60,358 nt of DNA, taken from Bacteroidia bacterium. Its GTDB lineage: Bacteria > Bacteroidota > Bacteroidia > Bacteroidales > Prolixibacteraceae. Below, in pieces: positions 1 to 60,358 of the stretch; within the stretch, counting starts at the first letter, position 1; every line of letters starts with the position of its first letter. The notes beneath the pieces were generated by a model, which worked only from the letters and a program-made list of their open reading frames with translations, searched no databases and was not told the DNA's origin. A program made the translations under genes and the position numbers. The DNA lies in the NCBI GenBank assembly GCA_026391315.1, contig JAPLDT010000043.1, positions 1 through 60,358 of the forward strand. The letters are read 5' to 3'.

Positions 1-14
1 TAAGAGAAAACTGT

Positions 15-650
15 ATGTCAGTAAAGATTCGTTTGGCTAGGCATGGCCGCAAACAACATGCCTACTATCACATTGTGGTAGCAAACAGCAGGGCGCCACG
101 AGATGGCAGGTTTATTGAAAGGATCGGTTCTTACAATCCAAACACTAATCCTGCCACCATCGATCTTGACTTTGACAAAGCCTTAGATTGGCTTTTCAAG
201 GGCGCACAGCCAACAGACACTACCCGTTCAATCCTTTCTCACCAAGGGGTTATGATGAAAAAGCACCTTCTCGAAGGAGCTAAAAAAGGAGCTTTCAGTG
301 AAGCCGATGCAGAAGTTAAATTTGAAGCGTGGATGAAGGAGAAATCCACTAAAATCCAGGCATCCAAAGAGAAACTGACCAGTTCACAAGTGGAAGAGAA
401 AAAGGCAAGGTTCAAAGCCGAAGCCAAAGTAAACGAAGCGCGTTTGGCCGAAATTGCAAAACGCAATGCTGCAGCAGCTGCCGCTAAATTACCTGCCCCT
501 GCTCCTATCACTGCTCCTGTTGAGGAAAAGGAAGTAGTTGTTGAGGCAGTTGCAGAAGAGGAAGTTGTTGAAGCAATTGCAGAGCCAGTTGCAGAAGAAG
601 CTGCTCCTGAAACCAAAGTTGAGACTGCTGAAGAGAACACCGAAGCATAA
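15..650 (+). CDS. rpsP: 30S ribosomal protein S16 with long acidic C-terminal tail
   Basis: Small-subunit ribosomal protein that binds 16S rRNA and helps assemble the body of the 30S particle. The N-terminal 80 or so residues carry the S16 core, including [18 protein letters not shown] and the R[11 protein letters not shown] segment. Many S16 proteins are only 80-100 residues long. This one is 211, and from about residue 150 the tail is almost entirely Ala, Glu, Val and Pro. Such tails are common in S16 of Bacteroidota. The start is an ATG only 15 bases into the window, so the promoter is not visible. rimM follows 103 bp downstream beyond a hairpin terminator, the usual rpsP-rimM pairing. The identification is secure; the role of the tail is unknown. 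Confidence 0.97.
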
Positions 651-687
651 ACAACATTTGATCCCGCCTGACGGGAAAAAGAATTAA

Positions 688-716
688 AGCGATGGTGCAC
701 AACCATCGCTTTTTTA
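688..716 (+). terminator. rho-independent terminator/attenuator after rpsP
   Basis: A perfect 9-bp stem, AGCGATGGT pairing with ACCATCGCT around a five-base loop, is followed directly by a run of T. A second small hairpin, CCCG-CCTGA-CGGG, lies just before it at about 663-675. It would end or reduce rpsP transcription before rimM, which has its own possible -7 element immediately downstream. Confidence 0.8.
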
Positions 717-721
717 TTTGC

Positions 722-729
722 TATTTTTG
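722..729 (+). promoter_or_regulatory. possible Bacteroidota -7 element for rimM
   Basis: TATTTTTG fits the TAnnTTTG consensus used by the Bacteroidota primary sigma factor. It lies just after the rpsP terminator and 24 bases before the rimM ATG. No clear -33 TTTG is seen at the expected distance, so this is tentative. Confidence 0.4.
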
Positions 730-753
730 TAATAACCAATTGAAAAATCCGGC

Positions 754-1293
754 ATGACACCATTCGATAAAAATGATTTTCTTCCCATTGGATCCATCGT
801 TAAACCCCATGGGTTAAAGGGAGAAATTGTCCTGGAAATCGAAGAAGGATACGAAGATGCCCTGGAAGATTCGGAATATCTTCTTGTAGAGGTGGATGGT
901 GGCCTGGTACCATTTTTTATCAGTGAAGAGGGAATTCATTTCCGCACCACAACATCACTATCCCTGTCGTTTGATGATCTTGATTCTGTGGAAAAAGTCA
1001 GGCCCTATTGCGGTTGTAAAATATACATGCACAGGGATGTTGACAAAGAGCAGAAATCCAGTGAAGAGTTCAACGAGTTGATAGGCGTGACCGTATTTGA
1101 TGAAGAACGGGGGAAACTTGGAAAAATATCCAGGGTTGATGACTTTTCCGGGAATGTAGTGCTGACAGTTTTGTACAAATCACGCGAAATTCTGGTTCCT
1201 CTTTCTGACGAGCTGATTATTCGTTTTGACGAGGAGAAGAAGGAGCTGCATTTGGATTGCCCGGAGGGATTGATACAACTGTATTTGGAATAA
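754..1293 (+). CDS. rimM: ribosome maturation factor RimM
   Basis: Cytoplasmic assembly factor that binds S19 on the immature 30S subunit and helps mature the 16S rRNA head. The 179-residue length is normal. Residues 11-28 carry the family signature, IGSIVKPHGLKGEIVL. The N-terminal RimM domain runs to about residue 95 and is followed by a PRC-barrel-like half, from about ELIGVTVFDEERGKLG to the end. It lies downstream of rpsP in the same direction, as in many bacteria, although the trmD and rplS genes that often follow are absent here. The ATG start is supported by the position of the conserved domain. Confidence 0.95.
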   Translation: MTPFDKNDFLPIGSIVKPHGLKGEIVLEIEEGYEDALEDSEYLLVEVDGGLVPFFISEEGIHFRTTTSLSLSFDDLDSVEKVRPYCGCKIYMHRDVDKEQKSSEEFNELIGVTVFDEERGKLGKISRVDDFSGNVVLTVLYKSREILVPLSDELIIRFDEEKKELHLDCPEGLIQLYLE

Positions 1294-1421
1294 GAAATAG
1301 ATTGCTACGTCCTCTCTCCAACCAATGACAGATTTTTTATACTGTCCTAAATGGATTGTGTGAGGTTAAAAAATATGAATATTTGAGTAATCGATCTGTT
1401 GTATATTTAACAGATTATCAG

Positions 1422-1565
1422 CAGATTGCTTCGTAGTTCCTCCTCGCAATGACGGTACATTATTGAGGCAGCGGGTGGTGAAGGAAGGCGGCTCGCCGCC
1501 TTCCTTCACCCTAATCTCAACGAAAAACGTCATTGCGATCCGCCGGCTGGCGGAGAAGCAATCTG
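1422..1565 (+). repeat. composite CATTGCGA-type palindromic intergenic repeat
   Basis: This repeat fills most of the 342-bp gap between rimM and the next gene. The outer arms are related inverted copies of a CAGATTGCTTCG...CGCAATGACG word (about 1422-1454 and 1528-1565). Inside is a perfect 16-bp stem with a two-base loop (1477-1510) made of GGTGAAGGAAGGCGGC and its complement. Relatives occur near 8.8-9.05, 35.9-36.3 and 45.0-45.2 kb. I see no gene in this gap. Confidence 0.75.
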
Positions 1566-1635
1566 ACGCCTTTCTGTCAAACAAGAAAATAACGTTCTGA
1601 TATTAATTGCCAATCAAAATAATACCTACTTCATT

Positions 1636-2346
1636 ATGAAAAATTTACGAATTGTTCTCTCCGTTCTTTTCTGTTTGGTATCTGCCCAAATAGTTTGGGC
1701 CCAAAAGACTGTCAGATACGATCTTCCGGCATTTACCGAGATTTCTTTGAAAAATGATGCAAAGCTGATCCTGAAACAGGACTCTGTTCAGTCTGTCACT
1801 GTCAAAGCCAAGGAAGAGACCATTGCCAAACTGATTGTAGAGATCAGCAACCGCGCCCTGATCATTCGTTATCCCGGCAATGCCTGGTTCGATTCGAAAT
1901 GGTCTCCAGGCGAGGTGATTATATCAGTCTCAACACCTCAAATTGATAAACTTTCCCAAGCCGGATCCGGCTCGATAGTGGCGGAGCAACTTATCACATC
2001 CAGGATACTCGATCTTTATGTCGGTGGAAGCGGATTCATTAAACTTTCAAACCTGAAAACAGAAAAAATAGCCGCCATTGTGGCGGGATCTGGTCATGTT
2101 CAATTGGCCGGGGAGGGCATCGTTTCTGAATTCAAGATGACCGTCACAGGATCCGGTGGGGTAAAAGCATCCGGACTCAAAACCAAAGATGTCAATGTTC
2201 TTTTATCAGGTTCAGGAAGTTGTGCGGTAAATGCACTGGAGAAACTTACCTGCAAAATTGCAGGATCCGGTGGGGTCACCTATCTGGGGAATCCGGCCAT
2301 CGAATCATCCATTGTGGGTTCGGGGACAGTGAAGGAGGCAAAATAG
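1636..2346 (+). CDS. exported GIN-domain protein (DUF2807)
   Basis: A 236-residue exported protein. A signal peptide covers residues 1 to about 22 (hydrophobic LSVLFCLVSAQIVWA, then cleavage before QKT). The rest resembles the DUF2807 'head GIN' family, a right-handed beta-helical fold of Bacteroidota envelope proteins. The visible mark is a recurrent GSG turn every 20-25 residues (AGSGSIVAEQL, GGSGFIKL, AGSGHVQL, TGSGGVKA, SGSGSCAV, AGSGGVTY, GSGTVKEA). The family's molecular function is not known; adhesion has been suggested only by name. It ends about 10 bp before a convergent gene. It could be periplasmic or surface-attached, and there is no lipobox. Confidence 0.85.
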   Translation: MKNLRIVLSVLFCLVSAQIVWAQKTVRYDLPAFTEISLKNDAKLILKQDSVQSVTVKAKEETIAKLIVEISNRALIIRYPGNAWFDSKWSPGEVIISVSTPQIDKLSQAGSGSIVAEQLITSRILDLYVGGSGFIKLSNLKTEKIAAIVAGSGHVQLAGEGIVSEFKMTVTGSGGVKASGLKTKDVNVLLSGSGSCAVNALEKLTCKIAGSGGVTYLGNPAIESSIVGSGTVKEAK

Positions 2347-2355
2347 GCTTTAACG

Positions 2356-2925
2356 CTATGACCGGATAATTTGGATCTCCCCGCCAACACCCAGTTTCAG
2401 GATGGAGGAGGGAGAATTTTTGCTTCGGTCGTCCTGACGGTATTGCACAACATAATCAACAGCAGACTGAATCTCCTCTACGATCTCGTCAAAACTTTGA
2501 GGAGCCGGTTTCCCTGAAATGTTGGCCGATGTGGAGACGATGGGTCTTCGAAAACGTTGAATCAAATGTTCGGTAAAGGTCTCGGTGGTCACCCTGATGC
2601 CTATCGATCCATCGGAGGCGATCAGATTGGGGGCCAAATTTTTAGCTCCGGGATAGATGATGGTCAATGGTTTATCCGTTACTTCAATCAACTGCCAGGC
2701 TACCTCGGGTACCTCCCTGACGTATGAGTTCAACATATTTGGATTTTCAATCAACACCAGCATGCTCTTAACATCTTCGCGCTGCTTTATACCGAAAATC
2801 CGTTTCACAGCTTCCGGATTGGTTGCGTCACATCCCAAACCCCAAACCGTATCAGTCGGATAGAGGATCACTCCTCCCTGACGGAGCACTTCCAGTGCTT
2901 TTTTAAGATCGTCGTTTGCATACAT
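2356..2925 (-). CDS. threonylcarbamoyl-AMP synthase (TsaC/YrdC/Sua5 family)
   Basis: Cytoplasmic enzyme that makes threonylcarbamoyl-AMP from threonine, bicarbonate and ATP. This is the first step of t6A37 formation on ANN-decoding tRNAs. The protein is the short 189-residue form without the extra Sua5 domain. Seen are the substrate-loop segment GGVILYPTDTVWGLGCDA near residues 18-35, K-R-I-F-G-I-K-Q-R, and the STSAN-I-S-G motif near residue 140. A longer reading frame reaches 2991, but its first 22 codons lie in a dispersed CCCTGAGCCTG repeat, so I start at the ATG at 2925, where the family domain begins. Confidence 0.92.
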   Translation of the reverse strand: MYANDDLKKALEVLRQGGVILYPTDTVWGLGCDATNPEAVKRIFGIKQREDVKSMLVLIENPNMLNSYVREVPEVAWQLIEVTDKPLTIIYPGAKNLAPNLIASDGSIGIRVTTETFTEHLIQRFRRPIVSTSANISGKPAPQSFDEIVEEIQSAVDYVVQYRQDDRSKNSPSSILKLGVGGEIQIIRS

Positions 2926-2961
2926 AAAGCAGAATATCAGTGGGTTTGTAATGATGTGCGA

Positions 2962-3137
2962 CCCTGAGCCTGTCGAAGGGTCCTTTATCAAAATAACAGT
3001 TAAACCTCGGTCCCTGAGCTTGTCGAAGGGTATATAATTCAGGTGTAATAATCATAAAAAAATAGATCTCCACCCTTCGACAGGCTCAGGGACCGGCAAT
3101 ATTGTAGTTATTCATCAACCCTTCGACAGGCTCAGGG
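2962..3137. repeat. four copies of a CCCTGAGCCTGTCGAAGGGT repeat in opposed pairs
   Basis: Two copies lie in one orientation (2962-2981 and 3012-3031) and two in the other (3072-3091 and 3118-3137), so the transcript can fold into nested hairpins. Each unit is itself nearly palindromic (CCCTGAGC-CTGTC-GAAGGG). Shorter variants with CCCTGAGCG-AGCCGAAGGG occur near 31.32, 46.36, 46.53 and 53.81 kb. The spaces between the copies hold nothing I can recognise. Confidence 0.85.
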
Positions 3138-3167
3138 TCCATGAAAGTAGCATCGAATCAACAATCT

Positions 3168-4049
3168 TTACCTGACCTCAATAAAATGCTTGTTCTCAAA
3201 GGGTCTGTAATGGAATAACTTTTCGAACCAATAGAGAACAAAATACCTGAGAGTGAATTTCTTCTTTTTCTCCGAGAGTTCCGGATGCCAGTTGAGTTGC
3301 TCCAGCCTCTTCCTCATCACGGCAGGATGAGTCTCTTTGAAACGGGTCAGACTGTCGATTGATTGGGCATAGTCGTATTCGGCAGATGTCTGGTTGATTG
3401 TTTTGATGTGTTTGGAGTCGGCAGACCAATATTGCTTACTTCCCTCCAGCTTCTCTTTCATCTTTTTTGGCGGACGAACCCATCCGTAATGGTACATGGA
3501 GGCATCAACGAATTTACCGGTCAGCTTTCGGGCATCCTTCCAGCGGAATCCCTGGGCGTCGTTCCACGAACGTATGTTTTTGTCGTTGCGGATGATGCGA
3601 ATCTCAGCACGGTACCATCTGCGCGAATCGGCCAGATAATCATAGGTCCCATAGAAATGGCTGTAGTGGAAAATCAGTCCATCGACAGCTTTGTTCGAAA
3701 GATTCTCTTCCATGGCAGTACGGATGACGGGCAGGTATTTTTCGTGGACCACCTCATCGCCCTGAATGTAAAAACACCAGTCGTACTCAGCCGGGATCGC
3801 ATCAAAAGCTTTGTTGGTCTCAGAGGCCAGTACCCTTCCCTTCTCCTTGAGTGCGGGATCCCAAACCGTGTTGATGATCTGAATCTTTTCGGATCCGATG
3901 GATTGAATCAATTCCAGGGTACTATCTTCACAGTCGCCTACTGCCACTACAAAATGATCGCAAAGCGGCAGAATCGAGGTAATGGCTTCCACAACCGGAT
4001 AGTCGAACCTCACTCCATTTTTCACAAAACTAAATCCGCAGACTTTCAA
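3168..4049 (-). CDS. glycosyltransferase, GT2-like
   Basis: A 293-residue cytoplasmic glycosyltransferase with a GT-A-like N-terminal half. MKVCGFSFVKNG opens the first strand. A central D-H-F-V-V-A-V-G-D segment precedes WCFYIQGDEVVHEKY near residue 95, where the acidic Q-G-D-E group takes the place of the DxD metal/nucleotide-sugar site. The acceptor is unknown; a cell-surface glycan is the natural guess. The start codon is TTG. There is no in-frame ATG nearby, and the family's first strand begins exactly here. It stands alone, with no other polysaccharide genes beside it. Confidence 0.85.
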   Translation of the reverse strand: MKVCGFSFVKNGVRFDYPVVEAITSILPLCDHFVVAVGDCEDSTLELIQSIGSEKIQIINTVWDPALKEKGRVLASETNKAFDAIPAEYDWCFYIQGDEVVHEKYLPVIRTAMEENLSNKAVDGLIFHYSHFYGTYDYLADSRRWYRAEIRIIRNDKNIRSWNDAQGFRWKDARKLTGKFVDASMYHYGWVRPPKKMKEKLEGSKQYWSADSKHIKTINQTSAEYDYAQSIDSLTRFKETHPAVMRKRLEQLNWHPELSEKKKKFTLRYFVLYWFEKLFHYRPFENKHFIEVR

Positions 4050-4077
4050 GGTAAAATATTTGGTTGGAAGTAAATAA

Positions 4078-4085
4078 CAAAGCTA
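4078..4085 (-). promoter_or_regulatory. possible -7 element for the glycosyltransferase
   Basis: On the minus strand this reads TAGCTTTG, fitting TAnnTTTG, about 28 bases before the TTG start. No -33 TTTG is evident at the usual spacing, so support is weak. Confidence 0.3.
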
Positions 4086-4113
4086 TTGGCTTTTAGCTAT
4101 TGGCATTTAGCCT

Positions 4114-5379
4114 TTAGACAGTGAATTTGGGTAATTGGCCAAAATTTATGGTAGCGAAATAGTCATCCAAAGTCTCAGCCCTTCTGATTTCTACCACCTC
4201 TCCATTCGTACGCCGCAGCAACTCGACCGAGCGTAATTTACCGTTGTAATTGAAACCCATGGCATGACCGTGCGCTCCGGTATCGTGGATAACCACCAAA
4301 TCCCCTGGCATCATTTTAGGTAAAACCCTGTTAATGGCAAATTTGTCGTTGTTTTCGCAAAGGGAGCCTGTTACGTCGTACATGAATTTAGAGGGATTCT
4401 CTTCATTTGAAAGGACAGTAATATGGTGATAGGATCCATAAAGGGCAGGCCGCATCAGATTGGCCATGGAGGCATCGAGTCCTGCATATTTCTTGTAGGT
4501 ATTTTTGATGTGTAGTACCCTGGAAACCAAAAATCCAAAAGGTCCGGTGATGGCCCTACCTGATTCAAAATAGATTTTCAGCGGATCAAGGCCACTGGCA
4601 ACAATGTACTGCTCATATCCCTTTTTGATTCCACTGCTCATTCTATCGAGATCAACAGCTACCTGATCTGGCTTGTAAGGGATACCAATTCCACCGCCCA
4701 GATTAGCAAACTCGAAACGGATACCCAATGTATGATGCAATTCGACGATCAATTCAAACAGGATGGTGGCAGTTTCGACGAAATAATCCGGGTTCAGTTC
4801 ATTGGAAGCGACCATGGTATGAATGCCAAATCGCGTAATCCCCTTGTCGCGTAAAATTCTGTATCCTTCGAAAATCTGTTCACGTGTAAAACCATATTTT
4901 GCCTCTTCGGGATGACCGATGATGGCGTTTCCCTCTTTGAGAGCACCGGGATTGTATCTGAAACAGACCAACTCAGGCAAACCGACCTGCTCTTCGAGGT
5001 ATTTGATGTGACCAAAGTCATCGAGGTTGATGATTGCACCAAGTTCAATGGCCTTCTTGTATTCGTAGGCCGGCGTGTCGTTCGAAGTAAACATGATCTC
5101 TTCTCCGCGCATCCCAACCCTCTCGGCAAGAACCAATTCTGCCATCGAACTGCAGTCGATGCCAAATCCTTCCTGGCGTAAAATCTTCATTAAAAATGGG
5201 TTCGGAGCCGATTTTATTGCATAAAACTCTTTAAACCCTGTATTCCAGGAGAATGCCTGAACAAATTTTTGGGCATATTCACGCATCCCCCTTTCATCAT
5301 AAATATGAAACGGAGTAGGAAATTTTTCTGCAATTGCTGCTACTTCTTCTTTTGAAAATGGTATTATCTTCTCGTTCAT
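4114..5379 (-). CDS. lysA: diaminopimelate decarboxylase
   Basis: PLP-dependent, alanine-racemase-fold decarboxylase that converts meso-diaminopimelate to L-lysine, the last step of lysine synthesis. The protein has 421 residues from the ATG at 5379. A longer frame from a TTG at 5400 adds only seven residues and runs into a promoter-like -7 box. The PLP lysine is K56 in FYAIKSAPNP. Further fold IV decarboxylase marks are FANLGGGIGIPY, SGRAITGPFGFLVSRV (phosphate and substrate region), GSLCENNDKFA with the subunit-bridging Cys, and DTGAHGHAMGFNYNGKLR. It lies downstream of a dapF homologue on the same strand, separated by a 44-bp hairpin, and near a divergent dapL, so all three fit one pathway. 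Confidence 0.93.
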   Translation of the reverse strand: MNEKIIPFSKEEVAAIAEKFPTPFHIYDERGMREYAQKFVQAFSWNTGFKEFYAIKSAPNPFLMKILRQEGFGIDCSSMAELVLAERVGMRGEEIMFTSNDTPAYEYKKAIELGAIINLDDFGHIKYLEEQVGLPELVCFRYNPGALKEGNAIIGHPEEAKYGFTREQIFEGYRILRDKGITRFGIHTMVASNELNPDYFVETATILFELIVELHHTLGIRFEFANLGGGIGIPYKPDQVAVDLDRMSSGIKKGYEQYIVASGLDPLKIYFESGRAITGPFGFLVSRVLHIKNTYKKYAGLDASMANLMRPALYGSYHHITVLSNEENPSKFMYDVTGSLCENNDKFAINRVLPKMMPGDLVVIHDTGAHGHAMGFNYNGKLRSVELLRRTNGEVVEIRRAETLDDYFATINFGQLPKFTV

Positions 5380-5397
5380 CGTAAAAAATTGAATCCG

Positions 5398-5405
5398 CAA
5401 ATTTA
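5398..5405 (-). promoter_or_regulatory. possible -7 element for lysA
   Basis: The minus strand reads TAAATTTG, matching TAnnTTTG, and would give lysA a very short leader of roughly a dozen bases. It sits between the dapF/lysA hairpin and the lysA ATG, which would let lysA be transcribed independently of dapF. No clear -33 element. Confidence 0.4.
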
Positions 5406-5457
5406 CAAAAAAACACCAAGAGGCACTATTTAAAATTATTCTAGAAAAGAAATAATT

Positions 5458-5501
5458 GTTAATTGTTATAATCCCGCGGTCGCGGGATTATAACAATTAA
5501 C
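5458..5501 (-). terminator. 44-bp perfect hairpin between dapF and lysA
   Basis: Two 21-base arms match perfectly as reverse complements around a two-base loop. They contain ATAATCCCGCG and the word GTTAATTGTTAT. The hairpin abuts the dapF-like stop codon. It has no U-run, so it may be a processing or stability hairpin, or a recoding of dispersed palindromic DNA, rather than a classical terminator. Confidence 0.6.
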
Positions 5502-6356
5502 TCACCTGAACAGTTCCCGACTAAGTATCCCTGAGGCAATTTCACGAACCTCACCTGTCAGGCGGATGTTCCAATCCTCATCCACCTCAAGTTTCAGAAT
5601 TCCACCAGGCATTTTAACCGAAATGGCCCGATCGGTAAGCCCCTTTTTAACCATAACCGCAGCAATTGCACTCGAAGAGCTACCTGAGGCCTGCGTAAAG
5701 CCGGCACCCCGTTCCCAGATCAGCGCCTCCACTATATCTCTGGAAATAACTTTGACGAACTGTACATTGATCCGGTTGGGAAACATGGGATGGTTTTCGA
5801 TCAGTGTTCCAACCTGTTTGATTTCTTCCTCATCGAGCTTTTCCCTTAGAACAACACAATGCGGATTACCAACTGAAACGCAATGGAAACGGTATTCGTT
5901 CCCGGCAATGGAGACGGGTTCGTTGAAACACTCCTCCTTTGAAAAAGTGACCGGTATTTCAGCGGACCTGAAATTGGCTCTTCCAATGTCTACCCTAATC
6001 ACAAAGGCTTTTCCATCGACCAGTTCAAGGATATGTGCCGTTACGACTCCCCCCAGCGTATCGATGGTAAATTGATGCTTTCCTGTAAATCCATAGTCAA
6101 AGAGATATTTGGCAAAAATCCGGAGTCCGTTTCCACTTTTTTCGGCTTCGGAACCGTCCGGATTGAAGATACGAAGTCCAAAATCGGCTTTCACGGTAGG
6201 TACTTTGAGCAAAATTCCATCAGAGCCAATGCCTAAGTGGATGTTGCACAACTGGATGATTCGCTCTTTGGTAAGTTCAAAATCGATCGCTGTCTGATCA
6301 AATACAATGTATTCGTTTCCAAGTCCATGCGATTTAACAAAGAAATTCGTCTCCAT
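5502..6356 (-). CDS. DapF-family protein with both catalytic cysteines replaced by serine
   Basis: This 284-residue protein has the double alpha/beta fold signature of diaminopimelate epimerase: SHGLGNEYIVFD at 9-20, GSDGILL, FNPDGSEAEKSGNGLRIF at 64-81, VGNPHC near 162 and ERGAGFTQASG at 215-225. In characterised epimerases (LL- to meso-DAP) two Cys residues take the proton off opposite faces of the alpha carbon, in CGNGxR and ACGxGAC. Here both positions are Ser (S74, S224), the Glu before TQA is Phe, and the second loop reads ASGSSSSA. I checked both codons on the DNA (AGT and TCA). Its place between dapL and lysA argues for a role with DAP. The changes argue against the usual thiol mechanism, so either the chemistry differs or the function does. 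I withhold the symbol. Confidence 0.85.
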   Translation of the reverse strand: METNFFVKSHGLGNEYIVFDQTAIDFELTKERIIQLCNIHLGIGSDGILLKVPTVKADFGLRIFNPDGSEAEKSGNGLRIFAKYLFDYGFTGKHQFTIDTLGGVVTAHILELVDGKAFVIRVDIGRANFRSAEIPVTFSKEECFNEPVSIAGNEYRFHCVSVGNPHCVVLREKLDEEEIKQVGTLIENHPMFPNRINVQFVKVISRDIVEALIWERGAGFTQASGSSSSAIAAVMVKKGLTDRAISVKMPGGILKLEVDEDWNIRLTGEVREIASGILSRELFR

Positions 6357-6406
6357 AACTGGCGGATTGTAGGGTTTGCCGTAAAAGTACCCAAAAATTT
6401 ATTTTG

Positions 6407-6414
6407 TATCTTTG
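6407..6414 (+). promoter_or_regulatory. -7 promoter element upstream of dapL
   Basis: TATCTTTG followed by CA is an exact TAnnTTTG box in the divergent dapF/dapL region. Transcription from it would run through the CGCAAAG inverted repeat before reaching dapL, giving a leader of nearly 190 bases. A TTTG at 6375 is somewhat far for the -33 element. Confidence 0.45.
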
Positions 6415-6477
6415 CAAAGCAATATTGTTAACATTAAAAATTATTGCTAGCAGAGGCGGACTATCATTAAAAATATC

Positions 6478-6571
6478 ACGCAAAGACCGCAAAGTAAGAC
6501 GCAAAGAGCGCAAAGTGTTATCGATTTTTTTTTTGCGTTCTTCGCTGAGTCTTTGCGAACTTTGCGAGAAT
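6478..6571. repeat. CGCAAAG word array with inverted arms
   Basis: The left part repeats CGCAAAG/CGCAAAGTG four times in about 40 bases. The right part carries the reverse complement (TTGCGTTCTTCGC...CTTTGCGAACTTTGCG). Together they can form an imperfect hairpin in the dapL leader. The same style of word array occurs near 31.8-31.9 and 39.7-40.1 kb, with different bases. Confidence 0.7.
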
Positions 6572-6604
6572 TTTTGATATATTATTTAAATTTTCATCAA
6601 GATA

Positions 6605-7846
6605 ATGGCAAGAATCAACGAAAATTACCTGAAACTGAAAGCTGGTTATCTATTCCCCGAAATTGGACGGCGCGTACGCGAATTTGCAAAGGCAAATCCC
6701 GATAAAGAGATCATCAAAATGGGCATCGGGGATGTTACGCAACCCCTTACACCAACTGTGATCAAGGCATTTCATGAAGGAGTTGAGGAGATGGCCTCAG
6801 CCGCCACCTTCAAAGGCTACGGTCCAGAACAGGGTTATGAGTTCTTGCGCGAGGCGATCGCCAAACACGATTATCATGCCCGTGGCGTTCAAATCTCACC
6901 AGATGAGATATTTGTCTCCGACGGATCGAAGTGCGACACCGGAAATATTCAGGAAGTCTTTGGAAGTGAGAACAAGATAGCGATTTGCGATCCGGTTTAT
7001 CCGGTCTATGCCGATACTACCGTGATGTCCGGTAAGACAGGACTCTGCCAGTCGAACGGGTATTTTGACGGTATTGTCTACATGCCTTGCAACGAAGGGA
7101 ATGGATTTCTTCCCGAACTCCCTTCAGAAAGACCTGATCTCATCTTCCTATGCTTCCCCAACAATCCTACCGGGACAGTCGCCTCCAAAGAGGTACTGAA
7201 GAAATGGGTAGATTATGCCATGAAGAACAAATGCATTATTTTATATGATGCTGCCTATGAAGCATTTATAACAGACCCAACGATTCCCCACTCTATTTTT
7301 GAGATTGAAGGAGCCAAATCTGTGGCCATTGAATTCAGAAGTTTCTCCAAAACGGCTGGTTTTACCGGAACGCGTTGTGCTTTTACTGTTATTCCGGACG
7401 AGTTGATGGCCTACGATGAGGCTGGTAAGCCACATCAGGTAAAACACTTGTGGATGCGCAGGCATACCACCAAATTCAACGGTGTCTCGTACCCCGTCCA
7501 AAAGGCGGCGGCAGCCATCTATTCGGCAGAGGGGGCAAAAGAGGTCAAAGCAGTAATTGAATATTACCTCGAAAACGCCCGCATCATGATAGAGAGCCTG
7601 AAGTCACAAGGCTTTACTGTCTTTGGAGGAATTAATGCACCTTATGTTTGGGTGAAAACAAAAAACGGGCTTACCTCCTGGGAATTTTTTGACATTTTGC
7701 TCAACGAGGCAAATGTGGTTGGAACACCGGGATCGGGCTTCGGACCTTCCGGTGAAGGATATTTTCGCTTCTCTGCTTTTGCAGAAAGGGAAAATGTGCT
7801 GAAAGCAATGGAGCGGTTGAAGAAATTGGAAAATTGGAAAATGTGA
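6605..7846 (+). CDS. dapL: LL-diaminopimelate aminotransferase
   Basis: PLP-dependent class I/II aminotransferase that converts tetrahydrodipicolinate to LL-diaminopimelate in one step, replacing the dapD-dapC-dapE branch. It has 413 residues, the usual length. Visible marks are [20 protein letters not shown] at the N-terminus, GIGDVTQPL near residue 41, [10 protein letters not shown] near 129, FPNNPTGT near 184, and the PLP lysine K249 in [12 protein letters not shown]. The product must be epimerised to meso-DAP before LysA can use it. That makes the Ser/Ser DapF homologue across the divergent promoter region puzzling. Start is an ATG; the alignment at the N-terminus supports it. Confidence 0.96.
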
Positions 7847-7980
7847 AAATTGGAAAATGAGACCAGGGCCAGGACGAAGCTGAAGGGAAGACCGGGAGAA
7901 TTAGAAAATTTAGCTTTCGAATTTTTAACAATTATTTCGTTCTATTAAATGAAATACGGGTTAAACGCCATCAAAACTTA

Positions 7981-8024
7981 AGTACTTTAGTCACTTTAGT
8001 TCACTCTGGCTAACTTTAGGCACT
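7981..8024 (+). repeat. single arm of the AAGTGACTAAAG word family
   Basis: A run of CTTTAGTCACTTTAGTTCAC-type words sits just upstream of the next ATG. Paired, perfectly inverted versions of the same words occur at 43.86-43.98 and 54.70-54.82 kb. Here I find no complementary partner arm. The preceding bases (about 7830-7870) carry AAAATTGGAAAATG words of another family. Confidence 0.65.
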
Positions 8025-8033
8025 TACTGAAGA

Positions 8034-8804
8034 ATGAAGTTTAAAAAGTGGTTATTTCTTGCCGTTTTAACTTGCGGTATTTCCGTAAGCGGTTATTCAC
8101 AGGTATACTTTCCGGAGGATATGGTCAAGGTTGCTGCTCAAGTGCGGGATGACCTGACCGGTTTGGTAATCCCTTATGTGAATGTAATTAACCAGCGGGT
8201 CAGGGGTGGTACCATGACAGACAAAGAGGGCAAATTTACCTTGCAAGCCGATCCAACTGATACCATTACCTTCAGATCAATCGGATATATCGACAAAAAG
8301 GTGCCCGTCAGTGAAATAGTTGGTCATGAAGACGCCATTGTAACCATGGCTCCTGTCAGGTACCAGTTGGAGGGAGTTGAAATAACCGGGCAGAGTCAGA
8401 AGGTAAATATGTCCGGTTTACTCGATCATGCGAAGAACATGAGTAAAATACCGGTAGAACTTAGGACTGAATTTACAACAAGGCCTACAGTATTGACCGC
8501 CATTTTCCATCCAACTTCCTTCCTGTATTACAAATACAATAAGGAAGAAAAATCGAAACGTAATACATTGGTAGCCATCCGGACAGAAAGGGAATGGCAG
8601 CTATTTTCGCTGGTTTACAACAAAGAAATTGCAGAGAGACTAACGGGATTGCAGGGGAATGAACTCGATAATTTTATGGTCTATTTCAATGCATACAGCT
8701 ATCTTCTCTTCAGCGCCACCACATACGAAGTTGAAAAAAGGGTGAAGGAGGTTTTTGCAGACTACAAGGTGAAGATGGCTATACCGAAAGATAGTATAAA
8801 ATAA
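8034..8804 (+). CDS. exported CarboxypepD_reg-like domain protein
   Basis: A 256-residue exported protein with a signal peptide (residues 1-22, ending GYSQ). Residues 34 to about 115 form a carboxypeptidase-regulatory-like beta sandwich (QVRDDLTGLVIPYVNV, GGTMTDKEGKFTL, ITFRSIGYIDKKVPV), the module that opens SusC/TonB receptors in this phylum. Here no plug or barrel follows. The C-terminal 130 residues (LLDHAKNMSKIPVELR..., with SFLYYKYNKEEKSKRN) are uncharacterised. Proteins of this build recur in Bacteroidota without known function. It is probably periplasmic or outer-membrane associated. A repeat-filled gap separates it from the next gene. Confidence 0.8.
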   Translation: MKFKKWLFLAVLTCGISVSGYSQVYFPEDMVKVAAQVRDDLTGLVIPYVNVINQRVRGGTMTDKEGKFTLQADPTDTITFRSIGYIDKKVPVSEIVGHEDAIVTMAPVRYQLEGVEITGQSQKVNMSGLLDHAKNMSKIPVELRTEFTTRPTVLTAIFHPTSFLYYKYNKEEKSKRNTLVAIRTEREWQLFSLVYNKEIAERLTGLQGNELDNFMVYFNAYSYLLFSATTYEVEKRVKEVFADYKVKMAIPKDSIK

Positions 8805-8805
8805 C

Positions 8806-9051
8806 ATCAGGTTGCTTCGCTGCGCTCGCAATGACGGTGGTTCTATTGAACTAAGGATGTTGTGGGTGGTTCTATTGAAATGTAAGTATTGAATGAAGTA
8901 CCGTCATTGCGAGTCACCACCCAAATTTTTTGGGCACAATGTGAAGATGACAGAAAATATTTGTGCATAATGAAGCTGTTAAATACATTTTTGCACCTAT
9001 TTGACATTCAGTATATTACAAAATCTGTCATTGGTAGCGTAGCGAAGCAAC
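8806..9051. repeat. composite intergenic repeat with a ~135-bp element found three times
   Basis: A CTTCGCTGCGCTCGCAATGACGG word opens this gap. From about 8899 to 9036 follows an element that recurs almost base for base at 45.14-45.24 kb (same strand, first ~100 bp) and inverted at 36.03-36.14 kb. Its core reads GTGCATAATGAAGCTGTT. It ends in CATTGGTAGCGTAGCGAAGCAA, again resembling the CATTGCGA family. It has no coding capacity that I can support. Confidence 0.85.
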
Positions 9052-9080
9052 CTCAACCCATAACTCTAAACTAACTTGCC

Positions 9081-10025
9081 ATGCAACTGCCAACATTTTC
9101 TGATATCCTTGCTGCTCATGAGCTGATTAAGCCCTATATCCACCGTACTCCTGTACTGACCAGCAAAAGTATTAATACTTTGATGGGCTGCGAACTCTTT
9201 TTCAAATGTGAGAATTTCCAAAAAGTGGGCGCCTTTAAGTTTCGGGGTGCAACGAATGCTGTTTTCTCCCTTAGTGAGGAAGAGGCGGCCTCAGGCGTAG
9301 GAACCCATTCTTCGGGAAATCATGCTGCAGCTTTAGCCCTGGCTGCAAAAATCAGGGGTATTAAGGCCCATATAGTCATGCCATCGAACGCCCCTGATGT
9401 GAAGAAGATCGCGGTAGCGGGTTATGGTGGCAACATTACTTATTGCGAGCCAACCCTTCAAGCCAGAGAGGAGACCTTAAAAAGGCTGTCCGACGAGATC
9501 GGTTTGACCGTTGTCCATCCCTACAACAATTTCAAGGTCATTAGCGGTCAGGGTACTGCTGCACTGGAACTGTTGGAGGAGGTAAAACTACTCGATATAG
9601 TCATGTGTCCGGTAGGCGGAGGAGGTTTATTGTCAGGTACTGCTATCTCAACCAAAACCATTCTTCCTTCCTGCAAAGTAGTAGCTGCCGAACCAAAAAA
9701 TGCGGATGATGCTTTTCGTTCTTTCAGGGACGGATTCATTCATCCTTCAATAAATCCAAAAACGATAGCCGATGGACTCTTGACCTCCCTTGGGGAGCTG
9801 AATTTTTCAATCGTGCAGAAGAATGTTGACGAAATCCTCACCGCTTCCGAAGAGTCAATTGTTGCTGCCATGCGGATGATTTGGGAAAGGATGAAGATCA
9901 TCATTGAACCCTCCAGTGCAGTTCCGTTGGCAGTCGTTATGGAGAACAAGGACAAATTTGCCGGACTAAAAACAGGAATTATCCTCTCGGGAGGTAATGT
10001 AGATTTGACAAAGCTACCCTTTTAA
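9081..10025 (+). CDS. PLP-dependent threonine/serine dehydratase-like enzyme (or serine racemase)
   Basis: A fold-type II PLP enzyme of 314 residues. The PLP lysine is K53 in GAFKFRGA. SSGNHAAALA (residues 77-86) is the substrate loop, and PVGGGGLLSG (177-186) holds the phosphate. It ends shortly after LSGGNVDL with no ACT-type regulatory domain. That fits catabolic threonine ammonia-lyases, serine racemases and 3-hydroxyaspartate dehydratases rather than the feedback-regulated biosynthetic IlvA. Which reaction it performs cannot be told from sequence alone, and no isoleucine genes lie beside it. The ATG at 9081 follows a repeat element. Confidence 0.88.
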   Translation: MQLPTFSDILAAHELIKPYIHRTPVLTSKSINTLMGCELFFKCENFQKVGAFKFRGATNAVFSLSEEEAASGVGTHSSGNHAAALALAAKIRGIKAHIVMPSNAPDVKKIAVAGYGGNITYCEPTLQAREETLKRLSDEIGLTVVHPYNNFKVISGQGTAALELLEEVKLLDIVMCPVGGGGLLSGTAISTKTILPSCKVVAAEPKNADDAFRSFRDGFIHPSINPKTIADGLLTSLGELNFSIVQKNVDEILTASEESIVAAMRMIWERMKIIIEPSSAVPLAVVMENKDKFAGLKTGIILSGGNVDLTKLPF

Positions 10026-10032
10026 AGGCAAT

Positions 10033-10207
10033 AAGGATAAAGGATAAAGTAAAAAGGATAAAGTGGCATTTGAACTGAAATGAGCATTATCTCGCTGATC
10101 TCTTGTTGGACTTTTAGAAGGCTCTATTTGACAGCTAATCAAGCACAAAACCCGGGGCTCACTTTATCCTTTTGACTTTATCCTTTTGACTTTATCCTTT
10201 ATCCTTT
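10033..10207. repeat. AAGGATAAAG array with inverted partner
   Basis: Just after the dehydratase stop codon, AAGGATAAAG words are tandemly arrayed (about 10033-10065). The reverse complement (CTTTATCCTTTTGA words) is arrayed at about 10160-10207, leaving a spacer of roughly 95 bases. The same design is found at 33.16-33.33 and 49.59-49.71 kb, always at a 3' end. It may act as a bidirectional hairpin between converging genes. Confidence 0.8.
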
Positions 10208-10220
10208 AAATGAAAGGGTT

Positions 10221-10817
10221 TTACCTGAATTTAATGCCCAGCGTAACATTGACCGCATTCTTCCAGTTTAATTGCTGCATATTTGCATCCACCGAGTTAT
10301 TGAGGTTCGCTGAATAGCGAACATCGAGTGTTACAAAACCTAAAACATCAACACCACCGCCGAATTGCAAATCGAAATTACTTTTCTGTCTGGTAAAGTA
10401 AGGTAATGGATTGGACTCATTCAGGAAAAAAGAGCCTTGAGGCCCAGCCATCACATGTGCACTGATAATGCCCAGATTCAGTAGTCTTAACCCAACCATC
10501 ACCGGCACCTTCACGGTATTAACCTTTGTCTCAATAGGAGCAGCGCTAGAAACGGAATAAGTCTCTTTGTGAGTTGCATAATAAAATTCGGGTTGCAGGT
10601 ACAATACCCTGCCAAACTGGAAGAAGATACCAAACTGTGAGTTGGAATCAAATTGGGTCTTAATGGAATTTTGATCAATGGTTGGAGTAGCCAGATCCAA
10701 ACCAATTTTAGGACCAAACCAAAAATTTCGTTTCGATTTTGAATCATCATTTTGTGAGGAAACAGAGCCAGAGATGAGCAAAAGTGCAAATAGCACCAGA
10801 ATTAAGTTCTTTTTCAT
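10221..10817 (-). CDS. outer-membrane beta-barrel protein (PorT/OmpW-like)
   Basis: A 198-residue exported protein. The signal peptide covers residues 1 to about 21 (LILVLFALLLISGSVSSQ). The mature part alternates short hydrophobic beta strands (NFWFGPKIGLDLA, FGIFFQFGRVLYLQPEFYYA, VPVMVGLRLL, NFDLQFGGGVDVLGFVTLDVRYSANL) and ends in an aromatic or basic strand (VNVTLGIKFR). This is the pattern of the 8-stranded outer membrane beta-barrel family common in Bacteroidota. The function is not assigned. The next gene upstream on this strand is 88 bp away, so co-transcription with the FISUMP lipoprotein is possible but not shown. Confidence 0.82.
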   Translation of the reverse strand: MKKNLILVLFALLLISGSVSSQNDDSKSKRNFWFGPKIGLDLATPTIDQNSIKTQFDSNSQFGIFFQFGRVLYLQPEFYYATHKETYSVSSAAPIETKVNTVKVPVMVGLRLLNLGIISAHVMAGPQGSFFLNESNPLPYFTRQKSNFDLQFGGGVDVLGFVTLDVRYSANLNNSVDANMQQLNWKNAVNVTLGIKFR

Positions 10818-10905
10818 AAACGTCGTTTTAAGATAGATTAAAAATAAAGGTAATTTTTAACACTTTGTACACGTAAATAACAAATTATAGACCATTTTGT
10901 TCCCG

Positions 10906-12183
10906 CTAATTTTTAAGGCACCTGACAGAAAGGCCATATTTGAGGTTAACAAAACTTTTGGTTATGGTTCCATTTCCATAATACATGTATCTATAATTGG
11001 CAACATTGGTTAATGCTGGGGTTGTACTCCACCAGTTACCATAGTTTCCTATATTACTGTATATTCCGGAGTCGGTACGATAACCGCCAGGTAACGCAGT
11101 AAAACCTGACAAATTGCTTGCCAGCGCATTTGGGACCGTCCAGTTGAGCACGCCTATCTCCTTCAGTTTTCCTCCTGCGACCGACTCTCCGCCAAGGAAA
11201 GTTGATAAAGTTGTCCATTCTGCATCTGAAGGCACATGCCATCCTGTAGGACACAACTTACCCGAACTTGCGGCATACCAGTTGTATAATGCGCCGTATC
11301 TGTTCTTGTTAGCTATCTCATCGTCATTGTACCAGCAGTATCCTGGGTTAATCTGATTGCTCCAGGTTGTACTATTGTCAGCCAATGGAATGGTTGTGCT
11401 GTCTCTGTCTCTGGTAGATCTCAAATTTTCAGTCATCCAAACTTGTGATCCAATGGATACAAAATGATAAAAATTTCCATCTTTGTCTTTCACCAGTAAC
11501 TTTCCTGTTGAAAATGTGCGTTCAGTGCCATAACCAGTACCAATAGTATTAGTAGCATAAGCCCTAAGGTAATAGACAGCATCTGGAGTCAGGTTGGAGA
11601 CGACACTTGAAAAACTCCCATCCCCCGATCCATCTGAAGTAAAAGAATCTCCAGTGGTAGGATTTTTTGAGGTACTCCAGCATACTCCCCTTGCGAAAAC
11701 CGCTGAACCACCATCTCTCGAAACAGTACCACCTGAGCTAATGTCAGTTTCACTGATAGCTGAAACAGCTAATGTTGAAACATTGGGAATAGTCGCAGAT
11801 ATTATAGCAGAGACCTGGTTGCCATAACCTGTTCCTGCACCATTTGTGGCATATGCCCTGATATAATAGGTTGAGCCCAGCATTAAACCGGAAATTATGC
11901 TGTTAAAAATCCCTACTCCTGCCCCATCAACAGTTGTACTGTCCTTGAATTTTATAGTCGGATTTTGTTTCACGCTCCAGCAAACACCACGGGAAATAAT
12001 TGAAGAACTACCTTCAGAGGATATATTACCTCCGGTATCTACAGTTGTGGCCGCGGTGTTTTTTACCGCCAATGAAACAAGGAGAGGTACCTCACTTACC
12101 TGGCTTTTCTTGCAGTTGTAGGCAAAAACCAACAAAAAAATTATTGTCGTAGCTATATGTCCTATTTTTATTGGTTTTTTCAT
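10906..12183 (-). CDS. FISUMP-domain lipoprotein with two Fn3-like repeats
   Basis: A 425-residue lipoprotein: a hydrophobic N-terminus, then FAYNC24KK, a plausible though imperfect lipobox. Two repeats of about 95 residues follow (40-135 and 135-225). Each carries RGVCW and ends in YYIRAYATN or YYLRAYATN-G-TGYG, an Fn3-like pattern frequent in Bacteroidota surface proteins. From about 228 to the end is the 'Fibrobacter succinogenes major paralogous' domain: DGNFYHFVSIGSQVWMTENL, YGALYNWYAA, CPTGWHVPSDAEW, ALPGGYR, WWS and S-V-R-C-L-K-N. The domain is probably carbohydrate- or surface-related, without proven function. It lies beside the T9SS pair and may belong to the same surface programme. 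Confidence 0.88.
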   Translation of the reverse strand: MKKPIKIGHIATTIIFLLVFAYNCKKSQVSEVPLLVSLAVKNTAATTVDTGGNISSEGSSSIISRGVCWSVKQNPTIKFKDSTTVDGAGVGIFNSIISGLMLGSTYYIRAYATNGAGTGYGNQVSAIISATIPNVSTLAVSAISETDISSGGTVSRDGGSAVFARGVCWSTSKNPTTGDSFTSDGSGDGSFSSVVSNLTPDAVYYLRAYATNTIGTGYGTERTFSTGKLLVKDKDGNFYHFVSIGSQVWMTENLRSTRDRDSTTIPLADNSTTWSNQINPGYCWYNDDEIANKNRYGALYNWYAASSGKLCPTGWHVPSDAEWTTLSTFLGGESVAGGKLKEIGVLNWTVPNALASNLSGFTALPGGYRTDSGIYSNIGNYGNWWSTTPALTNVANYRYMYYGNGTITKSFVNLKYGLSVRCLKN

Positions 12184-12322
12184 ACTTGCTAATCAAAATC
12201 CGCAATAGACTGCTCCATATTACATTCCACTATTAACAAATTCTTCAGGTTGAAAAAAATAAAATCTTCCGAAGTTTAAAAAAAATCCCCTGCAAGACAG
12301 ATTTTTGATAACAATAAAGCCA

Positions 12323-13273
12323 TTAAAAATATCTAGGCGTAAATCTGCAAAACCGTTTCCGTTTGACAGGAAAATCATAGCTAAGCATGAATTCATGGGT
12401 GCCTGCATTGTATTGAGAGGGACGGAAAGAGGTAAGATCATAAGCATAGCCAAGTTTAACGCCTCTGTTAACATAAATTTGAAAAAGAAGTCCATAAGAA
12501 TTTTGCATGCGGTAAGTGGCACCAACCCATACCCGTTCATAAAATAGCGCGTTAGCTGAAAAGTCAATCACAGTTGGGGTGTTCTGACTCCATCTTGCCA
12601 GAACGGTAGGTTTGAATTTTACATTGTCGGCAATGTCGAGCACATATCCCCCCATAAAATAAAAATTCATCTCCTCCCGGTATACTGTCTCACCACTGTT
12701 AGAGTTGATTTTGTTTTTAAATATTTTAGGAACCGAAGCACCCAGGAAGAAATTGTCGGCATGCCACATGAATCCTACGCCAAAATTGGGTAAATACTTT
12801 TTGTTGATGTCAAAAGCGACAACAGGGTCATTAGGGTCATGAACACTCAAATCGGTAAGCAAGGCTTCGTACCTGTTAAATCCACCCTTGATCCCAAACG
12901 ATATGTACTGGTCCCCTTCCAGTAGAACACGGTAGGAATAGTCGGCATAGACCCCATTTTGCCTGACCGGTCCAAACCTGTCCGTAATAATGGAGAGCCC
13001 CAATCCGACGTTGTACTTTTTGAATGGTCCCTGAATTGTGAAAGTGTTTGTATTTGGAGCCCCATCGAATCCAACCCACTGAATCCTGGATAAAGCCGTA
13101 ATATTCACATATCCCGACATACCTGCATAAGCAGGCTGAATCGTCAAAAGATTGTTCATATATTGGTTAAATACCGGATCCTGCTGGGCATTGGCACTGA
13201 GGGGAAATGCCAGGAAGAAAATCCCAAGCACTGCGTATGATAAATCCTTGAATATTTTGTTGTTCTTTTTCAA
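12323..13273 (-). CDS. PorP/SprF-family type IX secretion outer-membrane protein
   Basis: A 316-residue outer-membrane protein with a signal peptide to about residue 28 (FFLAFPLSANAQ) and the family start QQDPVFNQYMNNLLTIQPAYAG. Beta-strand segments typical of PorP/SprF follow (YNVGLGLSIITDRFGPVRQNGVYADYSY split over two strands, FGVGFMWHADNFFLGASVPKI, LSYDFPVKRK near the end). In gliding bacteria SprF is needed to move the huge adhesin SprB to the surface. Homologues sit next to proteins with a type B C-terminal sorting domain, exactly as here, with 33 bp separating it from the giant gene. The start codon is TTG, because no ATG precedes the signal peptide. It is most likely co-transcribed with the giant gene and dedicated to it. 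Confidence 0.93.
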   Translation of the reverse strand: MKKNNKIFKDLSYAVLGIFFLAFPLSANAQQDPVFNQYMNNLLTIQPAYAGMSGYVNITALSRIQWVGFDGAPNTNTFTIQGPFKKYNVGLGLSIITDRFGPVRQNGVYADYSYRVLLEGDQYISFGIKGGFNRYEALLTDLSVHDPNDPVVAFDINKKYLPNFGVGFMWHADNFFLGASVPKIFKNKINSNSGETVYREEMNFYFMGGYVLDIADNVKFKPTVLARWSQNTPTVIDFSANALFYERVWVGATYRMQNSYGLLFQIYVNRGVKLGYAYDLTSFRPSQYNAGTHEFMLSYDFPVKRKRFCRFTPRYF

Positions 13274-13306
13274 ATCTGTATATATTGAAGGATTAGATTA
13301 CTTGCA

Positions 13307-16300
13307 TCAATAATAGACATAAAGGTACCCTTTCATTGTTTGACCGCCCGGTCCGCCTAATTTAAGTATATAATAATAGACCCCTGGTGCAACAAGTTGG
13401 TTTTTAGCAAAGTTGGACTCCGAATAACGGCCATCCCAGGCATTCTCAGGCAACTCGTAATTGTTACTTTGGAATACCAGTTGCCCGGATCTCGTGAAAA
13501 TCAGCAATTGCGTATTTTGATAATTCTTTGAGGTCAATCCATCAATAACAAACTTATCGTTCACCCCATCCCCATTGGGTGATATCAGTTGGGGAACAGT
13601 CGGAATTTCTTTGACATAGATCCGCTGGGTACAAGTATCCATCAGCCCCATCTGATCGGTGACCGTCCAGACCACTTTGGTCAAACCTGTCCTGAATTTT
13701 ACAGGGGCATCGTTGACAATAGTATCGACAGCGCAATTGTCATAAGCGAATGGTTTCCCAAGATCGACCATATACTTGTTGGGATCTGTTGATTTAATAT
13801 ATTGCACTGTCAATTCAATATCCTTAGGACAAGTAATCGTTGGCGGTGTAACATCCAGGACATTGATGAATACGCTGTCTTGCTGAACACATCCCTTCGA
13901 GCTGGTTAACGTAACTTTGTGCCACAATGCAGTCAGTCTTAATGCTTCCCTGGTTGTTTGGACAGGTACGGTATGCCAAAGGTATTTGTAGCTGTTCAAT
14001 AAAGCCACATCGGTACTACCATTAATAGTATCAACCCGGGCACTTCCGTTCGCATCACTTAAACATTGGATCGATTTTTTTACAAACCCAACCTTGATCG
14101 GCGCCGGTTCAGAAATCTCTCCGGTGAAAGCTGCGCTGCACATTTTAGCATCCTTCACTACGACCGTATAGACGCCTGCACGCAAACCTGTGGCTGTAGC
14201 GGCTGTCTGCAATGGCGTTGTACTCCATTGATAGCTGAAAGGTGCTGTTCCCATGGTAATGTTGACAGTCAGGGTTCCGGCGGAATCACCCGGACAATTA
14301 AGCTGAGGAGAGGCTAAGATACTGGCTCGCAGCGAATCGGGCTGACCTACGGTTACCGGTTGAATATCCCAGCATTTACCACTGGCCGTTGCACCCTTAA
14401 TGAAATAAAGACCTGAGGCAACAGCAGTTGGCGTTGTTACAGCTGTGGTTGCCTTAGCATCAGACCAATAGGTAAATAACAATCCTGCCGTCGAACCTGC
14501 CGTAACCTGAGGAAGGGTCAAATCAGCCGTTACACCGGAACAGGATTTAAGCACAACGGTATTGGTCAAAACTTTGGGACTCCCTACCACTTCAATATTA
14601 AAAGAATTTTTAATGTTGCAAATTCCGGAGTAAGTATAAGCTATCGGATGTATACCAACATTAGCCACTGCCGGATCAAAAGTATATCCGCTTGTACTAT
14701 TGCCACTGATACCGGTCCCTGACAGCACTACTCCGGAAGGAGAGACTGAGAGAGCAACTTTGGAATCATTAACACAATAAGGGCCATACGTTCCGTTGAA
14801 TTTAACTGATGTAACAATCAGGTTCAATTGAGCAGTACTTGAGCAACCCGCAGAATTGGTCACTTTTAATGTATACAGACCAGAATTGATGGACCTGATG
14901 TTGGTAATCACCGGTGGATTCTGATCAACAGAACTGAATCCGTTCGGACCTGTCCATTCATAGGTAAAGGTTTCAGTAATTCCAACAGGACCGCCCTGCA
15001 ATACTACATCACTACCTTCACAGATTGGGTTCACATTCGGGCTCATCGTTATGGATGCGTTTTGTGGATTACCCATGGTAACCGTTGTTGAAACAGTCGG
15101 AGGTGTACAGCCTGCGTTATCGGTAACTGTAAGGAAATAGTCTCCCATGTTTGCTCCAGTAACGTTATTGATCGTTGGGAATTGAAGATTCGAGGTGAAT
15201 CCTGCCGGACCCGTCCATTTGTAGCTCTTCATTCCGGAGGGAGCAGCTTTCAACCTAAGGATATTTCCGAGACAGATCGGATCAGATGATGCTATAGGCT
15301 TCAAAAGTTCAACAACTATGGTATCGTTAGCAGCACAGTGATTAACCTTATCGACGACTGTCAGGATATATTTCCCGGCCACCGGTGTTGTAATCGGAAG
15401 CGGATTCTGGAGATTAGAATTATACCCGTTCGGACCTGCCCAGGAATAGGAGAACATGTCGTCAGGACCACCTTGAAGTTGCAAGATACCAGCCTGGCAA
15501 ATTGGTGTATTGGCTTGAGCAAACGGTTCGGGCAATGGATTAATGATCACATTGACGGTGCCAACTGATTGAATTCCTTTATTATCTGTCACAGTCAAGG
15601 TGTAAACCCCTTCATTTTTCACTGTGACGTTATCAATAAAAGGATTTTGCAAAGCAGACGTAAATCCGTCCGGACCCGACCAGTTGTACGATTTCATGTT
15701 ATCAGGCCAGCCGGTAAGTACGAGTGTACCTCCCATGCAAACTTGCTGGAACCCGGCACTGGCTGCGAAGATCACGACCTGGGTAGTTACTGTTGTGGCG
15801 CAGCCTGTTGAAATGGATGTAACAGTCAGCTTATATGTTCCGGCATCCGAAGCTATTACACCAGGAATTGTTACGTTGCCATCCGAAGGTGAAAAGGTCA
15901 ATCCTCCAGGAGCCGTCCACAAATAGGTGAAATCTGTACCTTTGGGGCCGCCGTTCAAATGCAGGTCACTCCCCAAGGTTAAAGGAGTATTTGTGTAAGC
16001 AGTCGCTTTCGGAGGTGTACTGATGGTCAGTTTAACGGGTGTACGGACACTTTCACAATGTTTGACGGATGACTCCTGGTAAGCCGCCAGATAGGTTACC
16101 GTACCAACCTTACTCAATGTTGGCGGTCCGGTCAGCGCCACTCCTGTTGTATCATACCACACCAGGGTCCAGCCGGCAATAGGGATAATGGCCGTGTTGG
16201 CATCCAATGTTTGGAGAGGCGATTTTTCACATTCACCGATATCTCCCTTCTTTACCGGTGTTGGCGGGGTTTTCTGGATGGTCATCTTCACCGCCGTTCT

Positions 16301-19300
16301 TGTAGCGCTTGGGCAATTCGAGCTATTTCTTGCCTCGGCATAATAGGTTTTGGTCCCCACAAAAGTGATGACAGGAGAAGCTACCTCAAACCCATTAACA
16401 GGTTGATCAAACCACTTGATGGTGATGGTAGGATCCGGATTGTTGATGGCGCTGTTGGCATTGACCGGCAGGGAAGATTCGCAATCAATGATGTCGCCGG
16501 TACTGACCGGGGCGCCTGGCCGATCGTTTAGGGTCAGCGTCACTTTGGCGCGATTCGCACTGATACAGCTACCAAGCAATGCAGAGGCATAATAAGATTT
16601 TGTCCCTATCTGGTTCCAGGTAGGTGATGCTACAATATTCCCGCCTGTAAGTGCATCATACCATGTGATGGTTACTCCTGCCGGAGGTGTTACAACATTC
16701 GCAGTCAGTGTCTGAATCGGTGTATCCGCACACGCTGTCAAGTCAATTGCAACCGGATCTGCCGGATTCGGATTGACAGTTAACATCACTTTTGTACGGG
16801 TCGGGCTCTTACATCCGGTTGCATAATTTGCCTCGGCATAGAGGGTCCTGTCGCCGGGGGTTATTTGAATCGGTGAAACTTCAAGTCCATTGGTAGCGGA
16901 GTCATACCATTTGATGGTCGTCCCGGGAGCAATATTAATAGCGGTATTCGCATCAAGTCCGGTAGCCGATGCGCAGGCAGTCAGATGATTACCAGAAGCT
17001 CCGATTGTCGGGGCAGCAGGTACAGGGTTTATTGTCAGGGTTACCTTTGCCAAGTTGGCGCTCACACAAGTGCCCAATCTCGCCTCGGCCCAGAAGGAGA
17101 TGGGTCCTCCAACGTAGTTCAATATTGGAGAGGTAACAATAGTGTTGCGGGTGGCACTGGTGTACCAGACAATGGTTGCACCGTCAACCGGCGTCAATAC
17201 CGCCGCCCTTAATACCTGAACCGGATTTTGAACACAATCTGTCAAATCACCTGCACTAACCGGATCTAAAGGTTTAGGATTAATGACAACTGTAACGGCT
17301 GTGCGTGTAATGCTCTGACAGCCTGTAACCAGATCGACAGACCCTGCATAATAGGTGGTTGGTCCAGTCTCACTTACACTTGGATTGTGATCCAATGGTT
17401 CCCCACCGGTCGGTACAGTAAACCATTGTACCCCGGAGCCAGCCGAAATGACTCGGGTAAGCATATTGACCGGAACCAAAGGCGAATCCTGACAGACGGT
17501 CAGGGTTCCCTTGCTTTTGGGTGGCTGAGGCACAGGATTGATCTGAAGCAGTATTGGAGTCCTGGGTAATACACTTTTGCAACTGCCGTTATCAGCTTCC
17601 GCATAGTAGGTTATCGATCCTACCACATTGAGTGTCGGACTTACTGAAGCTCCGCCGGTTGCAGTTCTGTAATACCAGACTGTGGCGCCATCTGGAGAGG
17701 TGGCAGACGCTGTGAGGGTCTGAACCGGACTTGTTGCGCACAGGATGATATCTCCGTTACTTATAGGGGATTGCGGAACAGCTTTTATTTCAAGTGTTTG
17801 CGGGGTTCTGGTTAGGCTTCTGCAATCAGTTAAAGTATTTCTTGCTTCCGCGTAATAGGTTACTTTACCTGGTCCGCTAAGCATAGGGGCCGGGGAAATC
17901 GCCGATCCTCCAATCGATGAGGCATACCAGATGACATCCATGCCCAATGGTACTGAAGCAGATGCAGTGACTGGAATACCATCGTCACACTTGGGCAGCG
18001 GATTGGTGACAACAGGTGGCGCAGGAGCAGGATCGATAGTCAGGATCACCGGAGTACGGTCCGTGTTGACACAGTTTCCATTGTCGGAGCCTGCATAATA
18101 GGTAATGGTACCTGCCGCATTGAGCGTTGGGGATACGACAGGTAAACCACCAACAGCAGCTGTAAACCAGTTAACGGTAGAACCATCAGATGTTGTTGCT
18201 TTGGCTATCAGGGTCTGCATCGGACTTTTTTCACATTCCCTGACATCTCCCAGACTGACAGGTTTAACAGGCTTGGCATTTATGGTCAACTTAACAGGTG
18301 CAGAACGTGTAAGGCTCACGCAGGAGGTCGCAATGTTGACGGCCTCGGCATAGTAGATTATCGTTCCAACACTGCCCAAAATGGCATTGGTTACTTTTGT
18401 CCCTCCTGAAGCAGAAAGATACCAGCTTACCGAAATTCCCAGTCCTTGCGGTCCTACCTGATCATCGGCTTTCAATACGGTGGCAGGGGTAGTCTCGCAG
18501 ATGGTCTTATCTCCCAGGCTTACAGGGGGAGGTGGGGCGGGATTAATCTGCATGGTGACTGCCGTTCTTGTCAGACTTGCACAGACACCATTGTCAGCTT
18601 CGGCATAATAGGTTGCTGTGGTAACGGCATTGAGGGTCGGGGTTGGGATTGGCAGACCACCTGAAGCGGCTGTATACCATTTCACTGTCAGGCCCGGAGG
18701 CACAGTGGCGCTGGCCGTTAGTGTCTGTAGTGGGCTTTTTTCGCACTCTGTCGCATTCACGCCAATTGGCGCAGCCGGATGCAGGATAATGTTGATTGTA
18801 ACAGCAGTTCTGACCAAACTGGTACAATTGGTCACAAGATCTTTGGATGCGGCATAATAGGTTTTGCTCCCGAGGGCAGACCAGGAAGGAACAACCACCA
18901 GTCCGCCTGAAGGCTGATCATACCAAACAACAGTAGAACCGGCAGGGGCAGTCGCGGTAGCAGTATAAGTAACCGGGACAGCATCCAGGCACTGGGTGAT
19001 GTCTCCACCAGAGGTCGGAGGGACCGGAGCAGGGTTGACCGTCAGTACAACCCCTGCAGATCTGGTAAGACTGGTGCAGATACCATTGCTTGCTTCGGCA
19101 TAGAAGGTTTTGGTTCCCGGACCGCTCAAAGTAGGACTTACCGGCGCTCCTCCTGTAGGGGCGTTATACCAGATGAGTGTAGTACCCGGAGCAGTAGTAG
19201 CTGTTGCTGTAAGTGTTTGGGCTGGTAATTGCTCACAGGCCGTAATATTGCCCCCGGCAACAGGAGCGGGCGGATTGTCGCTAATGGTCAGCTTGACCGG

Positions 19301-22300
19301 AGTCCGTATTAGGCTTAGACATCCCGTTACATTATTCCTTGACTCTGCATAATAGGTAATGGTACCGATAGCATTTAAAGTAGGTAAGGCAACCAGATTG
19401 CCACCAACAGGAGCATCATACCAGAAGATTGTCGTCCCTGCAGGCGTGGTCGTTATGGAAGCCGCATTCAAAACTGGAATCGGACCGCCATTCAAACATT
19501 GGGTAAGGAACCCGCTGCTGGCAGGCGCCGCCGGCGCAGGGTTCACCACAACGCTGATCGAATTAGATGCCGCACTTGAACATCCTGTCAATGGATCAGT
19601 CACTACAACACTGTAATTTCCAGAAGTGGTAACCAGATTTGTTTGTGTCGTTGCTCCACCCGGCGACCATAAATAGTTGAATCCTGCCAATGGTCCTACC
19701 AACAATACACTTCCGCCTTCGCAGAAGGTAGTAGGGCTACCGGAAGCAGTGATGACAGGAGTGGAAGGCTTGCTGTTAACCGCGATGGCTTTTGTGGCAG
19801 TCGGACCGTTGCCACATCCGTTGGTCGCATAGACTGTCACATTTCCGTTCATGGAAGCAAGTCCGAAATCAACTGTAATACTGTTGGTCAGCGGTGGAAC
19901 AGAGGTTATCGTAGCACCGGATGGCACTGTCCAAATATACCCGGTTGCTCCGGTTACAGGTGTTACAGTGAAGATTAAACCGGTACTTCCCTGACAAATG
20001 GCCGTGTTTCCACTGATGCTTCCCGGATTAGCTGGAACATCGCTCACAACAACCGGCAAAGTGGAAACTACCCCATTTCCACAACTGCTTGATCCATAAA
20101 CTGTAATATTCCCAGAAACAGCTCCTGGACCAAAAGACACATTGATCGTATTGCTGTTTGCACCTGAAACAATTGAAATACCTGCAGGCAGACTCCAGTT
20201 GTAACTGGTGGCTTGCGGAATAGGTAAAACAGAATAAGTGGCAGTTGTTCCCTTGCACCTGCTGCCGGCTGGACCAGATATGACACCTGGGTTTCCGGGT
20301 ACAGCATCCACCTGTATTAGCATAAAATCTGAGACGGTTGAAGCACATGGGTTGAGCGCATCAACCGAAAGCGTCAGTTTGACTGTATTGCCAACATCAG
20401 CAGCCCCGGGATGATAGGTTGGATTAAGGGTGTTATTGCCCGTCAACGTACCGGTACCATTGTGTGTCCAGACAGGATTCTGGTAATTTGTGGCAGTACC
20501 ATTGATCGGTAAGGTGGCCGGATAACACAAATTATTATCAATTCCTGCATTGACAGTCGGAAGCGCCCTGATGGTCAGTATAAGATTACCCTGAACAGTA
20601 GTCACACACGGTGGAATGCTGTATGCAGTGAGCGTTAATGTCACTACACCTGTGGCTTGATCCAGCGCACTGGGAACATAAATTGGAGAAAGAGTCGTGT
20701 TATTGATAAATGTTCCAGTACCGGATGAACTCCAAACAAAGGACGAATAATTGGTTGCAGTTGCTCCGGTAATATTGAAGTTATTGCCAGAACAGATAAG
20801 TCCGTTACTTCCGGCATAAGCAGTAGCTATAGGAAGAACCGATGTTGTGACAGCCGTAGATGAGGCGCTTTGGCAACCATTGGCATCTTTAACAACAACA
20901 GAATAACTACCTGCCATAGAGATTGTTACATTCTGCGTTGAGGCACCGTTAGACCAAAGATAGCTACTATAACCAGCTGGAGCAGAAAGGACAATATTTC
21001 CTCCGGAACAGAATGAGACAGGTCCGGGAGGTGTAATTACCGGAATCGGAGGTGTCGGATTCACTGTAACAGTTACATTGTAGGAATTTCCGGGACAACC
21101 GCTGGCAGTTAAACTGTAACCATATGTGACAACCACAGGAGCGTTGGTTGTATTGGTCAGCACTTCATTGACATCTCCTGCCCCTGAATTGGCAGGTTGC
21201 AAAATTCCAGGCGTACCAGCCCTTGTCCAACTAAAAAGTGTACCTACCGTTCCACTGGTAGCCGTATAATGAAAATTTGAACCACTGCAAATGTCGGGAG
21301 CATTCAGGCTACTTGTTAAAACCGGTTCAGGATTAACTGTTACAACCACATTTTGAGTATTTGTACAACCCCCGGCTGAAAGCGTATATTGGTAAGTTAC
21401 AATAACTGGCGAAGATGAAGAGTTGGTCAGAAATTCACTAATACTCCCGGCACCTGATGATGTAGCTTGTACAATTCCGGGTACTGAGGCCCTTCTCCAG
21501 GTCATCAAGACACCGACAATGGCGCTTGTTGGTGTATAATTAAACAAATTGCCACTGCAGATGGCGGCAGGAGTAAGTGTACTGCTTAGGGATGGCGCCG
21601 GATTTACTGTTACAATTACAGTGTATGTAGATGGATTGACACAACCTCCTGCCGAGAGGGAATATACATAAGAAACACTGATTGGTGATGTTGTCGTATT
21701 GATCAATGTCTCATTAGGATTATTAACCCCTGACGAGGCTCCATTGGAAATACCTGCCACAGTTGAACGGCTCCAGTTAAAGAGCGTTCCGGGAGTTAAA
21801 CTTGTCGGTACATAACTAAACAAAGTACTGCTGCAAATAGCGGCGGGGGTTAGACTGCTTGTTAAGGCCGGTATTGGATTGACAGTTACCAGGACATTGT
21901 AGGTACTGGTACATCCACCTGATCCCAGCGAGTATACATAAGTTACCACTACCGGAAGCGCTGTTGTATTGGTCAAAGTCTCATTCGGATTGCCTGGTCC
22001 ACTGCCTGCCACATTGCTTATTCCCGGAACTACCGCACGACTCCAGTTGAATGTGACTCCTGGTGTAGGACTTGTCGGAATATAGCTAAACACTGATCCG
22101 CTGCAAACGGCAGGCGGAGTGAGGGTACTGCTCAATGTCATTGCAGGATTAACCACAACCTGAACATTGTATATACTTGGATTGGTGCATCCGTTGGCCG
22201 ACAAAGAATAGGCATAAGTAACGGTTACCGGTGAACTGGTTGTATTAATCAGCGTCTCGTTTGGATTACCTGTTCCGGTTGACGATGGATTGCTGATGCC

Positions 22301-25300
22301 GGCAACTGCTACCCGACTCCATGTGAAAACTGTGCCTGCTGCCAGACTTGCAGGAGTATAACTGAATGGAGATCCACTACATACTGCCGGAGGGCTCAAA
22401 CCACTTGTCAATGTCGGGAACGGATTAACTGTTACTGTTACAGAATATGTGGTTGGGTTGGAACATCCGTTTATACTTAATGTGTAAACATAAGTAACCA
22501 CGATTGGAAGGGCCGTCGTATTAACCAAAGTCTCGTTCGGATTACCAGTGCCACTGTTAAATCCATTGCTGATACCTACAACAACCGCTCGTGTCCAGCT
22601 AAAGGAGGTGCCCAATGTTGAACTGGTAGGACTATAACTGAATACCGAACCGCTGCAAACAGCGGGAGCTGTCAGACTACTTGTCAATTTAGCCGTTGGA
22701 TTAACTGCTACCACGACATTCTGCGGATTATTACAACCCCCATTGCTCAAAGTATAAACATAGGTAACATTGATCGGAGCATTACTCGTATTCACCAATG
22801 TCTCACTGATATTTCCTGCCCCTGAAGAGGCAGGATTGCTTATGCCGGCAATTGCTCCCCGGCTCCATGCAAGGGTAACACCTGATGTTGCACTAGTGGC
22901 TGTATAGCTAAACAGATCGCCGCTGCAAATAGCTGGAGGTGTCAGTGTACTGCTCAGAATTGGAGTAGGATTGACTACCACCAATACGGTAAAGGTGGAA
23001 GGATTGGTACAACCATTGGCCGAAACAGTGTACAAATAAGTTACAGTAACAGGTGAGGATGTCGTATTGATAAGCGTCTCATTTGGATTACCGGTTCCAC
23101 TGGCCAAAGCATTGCTGATACCTAACACAGCTGCCCGGCTCCAGGTAAAGAGTGCTCCCGAAGTTGAACTCGTTGGAGTATAATTGAAAACCGAATTGCT
23201 GCATATGGCTGCAGGGGTAAGACTGCTTGTAAGAAATGGTCTGGGATTAACCGTAACCGTTACATTCTGGACATTGCTGCATCCGTTGGCGCTAAGGGTA
23301 TATACATATGTTACTACAACCGGAAGTGCCGAAGTGTTGGTCAGCGTCTCGTTGGGGTTACCCGTACCACTGCTTGATGCGTTGCTGATACCGGCAACCG
23401 CTGTTCGGCTCCAATTGAAAGTAGCTCCCGGGGTCAGACTAGTCGGTATATAACTAAATATTGACCCACTGCATATGGCAGGCGGAGTCAGAGTGCTGCT
23501 TAGCGTCAGTGATGGATTGACCGTAACAGTTACATTCTGCGTATTACTGCAACCATTGGCACCCAACGTATAAACATAGGTCACAACAACAGGTGAACTG
23601 GTCGTATTGACCAAAGATTCGTTCACATTTCCGGCTCCGCTGGCTGGTGCATTACTAATCCCTGCAACTGCTGCACGGCTCCAGGCAAAGATAGTGCCCG
23701 TCACAGAACTCGTGGGAGTATAACTGAAGTTCGTACCACTGCAAATTGATGGCGCTACCAAACCACTGGTCAGCGTAGGCGATGGATTTACGTTTACATT
23801 GACCGCATAGGTGGATGGGTTGGCGCATCCATTGCTGCTCAAAGTGTAAACATACGTCACAACAATTGGCAGAGGGGTCGTGTTGACAAGTGCCTCGTTG
23901 GGATTGTTTGTTCCACTGCCTATTGCATTACTGATACCAACTACAACCGCACGTGCCCATCCAAAGGTAGTGCCTGCAGTTAAACTGGTTGGGGAATAAC
24001 TGAATACTGATCCGCTGCATACGTCAGGTGGCGTTAAGCTACTGGACAGGGTAGGAGTAGGATTAACTGTCACAACTACGTTATAGGTTGTTGGATTGGC
24101 ACATCCGCCAACTAAAACTGTATAGACATAAGTTACCGCAATAGGTGCTGAGGTAGAATTAACGAGTACCTCGTTTGGATTATTTGTACCACTTGAAGCA
24201 ACATTGGATATGCCTGGAACAACTGCCCTGCTCCAGCTGAAAGTAGCCCCAACTGTGGAACTGGCAGGGGTATAGCTGAAAATAGTATTGCTGCAAATAG
24301 CTGGTGGCGCCAGACTGCTTGTAAGGGAGGGTAAAGGATTTACAACTACCGTGACAGAGTAAGTAGTTGGATTGGTACATCCGTTCTCTGAAAGCGTGTA
24401 AAGATAAGTTACAGTAACAGGAACCGTGGAGGTATTGATTAAAGTCTCATTGGGATTATTAATTCCAAATGAAGAAACATTGCTAATACCAGGTACAGCG
24501 GCCCGGCTCCAGTTAAAATTAACCGCCGCAGATGAACTGGTTGGAATATAGCTGAAAACGGTATTGCTACATATGGCCGGAGCTGTTAAAATACTTGTTA
24601 AAACAGGAGTTGGATTGACCCGGACCACAACATTCTGATTATTGGTGCATCCGTTGGCTGATAATGTATATATGTAAGTTACATTGATCGGATTTGCAGT
24701 AGTATTAACCAAAATCTCGTGAGGATTATTGACCCCGGATGCACTGGGATTACTGATTCCTACTACAACCGGACGACTCCAGTTAAATGTAGTCCCTGTT
24801 GTTGCACTCGTGGGCAAATAATCAAAGAAGGTATTGGTACATATATCGGAAGGGGTTAATGTACTATTTAAAACAGGCAGTGGTTCAACTGTAACGATAA
24901 CATTCTGAATGTTTGTGCAACCTCCATAAGTCAATGTAAATACATAAGGAACATTGATTGGAGAAGTAGTAGTATTTGACAATATCTCAGCAGGATTACC
25001 GGCACCACTATTTGCAGCGTTGCTGATACCGGGGATGAATGCCCGACTCCAGCTGACCGTTGTACCGGGTAAAGATTCTGTATGGTTATAGACAAAAATA
25101 GTATTACTGCATATGGAGATCGGACCCAAAGAACTGGTCAGTACGGAAGATGGAATGACATTTACCTGCACAGAATAGCTGGAAGGATTAGAACATCCAT
25201 TAATACTTAAAGTATAAATATATGTGACCGTAACCGGAAGGGCAGTCGTATTGATCAAAGTTTCATTAATATTTCCAACCCCACTTGCCATCGGGTTACT

Positions 25301-28300
25301 TATTCCGGCAATAGCAGAACGGGTCCAATTAAAAATAGTTCCGGGAGTTGAACTGAGTGGTGTATAATTGAACGTAGAAGAACTACAAATATCTGGTGGA
25401 GTCAGACTACTGGATAGTATTGGGTTTGGATTAACGGAGACAACTACATTTTGAACATTGGTGCATCCGTTAGCTGCCATCGTATAAACATAGGTAACGT
25501 TGATGGGGCTATTTGTTGTATTGACCAATGTCTCATTCGGATTGTTGATTCCACTTGCAGAAGCGTTACTGATTCCTGCAATGGCAGCCCGGGTCCAGTT
25601 GAAAGTAGTGCCTGCTACTAAACTTGCCGGAAAATAACTAAAGTTTGAATTGTTGCAAATGGCCGTAGGAGTCAATGTTCCGGATAAAACAGGATTGGGA
25701 TTAACAATGACTGCTACATTTTGGACTCTGCTGCACCCACCAATAGCTAAAGTATAAACATATGTAACTGAAATTGGAGCCGTCGATGTATTGACCAGGG
25801 ACTCATTAGGATTGTCTGTTCCGGTAGCTACCGCATTACTTATACCTGCTACAACAGCCCGGCTCCATGAAAATGTAACTCCGGGAGTTGAACTTGTTGG
25901 AACATAACTGAACAAATTATTACTACAAATTGAAGGAGGAGTCAGAGAACTGGTTAAAACAGGTACAGGATTTACCGTAACATTTACATTTTGAACATTG
26001 CTGCATCCGTTGGCGGTTAAAGTATATACATAAGTTACCACCACTGGGAGGACTGATGTGTTGACCAAGGTTTCGTTCGGATTGCCGGAACCGCTTGCAG
26101 CCAGGTTACTGATACCAGCAACTGCTGCCCTGTTCCAGTTAATGACAGTTCCAGGGGTAAGGCTTGCTGCGGGATAGTTGAACACCGTATTGCTGCATAT
26201 GGAAGGAGGCGCAAGGCTGTTTGTTAATCTTGGTGTAGGATTGACGGTGACAACTACATTCTCGATATTGGTACACCCACCATAAACCAAAGTATACACA
26301 TAGGTCACATTAACAGGTAATGCACTGTTGTTAATCAGCGTCTCGCTAATCCCGTTCGCCCCACTTGCCGCAGCATTACTGATCCCTGCAGTTATATTTC
26401 GAGTCCAGCTAACTGATGTTCCCGGTAAAGAGGTGGTAGGGGTATAGCTAAAAGTTGTATTGCTACAGATGGCCAATGGGCTTAACGTACTTGTCAAAAT
26501 CGAAGAAGGGATGACACTAACATTCACATCATAGGTAGAAGGATTTGCACAACCATTGATGCTGACGGTATAGGTATAGGTTACTGTCACCGGAAGTAAG
26601 GTTGTGTTGACCAAAGTCTCGTTTGGATTACCCGTTCCACTTGCAGTTGGATTACTAATCCCTGCTACTGCGGCCCTGTTCCACGAATATACTGCCCCTA
26701 CACTGTTACCGGTTGGCACATAGCTGAATGCTGTGCTGCTGCATATACCCGGAGGAGCTAAACTACTGGTTAATATTGGTGTTGGATTTACCGATACAAC
26801 AACGCTTTGTGTATTGCTGCATCCCGGGGCAGTAAGTGTATAAACATAAGTTACATTGACTGCCGCATTTGTTGTATTAATCAGTACCTCATTGGGGTTA
26901 CCCCCTCCACTTCCCGCAGTATTGCTGATCCCCGGAACAACCGCCCTGGTCCATCCTGTTACTGTTCCATTGGCAGATGTAGGATTGTAACTGAAAGAGA
27001 TATTATTGCAGATAGCCGGAGGCGTGAGGGTACTGCTTAATGTAGGTAATGGATTGACGGTCACGACTACATTCTGGTTGTTAATGCATCCGCTGCCAAC
27101 CAAAGTGTAATTGTAAGTCACATTGATTGGGGCATTGGTGGTATTGACCAGATTTTCGATGGGATTCCCGGCACCACTGGATGCTGCATTGCTTATCCCG
27201 GCAACTGCTGCCCTACTCCAATTAAACGTGACACCCGCTGTTGCACTTGTTGGAATATAAGAAAATACGCCACCACTACAAATGCCCGGTGGGGTTAAAC
27301 TACTTAAGAGTACCGGACTTGGGTTTACAATGACCGCAACATTTTGCACATTGGTACATCCATTGGCCGTCAAAGTATAAACATAATTAACTGAAACCGG
27401 ATCATGAGTGGTGTTGGTCAATATTTCATTGGGATTTCCAGTGCCAACCGATGCAAGATTACTGATTCCTACTACCGCAGCCCTGTTCCAGGAGAAGTTA
27501 GCCCCTGCTGTCAGACTTGAAGGATTGTAACTGAAAACTGTACCGCTGCAGATTGACGGAGGTGACAGACTACTGGTTAAAACTGGTGTAGGATTGACAA
27601 TTACTACAACATTTCGCGAATTTGTACATCCATTTGCAGTTAAGGTGTAATCATAAATAACAGTTATCGGCAAAGCAGTTGTATTGATCAATACCTCATT
27701 GGGATCGCCATTCCCACTGGCTGAAATGTTGCTGATACCAACAACTGAAGCCCTGTTCCATGCGAAAGTTGTCCCGGCAGTCGAACTCGTTGGGGTATAA
27801 TTAAATGTTGTACCCGTACAGATGGCAGGAGGTGTCAGGCTACTGGTCAAAACCGGGGTAGGGTTCACAGCCACGACAACATTATAGTTTGTCGGATTCG
27901 TACAACCATTGGCGGTCAAAGTGTAGGCGTAAGTAACATTAATCGGCGCAGAAGTAGTATTATTCAAGGGTTCATTTGGATTACCCGTACCACTTGCCAA
28001 TGCATTGCTGATTCCGGGTACAACCGCCCTGTTCCATAAAAAGGTTGTGCCCGGGGTTGAACTCACCGGGGTATAACTAAAAAATGTATTGTTGCAAATG
28101 GCAGGTGGGGCAATACTACTGGTTAACACAGAGGCAGGATTGACAGTTACCACCACACTATAGTTCGCAGGGTTCGTACACCCATTTGCAGAAACCGTGT
28201 AAGTGTAAGTTACAGATACAGGCAATTTGGTTGTATTTAAAAGCGTTTCATTGGGATTACCTGTCCCGCTGGAAGCTGGATTACTGATACCTGCAACTGA

Positions 28301-30247
28301 TGATCGGCTCCAGGCAAAAGAAGCACCTGCAGTTGCACTTGTTGGAGTATAACTGAATACCGTACCACTGCAAACTGCAGAAGGAGTTAAAGAACTGCTC
28401 AGTGCCGGAGCTGGATTAACCACTACCGTGACATTTGTACTGCTGCTACAACTACCTGAATTCAGGGTGTATACATAAATGACATTAACAGGTGCCGAAG
28501 TCGTATTGGTCAGGACTTCATTCGGATCGTCAGTTCCGCTGGAGGCAGTATTGCTAATGCCTGCAACAGCAGCCCGGCTCCAGATAAATGTAGTACCAGG
28601 AATTGAACTGGTCGGGGTATAGCTTAAAACTCCTCCGCTACAAATGGCAGGCGGGGTCAATCCACTGGTCAATACGGGTGCCGGATTAACTTTTAAAACA
28701 ACATTAAAGGTTATTGCATTGGTGCAACCATTGGCGCTTAAAGTGTACACATAGGTAACATTAACAGGCGCCGCTGTAGTATTATTCAATGGTTCATTGA
28801 TATTACCAGTACCACTTGCGGTAGCGTTGCTGATCCCAGCTACAACTGCCCTGTTCCAGGAAAAGGTCGTTCCGGTTGTTGAACTTGTAGGATTATAAAT
28901 GAAAAATGAATTGTTGCAGATGGCAGATGGCGATAAACTACTTGTTAAAACCGGAGCAGGATAAACTGTCTCCACAACATTAAAGGTAGTTGGGTTGGTA
29001 CACCCATTCGCAGACACGGAATAGATGTAGGTTACCGAAACTGGGTTAGAACTTGTGTTGACCAGGGTCTCATTAGGATTGCCTGTTCCACTGGCTGAAG
29101 CATTGCTGATTCCAAGAACAGTTGACCTGCTCCATGCAAATGATGCCCCTGAAGTAAGACTAGCCGGTGTGTAACTAAAAATGCTCCCGCTGCAAATGGC
29201 AGGTGGCGCCAATGTGCTGCTCAATGTCGGAGCAGGATTGATAACCGCGGTTACATTGTATGTACTGGTGCATCCGGCAGCATTCAGCGTATATAGGTAA
29301 ACAACACTAACTGGAGAAGTGGTAGTATTAACCAGGGTCTCATTGGGACTATTTGTGCCACTTGAGGCAATATTGCTGATTCCCGGAACAACCGCCCGAC
29401 TCCAACTGAATGTAACTCCGGATGTAGAACTGGTAGGAACGTAGCTAAATACCAATCCGCTGCATGTTGCCGGCGGGTTAACACTGCTCGTCAGTAGAGG
29501 GGTGGGATTCACCGTCACAACGACATTGTAAGTAGTTGGATTGGTACACCCGTTGGCGCTTAAGGAATATATATAGGTAACACTGACAGAAGCCGGGGTA
29601 GTATTGCTCAATGGCTCATTGGGATTGCCTGTTCCACTGGCCGGGGCATTACTGATACCAGCCACTGCTGCCCTTGTCCAGGAGAATGTGGTCCCAACTG
29701 TTGAACTCGTAGGAATGTAACTAAAAAATGAATTGCTGCAGATAGCAGGAGGGTTTAGTGAACTTGACAGCACCGGGAATGGATTTACAGTTAGAGGCTG
29801 CTGTGCAAACACTGTTCCTCCAACTCCCCCTGTTATAGTATAAATAATATTACATGTTCCATCACTTACTGCTGTGACCAATCCTGTTGCAGCGTTGACA
29901 GTTGCTATGGCCGTATTGCTGCTGCTCCATGCTCCTGACCCACCATCAAGGAACACACCATTTGCCGTGTAGGTTGCAGTTGCCCCTATACACAATGGAG
30001 TAGCACCAGTGACTGAGGTAACTGTAGCAACTGGTAATCCGTTATTTGGAACTATTGAATAACTCGAATAATCCTCTAACCAATCAAAAGAAGACTTAAC
30101 GGAAGTCGTGCTAAATGGCACGGATCCGTAATTTATTGCGCTTCCATCAAGAATTCCAATCCACAATAGACATATCAATATCAATAGAATTTTACTTTTA
30201 AATAAAATTCTATACGCGTATTTCATTGACCTCTGTATAACAACCAT
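13307..30247 (-). CDS. giant T9SS type B (CHU_C) multi-repeat surface protein, 5646 aa
   Basis: One uninterrupted frame encodes an exported protein well over 500 kDa. Modules in order: signal peptide (a second ATG at 30226 fits it equally well); Big_2-like Ig domain, about 52-150; 32 tandem repeats of about 91 residues, 156-3063 (LTSSLTPPAICSG...GISN...NPNETLVNTT...VTYVYTLSANGC), each with one Cys pair; a group of PKD-like domains, about 3065-3568; 14 Ig_7-like repeats of about 84 residues, 3570-4743 (WYDAPTGG, TYYAEA, SLTRT); five WxGPxGF domains, about 4744-5150; SprB-like units near 5310-5430; a HYR-like module near 5466; and the sorting domain 5552-5646 with ISPNGDGVNDKF. The C-terminal domain sends it through the type IX pore, with PorP/SprF next door. 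Likely a surface fibre or adhesin; the ligand is unknown. Confidence 0.95.
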   Translation of the reverse strand: MVVIQRSMKYAYRILFKSKILLILICLLWIGILDGSAINYGSVPFSTTSVKSSFDWLEDYSSYSIVPNNGLPVATVTSVTGATPLCIGATATYTANGVFLDGGSGAWSSSNTAIATVNAATGLVTAVSDGTCNIIYTITGGVGGTVFAQQPLTVNPFPVLSSSLNPPAICSNSFFSYIPTSSTVGTTFSWTRAAVAGISNAPASGTGNPNEPLSNTTPASVSVTYIYSLSANGCTNPTTYNVVVTVNPTPLLTSSVNPPATCSGLVFSYVPTSSTSGVTFSWSRAVVPGISNIASSGTNSPNETLVNTTTSPVSVVYLYTLNAAGCTSTYNVTAVINPAPTLSSTLAPPAICSGSIFSYTPASLTSGASFAWSRSTVLGISNASASGTGNPNETLVNTSSNPVSVTYIYSVSANGCTNPTTFNVVETVYPAPVLTSSLSPSAICNNSFFIYNPTSSTTGTTFSWNRAVVAGISNATASGTGNINEPLNNTTAAPVNVTYVYTLSANGCTNAITFNVVLKVNPAPVLTSGLTPPAICSGGVLSYTPTSSIPGTTFIWSRAAVAGISNTASSGTDDPNEVLTNTTSAPVNVIYVYTLNSGSCSSSTNVTVVVNPAPALSSSLTPSAVCSGTVFSYTPTSATAGASFAWSRSSVAGISNPASSGTGNPNETLLNTTKLPVSVTYTYTVSANGCTNPANYSVVVTVNPASVLTSSIAPPAICNNTFFSYTPVSSTPGTTFLWNRAVVPGISNALASGTGNPNEPLNNTTSAPINVTYAYTLTANGCTNPTNYNVVVAVNPTPVLTSSLTPPAICTGTTFNYTPTSSTAGTTFAWNRASVVGISNISASGNGDPNEVLINTTALPITVIYDYTLTANGCTNSRNVVVIVNPTPVLTSSLSPPSICSGTVFSYNPSSLTAGANFSWNRAAVVGISNLASVGTGNPNEILTNTTHDPVSVNYVYTLTANGCTNVQNVAVIVNPSPVLLSSLTPPGICSGGVFSYIPTSATAGVTFNWSRAAVAGISNAASSGAGNPIENLVNTTNAPINVTYNYTLVGSGCINNQNVVVTVNPLPTLSSTLTPPAICNNISFSYNPTSANGTVTGWTRAVVPGISNTAGSGGGNPNEVLINTTNAAVNVTYVYTLTAPGCSNTQSVVVSVNPTPILTSSLAPPGICSSTAFSYVPTGNSVGAVYSWNRAAVAGISNPTASGTGNPNETLVNTTLLPVTVTYTYTVSINGCANPSTYDVNVSVIPSSILTSTLSPLAICSNTTFSYTPTTSLPGTSVSWTRNITAGISNAAASGANGISETLINNSALPVNVTYVYTLVYGGCTNIENVVVTVNPTPRLTNSLAPPSICSNTVFNYPAASLTPGTVINWNRAAVAGISNLAASGSGNPNETLVNTSVLPVVVTYVYTLTANGCSNVQNVNVTVNPVPVLTSSLTPPSICSNNLFSYVPTSSTPGVTFSWSRAVVAGISNAVATGTDNPNESLVNTSTAPISVTYVYTLAIGGCSRVQNVAVIVNPNPVLSGTLTPTAICNNSNFSYFPASLVAGTTFNWTRAAIAGISNASASGINNPNETLVNTTNSPINVTYVYTMAANGCTNVQNVVVSVNPNPILSSSLTPPDICSSSTFNYTPLSSTPGTIFNWTRSAIAGISNPMASGVGNINETLINTTALPVTVTYIYTLSINGCSNPSSYSVQVNVIPSSVLTSSLGPISICSNTIFVYNHTESLPGTTVSWSRAFIPGISNAANSGAGNPAEILSNTTTSPINVPYVFTLTYGGCTNIQNVIVTVEPLPVLNSTLTPSDICTNTFFDYLPTSATTGTTFNWSRPVVVGISNPSASGVNNPHEILVNTTANPINVTYIYTLSANGCTNNQNVVVRVNPTPVLTSILTAPAICSNTVFSYIPTSSSAAVNFNWSRAAVPGISNVSSFGINNPNETLINTSTVPVTVTYLYTLSENGCTNPTTYSVTVVVNPLPSLTSSLAPPAICSNTIFSYTPASSTVGATFSWSRAVVPGISNVASSGTNNPNEVLVNSTSAPIAVTYVYTVLVGGCANPTTYNVVVTVNPTPTLSSSLTPPDVCSGSVFSYSPTSLTAGTTFGWARAVVVGISNAIGSGTNNPNEALVNTTPLPIVVTYVYTLSSNGCANPSTYAVNVNVNPSPTLTSGLVAPSICSGTNFSYTPTSSVTGTIFAWSRAAVAGISNAPASGAGNVNESLVNTTSSPVVVTYVYTLGANGCSNTQNVTVTVNPSLTLSSTLTPPAICSGSIFSYIPTSLTPGATFNWSRTAVAGISNASSSGTGNPNETLTNTSALPVVVTYVYTLSANGCSNVQNVTVTVNPRPFLTSSLTPAAICSNSVFNYTPTSSTSGALFTWSRAAVLGISNALASGTGNPNETLINTTSSPVTVTYLYTVSANGCTNPSTFTVLVVVNPTPILSSTLTPPAICSGDLFSYTATSATSGVTLAWSRGAIAGISNPASSGAGNISETLVNTSNAPINVTYVYTLSNGGCNNPQNVVVAVNPTAKLTSSLTAPAVCSGSVFSYSPTSSTLGTSFSWTRAVVVGISNGFNSGTGNPNETLVNTTALPIVVTYVYTLSINGCSNPTTYSVTVTVNPFPTLTSGLSPPAVCSGSPFSYTPASLAAGTVFTWSRVAVAGISNPSSTGTGNPNETLINTTSSPVTVTYAYSLSANGCTNPSIYNVQVVVNPAMTLSSTLTPPAVCSGSVFSYIPTSPTPGVTFNWSRAVVPGISNVAGSGPGNPNETLTNTTALPVVVTYVYSLGSGGCTSTYNVLVTVNPIPALTSSLTPAAICSSTLFSYVPTSLTPGTLFNWSRSTVAGISNGASSGVNNPNETLINTTTSPISVSYVYSLSAGGCVNPSTYTVIVTVNPAPSLSSTLTPAAICSGNLFNYTPTSAIVGVLMTWRRASVPGIVQATSSGAGSISEFLTNSSSSPVIVTYQYTLSAGGCTNTQNVVVTVNPEPVLTSSLNAPDICSGSNFHYTATSGTVGTLFSWTRAGTPGILQPANSGAGDVNEVLTNTTNAPVVVTYGYSLTASGCPGNSYNVTVTVNPTPPIPVITPPGPVSFCSGGNIVLSAPAGYSSYLWSNGASTQNVTISMAGSYSVVVKDANGCQSASSTAVTTSVLPIATAYAGSNGLICSGNNFNITGATATNYSSFVWSSSGTGTFINNTTLSPIYVPSALDQATGVVTLTLTAYSIPPCVTTVQGNLILTIRALPTVNAGIDNNLCYPATLPINGTATNYQNPVWTHNGTGTLTGNNTLNPTYHPGAADVGNTVKLTLSVDALNPCASTVSDFMLIQVDAVPGNPGVISGPAGSRCKGTTATYSVLPIPQATSYNWSLPAGISIVSGANSNTINVSFGPGAVSGNITVYGSSSCGNGVVSTLPVVVSDVPANPGSISGNTAICQGSTGLIFTVTPVTGATGYIWTVPSGATITSVPPLTNSITVDFGLASMNGNVTVYATNGCGNGPTATKAIAVNSKPSTPVITASGSPTTFCEGGSVLLVGPLAGFNYLWSPGGATTQTNLVTTSGNYSVVVTDPLTGCSSAASNSISVVVNPAPAAPASSGFLTQCLNGGPIPVLNAASITTTPAGTTIFWYDAPVGGNLVALPTLNAIGTITYYAESRNNVTGCLSLIRTPVKLTISDNPPAPVAGGNITACEQLPAQTLTATATTAPGTTLIWYNAPTGGAPVSPTLSGPGTKTFYAEASNGICTSLTRSAGVVLTVNPAPVPPTSGGDITQCLDAVPVTYTATATAPAGSTVVWYDQPSGGLVVVPSWSALGSKTYYAASKDLVTNCTSLVRTAVTINIILHPAAPIGVNATECEKSPLQTLTASATVPPGLTVKWYTAASGGLPIPTPTLNAVTTATYYAEADNGVCASLTRTAVTMQINPAPPPPVSLGDKTICETTPATVLKADDQVGPQGLGISVSWYLSASGGTKVTNAILGSVGTIIYYAEAVNIATSCVSLTRSAPVKLTINAKPVKPVSLGDVRECEKSPMQTLIAKATTSDGSTVNWFTAAVGGLPVVSPTLNAAGTITYYAGSDNGNCVNTDRTPVILTIDPAPAPPVVTNPLPKCDDGIPVTASASVPLGMDVIWYASSIGGSAISPAPMLSGPGKVTYYAEARNTLTDCRSLTRTPQTLEIKAVPQSPISNGDIILCATSPVQTLTASATSPDGATVWYYRTATGGASVSPTLNVVGSITYYAEADNGSCKSVLPRTPILLQINPVPQPPKSKGTLTVCQDSPLVPVNMLTRVISAGSGVQWFTVPTGGEPLDHNPSVSETGPTTYYAGSVDLVTGCQSITRTAVTVVINPKPLDPVSAGDLTDCVQNPVQVLRAAVLTPVDGATIVWYTSATRNTIVTSPILNYVGGPISFWAEARLGTCVSANLAKVTLTINPVPAAPTIGASGNHLTACASATGLDANTAINIAPGTTIKWYDSATNGLEVSPIQITPGDRTLYAEANYATGCKSPTRTKVMLTVNPNPADPVAIDLTACADTPIQTLTANVVTPPAGVTITWYDALTGGNIVASPTWNQIGTKSYYASALLGSCISANRAKVTLTLNDRPGAPVSTGDIIDCESSLPVNANSAINNPDPTITIKWFDQPVNGFEVASPVITFVGTKTYYAEARNSSNCPSATRTAVKMTIQKTPPTPVKKGDIGECEKSPLQTLDANTAIIPIAGWTLVWYDTTGVALTGPPTLSKVGTVTYLAAYQESSVKHCESVRTPVKLTISTPPKATAYTNTPLTLGSDLHLNGGPKGTDFTYLWTAPGGLTFSPSDGNVTIPGVIASDAGTYKLTVTSISTGCATTVTTQVVIFAASAGFQQVCMGGTLVLTGWPDNMKSYNWSGPDGFTSALQNPFIDNVTVKNEGVYTLTVTDNKGIQSVGTVNVIINPLPEPFAQANTPICQAGILQLQGGPDDMFSYSWAGPNGYNSNLQNPLPITTPVAGKYILTVVDKVNHCAANDTIVVELLKPIASSDPICLGNILRLKAAPSGMKSYKWTGPAGFTSNLQFPTINNVTGANMGDYFLTVTDNAGCTPPTVSTTVTMGNPQNASITMSPNVNPICEGSDVVLQGGPVGITETFTYEWTGPNGFSSVDQNPPVITNIRSINSGLYTLKVTNSAGCSSTAQLNLIVTSVKFNGTYGPYCVNDSKVALSVSPSGVVLSGTGISGNSTSGYTFDPAVANVGIHPIAYTYSGICNIKNSFNIEVVGSPKVLTNTVVLKSCSGVTADLTLPQVTAGSTAGLLFTYWSDAKATTAVTTPTAVASGLYFIKGATASGKCWDIQPVTVGQPDSLRASILASPQLNCPGDSAGTLTVNITMGTAPFSYQWSTTPLQTAATATGLRAGVYTVVVKDAKMCSAAFTGEISEPAPIKVGFVKKSIQCLSDANGSARVDTINGSTDVALLNSYKYLWHTVPVQTTREALRLTALWHKVTLTSSKGCVQQDSVFINVLDVTPPTITCPKDIELTVQYIKSTDPNKYMVDLGKPFAYDNCAVDTIVNDAPVKFRTGLTKVVWTVTDQMGLMDTCTQRIYVKEIPTVPQLISPNGDGVNDKFVIDGLTSKNYQNTQLLIFTRSGQLVFQSNNYELPENAWDGRYSESNFAKNQLVAPGVYYYILKLGGPGGQTMKGYLYVYY
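16020..19543 (-). repeat. 14 tandem coding repeats of about 84 aa (Ig_7-like)
   Basis: A second repeat block in the giant gene, distinct from the 91-residue units. Each has a C-E/D-x-x-P segment, a V/I-x-W-Y-D/T stretch followed by G-G, a P-T-L-x-x-x-G-T-x-T-Y-Y-A-E-A core, and S-L-T-R-T-x-V near its end. It matches what I know of the Ig-like domain associated with CHU_C proteins. Confidence 0.85.
21061..29782 (-). repeat. 32 tandem coding repeats of about 272 bp (91 aa)
   Basis: I counted the repeated start motif (variants of LTSSLTPPAIC) 32 times in the translation. The length averages 272-273 bp. The copies differ at many positions, including synonymous sites, so they are old or under diversifying turnover rather than freshly amplified. 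Conserved columns are the Cys near the start, W-x-R, G-I-S-N, N-P-N-E, N-T-T and a second Cys after N-G. The two Cys probably form a disulfide in each Ig-like unit. Confidence 0.9.
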
Positions 30248-30677
30248 ATATGTTGTCTATTCATTATATATTGAATGCACGTTTTATGACCATGCCTAAA
30301 AGCCAGTATTACCAAGACCTGCACGATAATACTTAATACAATTTTATACTATAACGTTACCCTTAATTTAAAAAAAAACTCTTTCACACTAATACAACAT
30401 CTAAAGTGCAACTTTGTTAAATCGCTAACTGCGTTTATGTTAATTCTATCCAGTAGCATTTTTCCTAAAGATTATATTTTACAATAGTTTAGGAGCTTCT
30501 TTCAAGCACGAAATATATAAAAAAATCCCTTTGTTTGATGAGAACCTTCCATAAACTTGTTTAAACCTCAACGAAAACGCCTATTTTATCAACTAGAAAT
30601 ATAATCGCTTAAGAAAATGGCAAATTTACAGGAGCTCAATTTTCCATAATGGCTTTCCCCATCATCCATTTTTAATT

Positions 30678-30685
30678 TATATTTG
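30678..30685 (+). promoter_or_regulatory. -7 promoter element for ruvC
   Basis: TATATTTG is an exact TAnnTTTG box. It overlaps an in-frame TTG at 30683, which argues that translation starts at the next TTG, 30698, not at 30683. Upstream, the 430-bp gap to the giant gene is A+T-rich and shows no gene or clear repeat. Confidence 0.5.
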
Positions 30686-30697
30686 ATCAAAAAAGAA

Positions 30698-31249
30698 TTG
30701 GCTATCCAAAAAACAATTTTGGGCATTGATCCAGGGACAAATATCATGGGTTATGGCGTCATACGGGTGGATGACAACAAAGTAAACATTGTTGCTCTTG
30801 GAGTCGTGAAAACTGCGGGCTTCACCGGGCACTACGAAAAACTCAGTCATATTTTTAACCGCACACTCTACCTAGTGGATGAGTACAGGCCGGATGAGAC
30901 TGCTCTGGAGGCTCCATTTTTCGGGAAAAACATCCAATCCATGCTGAAGCTTGGACGCGCACAGGGAGTCGCCATGGCCGCCTCACTCTATCGGGGTGTG
31001 CCTATTTTCGAATATGCGCCGCTCCGAATCAAACAAGCAATAACGGGCAACGGCGCCTCCTCTAAAGAGCAGGTTGCCTATTTCCTCAAACAGATGTTCG
31101 GGATGACCATCATGCCCACCGACCTGGATGCTACCGACGGATTGGCTGCTGCTGTATGCCACTACCTTCAGATGAAAAATCCTGTAGCTGAAAAAGGTGT
31201 CAAAAACTGGGAAGATTTTGTACGCAAGAATCCTGGCCGTGTTAAATGA
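30698..31249 (+). CDS. ruvC: Holliday junction resolvase RuvC
   Basis: Endonuclease that cuts four-way DNA junctions in recombinational repair, working as a dimer with the RuvAB motor. The core carries LGIDPGTNIMGYG with the first catalytic Asp, LEAPFFGKNIQSMLKLGRAQG with the second acidic residue, a YAPLRIKQAITGNG stretch, and ATDGLAAAVCHYL with the last acidic residue. No ATG is in frame. Two TTG codons are candidates: 30683 (five more residues) and 30698. I prefer 30698 because a promoter -7 box covers the first and because MAIQKTILGIDPG has the usual spacing. Total about 183 residues, normal for the family. No ruvA or ruvB is nearby. Confidence 0.93.
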   Translation: MAIQKTILGIDPGTNIMGYGVIRVDDNKVNIVALGVVKTAGFTGHYEKLSHIFNRTLYLVDEYRPDETALEAPFFGKNIQSMLKLGRAQGVAMAASLYRGVPIFEYAPLRIKQAITGNGASSKEQVAYFLKQMFGMTIMPTDLDATDGLAAAVCHYLQMKNPVAEKGVKNWEDFVRKNPGRVK

Positions 31250-31261
31250 CGGAGGGCCGGA

Positions 31262-31345
31262 ATGAAATGTGAAAATTGGGAAATGTGAAAATATGAAAAT
31301 GGGCCCTGAGAAGATGAGACCGGTCCCTGAGCGGAGCCGAAGGGT
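31262..31345 (+). repeat. short word array plus CCCTGAGC-type repeat after ruvC
   Basis: A string of AATGTGAAAAT words (about 31262-31300) is followed by GGTCCCTGAGCGGAGCCGAAGGGTC, split here as CCCTGAGCGGAG and CCGAAGGG (about 31320-31345). Both belong to families found elsewhere in the window. No terminator with a U-run is seen. Confidence 0.6.
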
Positions 31346-31383
31346 CTCTGTGAAACTCTGTGTAATAAACTGAATTACGGGCA

Positions 31384-31776
31384 TTACAATGCTTCCGCTA
31401 TCAACTTCGCAGTAGCTGCAAACTCCTCAGAGGTAAATTGCAATTTGGGTTTGGAAAAATCAATATCCCTTTCACTGTTCAGCGGCACAAGATGGATATG
31501 GGCATGAGGAACTTCCAGTCCAAGAACGGCCACCCCTACCCTTTTGCACGGGATCACTTTCCCAATAGCCAATGCAACCTTCCGGGCAAAATTCATTAAT
31601 CCGGCGTAGGTCTCGGCATCCAAATCAAAAAGATAATCCACCTCCTTTTTCGGAATAACCAAAACATGCCCTTTGGTTAAAGGGAAAATATCCAAAAATG
31701 CAAGATAGTCAGCATTTTCTGCTACTTTATAGGATGGGATCTCTCCTGCTGCTATTTTAGAGAAAATTGAGGCCAT
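31384..31776 (-). CDS. HIT-family (Hint-like) nucleotide phosphohydrolase
   Basis: A histidine-triad protein of 131 residues, a family that hydrolyses nucleoside phosphoramidates and acyl-adenylates as a dimer. The triad HAHIHLVPL lies near the C-terminus (about residue 102). The family's first part is present: MASIFSKIAAGEIPSYKV, YLAFLDIFPLTKGHVLVIPK (conserved before the beta sheet) and KVALAIGKVIPCKRVGVAVLG. A TTG seven codons earlier is in frame, but the ATG at 31776 matches the family start (Met just before the S-I-F-x-K-I segment). It precedes greA in reverse order on the same strand, downstream of a repeat-filled gap. Confidence 0.92.
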   Translation of the reverse strand: MASIFSKIAAGEIPSYKVAENADYLAFLDIFPLTKGHVLVIPKKEVDYLFDLDAETYAGLMNFARKVALAIGKVIPCKRVGVAVLGLEVPHAHIHLVPLNSERDIDFSKPKLQFTSEEFAATAKLIAEAL

Positions 31777-31816
31777 AAAATTATTTGGTATAGGCAATTA
31801 ACTAGCCACGTCTTTT

Positions 31817-31931
31817 AGTCTACAGAGTCCTTTGTGTTTCCTTCGCGTTATCCTTCGCGTCCTTTGTGGTTAAGCTTTTAAATTTCACCACAAAGGTCCC
31901 AAAGGTTTTCACGAAGGACACAAAGTGAGAA
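31817..31931. repeat. inverted CACAAAGG word repeat between HIT gene and greA
   Basis: CAGAGTCCTTTGTGTTTCC and TCCTTCGCGTCCTTTGTGG words on the left face CACCACAAAGGTCCCAAAGG and CACGAAGGACACAAAG on the right. They can pair imperfectly. It resembles the CGCAAAG array near 6.5 kb. Confidence 0.6.
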
Positions 31932-31956
31932 TTGATTCATTATTGACATTGAATTG

Positions 31957-32436
31957 TCAATTACTAAGTTCAATGTTGATGATTTCGAAAGGGATAACTC
32001 CCGATGGGACCTGGATATCCACCACATCACCGACCTTTTTCCCCAGCAGACCCTTGGCTATGGGAGTGCTTACGCTGATCTTGGCCATTTTTAGATCCGA
32101 CTCGTGATCAGAAACAATTGTATAGGCCATCACTGCATTGTTTTTTACATTTTTGATGGTCACCTTGTTCATGATCTGTACAACATCAGTTTCTATCTTT
32201 GACTGATCAATGATTCTGGCACTCGCAATCTGGTCCTGCAGTACGGCAATTTTGGCTTCCAGCATACCTTGTGCATCCTTGGCAGCGTCATACTCGGCAT
32301 TCTCCGAGATATCTCCCTTTTCGATGGCTTCCCCGATTAGTTTTGATATGGCCGGCCTTTCGACATTGAGCTTCCTGTCAAGATCTGCTTTTAGCTTCTT
32401 CAACCCTTCTGCGGAGATATAGGTAATTTTGGTCAT
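31957..32436 (-). CDS. greA: transcription elongation factor GreA
   Basis: Binds stalled RNA polymerase through the secondary channel and triggers cleavage of backtracked RNA. The 159 residues match the family. An N-terminal coiled coil (EGLKKLKADLDRKLNVERPA onward, to about 75) carries the tip acidic pair in KGDISENAEYDAAKD near 42-56, which is the cleavage-stimulating site. The C-terminal FKBP-like domain ends SVSTPIAKGLLGKKVGD-x-V, V-P-S-G. Upstream on the minus strand is a good promoter, then a complete intrinsic terminator, then about 30 bases to the ATG. That suggests premature termination control of greA (see findings). Confidence 0.96.
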   Translation of the reverse strand: MTKITYISAEGLKKLKADLDRKLNVERPAISKLIGEAIEKGDISENAEYDAAKDAQGMLEAKIAVLQDQIASARIIDQSKIETDVVQIMNKVTIKNVKNNAVMAYTIVSDHESDLKMAKISVSTPIAKGLLGKKVGDVVDIQVPSGVIPFEIINIELSN

Positions 32437-32466
32437 TCTTCTGATCTATTATCTGATATTATACAT

Positions 32467-32502
32467 AAAAAAACAGAAGAACTCCAAACCTCGGAGCTCT
32501 TC
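32467..32502 (-). terminator. intrinsic terminator inside the greA leader
   Basis: On the minus strand GAAGAGCTCC pairs with GGAGTTCTTC (one G-U pair) around a short loop, followed after TG by seven U. It lies between the likely transcription start (about 32513) and the greA ATG (32436), and no gene ends just upstream on this strand. It could therefore yield short leader transcripts. Confidence 0.8.
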
Positions 32503-32519
32503 CACCATTCGATATCTGA

Positions 32520-32553
32520 CAAATGTAGAAAATATTCTTTTTTATTGTACAAA
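32520..32553 (-). promoter_or_regulatory. promoter for greA (-33 TTTG, -7 TACATTTG)
   Basis: Read on the minus strand, TTTG at 32550-32553 is followed after 22 bases by TACATTTG at 32520-32527, fitting the Bacteroidota promoter pattern. It places the start of transcription just before the leader terminator. Confidence 0.6.
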
Positions 32554-32674
32554 TGCGCAGGCAATTTTTTTTGCCTCCTTCAAATTATTTTTGTCATTAT
32601 ACTATCCGGCAGTTAAAAATTTGCGCGAAAATTCGCATGAACTCACTTATCATCCTTTTTGTTATTTTTACGGC

Positions 32675-33154
32675 ATGATAAAAAACTACAAGATCTCAAA
32701 GATATTGAGTGCCAGAATCCTTTCATTCTCACTTCTTGTTTCTTTGATTATAGGCTTCTCCGGCTGTTCCGACAACCAAAACAACTTTGTGCCTTATGCG
32801 AAAGTAGACAAGTATATTTCGCTTGCCAACTACAACAACCTGCTCATCCCTGAAAATTCCATGACATTCCCTGCAGAAGGGTACGCCGGATTAATCGTTA
32901 TCTGTGTCAGTGACCAACAATACTACGCTTACGATGCATGTTGTCCGTACGAGGGGTTGAAGACAATTTATGTAGAGACAAATCCCGGACAAACCGGAAT
33001 CGTTTCAAGCAGTAACCCTTATGTAACCTGCAAAGTCTGCGGATCACAATACATCCTTTACAATGGGGGATATCCAATTAAAGGGCCATCCACGCGAAAC
33101 TTGAAACAGTACGCTGTTACCGTGATGGAAAACAGACTCTGGATACACAATTAG
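32675..33154 (+). CDS. Rieske-like lipoprotein with Cys in place of the His ligands
   Basis: A 159-residue lipoprotein. A basic, then hydrophobic N-terminus leads to FSGC31, a lipobox. The mature part resembles a Rieske beta fold: YDACCPYEG at 86-94, then VTCKVCGSQY at 117-126, then YPIKGPSTRNLKQYAV. In true Rieske proteins the cluster is held by CxH and CxxH. Here the first site is Cys-Cys-Pro (C89, C90) and the second CxxC (C119, C122), so no His ligand is available. A zinc or all-Cys iron site, or a disulfide, is possible. A longer frame from 32429 exists, but its first 82 codons look non-coding and would bury the signal peptide. It is followed by a terminator. Confidence 0.82.
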   Translation: MIKNYKISKILSARILSFSLLVSLIIGFSGCSDNQNNFVPYAKVDKYISLANYNNLLIPENSMTFPAEGYAGLIVICVSDQQYYAYDACCPYEGLKTIYVETNPGQTGIVSSSNPYVTCKVCGSQYILYNGGYPIKGPSTRNLKQYAVTVMENRLWIHN

Positions 33155-33156
33155 AA

Positions 33157-33330
33157 GGATAAAGGATAAAGTAAGAAGGATAAAGGATAAAGTAAGAAGG
33201 ATAAAGTAAAAGACGCCGCAATGTTTATTTGCAGCGTCTTTTTTATTTGATCATTGAGATAAAGCTTAATTCAGTTCGAATGCCCCTTTATCCTTTTTAC
33301 TTTATCCTTTTTACTTTATCCTTTATCCTT
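33157..33330. repeat. AAGGATAAAG array with inverted partner and embedded terminator
   Basis: Tandem AAGGATAAAG words at 33157-33208 face the complementary array at about 33282-33330. The spacer contains a separate intrinsic terminator. The structure fills the gap between two converging genes, and its right arm reaches the ahcY stop codon. Confidence 0.8.
33210..33245 (+). terminator. intrinsic terminator after the Rieske-like gene
   Basis: AAGACGC-C-GCAA pairs with TTGC-A-GCGTCTT (one mismatch) around TGTTTA, with a run of T behind it. A similar AACGCCGCAAT word occurs at the equivalent place near 49.62 kb, which suggests the spacer is part of the repeat family. Confidence 0.75.
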
Positions 33331-34728
33331 CTAATACCTGTAATGATCCGCCTTATACGGCCCTTCCTTGGGTATACCCAGGTACTCTGACTGTTCGGTG
33401 GTTAAAGTGGTGAGTTTTACGCCGATTTGTGCCAGGTGCAGTCTGGCTACCTCTTCGTCCAAATATTTTGGAAGTCTGTAAACCCCAATTTCATAACTGT
33501 TTTTCCACAAATCAAGCTGTGCCAATGTCTGGTTGGTGAAGGAGTTACTCATTACGAACGATGGGTGACCGGTGGCGCATCCGAGGTTTACAAGTCTGCC
33601 TTCCGCAAGCAGGAAGATGGCATGTCCGTCAGGATAAACATATTTGTCTACCTGTGGTTTGATGTTAATCTTTTTAATACCAGGCCATTTTTCCAGCCTG
33701 CTAACCTGGATTTCGTTGTCAAAATGGCCAATGTTGCATACGATAGCCTGATCGGGCATGGCAGCCAGGTGTTCGGCAGTGATAACATCTTTGTTACCGG
33801 TAGTTGTTACGAAAATATTGCACTGGCTAACAACATCGTCGATGGTTGCCACCTGAAATCCTTCCATGGCTGCCTGCAGCGCACAGATCGGATCGATCTC
33901 CGTTACAATCACCCGGGCTCCGTAGGTTCTCATCGAATGGGAACAGCCCTTGCCAACATCGCCGTATCCGCAAACCAATACTACTTTCCCTGCGATCATC
34001 ACATCGGTAGCTCTTTTGATACCGTCGGCCAGGGACTCACGGCATCCGTAAAGGTTATCGAATTTAGATTTGGTTACAGAGTCATTGACATTGATAGCGG
34101 GGAACATCAGTTCGCCGCGCTCCAGCATCTGGTACAAACGGTGGACACCGGTTGTTGTCTCTTCCGAAACGCCTTTGATCTCTTTGATCGCTTTGCTCCA
34201 ACGGTTGGGAGTATCTTTCAGTATCTTTTTGAGAATTTTGTAAAGTTCCTTCTCATCTGCGCCTTCTACCTCCTTGTCGAGCATCGCAGGATTTTTCTCA
34301 GCCGCGTGGCCGATATGAACCATCATGGTTGCATCTCCTCCATCATCGACGATCATCTGAGGTCCAACGCCGTTGCCAAAATCCAATGCACGCTCCGTAC
34401 ACCACCAGTACTCTTCGAGGCTTTCCCCTTTCCATGCAAAAACCGGAATCCCGGCAGCTGCTATGGCGGCGGCGGCATGATCCTGGGTAGAGAAAATATT
34501 ACAGGAGGCCCAACGAACATTGGCACCCAGGTTAACCAGTGTCTCAATCAAAACAGCAGTCTGGATGGTCATGTGCAGGGATCCCATGATGCGAACACCT
34601 TTCAGTGGTTTTTCAACACCATATTTGGCTCGCAGGGACATCAATCCGGGCATCTCTTTTTCAGCAATCTCAATCTCTTTGCGGCCAAATGTGGACAGCG
34701 CGATATCATGTACTTTGTAATCGTTCAT
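33331..34728 (-). CDS. ahcY: adenosylhomocysteinase
   Basis: Cytoplasmic NAD-dependent enzyme that splits S-adenosylhomocysteine into adenosine and homocysteine, relieving inhibition of methyltransferases. 465 residues from the ATG at 34728; a TTG seven codons earlier is also in frame. The substrate part carries [29 protein letters not shown] and the family's insert rich in Lys and Glu ([13 protein letters not shown]-like). The NAD part has [18 protein letters not shown]. The end is [10 protein letters not shown], the C-terminal tail that reaches across to the partner subunit's NAD. It lies 50 bp downstream of ribF on the same strand. A TATATTTG box within the end of ribF may serve as its own promoter. 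Confidence 0.97.
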
Positions 34729-34779
34729 AAAAATTTTGATATTTTTCAATAAAAGGTTGATATTTTATTACGAATAAAT

Positions 34780-35718
34780 TCAAATTAGGTTTGCAAATAT
34801 AGACAATGTTCTTGTTTTATCAAGGACCAGCTGCTCTTTTAAATGGTTTAAGCTCCCGAATTTTACCTCATTTCTAATCCTTTCCACGAAGCTGACCGAA
34901 ATGTCGCACTGGTAAATATCGGCTGAGAAATCCAAAATATGAACCTCGATGCTCCGATGATCCACATTGGTATTCACGGTAGGCCGGGTACCAACATTCA
35001 GCATCCCTTTGTATTGTGCACCACCAACATTCACTAGTACTGCATATACCCCGTCAGTTGGTATCAGCTTATGCTGGTCGTCAGGCAGAATGTTGGCAGT
35101 CGGAAAACCGATCTCACGGCCCAATCGTCTTCCTTCGATGACTTTGCCTTTCAGCAGATAGGGGTAACCCAGATAATGGCTGGCTTTTTGTATATCCCCT
35201 GTTTCCAGCGCCTGCCTGATTTTGGTTGAACTTACGGCTACATTCTCGACCAGTAACGGATCAAGTTGTTCAACTTCAAAGCCATGAAAATCGCCCAAAA
35301 TCTTTAATGCCTGAAAATCGCCCTGCCTGTCGTGGCCGAATTTGTGGTCGTATCCGGTTACCAACTTGCAGATATGCATTTGATCGACAAGAATTTTTTT
35401 TACAAATTCGCTGTAGGAAAGGGAGGCAAACTCCCTGGTAAAAGGATAAATAACCAAATGATCCAGCCTTAACTCCTCCAAAAGGATACATTTCTCCTCC
35501 TGGGTCGTTAACAACCTGATGGTATCTTCGTTGGGAGTCACCACCATCCGCGGATGCGGGAAGAAAGTCAACACGACAGATTCACCGCCGGTATCGTGAG
35601 CGATCCGCTTGAGCTCAGCAATCACCTCCCGGTGCCCGAGATGGACTCCGTCGAAAGTCCCGATGGTTACCACAGGCCTCCTCGCTTCGAAATTGTCTAA
35701 TCCGTAATGTATCTGCAC
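34780..35718 (-). CDS. ribF: bifunctional riboflavin kinase / FAD synthetase
   Basis: Makes FMN and then FAD from riboflavin and ATP. 313 codons. The N-terminal nucleotidyltransferase half has VVTIGTFDGVHLGHREVI with its G-x-F-D-G-x-H-x-G-H motif, then TFFPHPRMVV and VTGYDHKFGHDRQGDF. The C-terminal kinase half has GRRLGREIGFPTANI (P-T-A-N motif) and GVYAVLVNV. No ATG lies at the conserved N-terminus. A TTG at 35736 and a GTG at 35718 are in frame, and I choose GTG because families start just before the Q-I-H-Y-G-like strand. No riboflavin riboswitch is apparent upstream. Confidence 0.94.
   Translation of the reverse strand: MQIHYGLDNFEARRPVVTIGTFDGVHLGHREVIAELKRIAHDTGGESVVLTFFPHPRMVVTPNEDTIRLLTTQEEKCILLEELRLDHLVIYPFTREFASLSYSEFVKKILVDQMHICKLVTGYDHKFGHDRQGDFQALKILGDFHGFEVEQLDPLLVENVAVSSTKIRQALETGDIQKASHYLGYPYLLKGKVIEGRRLGREIGFPTANILPDDQHKLIPTDGVYAVLVNVGGAQYKGMLNVGTRPTVNTNVDHRSIEVHILDFSADIYQCDISVSFVERIRNEVKFGSLNHLKEQLVLDKTRTLSIFANLI
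34794..34801 (-). promoter_or_regulatory. -7 promoter element for ahcY
   Basis: TATATTTG on the minus strand, an exact TAnnTTTG box lying inside the last codons of ribF and about 66 bases before the ahcY ATG. Confidence 0.45.
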
Positions 35719-35943
35719 TTGGAAAATAAAATGCAAAAATAATCAAAAATGCATCCTCTCCCCCTTCGTATTTAAATTCCACTATAACACTTTGTTTTTT
35801 AAGTATTTGGAATCATCTATTTCCAAACCAATATTTTCATAAGGCACAGATATTCAATGAAATTCTTATTTCCAATCTGTAATTCAATGTCGTTTAGTAA
35901 AGGATTATACCTTAATGTCATTTAGTTAAGATTACATTTCTAC

Positions 35944-36290
35944 AGGTGGCAACAGATTGCTTCACTTCGTTCGCAATGACAGGTTTTTATATTTTCTTGT
36001 TTATCAGCAGATTGCTTCGTCGTTCCTCCTACCAATGACAGATTTTGTAATATACTGAATATCAAATAGGTGCAAAAATGTATTTAACAGCTTCATTATG
36101 CACAAATATTTTCTGTCATCTTCACATTGTGCCCAAAAAATGAGAAGGAGGCGGATCATCAGTTTTCGGTAATAGAAGAATCGACACCCGCCTCCTTCTC
36201 CCCACCCTCACCTCCAAATAAATGATCCGTCATTGCGACCACTGCCTGTCCCGATTTTTCATCGGGAAGGAACGAAGTGGGAAGCAATCT
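35944..36290. repeat. composite CATTGCGA-type repeat including an inverted copy of the three-copy element
   Basis: This fills most of the 720-bp gap between ribF and the next gene. It opens with CAGATTGCTTCACTTCG words, continues with an inverted copy of the element at 8899-9036 (here about 36030-36140), then a GAGAAGGAGGCGG...CCGCCTCCTTCTC hairpin (about 36141-36200) that recurs at 45.06-45.12 kb. It ends in CGTCATTGCGACC. No gene is supported in the gap; the rest is A+T-rich. Confidence 0.8.
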
Positions 36291-36442
36291 CCAGGCAATA
36301 GCACATCTTTTGTAATTTGTAATTCCCCCACCCCCATTTATTAGCTACTAATTTTTATTTTTGTTGCTTCATCGGTTTCCTTCCGGGAAGCTAAGCTTGA
36401 AAATTTGTGCTATCCAATTCACATTTCATAAATAAATATACA

Positions 36443-37585
36443 ATGAACAAAACTCTGTTTTTGCTGGCGATTATCTTGCTTTCCGTGGGTTGCGGCAAAA
36501 AAAATAACTTTACCATTTCCGGGAAAATTGATGGCGGTGCAGGCAAAAGTGTTTACTTAAACCATCTGACTTTGTCCTCTCTGCTGCCTGTCGATTCAGC
36601 GAAACTGGATAATGCCGGCGAATTTAAGTTCAAAGGGAGGGTGAGTGAGCCTACCTACTTTTTGTTGAAGCTATCTGACAGCAATTTTGCTACCCTGCTA
36701 CTCGATTCTGCCGAAAACATCACTGTCACAGGATCTTACAAACAGTTCGCCTCCGATTACACGGTCAAAGGCTCCGACAACTCATCCAAAGTCAGGGAAC
36801 TGACTTTAAAGTTTGCCGCTGCCAAATCGAAAACAGATTCCTTGCAGAAACTCTTCCAGAAACACCAGAACGATGCGCTTTTTACCTCTGAGCTGACAAA
36901 GTGGAACAGCGAATACGCTAAACAGGTAAATGATTACACCATTTACCTGAATGATTTTGTCAAGAGAAATCCCTTCTCCATGTCCAGTGTCTATGCACTT
37001 TACCAGAAATGGGGTGAAAACAATTATGTGGCCAATGATTTTCAGGCCATGAAGACTGCCGCTTCTGCTCTCTACGCCATATATCCCAAAAATGACCAGG
37101 TGAAAGCGCTCTACAACAATGCATTGACCATTATCAAGGAACAAAAAAACGTCAAACTTAACAACCTGATGAGTCAGTCGGCAGTGAACTCTCCCAACAT
37201 CAAATTACCCGATGCTTCAGGCATCACAAGGGATTTATGGTCGTTGCACGGAAAAAATGTACTGCTCCATTTCTGGTCGGCCAAAGACCGGACCAGCCGT
37301 ATCCAGAATCAGGTATTGGTTGAGGTGTATGCCAAATACAAAAGCAGGGGATTCGAGATCTTCATGGTAAGTATTGACAATGACAAGGCCGCATGGACTG
37401 CCGCCATAGCAGAAGACCGGCTAACCTGGATCAATGTGGGCGACATGAAAGGAAGCATCTCTGCCCTGATGAACTACAATATCCACAGTGTGCCATCCAA
37501 TTACCTTCTCGACAAAGAGGGAAAAATCATCGCAAAAAACCTTAAGGGACCGGAACTGAATAGCGTACTGGCGAAGATTCTTTGA
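36443..37585 (+). CDS. lipoprotein with DUF4369-like and thioredoxin-fold domains, CxxC missing
   Basis: 380 residues from the ATG at 36443 (a GTG 12 codons earlier would spoil the signal peptide). The lipobox is LLSVGC17. Residues 20-115 resemble DUF4369 (FTISGKIDGGAGKSVYL). A helical middle follows, then a thioredoxin-like C-terminal domain from about 245, with VLLHFWSAKDRTSRIQNQ, EIFMVSIDND, and V-P-S-N-Y-L-L-D-K-E-G-K-I. TlpA/ResA-type relatives have W-C-x-x-C after FWA. Here that place reads SAKDRTSR, so disulfide chemistry is not possible at this site. The cis-Pro loop (VPSN) is kept. It is likely a periplasm-facing binding protein derived from a thiol oxidoreductase. Confidence 0.85.
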   Translation: MNKTLFLLAIILLSVGCGKKNNFTISGKIDGGAGKSVYLNHLTLSSLLPVDSAKLDNAGEFKFKGRVSEPTYFLLKLSDSNFATLLLDSAENITVTGSYKQFASDYTVKGSDNSSKVRELTLKFAAAKSKTDSLQKLFQKHQNDALFTSELTKWNSEYAKQVNDYTIYLNDFVKRNPFSMSSVYALYQKWGENNYVANDFQAMKTAASALYAIYPKNDQVKALYNNALTIIKEQKNVKLNNLMSQSAVNSPNIKLPDASGITRDLWSLHGKNVLLHFWSAKDRTSRIQNQVLVEVYAKYKSRGFEIFMVSIDNDKAAWTAAIAEDRLTWINVGDMKGSISALMNYNIHSVPSNYLLDKEGKIIAKNLKGPELNSVLAKIL

Positions 37586-37587
37586 CG

Positions 37588-37649
37588 AACTTTGGAAAAG
37601 TCTTCAGAAAATTTCTTTATGGGTACTTTCTGGAGACTTTTCCAAAGTT
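37588..37649 (+). repeat. 23-bp inverted arms after the thioredoxin-fold gene
   Basis: AACTTTGGAAAAGTC-TTCAGAAA at 37588-37610 and its reverse complement at 37627-37649 (one mismatch). A third partial copy (GACTTTTCCAAAGTTAC) lies at about 37700-37716. It may serve as a transcript-end hairpin, but no U-run follows. Confidence 0.65.
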
Positions 37650-37717
37650 ATTACGTGGAAAATGATTTAACTCATCATTTCTTTTGGTTGCTTTAGGGGA
37701 CTTTTCCAAAGTTACTT

Positions 37718-37725
37718 TATCTTTG
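37718..37725 (+). promoter_or_regulatory. -7 promoter element for the lpxH-like/KAS III operon
   Basis: TATCTTTG matches TAnnTTTG exactly and lies about 35 bases before the first coding position of the downstream pair. Confidence 0.5.
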
Positions 37726-37759
37726 TCGCAAATTTATCGGCAGTGATCTGTCGCAAAAA

Positions 37760-38548
37760 TTGACTGTGGTTATCGGAAAAAAAATCTATTTTGTCTCTGA
37801 TCTGCATCTTGGGGCACTGGCCTTAAAGAATAACAAAGAGCGCGAGTTGCTCTTCGTCGATTGGCTGCAATCGATCAGAAAAGAGGCTTCCATGATTTTC
37901 ATCATGGGAGATTATTTCGATTTTTGGTTCGAATACAAGAAAACTGTTCCCAAAGGTTTCGTCAGATCCCTGGGGGTTTTGGCCAACATTTGTGACAGCG
38001 GTACACCAGTTCATTTCTTTACCGGCAACCATGATATCTGGGCATTTGATTACCTGTCGGAGGAGGTTGGCATGGTCGTTCACAAAGAAAGTACCACCAT
38101 GAAGCTTCTTGGTAAGAAATTTTTTCTTTCGCACGGCGATGACCTTGGGAAAAAAGATTTTGGCTACCAGCTGATCAAGAATTTCTTCCACAACTCTTTA
38201 GCGCAGTGGGCTTTTGCAAAGATTCATCCCGATCTCTCTTTCAGAATGGCCCATTATTGGTCTAAAAAAAGCCGTCTCTCCTACAAAAATGGAGATGCTC
38301 TTGTAAAAAATATTAAGACAGAAGAGCAATATCTTTTTGCCAAAAATGTTGAAGCAAAAGAACATTTTGATTATTTCGTCTTTGGTCACTGTCACCAGAT
38401 CATAAATGAACCACTCAACGACAACAGCAGACTGATTGTGCTGGGCGACTGGATCAGAAAATTCAGTTACGGGGTTTTCGACGGAAACGAATTCCGAATA
38501 GAAACAATTGAAGATAATAAACTAAAAGAATATCGTATAACAATTTAA
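37760..38548 (+). CDS. UDP-2,3-diacylglucosamine diphosphatase-like metallophosphoesterase (LpxH-type)
   Basis: A calcineurin-like phosphoesterase of 262 residues. Relatives cut UDP-2,3-diacylglucosamine to lipid X in lipid A synthesis at the inner membrane face. All metal motifs are present: IYFVSDLHLG near residue 9, IMGDYFDFWFEY near 48, FTGNHDIW near 93, FLSHGDD near 122 and FGHCHQI near 210. The segment R-M-A-H-Y-W-S is in the cap region. No ATG is available; TTG at 37760 or GTG at 37766 are the only likely starts. It is joined to the next gene by only two bases, a tight operon with a fatty-acyl enzyme. Confidence 0.85.
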   Translation: MTVVIGKKIYFVSDLHLGALALKNNKERELLFVDWLQSIRKEASMIFIMGDYFDFWFEYKKTVPKGFVRSLGVLANICDSGTPVHFFTGNHDIWAFDYLSEEVGMVVHKESTTMKLLGKKFFLSHGDDLGKKDFGYQLIKNFFHNSLAQWAFAKIHPDLSFRMAHYWSKKSRLSYKNGDALVKNIKTEEQYLFAKNVEAKEHFDYFVFGHCHQIINEPLNDNSRLIVLGDWIRKFSYGVFDGNEFRIETIEDNKLKEYRITI

Positions 38549-38550
38549 TT

Positions 38551-39630
38551 ATGAGCAAAAAGCTTTATACTGTTATTACCGGGACCGGATCCTACATCCC
38601 ACCTACCGTCATACACAACGACTATTTTCTGGATGCAGAATTTTATGATCCCGCAACCGGTAAAAAATTTGAAACTCCCAATGCGGAGATCATTCGTAAA
38701 TTCAACGAGATTACCAATATCGAAGAACGTCGCTACGCGGAACCGGATCAGGCTACCAGTCATTTGGCAACCTTTGCGGCTGAAAATGCACTCAAGTCAT
38801 CCGGTTTTGACCGTGAAAAACTTGAATTCATCATTGCTGCGCACAACTTTGGCGACCTTTATCCCGGCACCTACCGTTCCGATATGTGCCCTGCCATCGC
38901 CAATCGCGTAAAACTGGGCCTTGGAATTAAAAACTATAATGTTCATACCCATGATGTAGTTGCAGGATGCCCCGGCTGGACCACCGCAATGATTGTTGCC
39001 AATGCCTACATCAAAAGCGGCATGTTTAAATGCGGACTGGTTGTAGGCTCCGACCTGAACTCCCGCGTTTCTGACCCTTACGACCGCGACCGGATGATCT
39101 TTTCAGACGGTGCAGGTGCAGTAATCGTTGAGGCCGTTGAAAGTGAGACGCCTGTTGGTATTTTGTCCCATTCAAGCAGATCTGACATCGATCCGGGTAT
39201 GCTGAAGATGGGCGTTTCCCTGAATCCGGATTACCATGGTACCGAAATCAATATCAGAATGGCTGGTCACAAGGTGTACGCTTATGCATTAAGCGCTGTC
39301 CCAGGAGTGGTAAAAGATAGTTTAGACCGGGCAGGACTTCATCTCACCGACATCAGTAAAGTGCTGATCCACCAGGCCAATGAAAAGATGGATGAAGCGA
39401 TCCTTCATCGGGTCTTTAAATTATATGGCATCAAAGAATTTAACATTGATGTGATGCCCATGACAATCCGGACGCTCGGAAATTCTTCCACAGCAACGGT
39501 ACCTACCCTGCTGGACCTTATTCTGAAAAATAAAATGGAAGATCATGCCATCGAATCCGGAGACAACATCATTCTTACTTCGGTCGGAGCTGGGATGGTG
39601 ATCAATTCGATCGTCTATCGTTTCCCTTGA
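38551..39630 (+). CDS. beta-ketoacyl-ACP synthase III family protein
   Basis: Thiolase-fold condensing enzyme of 359 residues. The catalytic triad can be read directly: C140 in VVAGCPGWTTAM, H274 in VLIHQANEKM and N311 in LGNSSTATVPTL. It is longer than classical FabH (about 320), mainly through an N-terminal insert (DAEFYDPATGKKFETPN). This points to a FabH-like branch found in Bacteroidota rather than the housekeeping initiation enzyme, so I give no symbol. Two bases after the LpxH-like gene, it is probably translated from the same message, suggesting acyl supply linked to envelope lipids. A strong terminator follows. Confidence 0.88.
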   Translation: MSKKLYTVITGTGSYIPPTVIHNDYFLDAEFYDPATGKKFETPNAEIIRKFNEITNIEERRYAEPDQATSHLATFAAENALKSSGFDREKLEFIIAAHNFGDLYPGTYRSDMCPAIANRVKLGLGIKNYNVHTHDVVAGCPGWTTAMIVANAYIKSGMFKCGLVVGSDLNSRVSDPYDRDRMIFSDGAGAVIVEAVESETPVGILSHSSRSDIDPGMLKMGVSLNPDYHGTEINIRMAGHKVYAYALSAVPGVVKDSLDRAGLHLTDISKVLIHQANEKMDEAILHRVFKLYGIKEFNIDVMPMTIRTLGNSSTATVPTLLDLILKNKMEDHAIESGDNIILTSVGAGMVINSIVYRFP

Positions 39631-39652
39631 AAAATAGTGCTACAATTTTAAG

Positions 39653-39684
39653 GCGCAATCGTTCCAAACGGTTGCGCTTTTTTT
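39653..39684 (+). terminator. intrinsic terminator of the lpxH-like/KAS III operon
   Basis: GCGCAATCG pairs with CGGTTGCGC (one G-U) around a seven-base loop and is followed by seven T. It lies 23 bases after the stop codon. Confidence 0.88.
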
Positions 39685-39712
39685 CAGGTTCAAATTGACT
39701 TGTTACTTAAAA

Positions 39713-40077
39713 CGAGGCCACTAAGGCACCAAGGCACGAAGGTTCACGAAGAAAAAACTAAGAGACTGTTTAAAATTTGTTTTTTGTCCCGTTAGGGATA
39801 TAATATCGGTAGAATATGGATTAAGATCTAAATTCCGTCCCGTACGGGACGGGATATTTTGCGTTAAACTCTTTTTCTACCGACATTATGTGCCTACGGC
39901 ACAGTCCTGATCAAGTGATTTCTGATGAATAAAATAGACACTATAAAATTTAAACCGTTTCTAAATATAAAAAAGTCTGTAATGACGATATTTAATGATG
40001 GCCATGGATTGAATTAAGCAATCATTTTTAGAAAACTTAGTGTACCTTAGTGCCTTGGTGCCTTAGCGGCCTCGCTT
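39713..40077. repeat. ~365-bp element with 24-bp terminal inverted repeats (MITE-like)
   Basis: GAGGCCACTAAGGCACCAAG at the left end faces CTTGGTGCCTTAGCGGCCTC at the right end, extended by a few bases on the inner side and differing at one position. The inside carries GTCCCGTTAGGGATA and CCCGTACGGGACGGG palindromes and no coding frame of note. It takes up nearly all of the 480-bp gap before rmuC. Confidence 0.7.
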
Positions 40078-40116
40078 TATATCATTCATCCGCAAATACA
40101 ACGAAAATAATACCCT

Positions 40117-41511
40117 ATGGAATTCATCTATCCAATATTGACCTTTCTCGCAGGCGGAATCATTGTCTTTTTTTGGCAACAAAAACGCCTGAGTGATGAA
40201 AGGAGCAAGCAGGTTACTTTGCTCAATGAAACCGAAAAACTTGGTCTGGCCAAACTTGCCGAAGCAGAAAAAAGCAAATCGCTGGCTGAACAGCAGTTAT
40301 CGACACTTTCGAGAGACTTCACTGAAGTAAAAACCGACCTGGCTGCTGAACGTCAAAAGAATGAAGAGTCCATCAGACTGCTCACAACCTCCATGGCAGA
40401 ACTGGACCATGCAAAAAAGCAGCTGACCGACAAAGCAGCAGAGTTGGAACAAATCCAGAAACGGCTGACGATAGAATTCGAGAATGTCGCTCACAAGATT
40501 CTGAAAGAACACTCGGCTGAATTTACCACTTTGAACCAGAAGAATATTGGAGATATCCTCTCTCCTCTCAAAGAAAAAATTTCGACTTTCGAGAAAAAAG
40601 TGGAAGAGTCATACGAGAAATCCCTGAGAGACCAAACAGATTTAAAGGTCGAACTAAAGAAACTGCAGGAGCTAAATGCCAAAATCGGAAACGATGCCCA
40701 GAATTTAACCAATGCCCTCAAGGGTGACGTAAAGAAACAAGGCAACTGGGGCGAAGTGGTTTTGGAAAGGGTGCTCGAAAGATCCGGCTTAACTCTCGGC
40801 CGTGAGTACGAAAGAGAAGTTGTAGACGAAAATAGCGATGGCAAGCAGATTCGTCCCGATGTGATCATTCACCTTCCTGATAAGAAACATTTGATCGTAG
40901 ACTCCAAAGTTTCGCTCATCGCTTACGAAAGGCTGGTAAATGAAGCCTCTGATGAGCTAAGGGTACAGCATCTGGCAGATCACCTTAAGTCGTTGCGCTC
41001 GCACATCAAAATGCTCTCCGACAAACATTATCCGACGGCCAAGAACCTGAATAGCCCTGATTTCGTTTTGCTCTTTTTGCCCATCGAATCCTCGTTCAGT
41101 ATTGCCATTCAGGAAGATCAGGAGTTGTTCAATTATGCCTGGGACAACAAGGTAGTGATCGTGAGCCCATCCACACTTCTGGCTTCCCTGCGCACCATCG
41201 CATCTATCTGGAAGCAGGAGAACCAAACAAAAAATGCGCTGGAGATCGCTTCACTGGGCGCCTCCTTGTACGATAAGTTTGTCAATTTTGTTCAGGACCT
41301 GGAGAAGGTCGGTAAAGGAATTGAAACGGCTCAAACCAATTATGCCAATGCCCTGAACAAGTTGCATACAGGGAAAGGCAATCTGGTCCGTACATCAGAA
41401 AAATTAAAGGATTTGGGGATCAAAACCCAAAAATCGCTGCCCGATTATCTGATTGAGGATGATAATCCGGAAGTATTGACAGAAAAGGGATCAGGCTTGC
41501 TCGAAGAGTAG
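40117..41511 (+). CDS. rmuC: DNA recombination protein RmuC
   Basis: 464 residues. A single N-terminal membrane segment (about 3-20, IYPILTFLAGGIIVFFW) is followed by a long coiled coil (25-205, rich in Lys, Glu, Gln and Leu). The RmuC core then has KGDVKKQGNWGEVVLERVLE near 205-225, IRPDVIIHLPDKKHLIVDSKVSL near 250-270 and V-S-P-S-T-L-L-A-S-L-R-T-I. The core resembles restriction-endonuclease folds (the PD...D-x-K pattern is visible in PDVIIH and DSKVS). The E. coli protein limits inverted-repeat recombination, an interesting match to a genome full of inverted repeats. Its last 21 bases overlap the convergent DUF6427 gene. Confidence 0.93.
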   Translation: MEFIYPILTFLAGGIIVFFWQQKRLSDERSKQVTLLNETEKLGLAKLAEAEKSKSLAEQQLSTLSRDFTEVKTDLAAERQKNEESIRLLTTSMAELDHAKKQLTDKAAELEQIQKRLTIEFENVAHKILKEHSAEFTTLNQKNIGDILSPLKEKISTFEKKVEESYEKSLRDQTDLKVELKKLQELNAKIGNDAQNLTNALKGDVKKQGNWGEVVLERVLERSGLTLGREYEREVVDENSDGKQIRPDVIIHLPDKKHLIVDSKVSLIAYERLVNEASDELRVQHLADHLKSLRSHIKMLSDKHYPTAKNLNSPDFVLLFLPIESSFSIAIQEDQELFNYAWDNKVVIVSPSTLLASLRTIASIWKQENQTKNALEIASLGASLYDKFVNFVQDLEKVGKGIETAQTNYANALNKLHTGKGNLVRTSEKLKDLGIKTQKSLPDYLIEDDNPEVLTEKGSGLLEE

Positions 41512-42489
41512 CAAATGGCCGGCCACCAGAGTAGCCATAAAAAGAAAGAAGAGAAATTCTCGCCAGAATCCGCGCTTTCCTGCCATAAAAAAATAGGAGA
41601 TCAGAAAAGAGACCGGAATGGTCGAGATGGCAATAACACCCAATCCGGTGGAAGATAACAGAAACACGGAAGGAATGTTAAGACCCAACATCCAGTAGAG
41701 TATAATAAAATATTTTCTGGTATTCATTTTTCTAATACTGACCGAGTTAACCAGTGAAATACTTCCTAATGCCGATAACAAAAAAATAAAACCCGTTACA
41801 ATCAAGAAGCCTATATTGAAGATAAATTGATTATTTACCGACTTCATCCCAGAAAAGATGGAGGAGATAAAGGTTTGATCCGATCCCGAAACAAATAGAA
41901 ATGTCCAGAGTAAAAGCCATGGCAGAGCGATTCCGATGAGCGGAATAACCAGAAGCCTCCAGTTGTCGCTTTTCTGAAGGACAAAAATTGAGATGAGAAT
42001 AAGCGGAAATAGCGTAATTACCGGTAGGTAAAAAAGCGCACCGATGGAGAGCAAAAATGAGGCATTAAAGGTGGAAGATATCTCATTTTTACGATGATAG
42101 GTTGAGAAGATGTAGTATACCGACAACAAAACGAACAAGGTTGCCGGATATGCCGGATGAAATGTTTGCAGCGATGGAAAGGAAGAGAGGATGCTTACAT
42201 AGAGAATTCCGGGCAGAAAGGTTCTCTGTTGCAAAAATTGGAATTCATAACTCAACAAGGAGAGAATCAAAGCATTCAACAGTATCAGTACAAATCCTGT
42301 TACCACGGGAAAAATAGAGCTTCCGGTAAAAAATTTGGCAAAAAAAGTATACAGTGGCATCATCCCTTCACCAGGAACGGACACTAGCGAAACTGGCACC
42401 CTCAAAGGCTCCATCCAAAAGAGGAGGGCTACAATCGGGATCAGTATCGCACTGTAAACATTTTTGTTGTTGAATAGCCTCAAAAACAT
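41491..42489 (-). CDS. polytopic membrane protein, DUF6427-like
   Basis: A 332-residue integral membrane protein with about ten hydrophobic segments (for example AILIPIVALLFWM, FPVVTGFVLILLNALIL, ATLFVLLSVYYIF, LPVITLFPLILISIFVL, LLVIPLIGIALPWLLLWTFLF, LIVTGFIFLLSALG). I place it with DUF6427, a Bacteroidota family of unknown function, by overall look rather than by a sharp motif. It starts 6 bp after purD, so the two are probably one transcript. Its 3' end overlaps rmuC tail to tail by 21 bp. Function unknown. Confidence 0.75.
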   Translation of the reverse strand: MFLRLFNNKNVYSAILIPIVALLFWMEPLRVPVSLVSVPGEGMMPLYTFFAKFFTGSSIFPVVTGFVLILLNALILSLLSYEFQFLQQRTFLPGILYVSILSSFPSLQTFHPAYPATLFVLLSVYYIFSTYHRKNEISSTFNASFLLSIGALFYLPVITLFPLILISIFVLQKSDNWRLLVIPLIGIALPWLLLWTFLFVSGSDQTFISSIFSGMKSVNNQFIFNIGFLIVTGFIFLLSALGSISLVNSVSIRKMNTRKYFIILYWMLGLNIPSVFLLSSTGLGVIAISTIPVSFLISYFFMAGKRGFWREFLFFLFMATLVAGHLLLFEQA

Positions 42490-42495
42490 ATCAGC

Positions 42496-43767
42496 CTATT
42501 TTAAATCAAACCCCAAATCGGTACGGTAATACATCGAATCAAAAAATATCTTGTCGGTATTCTTGTAACTCAGGGCCAGCGCTTCATCCATCGAGTCGGC
42601 AAGGGAACTAACGGCCAAAACACGGCCACCGTTTGTTAGTACCATCTCTCCCTCCAGCTTTGTGCCAGCGTGAAATACCACACTATCTTCTACAGACCCG
42701 AGGTGTTTGATTCTTTTACCCTTCTCGTAGTTTCCGGGGTATCCGCCTGCTACAACCACTACCGTGACGGCGGTTCTGGGATCGATCACCAGGGACTTTT
42801 TGTCCAGATTTCCTTCTGCAACACCCTCCAAAAGATCAACCAGATCAGATTGAATACGCATCATCACAGCCTCCGTTTCCGGATCACCCATTCTTACATT
42901 GTATTCAATCAGGTAGGGTTCTCCATCGCAACTCATCAATCCCAGAAAAATAAACCCTTTGAAATCTATCTTTTCCTTACGCAAACCCTGAATGGTTGGA
43001 ATCACCATGCGTTCTTCTACTTTCCCCATAAACTCAGGTGTAGCAAACGGTACCGGAGAAATGGCCCCCATGCCACCTGTGTTCAGTCCGGTGTCGCCTT
43101 CACCAATTCGTTTGTAATCCTTTGCCTCGGGCAATATTTTATAGTGAATTCCGTCTGTTAGCACGAAAACGGAACACTCCACCCCCGAAAGAAACTCTTC
43201 AATGACGACTGTCGAGCTTGCACTGCCAAAAAGGCCGTTCAGCATCTCCTGGAGTGAATGAATGGCTTCATGAAGGTGTTCTATGATCAGCACTCCCTTT
43301 CCGGCGGCCAGTCCATCGGCCTTCAATACATATGGAGCTTGCAAGCTCTTCAGAAATTCAATGCCCTGATCCAGGTTTCCCTGATGGACCGTGAAATATT
43401 TGGCGGTCGGAATGCCATTCCTCACCATAAATTCCTTGGCGAACTCTTTGCTGCCCTCCAATCGGGCTCCATGACTGCCGGGACCGATAACCGGTATTTT
43501 CTTCAGTTGCCCGTCCGCCAGGAAAAAATCGCGAATGCCTGCAACCAGCGGAATTTCAGGACCTACCACAACCATCTGAATCCGGTTCTCAAGAACTGCC
43601 TCCCGGATTGCAGAAAAATCAGTTGTGTCAATCACGAGATTCTGACCCAAGTTGGCCGTTCCTGCATTTCCAGGTGCTATGAAAAGGTTATCAAGTTTGC
43701 TGCTTTGCTTCAGTTTCCAGGCAAAAGCATGCTCTCTCCCACCCGACCCTATGATTAATATGTTCAT
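42496..43767 (-). CDS. purD: phosphoribosylamine-glycine ligase
   Basis: ATP-grasp enzyme that joins 5-phosphoribosylamine and glycine to give GAR in purine synthesis. 423 residues, the usual size. The N-terminal domain starts MNILIIGSGGREHAFAWKLK and contains APGNAGTA. ATP-grasp marks follow (GSKEFAKEFMVRNGIPTA, YVLKADGLAAGKGV, VVIEEFLSGVECSVFVLTDG, GEGDTGLNTGGMGAISP). The metal site at the end of the grasp domain is EYNVRMGDPETEAVM. No other pur gene is adjacent. The gene is followed closely by the DUF6427 gene and divergent from the ribokinase. Confidence 0.97.
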   Translation of the reverse strand: MNILIIGSGGREHAFAWKLKQSSKLDNLFIAPGNAGTANLGQNLVIDTTDFSAIREAVLENRIQMVVVGPEIPLVAGIRDFFLADGQLKKIPVIGPGSHGARLEGSKEFAKEFMVRNGIPTAKYFTVHQGNLDQGIEFLKSLQAPYVLKADGLAAGKGVLIIEHLHEAIHSLQEMLNGLFGSASSTVVIEEFLSGVECSVFVLTDGIHYKILPEAKDYKRIGEGDTGLNTGGMGAISPVPFATPEFMGKVEERMVIPTIQGLRKEKIDFKGFIFLGLMSCDGEPYLIEYNVRMGDPETEAVMMRIQSDLVDLLEGVAEGNLDKKSLVIDPRTAVTVVVVAGGYPGNYEKGKRIKHLGSVEDSVVFHAGTKLEGEMVLTNGGRVLAVSSLADSMDEALALSYKNTDKIFFDSMYYRTDLGFDLK

Positions 43768-43846
43768 TTATTATTGTATTGAGTATACAAAATAAAGAAG
43801 AATTTCCTTAAAAAAGTATGGATTCTGCCATTACGGAAATTTATCT

Positions 43847-43854
43847 TATTTTTG
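43847..43854 (+). promoter_or_regulatory. possible -7 element for the ribokinase gene
   Basis: TATTTTTG fits TAnnTTTG. The transcript would begin just before the inverted AAGTGACTAAAG repeat, putting a strong hairpin in the leader. Confidence 0.35.
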
Positions 43855-43863
43855 AGTAAGAGA

Positions 43864-43977
43864 AAGTGACTAAAGTGAACTAAAGTGACTAAAATGCCTA
43901 AAGTTGGAACTCCCAACTTTTGAACCCGTCATTTATGCAGCCAAGTACTTTAGTTCACTTTAGTCACTTTAGTCACT
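43864..43977. repeat. paired AAGTGACTAAAG arms before the ribokinase gene
   Basis: A 23-base arm at 43864-43886 and its perfect reverse complement at 43948-43970, with extra partial words on both sides, around a 61-base spacer. It ends 10 bases before the ribokinase ATG, so the right arm could hide the translation start region in a leader RNA. Confidence 0.85.
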
Positions 43978-43987
43978 CAAAAAAAAT

Positions 43988-44893
43988 ATGACAAATCAAT
44001 CAATTGTAGTCCTGGGCAGCACCAATACCGATATGGTGATCAAAACCACCAAGCTACCTCAACCCGGAGAGACCATTTTGGGGGGAGACTTTCTAATGAA
44101 TCCGGGTGGGAAAGGAGCCAATCAAGCAGTTGCTGCAGCGCGTTTAAATGGAAATGTAACGCTTGTTGCAAAAACCGGCAATGACCTGTTTGGATCGCAA
44201 TCCAAAAAACTTTTCCAATCAGAAAAACTGAATACTGACTTTCTCTTTACCGACCCGGAATCGCCTTCCGGAATTGCATTGATCACAGTGGATGAGCAGG
44301 CAGAAAACTGCATTGTTGTCGCACCCGGAGCCAATGCCAGGTTGCTTAGGGCTGATGTTGACAAGGCCGCAGAGGCCATAAAAAATGCAGGAATTATCCT
44401 GATGCAACTGGAAATACCTTTGGATACTGTCTGCTATACTGCAGAAATTGCCTTTAAAGCAGGCAAAAAAGTGATCCTCAATCCGGCGCCGGCCCAACCA
44501 CTTCCTGATGTACTTCTAAAGATGCTCTACCTGATCACGCCCAACGAAACTGAAGCAGAACTGCTAACCGGGATTCCGGTTACCGATGCATTGTCTGCTG
44601 AAACGGCTGCCCGCCTGTTGCTGGCAAAAGGGATCCAGGTAGTCGTTGTTACCCTTGGTAGCAAAGGAGCAATGTTGGTCACTGCAGAACAATGCCAATT
44701 GATTCCAACTTTCAAGGTAAAAGCGATAGATACAACTGCTGCCGGTGATTGCTTCAATGGTGCACTGGCTGTTGCTATCGCGGAAGGCGCTGATCTGGTG
44801 AGCGCCATCACTTTTGCCAACAAGGCCGCCTCCATTTCGGTAACCCGGATGGGGGCCCAGGCATCGGCTCCCTACCGTTGTGAAGTAGATTGA
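43988..44893 (+). CDS. rbsK: ribokinase (PfkB family)
   Basis: Phosphorylates ribose to ribose 5-phosphate in the cytoplasm. 301 residues. Motifs: VVLGSTNTDMV at the start, GGDFLMNPGGKGANQAVAAARL at about 33-55 (the first PfkB signature and sugar-binding GGKGAN), TLVAKTGNDLFG, NPAPAQPLP, ITPNETEAELLTG (N-x-x-E), VVVTLGSKGAML and DTTAAGDCFNGALAVA, where the catalytic Asp is in AAGD. The match to ribokinase is close; a nucleoside kinase of the same family is less likely. It is the first of four genes on this strand that all act on ribosyl compounds. Confidence 0.9.
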   Translation: MTNQSIVVLGSTNTDMVIKTTKLPQPGETILGGDFLMNPGGKGANQAVAAARLNGNVTLVAKTGNDLFGSQSKKLFQSEKLNTDFLFTDPESPSGIALITVDEQAENCIVVAPGANARLLRADVDKAAEAIKNAGIILMQLEIPLDTVCYTAEIAFKAGKKVILNPAPAQPLPDVLLKMLYLITPNETEAELLTGIPVTDALSAETAARLLLAKGIQVVVVTLGSKGAMLVTAEQCQLIPTFKVKAIDTTAAGDCFNGALAVAIAEGADLVSAITFANKAASISVTRMGAQASAPYRCEVD

Positions 44894-44966
44894 ATAAACA
44901 GATAAACTAATAACAAATTCAATACTATACAATTCAATGACGTTCAAAAAAATTCTACCAAAATCA

Positions 44967-45236
44967 TCAGATTGCTTCACACATCGTGCCTTCCCGATGA
45001 AAAATCGGGACAGGCAGTGTTCGCAATGACGGATCATTTTTTTAGAGGTGAGGGTGGAGAGAAGGAGGCGGATCATCAGTTTTCCGTAATAGCAGAATCG
45101 CCGCCCGCCTCCTTCTCTCCACCCTCACAAAATCAACAGCATACCGTCATTGCGAGTCACCACCCAAATTTTTTGGGCACAATGTGAAGATGACAGAAAA
45201 TATTTGTGCATAATGAAGCTGTTAAATACATTTTTG
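44967..45236. repeat. composite CATTGCGA-type repeat between ribokinase and nucleoside hydrolase
   Basis: Starts with CAGATTGCTTCACACATCG, continues with the GAGAAGGAGGCGG / CCGCCTCCTTCTC hairpin that also occurs at 36.14-36.20 kb, then from about 45141 a direct copy of the first ~100 bp of the element at 8899. Together these fill the 430-bp gap. No gene is supported here. Confidence 0.8.
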
Positions 45237-45326
45237 CACCATAATCATGCAAATATAAGAACTTGTCATTAGTGGGAGAAATTCCGGATCTTCGGGAAAG
45301 CAATCCCAACTCATTAAAGAAAATAC

Positions 45327-46331
45327 ATGAAAAATTCCGTCGTCTTACTCTTACTATTCTGTGTTTGGATCATTTTTTCATGTGCCAATGCACGAAAACC
45401 TGAAACCACCACTCCAATCAAAATCATCCTTGATACCGACATCGGTCCGGATTTCGATGATGCGGGGGCAGTTACGGTTCTTCACGCCTTAGCCGATAGC
45501 GGCAAAGTTGAAATTCTTGGTATCATGGCATGCAACAAAGATTCACTTGTTGTTCCAACCATCGATGTTTTAAATACCTATTTCGGGAGACCGGCCATCC
45601 TGGTAGGTGCACCAAAATCGAAAGGGGTAAAGATTGGCTCAAATCAGCACTGGCCGGATTCCATCGTTTCAAACTACCCTCACAAAATCCGATCAACCAA
45701 CGACGCGCCTGATGCGGTAGCCCAATATCGCAAAATTCTTTCGAGCCAGCCCGATGGGTCGGTCACTATCGTTTCCATCGGTTTTATCACCAACCTCAAC
45801 AATCTTTTGCTGTCGCCTGCAGATCAGATCAGCACGCTCAACGGAACTGATCTGGTAGCCCGGAAAGTCAAAAAGCTTGTTTCGATGGCTGGTTGGTTCC
45901 CGAAAGGCAAGGAGTACAATGTCTACATGGATTCCACCGCATCAAAATATTGTTTCGACCACTGGCCAACCCCTGTTACTTTTACCGGATTCGAAATCGG
46001 GGATAAAGTTAAGACCGGACTAAAACTGGTGGGTAGTACGGTTCGGCACAGTCCGGTGAAGGATGCCTTCCGGATTGCCATGGCAGGAGCGAAAGACGAT
46101 CTGAACGGACACAGCAGCTGGGACCAGACCGCCGTTCTAATCGCAATATATGGAACTGAACCCTTTTTTACTACCGTGAAAGGCACCATCAGGATAAACC
46201 AGGATGGGAGCAATACCTGGGATGAAAATCCTGAAGGTAAGCAGTGCTATGTTAAAATGAAAATGAGTCCGGATAGCCTGGCAGCATTTATCGAGAAGCG
46301 GATGATGCACGCGCCGGGGAAGAAGGACTAG
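45327..46331 (+). CDS. lipoprotein nucleoside hydrolase (IunH family)
   Basis: 334 residues. Nucleoside hydrolases split ribonucleosides into base and ribose, using a Ca2+ ion held by an Asp cluster. The cluster is here at ILDTDIGPDFDDAGAV (D36, D38, D42, D44, D45), and the later Asp ligand is in SSWDQTAVL near 255. The N-terminus is a lipoprotein signal (LLLLFCVWIIFSC19), whereas most characterised members are cytoplasmic, so this enzyme should act in the periplasm or at the outer membrane. The His often found before the last Asp is Trp here, which may shift substrate choice. Downstream genes continue the theme. Confidence 0.88.
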   Translation: MKNSVVLLLLFCVWIIFSCANARKPETTTPIKIILDTDIGPDFDDAGAVTVLHALADSGKVEILGIMACNKDSLVVPTIDVLNTYFGRPAILVGAPKSKGVKIGSNQHWPDSIVSNYPHKIRSTNDAPDAVAQYRKILSSQPDGSVTIVSIGFITNLNNLLLSPADQISTLNGTDLVARKVKKLVSMAGWFPKGKEYNVYMDSTASKYCFDHWPTPVTFTGFEIGDKVKTGLKLVGSTVRHSPVKDAFRIAMAGAKDDLNGHSSWDQTAVLIAIYGTEPFFTTVKGTIRINQDGSNTWDENPEGKQCYVKMKMSPDSLAAFIEKRMMHAPGKKD

Positions 46332-46590
46332 GACGACTGGGACGAGGGAAAGACGCATCGGTCCCTGAGCGTAGCCGAAGAGCAATATGAAAGGAAGAGC
46401 CCGGATCCCCGAGCGAAGCCGAGGGGAGGAAGGATGGAAAAGCGAGAGACGACTGGGACGAGGGGACGACCGAGAGACGGAAGGAGTACTGGGACGACTT
46501 GAGAACTGAGAAGATGGGAAGATGAGACCGGTCCCTGAGCGAAACCGAAGGGGAAAATGTGAAAATTAACTGGCCATTGATTGAAGCCGA
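46332..46590. repeat. word-repeat stretch after the nucleoside hydrolase gene
   Basis: The gap between the hydrolase and the ADP-ribosylglycohydrolase (522 bp) opens with purine-rich GACGACTGGGACGAGG words and two GGTCCCTGAGCG...GCCGAAG units (about 46361 and 46527). The same words occur in reverse order and orientation at 53.81-53.88 kb. No open frame here looks coding. Confidence 0.65.
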
Positions 46591-46603
46591 AGGGTCGAAG
46601 ATT

Positions 46604-46746
46604 TTTTTTCATTGCCGTCTGCTTTAGCTGACGGACAAAAAGATTAGAAATTTCCACCGGCTTTAGCCAAAACCAACAAATTGAGCTAAAGCCCTTTCTC
46701 TACTGCACTTATGACCCGTCAGCTAAAGCAGACGGCAATGAAAAAA
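46604..46746. repeat. 143-bp element with perfect 31-bp inverted arms
   Basis: TTTTTTCATTGCCGTCTGCT... at 46604-46634 is the exact reverse complement of 46716-46746. The core word GTCAGCTAAAGCAGACGGCA reads on both sides. Smaller CTTTAGCC / GAGCTAAAGCC words pair inside. It is palindromic, has no frame and is MITE-like. Confidence 0.8.
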
Positions 46747-46853
46747 GCGAAGGGTAATGGTCCTATTAGTCCTGATTGTCCTGCGAGTCCAAAATGTCTA
46801 AAAAAGGAATAAAAAAAGTTAGTTCAACAAAACTAAAATAACAACTCACTAAT

Positions 46854-48431
46854 ATGAAACACTTTAACATTTGTACATTAACCCTGCTAGCATTGCTTTT
46901 ATCCTGCAGCAAGCCTGACCCCACAATTCGGACCATCACACCCGATGTGCTGAAAGATAAAATCGCCGGAGGATGGGCTGGAAAAATCATTGGCGTCACT
47001 TATGGCGCACCGACCGAATTTAGGGCAATGGGGCACACTTTTGAGGATTCCATCCACTGGACTCCAAAAGATGCAATTGGTGCGCTTACCCAGGACGACC
47101 TCTACGTACAGCTCACCTTTTTGATGACAATGGACCAGTTCGGCATCGATGCGCCGGCAAAAAAATACCAGGAGTTGTTTGCTAAATCAGGTTACATGCT
47201 CTGGCATGCCAACGCGCAGTCACGCAAAAATTATTTCGACAGCATATTCCCTCCCAGGTCGGGCGCTCCTGAATTTAATTTTCATGCCAACGACATCGAC
47301 TTTCAGATTGAGGCCGACTACATCGGTTTTATGTCGCCGGGGATGCCCAACAGTGCTACCAAACTAGCTGATAAGATTGGCCACATCATGAATTACGGCG
47401 ATGGCTATTACGGTGGTGTATTTCTCTCTGCACTCTATGCTGAGGCGTTTTTCGAGAAAGATATCCGCAAAATTGTGGAAAAAGCGCTACTCTCCTTGCC
47501 GTCCGAATCAGATTATGCAAAAGTGCTTCGTGATGTTTTGATGCTAAAAGATAAAAACCCAACCGACTGGCATGCTTCCTGGAAAGTGATGGAAGATAAA
47601 TGGGGCAAAACGCATATCTGTACGGCGGGTGAGGCATTCAACATTGATGCCAAATTCAACGGCGCCTTCATTGTGATGGGACTGCTGTACGGTGGCGGAG
47701 ATGTGATGAAGACGATGGAGATCACCACCCGCTGTGGTCAGGACTCCGATTGCAACCCATCCAATGCCATGGCCATTTTGGGCGTGATCAACGGCTTTAG
47801 CCACCTGCCCGAAACGATGAAAAAGAGTGTCGCCGAAATGCAGGACTCCCTTTTCATCTTTACCAATTACAATTACAGAAAAGCCGTCGACAAAACTTTC
47901 CAATATGCAGTCAACCATGTTGTTGCAGAAGGTGGTACTGTAGCGCCCGATAAGATCAACATCAAAATTCAGGTCCCTGTTCCGGCAGCCCTCGAGGTCA
48001 GTTTTCCAAAGATGGTATTGAGCGAGAAGGTCTCCATATTCGACGGGAAGCGGTGGAAACTTTCCGGTAATTGGCAAACTTTCCAAATGAGACCCGAAGA
48101 GAACAATGTGAAGGCCAATCAGTCAAAATTTGCCTCAAAAAAGGGTGATGCCCTCGAGTTCGATTTTGAAGGAACAGCCATCTCCCTCGAAGGCAACTGG
48201 AAGAAGGATGGTGGCAAAGCGGAGCTCTATATTGATGGCAAATTACACAACTCCTTCGATACCTACTTCTTTTACAACAAACAGGAGCAAACGCCCATCA
48301 ATATCTGCCATGCCCTCAACCTGACACCCGGCAAGCATACTCTCAAAATTGTGGTCACCGGAGAGAAAAAACCGGAGTCGCTGGATAGCAGGATTTATGT
48401 ATCCGATGCTTTGGTGTTCAAAGAGGAGTAA
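46854..48431 (+). CDS. exported ADP-ribosylglycohydrolase-family lipoprotein
   Basis: 525 residues. The lipobox is LLALLLSC18. Residues 33 to about 350 form the all-helical ADP-ribosylglycohydrolase (DraG/ARH) fold: DKIAGGWAGKIIGV, then ALTQDDLYVQLTF with D81 and D82 as the first metal pair, then TTRCGQDSDCNPSNAMAILG with D297 and D299 as the second. Known members remove ADP-ribose from proteins or small molecules. The last 150 residues form a beta-sandwich-like domain (EFDFEGTAISLEGNW, AELYIDGKL, L-T-P-G-K-H-T-L-K-I-V) resembling accessory carbohydrate-binding domains. Secretion of such an enzyme is unusual. Its place between nucleoside hydrolase and permease suggests removal of an ADP-ribosyl or ribosyl group outside the cytoplasm. 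Confidence 0.88.
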   Translation: MKHFNICTLTLLALLLSCSKPDPTIRTITPDVLKDKIAGGWAGKIIGVTYGAPTEFRAMGHTFEDSIHWTPKDAIGALTQDDLYVQLTFLMTMDQFGIDAPAKKYQELFAKSGYMLWHANAQSRKNYFDSIFPPRSGAPEFNFHANDIDFQIEADYIGFMSPGMPNSATKLADKIGHIMNYGDGYYGGVFLSALYAEAFFEKDIRKIVEKALLSLPSESDYAKVLRDVLMLKDKNPTDWHASWKVMEDKWGKTHICTAGEAFNIDAKFNGAFIVMGLLYGGGDVMKTMEITTRCGQDSDCNPSNAMAILGVINGFSHLPETMKKSVAEMQDSLFIFTNYNYRKAVDKTFQYAVNHVVAEGGTVAPDKINIKIQVPVPAALEVSFPKMVLSEKVSIFDGKRWKLSGNWQTFQMRPEENNVKANQSKFASKKGDALEFDFEGTAISLEGNWKKDGGKAELYIDGKLHNSFDTYFFYNKQEQTPINICHALNLTPGKHTLKIVVTGEKKPESLDSRIYVSDALVFKEE

Positions 48432-48442
48432 AATTAAATGTG

Positions 48443-48554
48443 GTAATTGGTAAATGTGAAAATGTGAAAATTGACGGGATGCAAGATTGTACTCAATAAT
48501 CAAGATTTATCTCGAATGCGGCCAAATTTTCACATTTTCACATTTACCAATTAC
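48443..48554. repeat. perfect 30-bp inverted arms between hydrolase and permease genes
   Basis: GTAATTGGTAAATGTGAAAA... at 48443-48472 is the exact reverse complement of 48525-48554, around a 52-base spacer. It lies wholly between the stop codon of the glycohydrolase and the permease ATG. It belongs to the AATGTGAAAAT word family also seen near 7.85 and 31.27 kb. Confidence 0.88.
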
Positions 48555-48587
48555 AGAACTTCATTAATATAACTAAATATCAACGCT

Positions 48588-49586
48588 ATGTACATTGTCG
48601 AAAATTACACTTTGGCTGTCGTTCTGACATTCGTTACCATGCTTTGCTGGGGTTCGTGGGCCAATACCCAAAAACTCGCTGAAAAATCCTGGCGTTTTGA
48701 ACTCTTTTACTGGGATTATGTGATTGGCATCGTACTGATGTCGCTCCTTTTTGCCTTCACGCTGGGAAGTTTTGGCGATCAGGGACGCAATTTTCTAACT
48801 GATCTTAAGCAGGCTGATTCGTCCAACATACAAAAAGCGATGCTGGGAGGAGTCATTTTCAATGCTGCCAATATTCTGGTTGCCGCCGCCATAGCGATCG
48901 CAGGCATGTCGGTAGCTTTCCCGGTAGGGATTGGTATTGCCCTTGTTTTAGGCGTGATCATCAACTACATTGCCACTCCTCAAGGCAATGCTATATGGTT
49001 GTTTGCTGGTGTTGGACTCGTTACCGTAGCCATCGTGATTGATGCCCTGGCCTATCGTAAGAAGGCATCTCAGGCCATGAAAGTACCTACCAAAGGGATT
49101 GTGCTTTCCCTTGTTGGCGGTGTGATGATGGCACTTTTTTACCGGTTTGTGGCCAGTTCGATGGCTACTGACTTTGTCCATCCTGAAGCAGGATTCCTTA
49201 CGCCCTATACTGCAACGATCTTTTTCTCACTGGGCATTTTGCTCAGCAACCTGCTTTTCAATACCATTCTGATGAAAAAGCCGTTTGAAGGAACTCCGGT
49301 AAGTTATGGCCAATATTTCAAAGGCGGATTGAAAGAGCACCTGACCGGCATCCTTGGTGGAATGATCTGGTGCATCGGCATGTCATTGAGTATCATCGCT
49401 GCCGGAAAAGCCGGATTTCCAATCTCCTATGGCCTGGGCCAGGGAGCAACCCTTGTCGCAGCTTTGTGGGGCGTATTTATCTGGAAAGAGTTCAAAGGAT
49501 CAAAGGGAACTTCCGGATTACTGACAGCTATGTTCCTTCTATTTATTTTTGGAATTAGCTTGATAATTTATGCTGGCAGCCACTGA
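48588..49586 (+). CDS. ten-helix DMT-superfamily permease (GRP/ureide-permease-like)
   Basis: A 332-residue inner-membrane transporter with ten hydrophobic segments in two repeats of five. It opens with ENYTLAVVLTFVTMLCWGSWANTQK, split by the family's W-G-S-W motif, and later has GGVIFNAANILVAAAIA and FPVGIGIALVLGVIINYI in the first half, GGMIWCIGMSLSIIAAGKAG and FPISYGLGQGATLVAALWG in the second. The twin F-P-x-x-x-G elements resemble GRP sugar transporters and plant ureide permeases, which move allantoin or nucleobases. Next to nucleoside and ADP-ribose hydrolases and a ribokinase, uptake of ribose, nucleosides or bases is a fair guess, but the substrate cannot be read from sequence. Confidence 0.82.
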   Translation: MYIVENYTLAVVLTFVTMLCWGSWANTQKLAEKSWRFELFYWDYVIGIVLMSLLFAFTLGSFGDQGRNFLTDLKQADSSNIQKAMLGGVIFNAANILVAAAIAIAGMSVAFPVGIGIALVLGVIINYIATPQGNAIWLFAGVGLVTVAIVIDALAYRKKASQAMKVPTKGIVLSLVGGVMMALFYRFVASSMATDFVHPEAGFLTPYTATIFFSLGILLSNLLFNTILMKKPFEGTPVSYGQYFKGGLKEHLTGILGGMIWCIGMSLSIIAAGKAGFPISYGLGQGATLVAALWGVFIWKEFKGSKGTSGLLTAMFLLFIFGISLIIYAGSH

Positions 49587-49587
49587 A

Positions 49588-49716
49588 AAGGATAAAGGAT
49601 AAAGGATAAAGGATAAAGGAAAACGCCGCAATCATGATTTCTGCGTTTTAATTCATATCACGAAAAGATACTTTACTCACAAACCCCACTTTATCCTTTT
49701 TACTTTTTACTTTACC
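49588..49716. repeat. AAGGATAAAG array with inverted partner
   Basis: Tandem AAGGATAAAGG words start right after the permease stop codon, and a weaker CTTTATCC / CTTTTTACTTTA array closes at about 49688-49716. The spacer contains AAAACGCCGCAAT...GCGTTTT, a hairpin like the terminator near 33.22 kb. Confidence 0.7.
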
Positions 49717-49801
49717 CTTAAATAAGGCAAGTTTCGAACAAAAAAAAGTGGGAACCCTTCGGGCTCCCACTTTTTTTTGTTCGAAACTTGCTTTATTTAA
49801 G
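49717..49801. terminator. 85-bp palindrome that includes the csp stop codon; bidirectional terminator
   Basis: The arms 49717-49757 and 49761-49801 are reverse complements over 41 bases with only two mismatches, around a three-base loop. The inner part, AAAAAAAAGTGGGA-ACCC / GGGC-TCCCACTTTTTTTT, is a classical stem with A and T runs on both sides and so works in both directions. The right arm covers the last csp codons. It ends both the permease and csp transcripts. Confidence 0.88.
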
Positions 49802-49988
49802 CTTGTTTTACGTTTACAGCGATAAGACCTTTTCTTCCATCTTGTAGTTCGAAAGTTACGTGGTCGTTTTCTTTGATTTGATCGATTAAGCCAGTTACGT
49901 GTACAAAGTACTCATTTTGAGACTCATCGTCTTTGATAAACCCAAATCCTTTTGTTACATTAAAGAATTTGACAATTCCTTTACTCAT
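49797..49988 (-). CDS. cold-shock-domain RNA-binding protein
   Basis: 63 residues, one cold-shock domain. RNP1 is KGFGFI at about 13-18 and RNP2 is YFVHVT at about 27-32. The N-terminus is MSKGIVKFFNVTKGFGF. It is an OB fold that binds single-stranded RNA or DNA and melts RNA structure. Bacteria carry several paralogues, so the paralogue symbol cannot be chosen. The gene has a good -7 element (TACCTTTG) close to the ATG, and its last codons lie within a large palindrome that should terminate and stabilise the message. Confidence 0.94.
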   Translation of the reverse strand: MSKGIVKFFNVTKGFGFIKDDESQNEYFVHVTGLIDQIKENDHVTFELQDGRKGLIAVNVKQA

Positions 49989-50013
49989 TTGTTATTATAA
50001 TTTTAATTCGTCT

Positions 50014-50021
50014 CAAAGGTA
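50014..50021 (-). promoter_or_regulatory. -7 promoter element for the cold-shock gene
   Basis: Minus strand TACCTTTG, an exact TAnnTTTG box, 26 bases before the ATG. It lies in the short gap after clpX. Confidence 0.55.
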
Positions 50022-50041
50022 ATAATATTTCTTACAATACA

Positions 50042-51265
50042 TTAACCTGCCTGAAGTCGCAAAGTACTGATTCTTTCTATTTTTTCTGAGGCAAATTCCG
50101 GAGTGATGACCATACTGGTTCCACCTTCCGATGGCATATCAAACATGGCATCGATCATGATGGTTTCGCAAATGGATCTCAACCCTCTGGCACCCAGTTT
50201 AAATTCGATCGCTTTGTCGACAATAATATCCAGCGTCTCCTCCTTAAACTCCAGTTTGATTCCATCCATCTCGAACAGTTTGTGGTACTGTTTGATGATC
50301 GAATTCTTGGGTTCCGTCAAAATTCTGCGCAACGATTCCCTGTCGAGCGGTACGAGATAGGTCAGTACCGGCAATCGACCTACAATTTCAGGAATTAACC
50401 CGAACGCCCGCAAATCCTGGGGAGAGACATATTGCAGCAGATGATCCCTGTCGATCTTCCCGTGTTCAGCAATGGCTTTGTAACCAACCACTTTGGTATT
50501 CAGTCTTAGGCCAATCTTCCTTTCGATGCCCTCAAATGCTCCTCCGCAAACGAACAAAATATTTTTTGTGTCAACCGGAATCATCTTTTGCTCAGGATGT
50601 TTTCTTCCTCCTTGTGGCGGCACATTCACGATGGCCCCCTCAAGCAGTTTCAGCAATCCTTGTTGTACCCCTTCGCCTGATACATCCCTGGTAATGGATG
50701 GATTATCTCCTTTCCGGGCAATTTTATCGATTTCGTCAATAAAGACAATGCCGCGTTCTGCAGCTTCCACATTGTAATCCGCAGCCTGAAGTAAACGTGT
50801 AAGCAGACTTTCAATATCCTCACCAACATATCCTGCTTCGGTCAGAACTGTCGCATCGACAATGGTAAAGGGAACATGCAACATCCGGGCGATCGTCTTG
50901 GCCAACAATGTTTTACCTGTTCCTGTAGGTCCTACCAGAATGATATTGGATTTTTCAATCTCAGTACCATCTTCCGTGATTTTTTGGTTCAGCCTCTTGT
51001 AATGGTTGTAAACAGCTACCGAAAGAATTCTTTTGGCATCGTCTTGTCCGATTACATATTGATCAAGAAAAGCCTTGATCTCCCGTGGTTTCTTCAATTC
51101 GACTCCCTTCAGGTCAAAACCTTCATTTTTCTTGAACTCCTCCTCGACGATCGAGTGGGCCTGTTCAATGCAGTTCTCGCAGATATGTCCCTCCATACCG
51201 GCGATGAGCAGCTGAACATCCTTCTTCTCCCGTCCGCAAAACGAACATCTGTCTACTTTCTTCAT
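50042..51265 (-). CDS. clpX: ATP-dependent Clp protease ATP-binding subunit ClpX
   Basis: Hexameric AAA+ unfoldase that feeds tagged or damaged proteins into ClpP. 407 residues. The N-terminal zinc-binding domain has [11 protein letters not shown] and [10 protein letters not shown] (four Cys). The AAA+ core has Walker [10 protein letters not shown] near 115, Walker [12 protein letters not shown] near 175, LLKLLEGAI and the sensor-2 segment GARGLRSI. The I-G-L-R/IGF-type loop that contacts ClpP reads RKIGLRL near 262. It lies 33 bp downstream of clpP on the same strand, preceded by tig, the classical tig-clpP-clpX order. Confidence 0.97.
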
Positions 51266-51298
51266 TCTCTGTTAATTAGTAAAAAGCAAAGAGCCCAC

Positions 51299-51979
51299 TT
51301 ATTTTTTCTGACGCATCAGAATTTCATCGATCATACCATACGCTTTGGCTTCTTCAGCAGTCATCCAATAGTCTCTGTCTGAATCTTTTTCCACCTTCTC
51401 GAGTGGTTGTCCTGAGTGCAAAGCGATGATTTCATAAAGTTCGTGTTTGAGCTTCGTGATCTCCCTGGCAGTAATCTCGATATCGGATGCCTGACCCTGG
51501 GCACCGCCCATAGGTTGGTGGATCATGATCCGGGAGTGCTTCAGTGCGGAGCGTTTCCCCTTTTCACCGGCAGTCATCAGCACAGCAGCCATAGAGGCAG
51601 CCATACCGGTACATATTGTAGCGATGTTGCAATTGATGTATTGCATGGTATCGTAAATTCCCAATCCAGCATGGACTGAACCGCCAGGCGAATTGAAGTA
51701 AATCTGGATGTCTTTCCCAGGATCAGACGATTCGAGAAAGAGGAGCTGCGCCTGAATGATATTTGCCACATCATCATCGATCGCAACCCCCAGAAAGATG
51801 ATCCTGTCCATCATTAACCGGGAGAAAACATCCATTTGGGCAATGTTCATCTGACGCTCTTCGATGATGGTCGGGGAGATATAACTGGCGTGAATGGATT
51901 GAAATTTATGAAGGGATAAACTATTGATCCCCATGTGTTTCGTCGCAAATTTGCGAAATTCGTCACTTGGCAGGCTCAT
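51299..51979 (-). CDS. clpP: ATP-dependent Clp protease proteolytic subunit ClpP
   Basis: Serine protease that forms two stacked seven-member rings. 226 residues. The catalytic Ser is S129 in CTGMAASMAAVL, the His is H154 in HSRIMIHQP, and the Asp lies in the DSDRDYWM segment near 200. The start of the core, ERQMNIAQMDVFSRLMMDRIIFL, places the ATG within a normal propeptide of roughly 40 residues. Stacking elements IQIYFNSPGGSVHAGLGIYD are complete. It is transcribed ahead of clpX, after tig and a large hairpin. Confidence 0.97.
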   Translation of the reverse strand: MSLPSDEFRKFATKHMGINSLSLHKFQSIHASYISPTIIEERQMNIAQMDVFSRLMMDRIIFLGVAIDDDVANIIQAQLLFLESSDPGKDIQIYFNSPGGSVHAGLGIYDTMQYINCNIATICTGMAASMAAVLMTAGEKGKRSALKHSRIMIHQPMGGAQGQASDIEITAREITKLKHELYEIIALHSGQPLEKVEKDSDRDYWMTAEEAKAYGMIDEILMRQKK

Positions 51980-52002
51980 GATAAAATGTTTTTAAAATGA
52001 AA

Positions 52003-52067
52003 AAACTTTGTCAAAATCGAACCTTTATTTTTGTCGTCAAAATTAAAGGTTCGATTCACAAAGTTAC
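52003..52067 (-). terminator. long hairpin between tig and clpP
   Basis: A perfect 13-bp core (TAAAGGTTCGATT and its complement, at 52015-52027 and 52044-52056) is extended on both outer sides by AACTTTG / CAAAGTT, giving a stem of more than 20 bp. On the minus strand it is followed by a run of six U. It should reduce read-through from tig. A TAATTTTG box within the loop side may serve clpP. Confidence 0.75.
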
Positions 52068-52121
52068 TAAAATACCCCTTCCAATCATTCATCAAAGAGA
52101 TATTCTCACCAAAAAGGGGTG

Positions 52122-53477
52122 CTATTTTTCAAAAAGGTCGTCAAATGCTTTCTGAGAAACGGATTTAACAGCCAACTGGGCATTTACTTTGATGAACTCT
52201 AGCACAAGACTTTCCGATTTCTTCTCGATCAGGCGATGACGTTCTTCTTCGTTTTTCAGGATAGATTTGGCATAGTTGTCGAGGTACTCATCCGGCACGT
52301 TGAACATACCATACTGACGGAATTGCATCAGGGCAGTCTCCCTGGCCAATGCAACTACATCCGCCTCACTTACCTGTATTTGATTTTCTTTTGACAAACG
52401 GTTTTTGATCAGCGTCCATTCCAGATCTTTTACAAAATGGGGAAACTCCTCTTCTACCTGCTCTTTGGTAATCTTTTCGTTTGAGTAGACCAGCCATCTT
52501 TTCAGAAATTCTTCCGGCAGCTTCATCCCAACGTATTTAACAAGAGCTTCCTTTGTATCTACAAGAAAACGATATTCAGACGAGTAACCCAGATTGGCTT
52601 TCAGATCTTCTGCAATCTTTTCCCTGAACTGCTCGATGGTTGTGACATCTGTCACGCCACCCAGTGATTTCTGGAACATCTCTTCGTTAAGTTCTGCAGG
52701 AACGAAGGTGTTTACTTTAGTGATGGTGAGTTCGAAATCAGAGGTAAGTGTCTCGGCCTGTGCATCGTCAATTTTCAAAACTTGTTTCAGATAATGATCG
52801 TTCTCAAAGGCTATTTTTGGATTAAACTTTACCGAATCATCGGCTACCATGCCCAGTAGCGCTGTTTTTGATTTCTTGGCTTTCACCATTTGAATCGATA
52901 CCTGAGCCTCTTCTACCGAGATACCGCCTTCCAGAACTGCACCGTTTTCGTCCAGTTGTCTGATACTTCCAATCAGATTGTCCTTATCGGTCGATTTTTC
53001 ACTGTCCACATAGTTGCCGAAACGATTTTGAAACGCCTCCACCTGGTTGTTGATCATCTCCTCATCGATGGCGATCTCATAATAAGGAAGTTTACCAACT
53101 TTCTTAAAATCGATATCAATCACCGGAGATATACCCAGATCAAAAACAAATTCAAAAGCCTCATCTGTATCAAAATTGAGTGGTTTTTGTTCCGTCTCAT
53201 TTGGCAGAGGTTCTCCAAGTATCTGGAGGTTTTCATCGTGGATGAATCTGGTAAGCTCGCTGCTCAGCATCTTGTTGATCTCTTCAGCAAGAACTGCTTT
53301 GCCATACATCTTTTTGATCAGACCGGCAGGCACCATTCCTTTGCGGAAACCGGGCATATTGGCTTTTTTACGGTAATCTTTCAATGTTTCGTTAACTGTT
53401 GCTTCGTAATCGCTCTTCTCAATGGAGAGTCTTACCACTGCATTCAGCTCATCGGTGTTTGTTCTGGAAATGTTCAT
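52122..53477 (-). CDS. tig: trigger factor
   Basis: Ribosome-bound chaperone and peptidyl-prolyl isomerase that meets nascent chains. 451 residues. The ribosome-docking signature is F-R-K-G-M-V-P near residue 43, where most bacteria have GFRxGKxP; the surrounding ANMPGFRKGMVP is clear. The PPIase domain (about 155-245) is degenerate: DNLIGSIRQLDENGAVL replaces the usual D-x-x-x-D-F-x-G pattern. The C-terminal arm is helical (KEQVEEEFPHFVKDLEWTLI). A weakened PPIase domain is common in Bacteroidota trigger factors. First gene of the tig-clpP-clpX series. Confidence 0.94.
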   Translation of the reverse strand: MNISRTNTDELNAVVRLSIEKSDYEATVNETLKDYRKKANMPGFRKGMVPAGLIKKMYGKAVLAEEINKMLSSELTRFIHDENLQILGEPLPNETEQKPLNFDTDEAFEFVFDLGISPVIDIDFKKVGKLPYYEIAIDEEMINNQVEAFQNRFGNYVDSEKSTDKDNLIGSIRQLDENGAVLEGGISVEEAQVSIQMVKAKKSKTALLGMVADDSVKFNPKIAFENDHYLKQVLKIDDAQAETLTSDFELTITKVNTFVPAELNEEMFQKSLGGVTDVTTIEQFREKIAEDLKANLGYSSEYRFLVDTKEALVKYVGMKLPEEFLKRWLVYSNEKITKEQVEEEFPHFVKDLEWTLIKNRLSKENQIQVSEADVVALARETALMQFRQYGMFNVPDEYLDNYAKSILKNEEERHRLIEKKSESLVLEFIKVNAQLAVKSVSQKAFDDLFEK

Positions 53478-53583
53478 ATGATTGTTGTATTAGCTAACAC
53501 ATTGATCCGTTAACATATTGATTCTTAAAAAATTAAAAAATCTTCTCTCTTCCTCTCGGGATGAATCGATTCTTTATACATTT

Positions 53584-53621
53584 AAAAAACCGCCTGCGCT
53601 TCCGGCAAAGAAGAGGCGGTT
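53584..53621 (-). terminator. intrinsic terminator downstream of tRNA-Leu
   Basis: Minus strand AACCGCCT / AGGCGGTT stem around an 18-base loop, then a run of six T. It lies just past the 3' end of the tRNA gene. Confidence 0.8.
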
Positions 53622-53636
53622 GATCTTTATTTATGT

Positions 53637-53717
53637 GCGGACGAAGGGACTCGAACCCCCACGCCTCTCGGCACCAGATCCTAAGTCTGGCACGGCTACC
53701 AATTACGCCACGTCCGC
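53637..53717 (-). tRNA. tRNA-Leu (anticodon UAG)
   Basis: 81 bases. The acceptor stem GCGGACG pairs with CGTCCGC. The anticodon stem CCAGA / TCTGG holds the loop CTTAGGA, whose anticodon TAG reads CUA leucine codons. A class II variable arm (TGCCGAGAGGCGT) and the T-loop GGTTCGAGTCC are present. CCA is not encoded. A -7 promoter box lies a few bases upstream and a terminator just downstream, so it is a single-gene unit. Confidence 0.95.
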
Positions 53718-53730
53718 ATTTTTCGAGCTG

Positions 53731-53738
53731 CAAATATA
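53731..53738 (-). promoter_or_regulatory. -7 promoter element for tRNA-Leu
   Basis: Minus strand TATATTTG, exact TAnnTTTG, with transcription expected to begin about seven bases before the mature tRNA 5' end at 53717. Confidence 0.6.
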
Positions 53739-53807
53739 CGATATTTTTTAATTCTGCCTACACGACACAACGAAATGACAAATGGTTTGAAATGTTTATT
53801 GTGTTTG

Positions 53808-53880
53808 CCCTTCGGCTTCGTTCAGGGACCAGTCGTCCTAGTCATCCTAGTCGTCCTAGTCGTCCCTTCCATCTCTCCTT
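53808..53880. repeat. word repeat: GTCGTCCTAGTC series with a CCCTTCGG...CAGGGACC unit
   Basis: Several GTCGTCCTAGTC / GTCATCCTAG words follow a CCCTTCGGCTTCGTTCAGGG unit. Read in reverse, this is the same arrangement as at 46.32-46.37 kb. It lies directly after the lptB stop codon. Confidence 0.65.
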
Positions 53881-53886
53881 CCTTCT

Positions 53887-54663
53887 TCAAGCGTCCCCGC
53901 TTACTTCCAAAGGCTCCTCATCAATATCCTTCCTGGTAGGTCGTCTTAATTCGAAATTTTGTCCGAGGTAGAGTCTGCGGACTTCATCGTCGGCTGCCAG
54001 CTCTTCGGCTGTTCCGCTGTTTAAGATACGCCCGTCGTACAAAAGATAGGACCTGTCTGTGATCGAAAGGGTCTCATGTACATTGTGATCGGTAATAAGA
54101 ATTCCGATGTTCTTCTCTTTTAGCTTGAATACAATTTGCTGAATATCTTCCACTGCAATCGGGTCGACACCAGCGAAAGGTTCGTCCAATAGAATAAATG
54201 CCGGATTAATGGCCAGACACCTGGCAATTTCTGTCCTTCTGCGTTCTCCTCCCGAAAGTTGTATCCCCAGACTCTTGCGAATATTCTGTAAGCCAAATTC
54301 AGTCAGCAGCGACTCAAGCTTTTCGTGCTGATATGCTTTCGGAAAATCTGTCATCTCCAGGATGGATCTGATGTTGTCTTCGACACTCATCTGTCTGAAA
54401 ACGGAGGCCTCCTGAGCCAGATAACCAATACCAAGCTTTGCCCTTTTGTAAACCGGAAAGGAGGTAATATCGGTATCATCCAGATAAATAGTTCCTCCGT
54501 TGGCTTTGATCAATCCAACAATCATGTAAAAGGAAGTCGTTTTCCCTGCACCATTTGGACCGAGCAATCCAACAATCTCGCCTTGTTGCAGTTCGATCGT
54601 AACACCCTTTACGACTGTCCGGTTACGGTATTTCTTTACAATGTTTTCTGCTCTTAGCTTCAT
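53887..54663 (-). CDS. lptB: LPS export ABC transporter ATP-binding protein LptB
   Basis: The ATPase that powers LptFG to lift lipopolysaccharide out of the inner membrane. 258 residues, with the start of the family [21 protein letters not shown]. Walker A is [18 protein letters not shown] near residue 34, the Q-loop region has [11 protein letters not shown], the signature is [15 protein letters not shown], Walker [14 protein letters not shown], and the switch His is in [10 protein letters not shown]. The F-A-G-V-D-P version is typical of LptB. The C-terminal 20 residues ([16 protein letters not shown]) are a short extension. No other lpt genes are adjacent. Confidence 0.95.
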
Positions 54664-54696
54664 GTCTGTAGAATCTATATTTAATCTCTTATCTTT

Positions 54697-54821
54697 AAGT
54701 GCCTAAAGTGAGCTAAAGTGACTAGAGTGCCTAAATTACTTCGCTGTATGCGATATATGAACCAATATCAGGAGTCCCCAACTTTATTAACTTTAGTCAC
54801 TTTAGCTCACTTTAGGCACTT
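54697..54821. repeat. perfect 27-bp inverted arms upstream of lptB
   Basis: AAGTGCCTAAAGTGAGCTAA... at 54697-54723 is the exact reverse complement of 54795-54821, around a 71-base spacer. It lies between the lptB start and the tatC stop on the minus strand, and reaches within four bases of the tatC stop codon. Confidence 0.88.
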
Positions 54822-54824
54822 CCT

Positions 54825-55691
54825 CTAGGCTTCCAGCAAATCGACATCCTTGCGCCTCTTCTCTACTATCCGTGCCATAAAAATACCCAGTTCATATAAC
54901 AGTGCAAGTGGTCCGGTTACGAGCAACATACTAAATGCATCGGGAGGGGTGATAATGGCTGCAAGGCAAAGCAGAATGATAAAGGCATGTTTGCGGTAAG
55001 TCTTGAAAAAAGAGGTTCCCGCCAAACCTACTTTGGCCAGAAAATACATGACAATTGGCAATTCAAAAACGATAGCACTACCCAGAACAATGGTGGTGAC
55101 AGCACTGATGTAAGAGGTTAGATTAATCTGATTAAGTACCTCGTGACTAACCTGGTAGCTACCGAAAAAATGGGTGGTTAACGGAACAATCAGATAATAG
55201 CCGAAACAAACCCCCAACAGAAACAGGAACGAGCTGTAAACAACGGCTGAGGTTACATGCTTTCGCTCGTTCTCATACAATGCCGGTCGAACGAAACGCC
55301 AGAATTCCCATAATATATATGGAATAGAGATAATGATTCCACCGATAATAGCCAGATTCAGGTGAATACTGAACTGCCCGGAGAGATCAATGTTAATTAA
55401 CTGGAAGGGTTTGGTATTAATGGCAAGATCCGGCGAATTTAGCTGCACTGCCAACCATCCAAAAAATCGGTTCGTGACAAAATTCGGATTTTTGGGAGCC
55501 AAAATTACATCGTCAAATATGAACTGTCTGTTCAGGAATACGATCACTCCAAAAAACACCACAGCAGCCGAAGAACGGACCAAATGCCACCTTAACTCTT
55601 CGAGATGCTGAAGGAATGACATTTCAGTACCCTTGGAGCCGTTGCCCTCTTTACTTTTGGAAAAAATTGACTTCTTTACCTTTTCTGCCAT
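54825..55691 (-). CDS. tatC: Sec-independent translocase component TatC
   Basis: Inner-membrane receptor for folded proteins with twin-arginine signal peptides. 288 residues and six membrane segments. The N-terminal cytoplasmic part has the family mark EMSFLQHLEELRWHLVRS at about 23-40. Later conserved pieces are PYILWEFWRFVRPALYENERK (the first cytoplasmic loop, with the conserved F-x-x-P-x-L-x-x-x-E-R-K), LLGVCFGYYLIVP, and ITPPDAFSMLLVTGPLALLYELGI. No tatA or tatB lies next to it. Its 3' end almost touches a perfect inverted repeat that separates it from lptB. Confidence 0.95.
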   Translation of the reverse strand: MAEKVKKSIFSKSKEGNGSKGTEMSFLQHLEELRWHLVRSSAAVVFFGVIVFLNRQFIFDDVILAPKNPNFVTNRFFGWLAVQLNSPDLAINTKPFQLINIDLSGQFSIHLNLAIIGGIIISIPYILWEFWRFVRPALYENERKHVTSAVVYSSFLFLLGVCFGYYLIVPLTTHFFGSYQVSHEVLNQINLTSYISAVTTIVLGSAIVFELPIVMYFLAKVGLAGTSFFKTYRKHAFIILLCLAAIITPPDAFSMLLVTGPLALLYELGIFMARIVEKRRKDVDLLEA

Positions 55692-56209
55692 GAAAAATCA
55701 TCGTGAATAAAAACTAACACAGAGCGTTATATCCCATCTTTTTAAAATACCCTCAATCTGTTCATTTCAACTAATAATAGTCTCAAGAAGAATTGAGGAA
55801 GAGTAGTTTCACAGAGAGAAAAATCGCATGCGATTTTTAAACTCAGTGAACTCCGTATCCCTTCTCAAAAAAATTTGCAGAGACAAAAAAAATGCGTACA
55901 CGGAATCCTCATAGATAAGAAAATTGCTCTCTGTGTTATACCTTAAACAATTTCTTTGCGGCAAATATACAATTCTTTACCCACATGAAATGCCCGGGAT
56001 GAAATATTAACGCTAACCGAAAATGATCCTCCAGTCGGCGGATAGTTATTATATTTAGCTTATAAAAATCAAATTATTCGTCAAATGGACCACCTCAAAA
56101 ATCATTTGCCTGGGAATGTTAAATTTTATTGATATTAATTAATTGTCTTGTATGCAGGACAATATTTTGTAACTTAGTATTTTTAATAGAAAAAGGATAG
56201 AATAGACTG
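55692..56209. other. 518-bp divergent gap between tatC and recQ with a 20-bp palindrome
   Basis: A+T-rich. Near 55819-55838 lies a perfect 20-bp palindrome centred on GCATGC (AAAAATCGCATGCGATTTTT). ACAGAGAG at 55811 and CTCTCTGT at 55928 form a wider inverted pair. A TATATTTG box on the minus strand at 55962-55969 could be a distant tatC promoter. No gene is supported. Confidence 0.65.
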
Positions 56210-58396
56210 ATGATAATTGAGGACAAAAATACCCTGACTTCTGAACTACAAAAATATTTCGGATTCGACCGTTTCAAAGGGCAACAGGAAGATGTGATCA
56301 AAAGTGTCTTGGCCGGGCAGGATACCTTTGTTCTGATGCCTACAGGCGGGGGTAAATCTTTATGCTACCAGCTTCCTGCATTGCTTCAGGAGGGTACTGC
56401 CATTGTTATTTCCCCTTTGATCGCATTGATGAAAAATCAGGTGGATGCCATTCGTAGCTTCAGCGTTCACGATGGAATCGCACACTTTCTCAACTCCAGT
56501 CTGACCAAATCGGCCATTCAAAAAGTAAAGGAGGACATTGGCAAAGGTCAGACCAAATTGCTGTATGTTGCACCCGAATCCCTGACCAAACAGGAGAACA
56601 TCGATTTTTTAAAGACGATCAAAATCTCCTTTTACGCCATCGATGAGGCGCACTGTATTTCCGAATGGGGTCATGATTTCAGGCCGGAATACCGCCGCAT
56701 CCGGCCCATCGTCAACGAAATAGGTCAGGCTCCCATTATCGCGCTGACAGCCACAGCCACACCAAAGGTTCAGAGCGACATCCAGAAAAACCTGGGAATG
56801 CTCAATGCCAATGTTTTCAAATCCTCCTTCAACAGGCCCAATCTGTTTTATGAGGTACGGCCAAAGGTGAAAGCCAAAGACCAGATCATCCGTCTATTCA
56901 GAGCGAACATCGGCAAGTCTGCTATTATTTACTGCCTGAGCCGTAAAAAAGTGGAAGAGATCACTGAACTACTTCAGGTAAATGGGATCAAAGCGCTGGC
57001 CTACCATGCTGGTATGGACTCCTCAACCCGCTCGAACAACCAGGATAAATTTCTGATGGAAGAGGTCGATGTCATTGTGGCAACCATCGCTTTTGGGATG
57101 GGTATCGACAAGCCGGATGTGCGGTTCGTGGTTCACTACGACATTCCCAAATCTCTTGAAGGATTCTACCAGGAGACCGGCCGCGCGGGTCGCGACGGTG
57201 GTGACGGACGATGCATCACTTTTTACAGCTACAAGGACATCCAGAAACTGGAAAAATTCATGCAGGGGAAACCCGTTGCAGAGCAGGAAATCGGGAAACA
57301 ACTGTTGCTCGATACCGTTGCTTTCGCAGAATCGTCCCTTTGTCGCAGGACCATTCTGCTTCACTATTTTGGAGAGAAATACATCACCGAAAATTGCGAA
57401 CACTGCGACAACTGCCTTAATCCAAAAGAGCTGATTGAAGGCAAGGAGATGGTTACACTGGCTTTGCAAGCGGTTCTCGATGTCAAGGAGCAGTGCAAAA
57501 GTGAGCACCTTGTCAACATCCTGACAGGGAACGAAACAGCCCCGGTAAAATCCTTCCTCCACAACAAACTGGAGATCTTCGGAGAGGGTGACGACCACAA
57601 AGACAAATTGTGGAACGCGGTCTACCGCCAATGCATCATTGCAGGCTTCCTTATCAAGGACATTGAAAATTATGGCGTTTTAAAAATGTCGCCCAAAGGG
57701 AGAGCATATCTTGATAATCCTCAGCCTTTTACCATAGTTAAAAACCATGATTACGAAGCCGAGGAAGAATCGGATGAGGTACCTCAGGGAGCTGGAGCCG
57801 TTGGTGATCCCGAACTTTTTTTGATGCTGAAGGATCTGCGTAAAAGGGTGGCTGTCAAAAACAATTTGCCTCCATTTGTCATTTTTCAGGATCCCTCGCT
57901 TGCCGATATGTCCATTCAGTATCCTTGCACACTTGACGAACTTCAGAACATCATCGGTGTTGGCCAAGGCAAAGCCCAACGCTATGGAAAACCCTTTGTT
58001 GAACTGATCAAAAAGCACGTTGAAGACAATGGAATTGAGCGCGCCCAGGATTTTGTGGTGCGGTCGGTTGCCAACAAATCCAAAAATAAGGTGTTCATCA
58101 TCCAGAACATCGACCGCAAATTGCCACTCGATGAGATTGCCTCTTCCAAAGATATGGACATGGATACCTTGCTGACAGAAATTGAAGCCATTGTCAATTC
58201 CGGCACAAAAGTGAACCTCGACTACTACATCGAGGATATCATGGATGAGGATCAGATCGAGGATATCTACAACTATTTCAAGGAGGATGCCGAATCTGAT
58301 TCGATGGAGGAGGCCATTGCCGAGTTGGGCGATGATTACGAAGTAGCCGAAATCCGGTTGGTCCGGATTAAGTTTTTGGCAGAGATGGGGAACTAG
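56210..58396 (+). CDS. recQ: ATP-dependent DNA helicase RecQ
   Basis: A 3'-5' superfamily 2 helicase for repair and recombination. 728 residues, longer than E. coli RecQ (about 610). The helicase core has motif 0 FGFDRFKGQQ, motif I LMPTGGGKSLCYQLPA near 44, motif II FYAIDEAHCISEWGHDFR near 140 with the aromatic-rich loop, and motif VI YQETGRAGRDG near 322. The zinc site is C...ENCEHCDNC near 395-405. The winged-helix RQC part and an HRDC domain (about 535-610, ELFLMLKDLRKRVAVKNNL) follow. The last 100 residues are an acidic extension (YIEDIMDEDQIEDIYNYF) seen in relatives from this phylum. Confidence 0.96.
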   Translation: MIIEDKNTLTSELQKYFGFDRFKGQQEDVIKSVLAGQDTFVLMPTGGGKSLCYQLPALLQEGTAIVISPLIALMKNQVDAIRSFSVHDGIAHFLNSSLTKSAIQKVKEDIGKGQTKLLYVAPESLTKQENIDFLKTIKISFYAIDEAHCISEWGHDFRPEYRRIRPIVNEIGQAPIIALTATATPKVQSDIQKNLGMLNANVFKSSFNRPNLFYEVRPKVKAKDQIIRLFRANIGKSAIIYCLSRKKVEEITELLQVNGIKALAYHAGMDSSTRSNNQDKFLMEEVDVIVATIAFGMGIDKPDVRFVVHYDIPKSLEGFYQETGRAGRDGGDGRCITFYSYKDIQKLEKFMQGKPVAEQEIGKQLLLDTVAFAESSLCRRTILLHYFGEKYITENCEHCDNCLNPKELIEGKEMVTLALQAVLDVKEQCKSEHLVNILTGNETAPVKSFLHNKLEIFGEGDDHKDKLWNAVYRQCIIAGFLIKDIENYGVLKMSPKGRAYLDNPQPFTIVKNHDYEAEEESDEVPQGAGAVGDPELFLMLKDLRKRVAVKNNLPPFVIFQDPSLADMSIQYPCTLDELQNIIGVGQGKAQRYGKPFVELIKKHVEDNGIERAQDFVVRSVANKSKNKVFIIQNIDRKLPLDEIASSKDMDMDTLLTEIEAIVNSGTKVNLDYYIEDIMDEDQIEDIYNYFKEDAESDSMEEAIAELGDDYEVAEIRLVRIKFLAEMGN

Positions 58397-58429
58397 GAAA
58401 TCTGTTAGCTATTGGCCGTTAGCTAACGG

Positions 58430-60358
58430 CTAACTGACAGGGAACTCCAAGCTGAATACCGTCTTCCCCACTTCACTCTGAAAACTGATCTCACCTTTGC
58501 AGTTTTCCATGATACTCTTAGAAATGGCCAGACCAAGCCCCATGCCTCCGCTTTTTGTGGTAAAACTGGGCTCGAACAGACGGTCCCGATCCGCTTCCTG
58601 GATTCCGGGACCATTGTCCCGGATTGAAATCCGCACCCTTTGTTCAACTACTTCAGCGCTTACCAGGATTTCACCATCAGACTGGTGCTGAATAGCCTGA
58701 ACGGCATTCCTGATTACATTCACCAGAGCCCTTCTGATTTGATCCCGGTCACCCGAGACAATTACGACTGGTTGATCAGGATAGATGAACTTCAAACGGT
58801 ACTCCTCAGGTGAGTCGAAAAGGGTTACAATTTCCCTGATCAGTCCCACCATTTCAATCGATTCAATTCGGGCAGAAGGCATTTTGGCAAAATCCGAGAA
58901 AGCAGCTGCAATTGACGATAAGGCGTCAATCTGCGCCACCAGCATCAGGGTTACCCGATTAAAATATTCGTCAAAATTGGGAGCCCCTTCATCCTTGATT
59001 TTTTGAAGATACTGGATATTCAATTTCATCGGAGTAAGCGGATTGTTGATTTCGTGTGCAATCTGTCTTGCCATCTCCTTCCATGCCGTTTCCCGTTCCG
59101 ATCGGGCAAGCAGGGAAGCGCTTTCTGCCAATTCCGCCACTTTCTTGTTGTAGGCCTCTACCAACCGGCCGATTTCATCCTCCCCGTGGTATTCAATTCT
59201 CGCATTCTGCTTTCCAAGTGCAATTCCCTTCAGTTTTTGCTCGATCTGCAGCAACGGGACTGTGAGTTTTGTACTGATGGCCAATGCAATGACCATGGTG
59301 AGCAAAACCAGCAAAATATAGAGGTTGAGGAAGGCTACGATGAATCCCGTTACTTGCCTGGTAAACTCATCCTGTCGGTTGAAATAGGGAAGATTGACAT
59401 ATCCGACCAAATCTTCATTTTGGTTAAACAAAGGAGCATACACGGAGAAGAACTCCATTTTGCCGAGATTCTCATTGTGCAGAAAAGTTTGGTTGCCCTG
59501 GATATGCATTGCCTGGTAAGCCAGGGGATTCATCCTGTCTGAGGTCAGCCCCTGTTCAAAAATTTCGTTTCGCGATGATGCGGCAAGTTTTCCCTTCAAG
59601 TCGTACAGGTTGATGTCAGTCCAGGTGATATCCGAAATCTCCGACAGTTGTTCTCCAAGATAATCGTGGATGGCATCCATCCTGATGGAATGTCCGACCC
59701 TGAGTCCAAGTTCGGATGAAATCGCCCTCACCTTTTGGTCGAGGTTCTCTTTCAGGGTACGCTGAAACTCCAAATAATTGTATTTGATGAGTCCCCACCC
59801 AATTAGAAAGAGTAAAACCAGCAAGGTGGAGACCAGCGTAAATTGAATCTTTCCTCTCAGTTCAAGCCTGTTCTTTGGAATTAACTTTGTTCGCTGGCTA
59901 AGCAGTATCCAACAAAAGCCAAGTAGGTATATAAAAAGGAAAAGTGTTGGAAACCCTCTTCCCTTATCTATCCAGGAGGAGAGGGGATAGCTCACCACCA
60001 CAAAATTTGCACCACTTCGCTTGTAAATACAATGCAAAAATCCATTCTTTTCGTAATAATTGAACTCCTTTTGCAATTTTTCTGCATGCTCCATTCCTGG
60101 ATCGTACAAATAGCTACCTCCTCTGTCGACCAGCTTGTTGTCAAAATACTTTGCATAACTGTAGCCATCGTTCCGGTTTCTCCGGGAGGCCTGCTGGTCC
60201 ATGAGTAATTGAGGATAACCCTTCCCTTCCGGAATAATTTTAGAGTTTAGTTCTATAAATGCAATAAGTGGCTTTTTGCTTTGCTGGTTGAACAGGTGCA
60301 GTTCACCGAGGTAAGAGATCCGGCCATTTAGGCGGTCCATAAAATAGAAATCAGACCC
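58430..60358 (-). CDS. NtrY-like sensor histidine kinase (5' end cut by the window)
   Basis: At least 642 codons; the frame stays open to the last base of the window, so the true N-terminus lies outside. Visible parts: a membrane segment near the start (TLFLFIYLLGFCWILL) and another at FTLVSTLLVLLFLIGWGL, a periplasmic sensor region, a third segment (LNLYILLVLLTMVIALAIS), a HAMP linker, then the H box MARQIAHEINNPLTPMKLN with the phosphorylated His, N box VNVIRNAVQAI, G1 DNGPGI and G2 GGMGLGLAIS. The long periplasmic part and HAMP link resemble NtrY. The response regulator should lie beyond the window. It converges on recQ with 33 bases between. Confidence 0.9.
   Translation of the reverse strand, partial: GSDFYFMDRLNGRISYLGELHLFNQQSKKPLIAFIELNSKIIPEGKGYPQLLMDQQASRRNRNDGYSYAKYFDNKLVDRGGSYLYDPGMEHAEKLQKEFNYYEKNGFLHCIYKRSGANFVVVSYPLSSWIDKGRGFPTLFLFIYLLGFCWILLSQRTKLIPKNRLELRGKIQFTLVSTLLVLLFLIGWGLIKYNYLEFQRTLKENLDQKVRAISSELGLRVGHSIRMDAIHDYLGEQLSEISDITWTDINLYDLKGKLAASSRNEIFEQGLTSDRMNPLAYQAMHIQGNQTFLHNENLGKMEFFSVYAPLFNQNEDLVGYVNLPYFNRQDEFTRQVTGFIVAFLNLYILLVLLTMVIALAISTKLTVPLLQIEQKLKGIALGKQNARIEYHGEDEIGRLVEAYNKKVAELAESASLLARSERETAWKEMARQIAHEINNPLTPMKLNIQYLQKIKDEGAPNFDEYFNRVTLMLVAQIDALSSIAAAFSDFAKMPSARIESIEMVGLIREIVTLFDSPEEYRLKFIYPDQPVVIVSGDRDQIRRALVNVIRNAVQAIQHQSDGEILVSAEVVEQRVRISIRDNGPGIQEADRDRLFEPSFTTKSGGMGLGLAISKSIMENCKGEISFQSEVGKTVFSLEFPVS

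What the first reader, a model, noticed from the sequence alone, without database searches (positions are those of the whole stretch)
5502..6356. DapF homologue with Ser at both catalytic Cys positions, inside a lysA/dapL block
Both Cys-to-Ser changes are visible in the DNA (AGT for S74, TCA for S224), and the Glu of the ERGAGE motif is Phe. In known DAP epimerases these two thiols carry out the reaction. DapL next door makes LL-DAP, which must be epimerised before LysA can act. Either this protein is a working epimerase with another pair of bases, or it has a new task (for example binding DAP, or acting on a related amino acid) and another epimerase exists elsewhere. In the related proline-racemase fold, Ser or Thr at one of these places changes the reaction, so a shift of function is plausible. 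Two coordinated losses in a full-length, intact gene speak against simple decay.
Basis: partly seen in the sequence, partly recalled or inferred. Interest (0 to 1): 0.72.

Follow-up and report, generated by a model that had tools for sequence, protein, structure and literature searches.

The report
Lysine-pathway epimerase lacking its catalytic cysteines
A conserved group of bacterial enzymes that probably flips one end of the cell-wall and lysine precursor diaminopimelate has serines where its studied relatives use two essential cysteines, so it may do hard acid-base chemistry in a way not yet described.

Summary
The 284-aa minus-strand gene at 5502-6356 is a full-length DapF homologue (TIGR00652, 230 bits) with Ser74 (AGT) and Ser224 (TCA) at the two catalytic Cys positions, between lysA and dapL. 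It is not decay: I found 66 distinct Ser/Ser proteins in five phyla, with one Ser codon family per site (AGY at 74, TCN at 224); dN/dS against congeners is about 0.05, and all ten DAP-contact residues checked are kept. The genome shows no other DapF, no DAP dehydrogenase, one alanine-racemase-type gene, and a DNPR-type MurE. Of 40 Ser/Ser genomes searched, 35 have neither a Cys/Cys DapF nor Ddh. Ser/Ser dapF lies beside three different LL-DAP aminotransferase families. Best reading: a working LL/meso-DAP epimerase with a Ser/Ser dyad (0.7), untested biochemically. Against it: three Desulfosporosinus genomes also carry a canonical DapF, Cys changes impair known DapF enzymes, and the one Cys-less relative in the passages I read (Ser/Thr, proline-racemase family) is a dehydratase. 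Whether Ser/Ser arose once or twice is open. A new variant of a known kind, directly testable.

The parts
5502..6356 (-). dapF homologue, 284 aa, Ser/Ser type
   Evidence: TIGR00652 230 bits, PF01678 x2; AlphaFold2 model pLDDT 94.4, best PDB match 9mro_A, TM 0.89
6135..6137 (-). codon of Ser74 (AGT), at the position of the first catalytic Cys
   Evidence: alignment to 9mro Cys75, codon; helix 75-87 begins just after it
5685..5687 (-). codon of Ser224 (TCA), at the position of the second catalytic Cys
   Evidence: alignment to 9mro Cys224, codon; helix 225-238 begins just after it
5697..5699 (-). codon of Phe220; Ile in 9mro; aromatic in 72 of 77 Ser/Ser rows, Glu in the 5 Chloroflexota rows
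6138..6140 (-). codon of Lys73, beside Ser74; Lys in 72 of 77 Ser/Ser rows, Met in the 5 Chloroflexota rows
4114..5400 (-). lysA, diaminopimelate decarboxylase homologue, 428 aa
   Evidence: TIGR01048 275.6 bits, a little under its curated cut-off 297.9; the same type (70-72% identity) is also in the Cys/Cys genomes G008, G010, G030
6605..7846 (+). dapL, LL-diaminopimelate aminotransferase, 413 aa
   Evidence: TIGR03542 623 bits, cut-off 364.7

Best explanation
The gene encodes the cell's LL- to meso-diaminopimelate epimerase, a DapF-type enzyme that works with two serines in place of the two cysteines. DapL next door makes LL-DAP. This protein inverts one alpha-carbon. LysA (next door) and the meso-DAP-type MurE use the product. 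Proposed chemistry (inferred): the fold and the DAP pocket are those of DapF. Ser74 and Ser224 sit at the N-termini of two helices that, in DapF, face the two sides of the alpha-carbon. Helix dipoles, the backbone amides of Gly75-Asn76 and Gly225-Ser226, and the conserved His166 and Glu215 make one serine basic enough to take the alpha-proton, or make it relay the proton to Glu215, His166 or a bound water, while the other serine donates a proton from the other face. Shown here: homology, fold, residue conservation, purifying selection, sole-copy status, absence of Ddh, gene linkage. Inferred: that it turns DAP over, and which groups are the bases.
For: Only one PF01678/TIGR00652 gene in the 4.69-Mb genome (111 contigs, given as 100% complete). 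No Ddh over cut-off there; the best hit is 35 profile positions at 3.4e-4. One Ala_racemase_C gene, in an 829-aa open frame, so no sign of a PLP-type DapF2 (PMC9026213, passages). MurE over cut-off, with a DNPR motif (meaning of the motif recalled). Panel of 61: 57 have exactly one DapF: 22 Ser/Ser, 33 Cys/Cys, 1 with Cys74 and the second site off the contig, 1 Cys/Ser; none has two. Ddh over cut-off in 0 of 22 Ser/Ser genomes. Of 18 further Ser/Ser genomes, 15 have a single DapF over cut-off and 2 have Ddh. All ten non-catalytic DAP contacts named for Anabaena DapF in the passages I saw (PMC12039745) are kept in 77 of 77 Ser/Ser rows, the Thr as Ser or Thr. They include the positions whose Ala mutants nearly abolish C. 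glutamicum DapF (PMC5296763, passage; position matching mine). Ser/Ser dapF is adjacent to three different LL-DAP aminotransferase families: TIGR03542 (window; in L072 with lysA between), NF004937 (L162, 671 bits over 585), NF006756 (L093, 593 over 507); a dapA lies upstream in L082. Purifying selection, dN/dS 0.04-0.08 in the five of six pairs where it could be computed. Given Ser, the codon is always AGY at 74 and always TCN at 224 in 66 of 66 distinct proteins, while 227 and 228 mix both Ser codon families. Precedent for Ser as one of the two groups: a Ser93/Cys hydroxyproline epimerase (PMC4113996, passages; the Cys is printed as 255 in the text and 236 in a legend).
Against: No activity data. 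In DapF, changing one catalytic Cys to Ser hinders catalysis and is used to trap the enzyme (PMC12039745, passage); C83A or C221A almost abolish C. glutamicum DapF. [quoted passage not shown] The Ser/Thr member of the related fold is a dehydratase. Three of three Desulfosporosinus genomes searched carry canonical DapF plus the Ser/Ser copy. Two of 18 non-panel Ser/Ser genomes have Ddh. G019 (Ser/Ser, 84% complete) has no DapL over cut-off, best 65 bits. Lack of every known route is not proof of an unknown one: G052 (96% complete) has neither DapF nor Ddh over cut-off. Five rows nested in the Ser/Ser clade have Cys at 74. Recalled, no call: E. coli dapF mutants grow and build LL-DAP into the wall, so lack of a working DapF is not strictly lethal there.
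Confidence: 0.7

Rival explanations
1. The Ser/Ser protein no longer epimerises. It binds DAP or performs another reaction (for example a lyase or dehydratase on a DAP-like compound, or acts as a regulator or scaffold), and an unrelated, unrecognised epimerase makes meso-DAP.
For: Both catalytic thiols are absent; Ser/Thr in the related fold gives a dehydratase (PMC4113996, passages). Desulfosporosinus keeps a canonical DapF beside the Ser/Ser copy in 3 of 3 genomes searched. G000 has a second Asp/Glu-racemase-family gene (C52, 226-aa open frame, 56 bits).
Against: The DAP contact set is conserved. Ser/Ser and Cys/Cys exclude each other among the 57 panel genomes with a DapF, and Ser/Ser dapF often lies beside dapL or lysA. 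One Ala_racemase_C gene and no PF05544 in G000. The extra PF01177 gene is not shared: the five other same-genus genomes searched have one PF01177 match each, which I take to be MurI.
Confidence: 0.2
2. No epimerase is needed: LL-DAP is used directly by an altered LysA and MurE, and the Ser/Ser protein is a relic or an LL-DAP binder.
For: The window LysA scores under the curated TIGR01048 cut-off (275.6 against 297.9). LL-DAP walls exist in some bacteria (recalled).
Against: LysA type does not track DapF type: window-type LysA (70-72% identity) occurs in Cys/Cys genomes G008, G010, G030, and the Ser/Ser genomes or loci of L052, L068, L072, L094 carry a different LysA at 28-32% identity to the window's. 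MurE has the DNPR motif. A relic would not show dN/dS near 0.05 with one Ser codon family fixed at each site.
Confidence: 0.06
3. Pseudogene or sequencing artefact: an ordinary dapF that lost its cysteines in this assembly.
For: Active-site loss is a usual sign of decay.
Against: Intact frame; the same residues in 66 distinct proteins from five phyla, including named isolates (Maribellus, Mariniphaga, Rhodocytophaga, Desulfosporosinus); dN/dS about 0.05.
Confidence: 0.01

Closest known systems
Diaminopimelate epimerase DapF (EC 5.1.1.7; TIGR00652; e.g. 9mro, Arabidopsis 3ejx, H. influenzae 1bwz, C. glutamicum 5m47)
   Same: Length, two PF01678 domains, fold (TM 0.89 to 9mro_A), the ten non-catalytic DAP contacts checked, gene context with dapL and lysA.
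   Different: Both catalytic Cys are Ser; residue 220 aromatic (Ile in 9mro, Glu in many others); Lys73 beside the first Ser in most members.
H. influenzae DapF C73S and C217S mutants (2q9h, 2q9j)
   Same: Each carries one of the two Ser changes in a DapF fold; both are in the hit lists.
   Different: Laboratory single mutants; Cys-to-Ser there hinders catalysis (PMC12039745, passage). The window protein is a natural double Ser kept over long evolution.
Proline racemase superfamily members with catalytic Ser (Ser/Cys 4-hydroxyproline epimerase; Ser/Thr trans-3-hydroxyproline dehydratase; PMC4113996)
   Same: Related fold; natural Ser at the first catalytic site; one of them is still an epimerase. 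The paper also says that some clusters of that superfamily lack one or both Cys (passages).
   Different: Different family (PF05544) and substrates; no Ser/Ser epimerase is described in the passages I read.
Histidine racemases HisR and CntK, and O-ureidoserine racemase DcsC (7vdy)
   Same: DapF-like fold; show that the fold can change substrate.
   Different: They use a pair of catalytic Cys (HisR from PMC11602996 passages; CntK and DcsC recalled).
DapF2, PLP-dependent DAP epimerase proposed in Staphylococcus (PMC9026213, passages)
   Same: Another replacement of canonical DapF in a lysine gene cluster.
   Different: Alanine-racemase family, unrelated; only one Ala_racemase_C gene in this genome.

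Membership tests
DapF (TIGR00652, EC 5.1.1.7) | Full-length match over the curated family cut-off | tested here: met
   230.1 bits against 114.65, residues 6-278
DapF (TIGR00652, EC 5.1.1.7) | Two-domain DapF fold | tested here: met
   PF01678 twice; model pLDDT 94.4; best match 9mro_A TM 0.89
DapF (TIGR00652, EC 5.1.1.7) | Two catalytic cysteines | tested here: not met
   Ser74 and Ser224
DapF (TIGR00652, EC 5.1.1.7) | DAP-contact residues other than the Cys pair | tested here: met
   N14, N65, G75, N76, N164, N197, E215, R216, G225, S226 present; kept in 77 of 77 Ser/Ser rows, position 226 as Ser (69) or Thr (8)
DapF (TIGR00652, EC 5.1.1.7) | Pathway setting: supplier of LL-DAP and users of meso-DAP in the genome, no bypass by Ddh | tested here: met
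   dapL, lysA, MurE with DNPR present; no Ddh over cut-off
DapF (TIGR00652, EC 5.1.1.7) | Epimerase activity on LL/meso-DAP | not testable with these tools
   needs an enzyme assay
Bifunctional DapF / glutamate racemase (NF038284) | Match over curated cut-off | tested here: not met
   65.2 bits against 350
Proline racemase superfamily (PF05544) | Match to the family model | tested here: not met
   Pfam scan gives PF01678 only; PF05544 finds nothing in G000
PLP-dependent DapF2 | Alanine-racemase-type gene additional to Alr in the genome | tested here: not met
   one Ala_racemase_C gene in G000, in an 829-aa frame

The most novel reading that the evidence does not exclude
Ser/Ser DapF proteins are working amino-acid epimerases with no catalytic thiol: a cofactor-free 1,1-proton transfer at an unactivated amino-acid alpha-carbon run by a serine pair, or by a relay through Glu215, His166 or water. 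They replace Cys/Cys DapF as the sole DapF in members of several phyla, perhaps from two separate origins, and one Bacteroidales line regained a Cys at the first site. A possible gain is freedom from the redox switch seen in C. glutamicum DapF.
Probability: 0.6. Interest if true: 0.8.

Novelty: new variant of a known kind. Interest (0 to 1): 0.62.

Why it matters
[quoted passage not shown] A conserved, sole-copy Ser/Ser enzyme would show that the fold can take an alpha-proton without a thiol, would test directly how such enzymes lower the barrier, and would mark a natural class that thiol-directed inhibitors and oxidation should not touch. If it proves inactive, the genomes that carry it hide an unknown DAP epimerase or use LL-DAP, which is also worth finding.

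Tried and rejected
Decay or artefact: rejected. Bypass by Ddh: no Ddh over cut-off in this genome or in any of the 22 panel Ser/Ser genomes; not rejected for Enterococcus sp. CU12B (G062) and one Opitutales genome (G070), which have Ddh. Replacement by PLP DapF2: one Ala_racemase_C gene in G000. Replacement by a proline-racemase-type or Asp/Glu-racemase-type enzyme shared by Ser/Ser genomes: PF05544 in 6 of 30 genomes searched (3 of 18 Ser/Ser, 3 of 12 Cys/Cys), not in G000; the extra PF01177 gene of G000 is not in the five congeners searched.

A special LysA that goes with Ser/Ser: rejected, LysA type does not follow DapF type. Lys73 as the new base: not general, the 5 Chloroflexota rows have Met. 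The nearby Cys229 as replacement: not general, it is Ser in 21 and Thr in 5 of 77 rows, and Ser in the window protein. Glu220 loss as a sign of altered function: rejected, 9mro has Ile.

Single origin of Ser/Ser: the quick tree gives it (SH-aLRT 85), but trees that place the Chloroflexota rows with Cys/Cys rows fit as well or better (log-likelihood 9.24 and 0.90 higher, p-AU 0.668 and 0.527), which also shows that the free search was incomplete. One or two origins is open; one search needed no test. The tree tool warned of long branches. Regain of Cys74 (Cys/Ser rows nested in Ser/Ser) rests on that quick tree alone. DNA tandem repeats in the giant ORF: none found. Paper searches for a natural Ser-type DapF found no report in their listings; the library lacks most subscription journals, so absence from print is not shown. 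No paper was read whole: passages, one section or listings only.

Full report
WHAT IS THERE. The frame 5502-6356 (minus strand, 284 aa, ATG start) is a full-length DapF homologue: TIGR00652 at 230.1 bits, cut-off 114.65, PF01678 twice. Of 17 solved sequences matched, 16 are named DAP epimerase and one O-ureidoserine racemase. Its two catalytic positions hold Ser74 (AGT) and Ser224 (TCA). It lies between lysA (4114-5400, minus) and dapL (6605-7846, plus; TIGR03542 623 bits). An AlphaFold2 model (37-row alignment) has pLDDT 94.4 and pTM 0.89; helices 75-87 and 225-238 begin right after the two serines, as in this fold, where the catalytic residues head two central helices (PMC11602996, passage). 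Foldseek puts 9mro_A first (TM 0.89, 37% identity), then Arabidopsis DapF and H. influenzae C73S.

A CONSERVED CLASS, NOT DECAY. A scan of genome contigs with the window protein returned 66 loci. With the panel loci this gave 123 aligned proteins: 77 Ser/Ser, 38 Cys/Cys, 5 Cys/Ser and 3 cut at one site. The 77 are 66 distinct proteins, because panel and scan overlap. The set is not a random sample, as the scan query was itself Ser/Ser. Ser/Ser members occur in Bacteroidota (Prolixibacteraceae, Rhodocytophaga, others), Desulfosporosinus, Opitutales, a Gloeobacterales MAG, an Enterococcus record and Chloroflexota. The main motif is close to NPDGSEAEKSGNG[LIV]RIF with ERGAG[FYW]T(L/Q)ASGSSS(C/S)A; the Chloroflexota form is EMSGNGIRLF with ERGAGETLSSGTGSTA. 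Given Ser, the codon is always AGY at 74 and TCN at 224 in 66 of 66, while positions 227 and 228 mix both Ser codon families. dN/dS of the window gene against five congeners is 0.04 to 0.08 with near-saturated dS; a sixth pair had infinite dS. A DNA pattern for the main motif, which finds 71 of 73 members of that form and none of the other 50 rows, matched 2 of 395 genomes across the phylum, one of them the window's own. So the form is rare and patchy; the pattern does not see the Chloroflexota or Cys/Ser forms.

IT STANDS IN FOR CANONICAL DapF. In 61 relatives (the window's genome included), 57 have exactly one DapF: 22 Ser/Ser, 33 Cys/Cys, 1 with Cys74 and the second site off the contig, 1 Cys/Ser. 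Both forms occur among genera of the window's own family, never together. Four have none: G003 and G031 (85-86% complete), G037 (which has Ddh) and G052 (96% complete, no Ddh over cut-off). Ddh passes its cut-off in 8 of 61, none Ser/Ser. MurE passes its cut-off in 19 of 22 Ser/Ser genomes; G025 has a part, G002 and G034 only weak Mur-family hits. DapL (TIGR03542) passes its cut-off in 18 of 22 Ser/Ser genomes and is found in part in 3 more (G004, G005, G025), against 12 of 34 Cys-type genomes over cut-off. The genomes behind 21 further loci were searched too: 18 are Ser/Ser, of which 15 have one DapF over cut-off and the three Desulfosporosinus genomes have a canonical one as well; Ddh is in 2 of the 18. 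So 35 of 40 Ser/Ser genomes show neither a Cys/Cys DapF nor Ddh. All 51 genomes searched have a LysA-family match, 31 of them over the cut-off. The window genome's single Ala_racemase_C gene is in an 829-aa frame, which I take, from recall, to be the MurF-Alr fusion usual in Bacteroidota. It has no PF05544 match.

SUBSTRATE SIDE. The non-catalytic contacts to a DAP analogue named for Anabaena DapF (PMC12039745, passages) map to N14, N65, G75, N76, N164, N197, E215, R216, G225 and T/S226, and all ten are kept in 77 of 77 Ser/Ser rows. In C. glutamicum DapF, Ala at N15, N74, N85, N159, N194, E212, R213 or T223 almost abolishes activity (PMC5296763, passage); I match these by motif to the same positions. 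Conservation of the distal DAP site speaks for DAP as the substrate.

GENE LINKAGE. Of 57 Ser/Ser (or half-cut Ser) scan loci, 36 have dapL at 70% identity or more and/or a lysA within the fetched flanks (20 dapL; 27 window-type lysA; 3 other lysA); 5 more have only a weaker aminotransferase match (26-30%), four of them Chloroflexota. Many flanks are cut by contig ends. In L068, L072 and L094 the block is dapL, lysA, dapF with a different LysA type (28-30% identity to the window's; L072 tested: 371 bits). In G159 the Ser/Ser dapF is followed, under 100 bases on, by an NF004937 LL-DAP aminotransferase (671 bits, cut-off 585). In Chloroflexota L093 it is followed by an NF006756 one (593 bits, cut-off 507). 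A dapA (TIGR00674) lies upstream in Desulfosporosinus L082. Other loci (for example L052, L074, L076, L083, L086 and L079-L082) gave no blastp hit to the window's LysA or DapL in their flanks. Three different LL-DAP aminotransferase families beside the same odd epimerase is the best context evidence for the step LL-DAP to meso-DAP. The same dapF-dapL adjacency is seen for Cys/Cys dapF in seven of the eight relatives L003-L010.

HISTORY. On a quick tree of 93 rows built without the catalytic columns, Ser/Ser plus Cys/Ser is one side of a branch (SH-aLRT 85). The main clade of 42 Ser/Ser and 5 Cys/Ser rows has 99. The five Cys/Ser rows form one group (100) inside a 37-row part of it, mostly Bacteroidota (95). 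That reads as a regained Cys74; one such genome has Ddh (G065), another (G040) has none over cut-off. The link of the Chloroflexota rows to the main clade is not firm: placing them with Cys/Cys rows fits as well or better (p-AU 0.668 and 0.527).

MECHANISM AND PRECEDENT. In the proline racemase superfamily a natural Ser/Cys pair still epimerises hydroxyproline, a Ser/Thr pair dehydrates, and some clusters lack one or both Cys (PMC4113996, passages). A review explains why Cys is favoured over Ser (PMC8142540, passages). I saw no Ser/Ser epimerase of this fold in the papers listed by my searches. C. glutamicum DapF is redox-sensitive, with oxidised and reduced structures (PMC5296763, start of abstract in the listing; PDB titles); that the oxidised form is a disulfide of the catalytic pair is recalled. 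Loss of thiols could be a gain under oxidation, but this is speculation, since many carriers look anaerobic (recalled).

VERDICT. Observation confirmed. Most likely a working Ser/Ser DAP epimerase (0.7). I do not file it as a canonical DapF, because the defining Cys pair was tested and is absent; I say it works like one. What the second copy does in Desulfosporosinus is unexplained.

Noticed in passing
L079, L081, L082 genomes (G071, G072, G073): Three Desulfosporosinus genomes carry both a canonical Cys/Cys DapF (311-322 bits) and a Ser/Ser DapF (237-239 bits); in L082 the Ser/Ser copy has a dapA upstream. Its separate role is unexplained.
   Followed up: partly
L069, L070, L071, L091 and L031 (G040): Cys74/Ser224 DapF in Bacteroidales, nested inside Ser/Ser on a quick tree, with further changes near the site (NTDAS, AENCGNG, Asn or Tyr at 220); the genome of L070 also has Ddh.
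   Followed up: partly
L064 (Enterococcus sp. CU12B): A Ser/Ser DapF 60% identical to the window protein in an Enterococcus record whose genome also has Ddh and LysA: transfer from Bacteroidota or contamination.
   Followed up: partly
window 13307-30247, minus strand: A 5646-aa open frame made of many similar modules, with a C-terminal stretch (PNGDGVND) like gliding-type surface proteins (recalled); a PorP/SprF-like frame (recalled) lies next to it at 12323-13273. No DNA-level tandem repeat was detected.
   Followed up: no
window 4114-5400, minus strand: LysA of this family scores below the curated TIGR01048 cut-off (275.6 against 297.9) and is only 28-32% identical to the LysA of some other Ser/Ser genomes; G000 has a further LysA-like gene on C84 (222 bits).
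   Followed up: partly
L161:1625-2299 (G000 contig C52): A 225-aa PF01177 (Asp/Glu racemase family) protein beside what looks like a GntR-type regulator, with no NCBIfam match; no second PF01177 match in the five congeners searched.
   Followed up: partly
window 10906-12183, minus strand: Protein with a C-terminal stretch like the 'Fibrobacter succinogenes major paralogous domain' (recalled), beside a small frame at 10221-10817 that looks like an outer-membrane protein.
   Followed up: no
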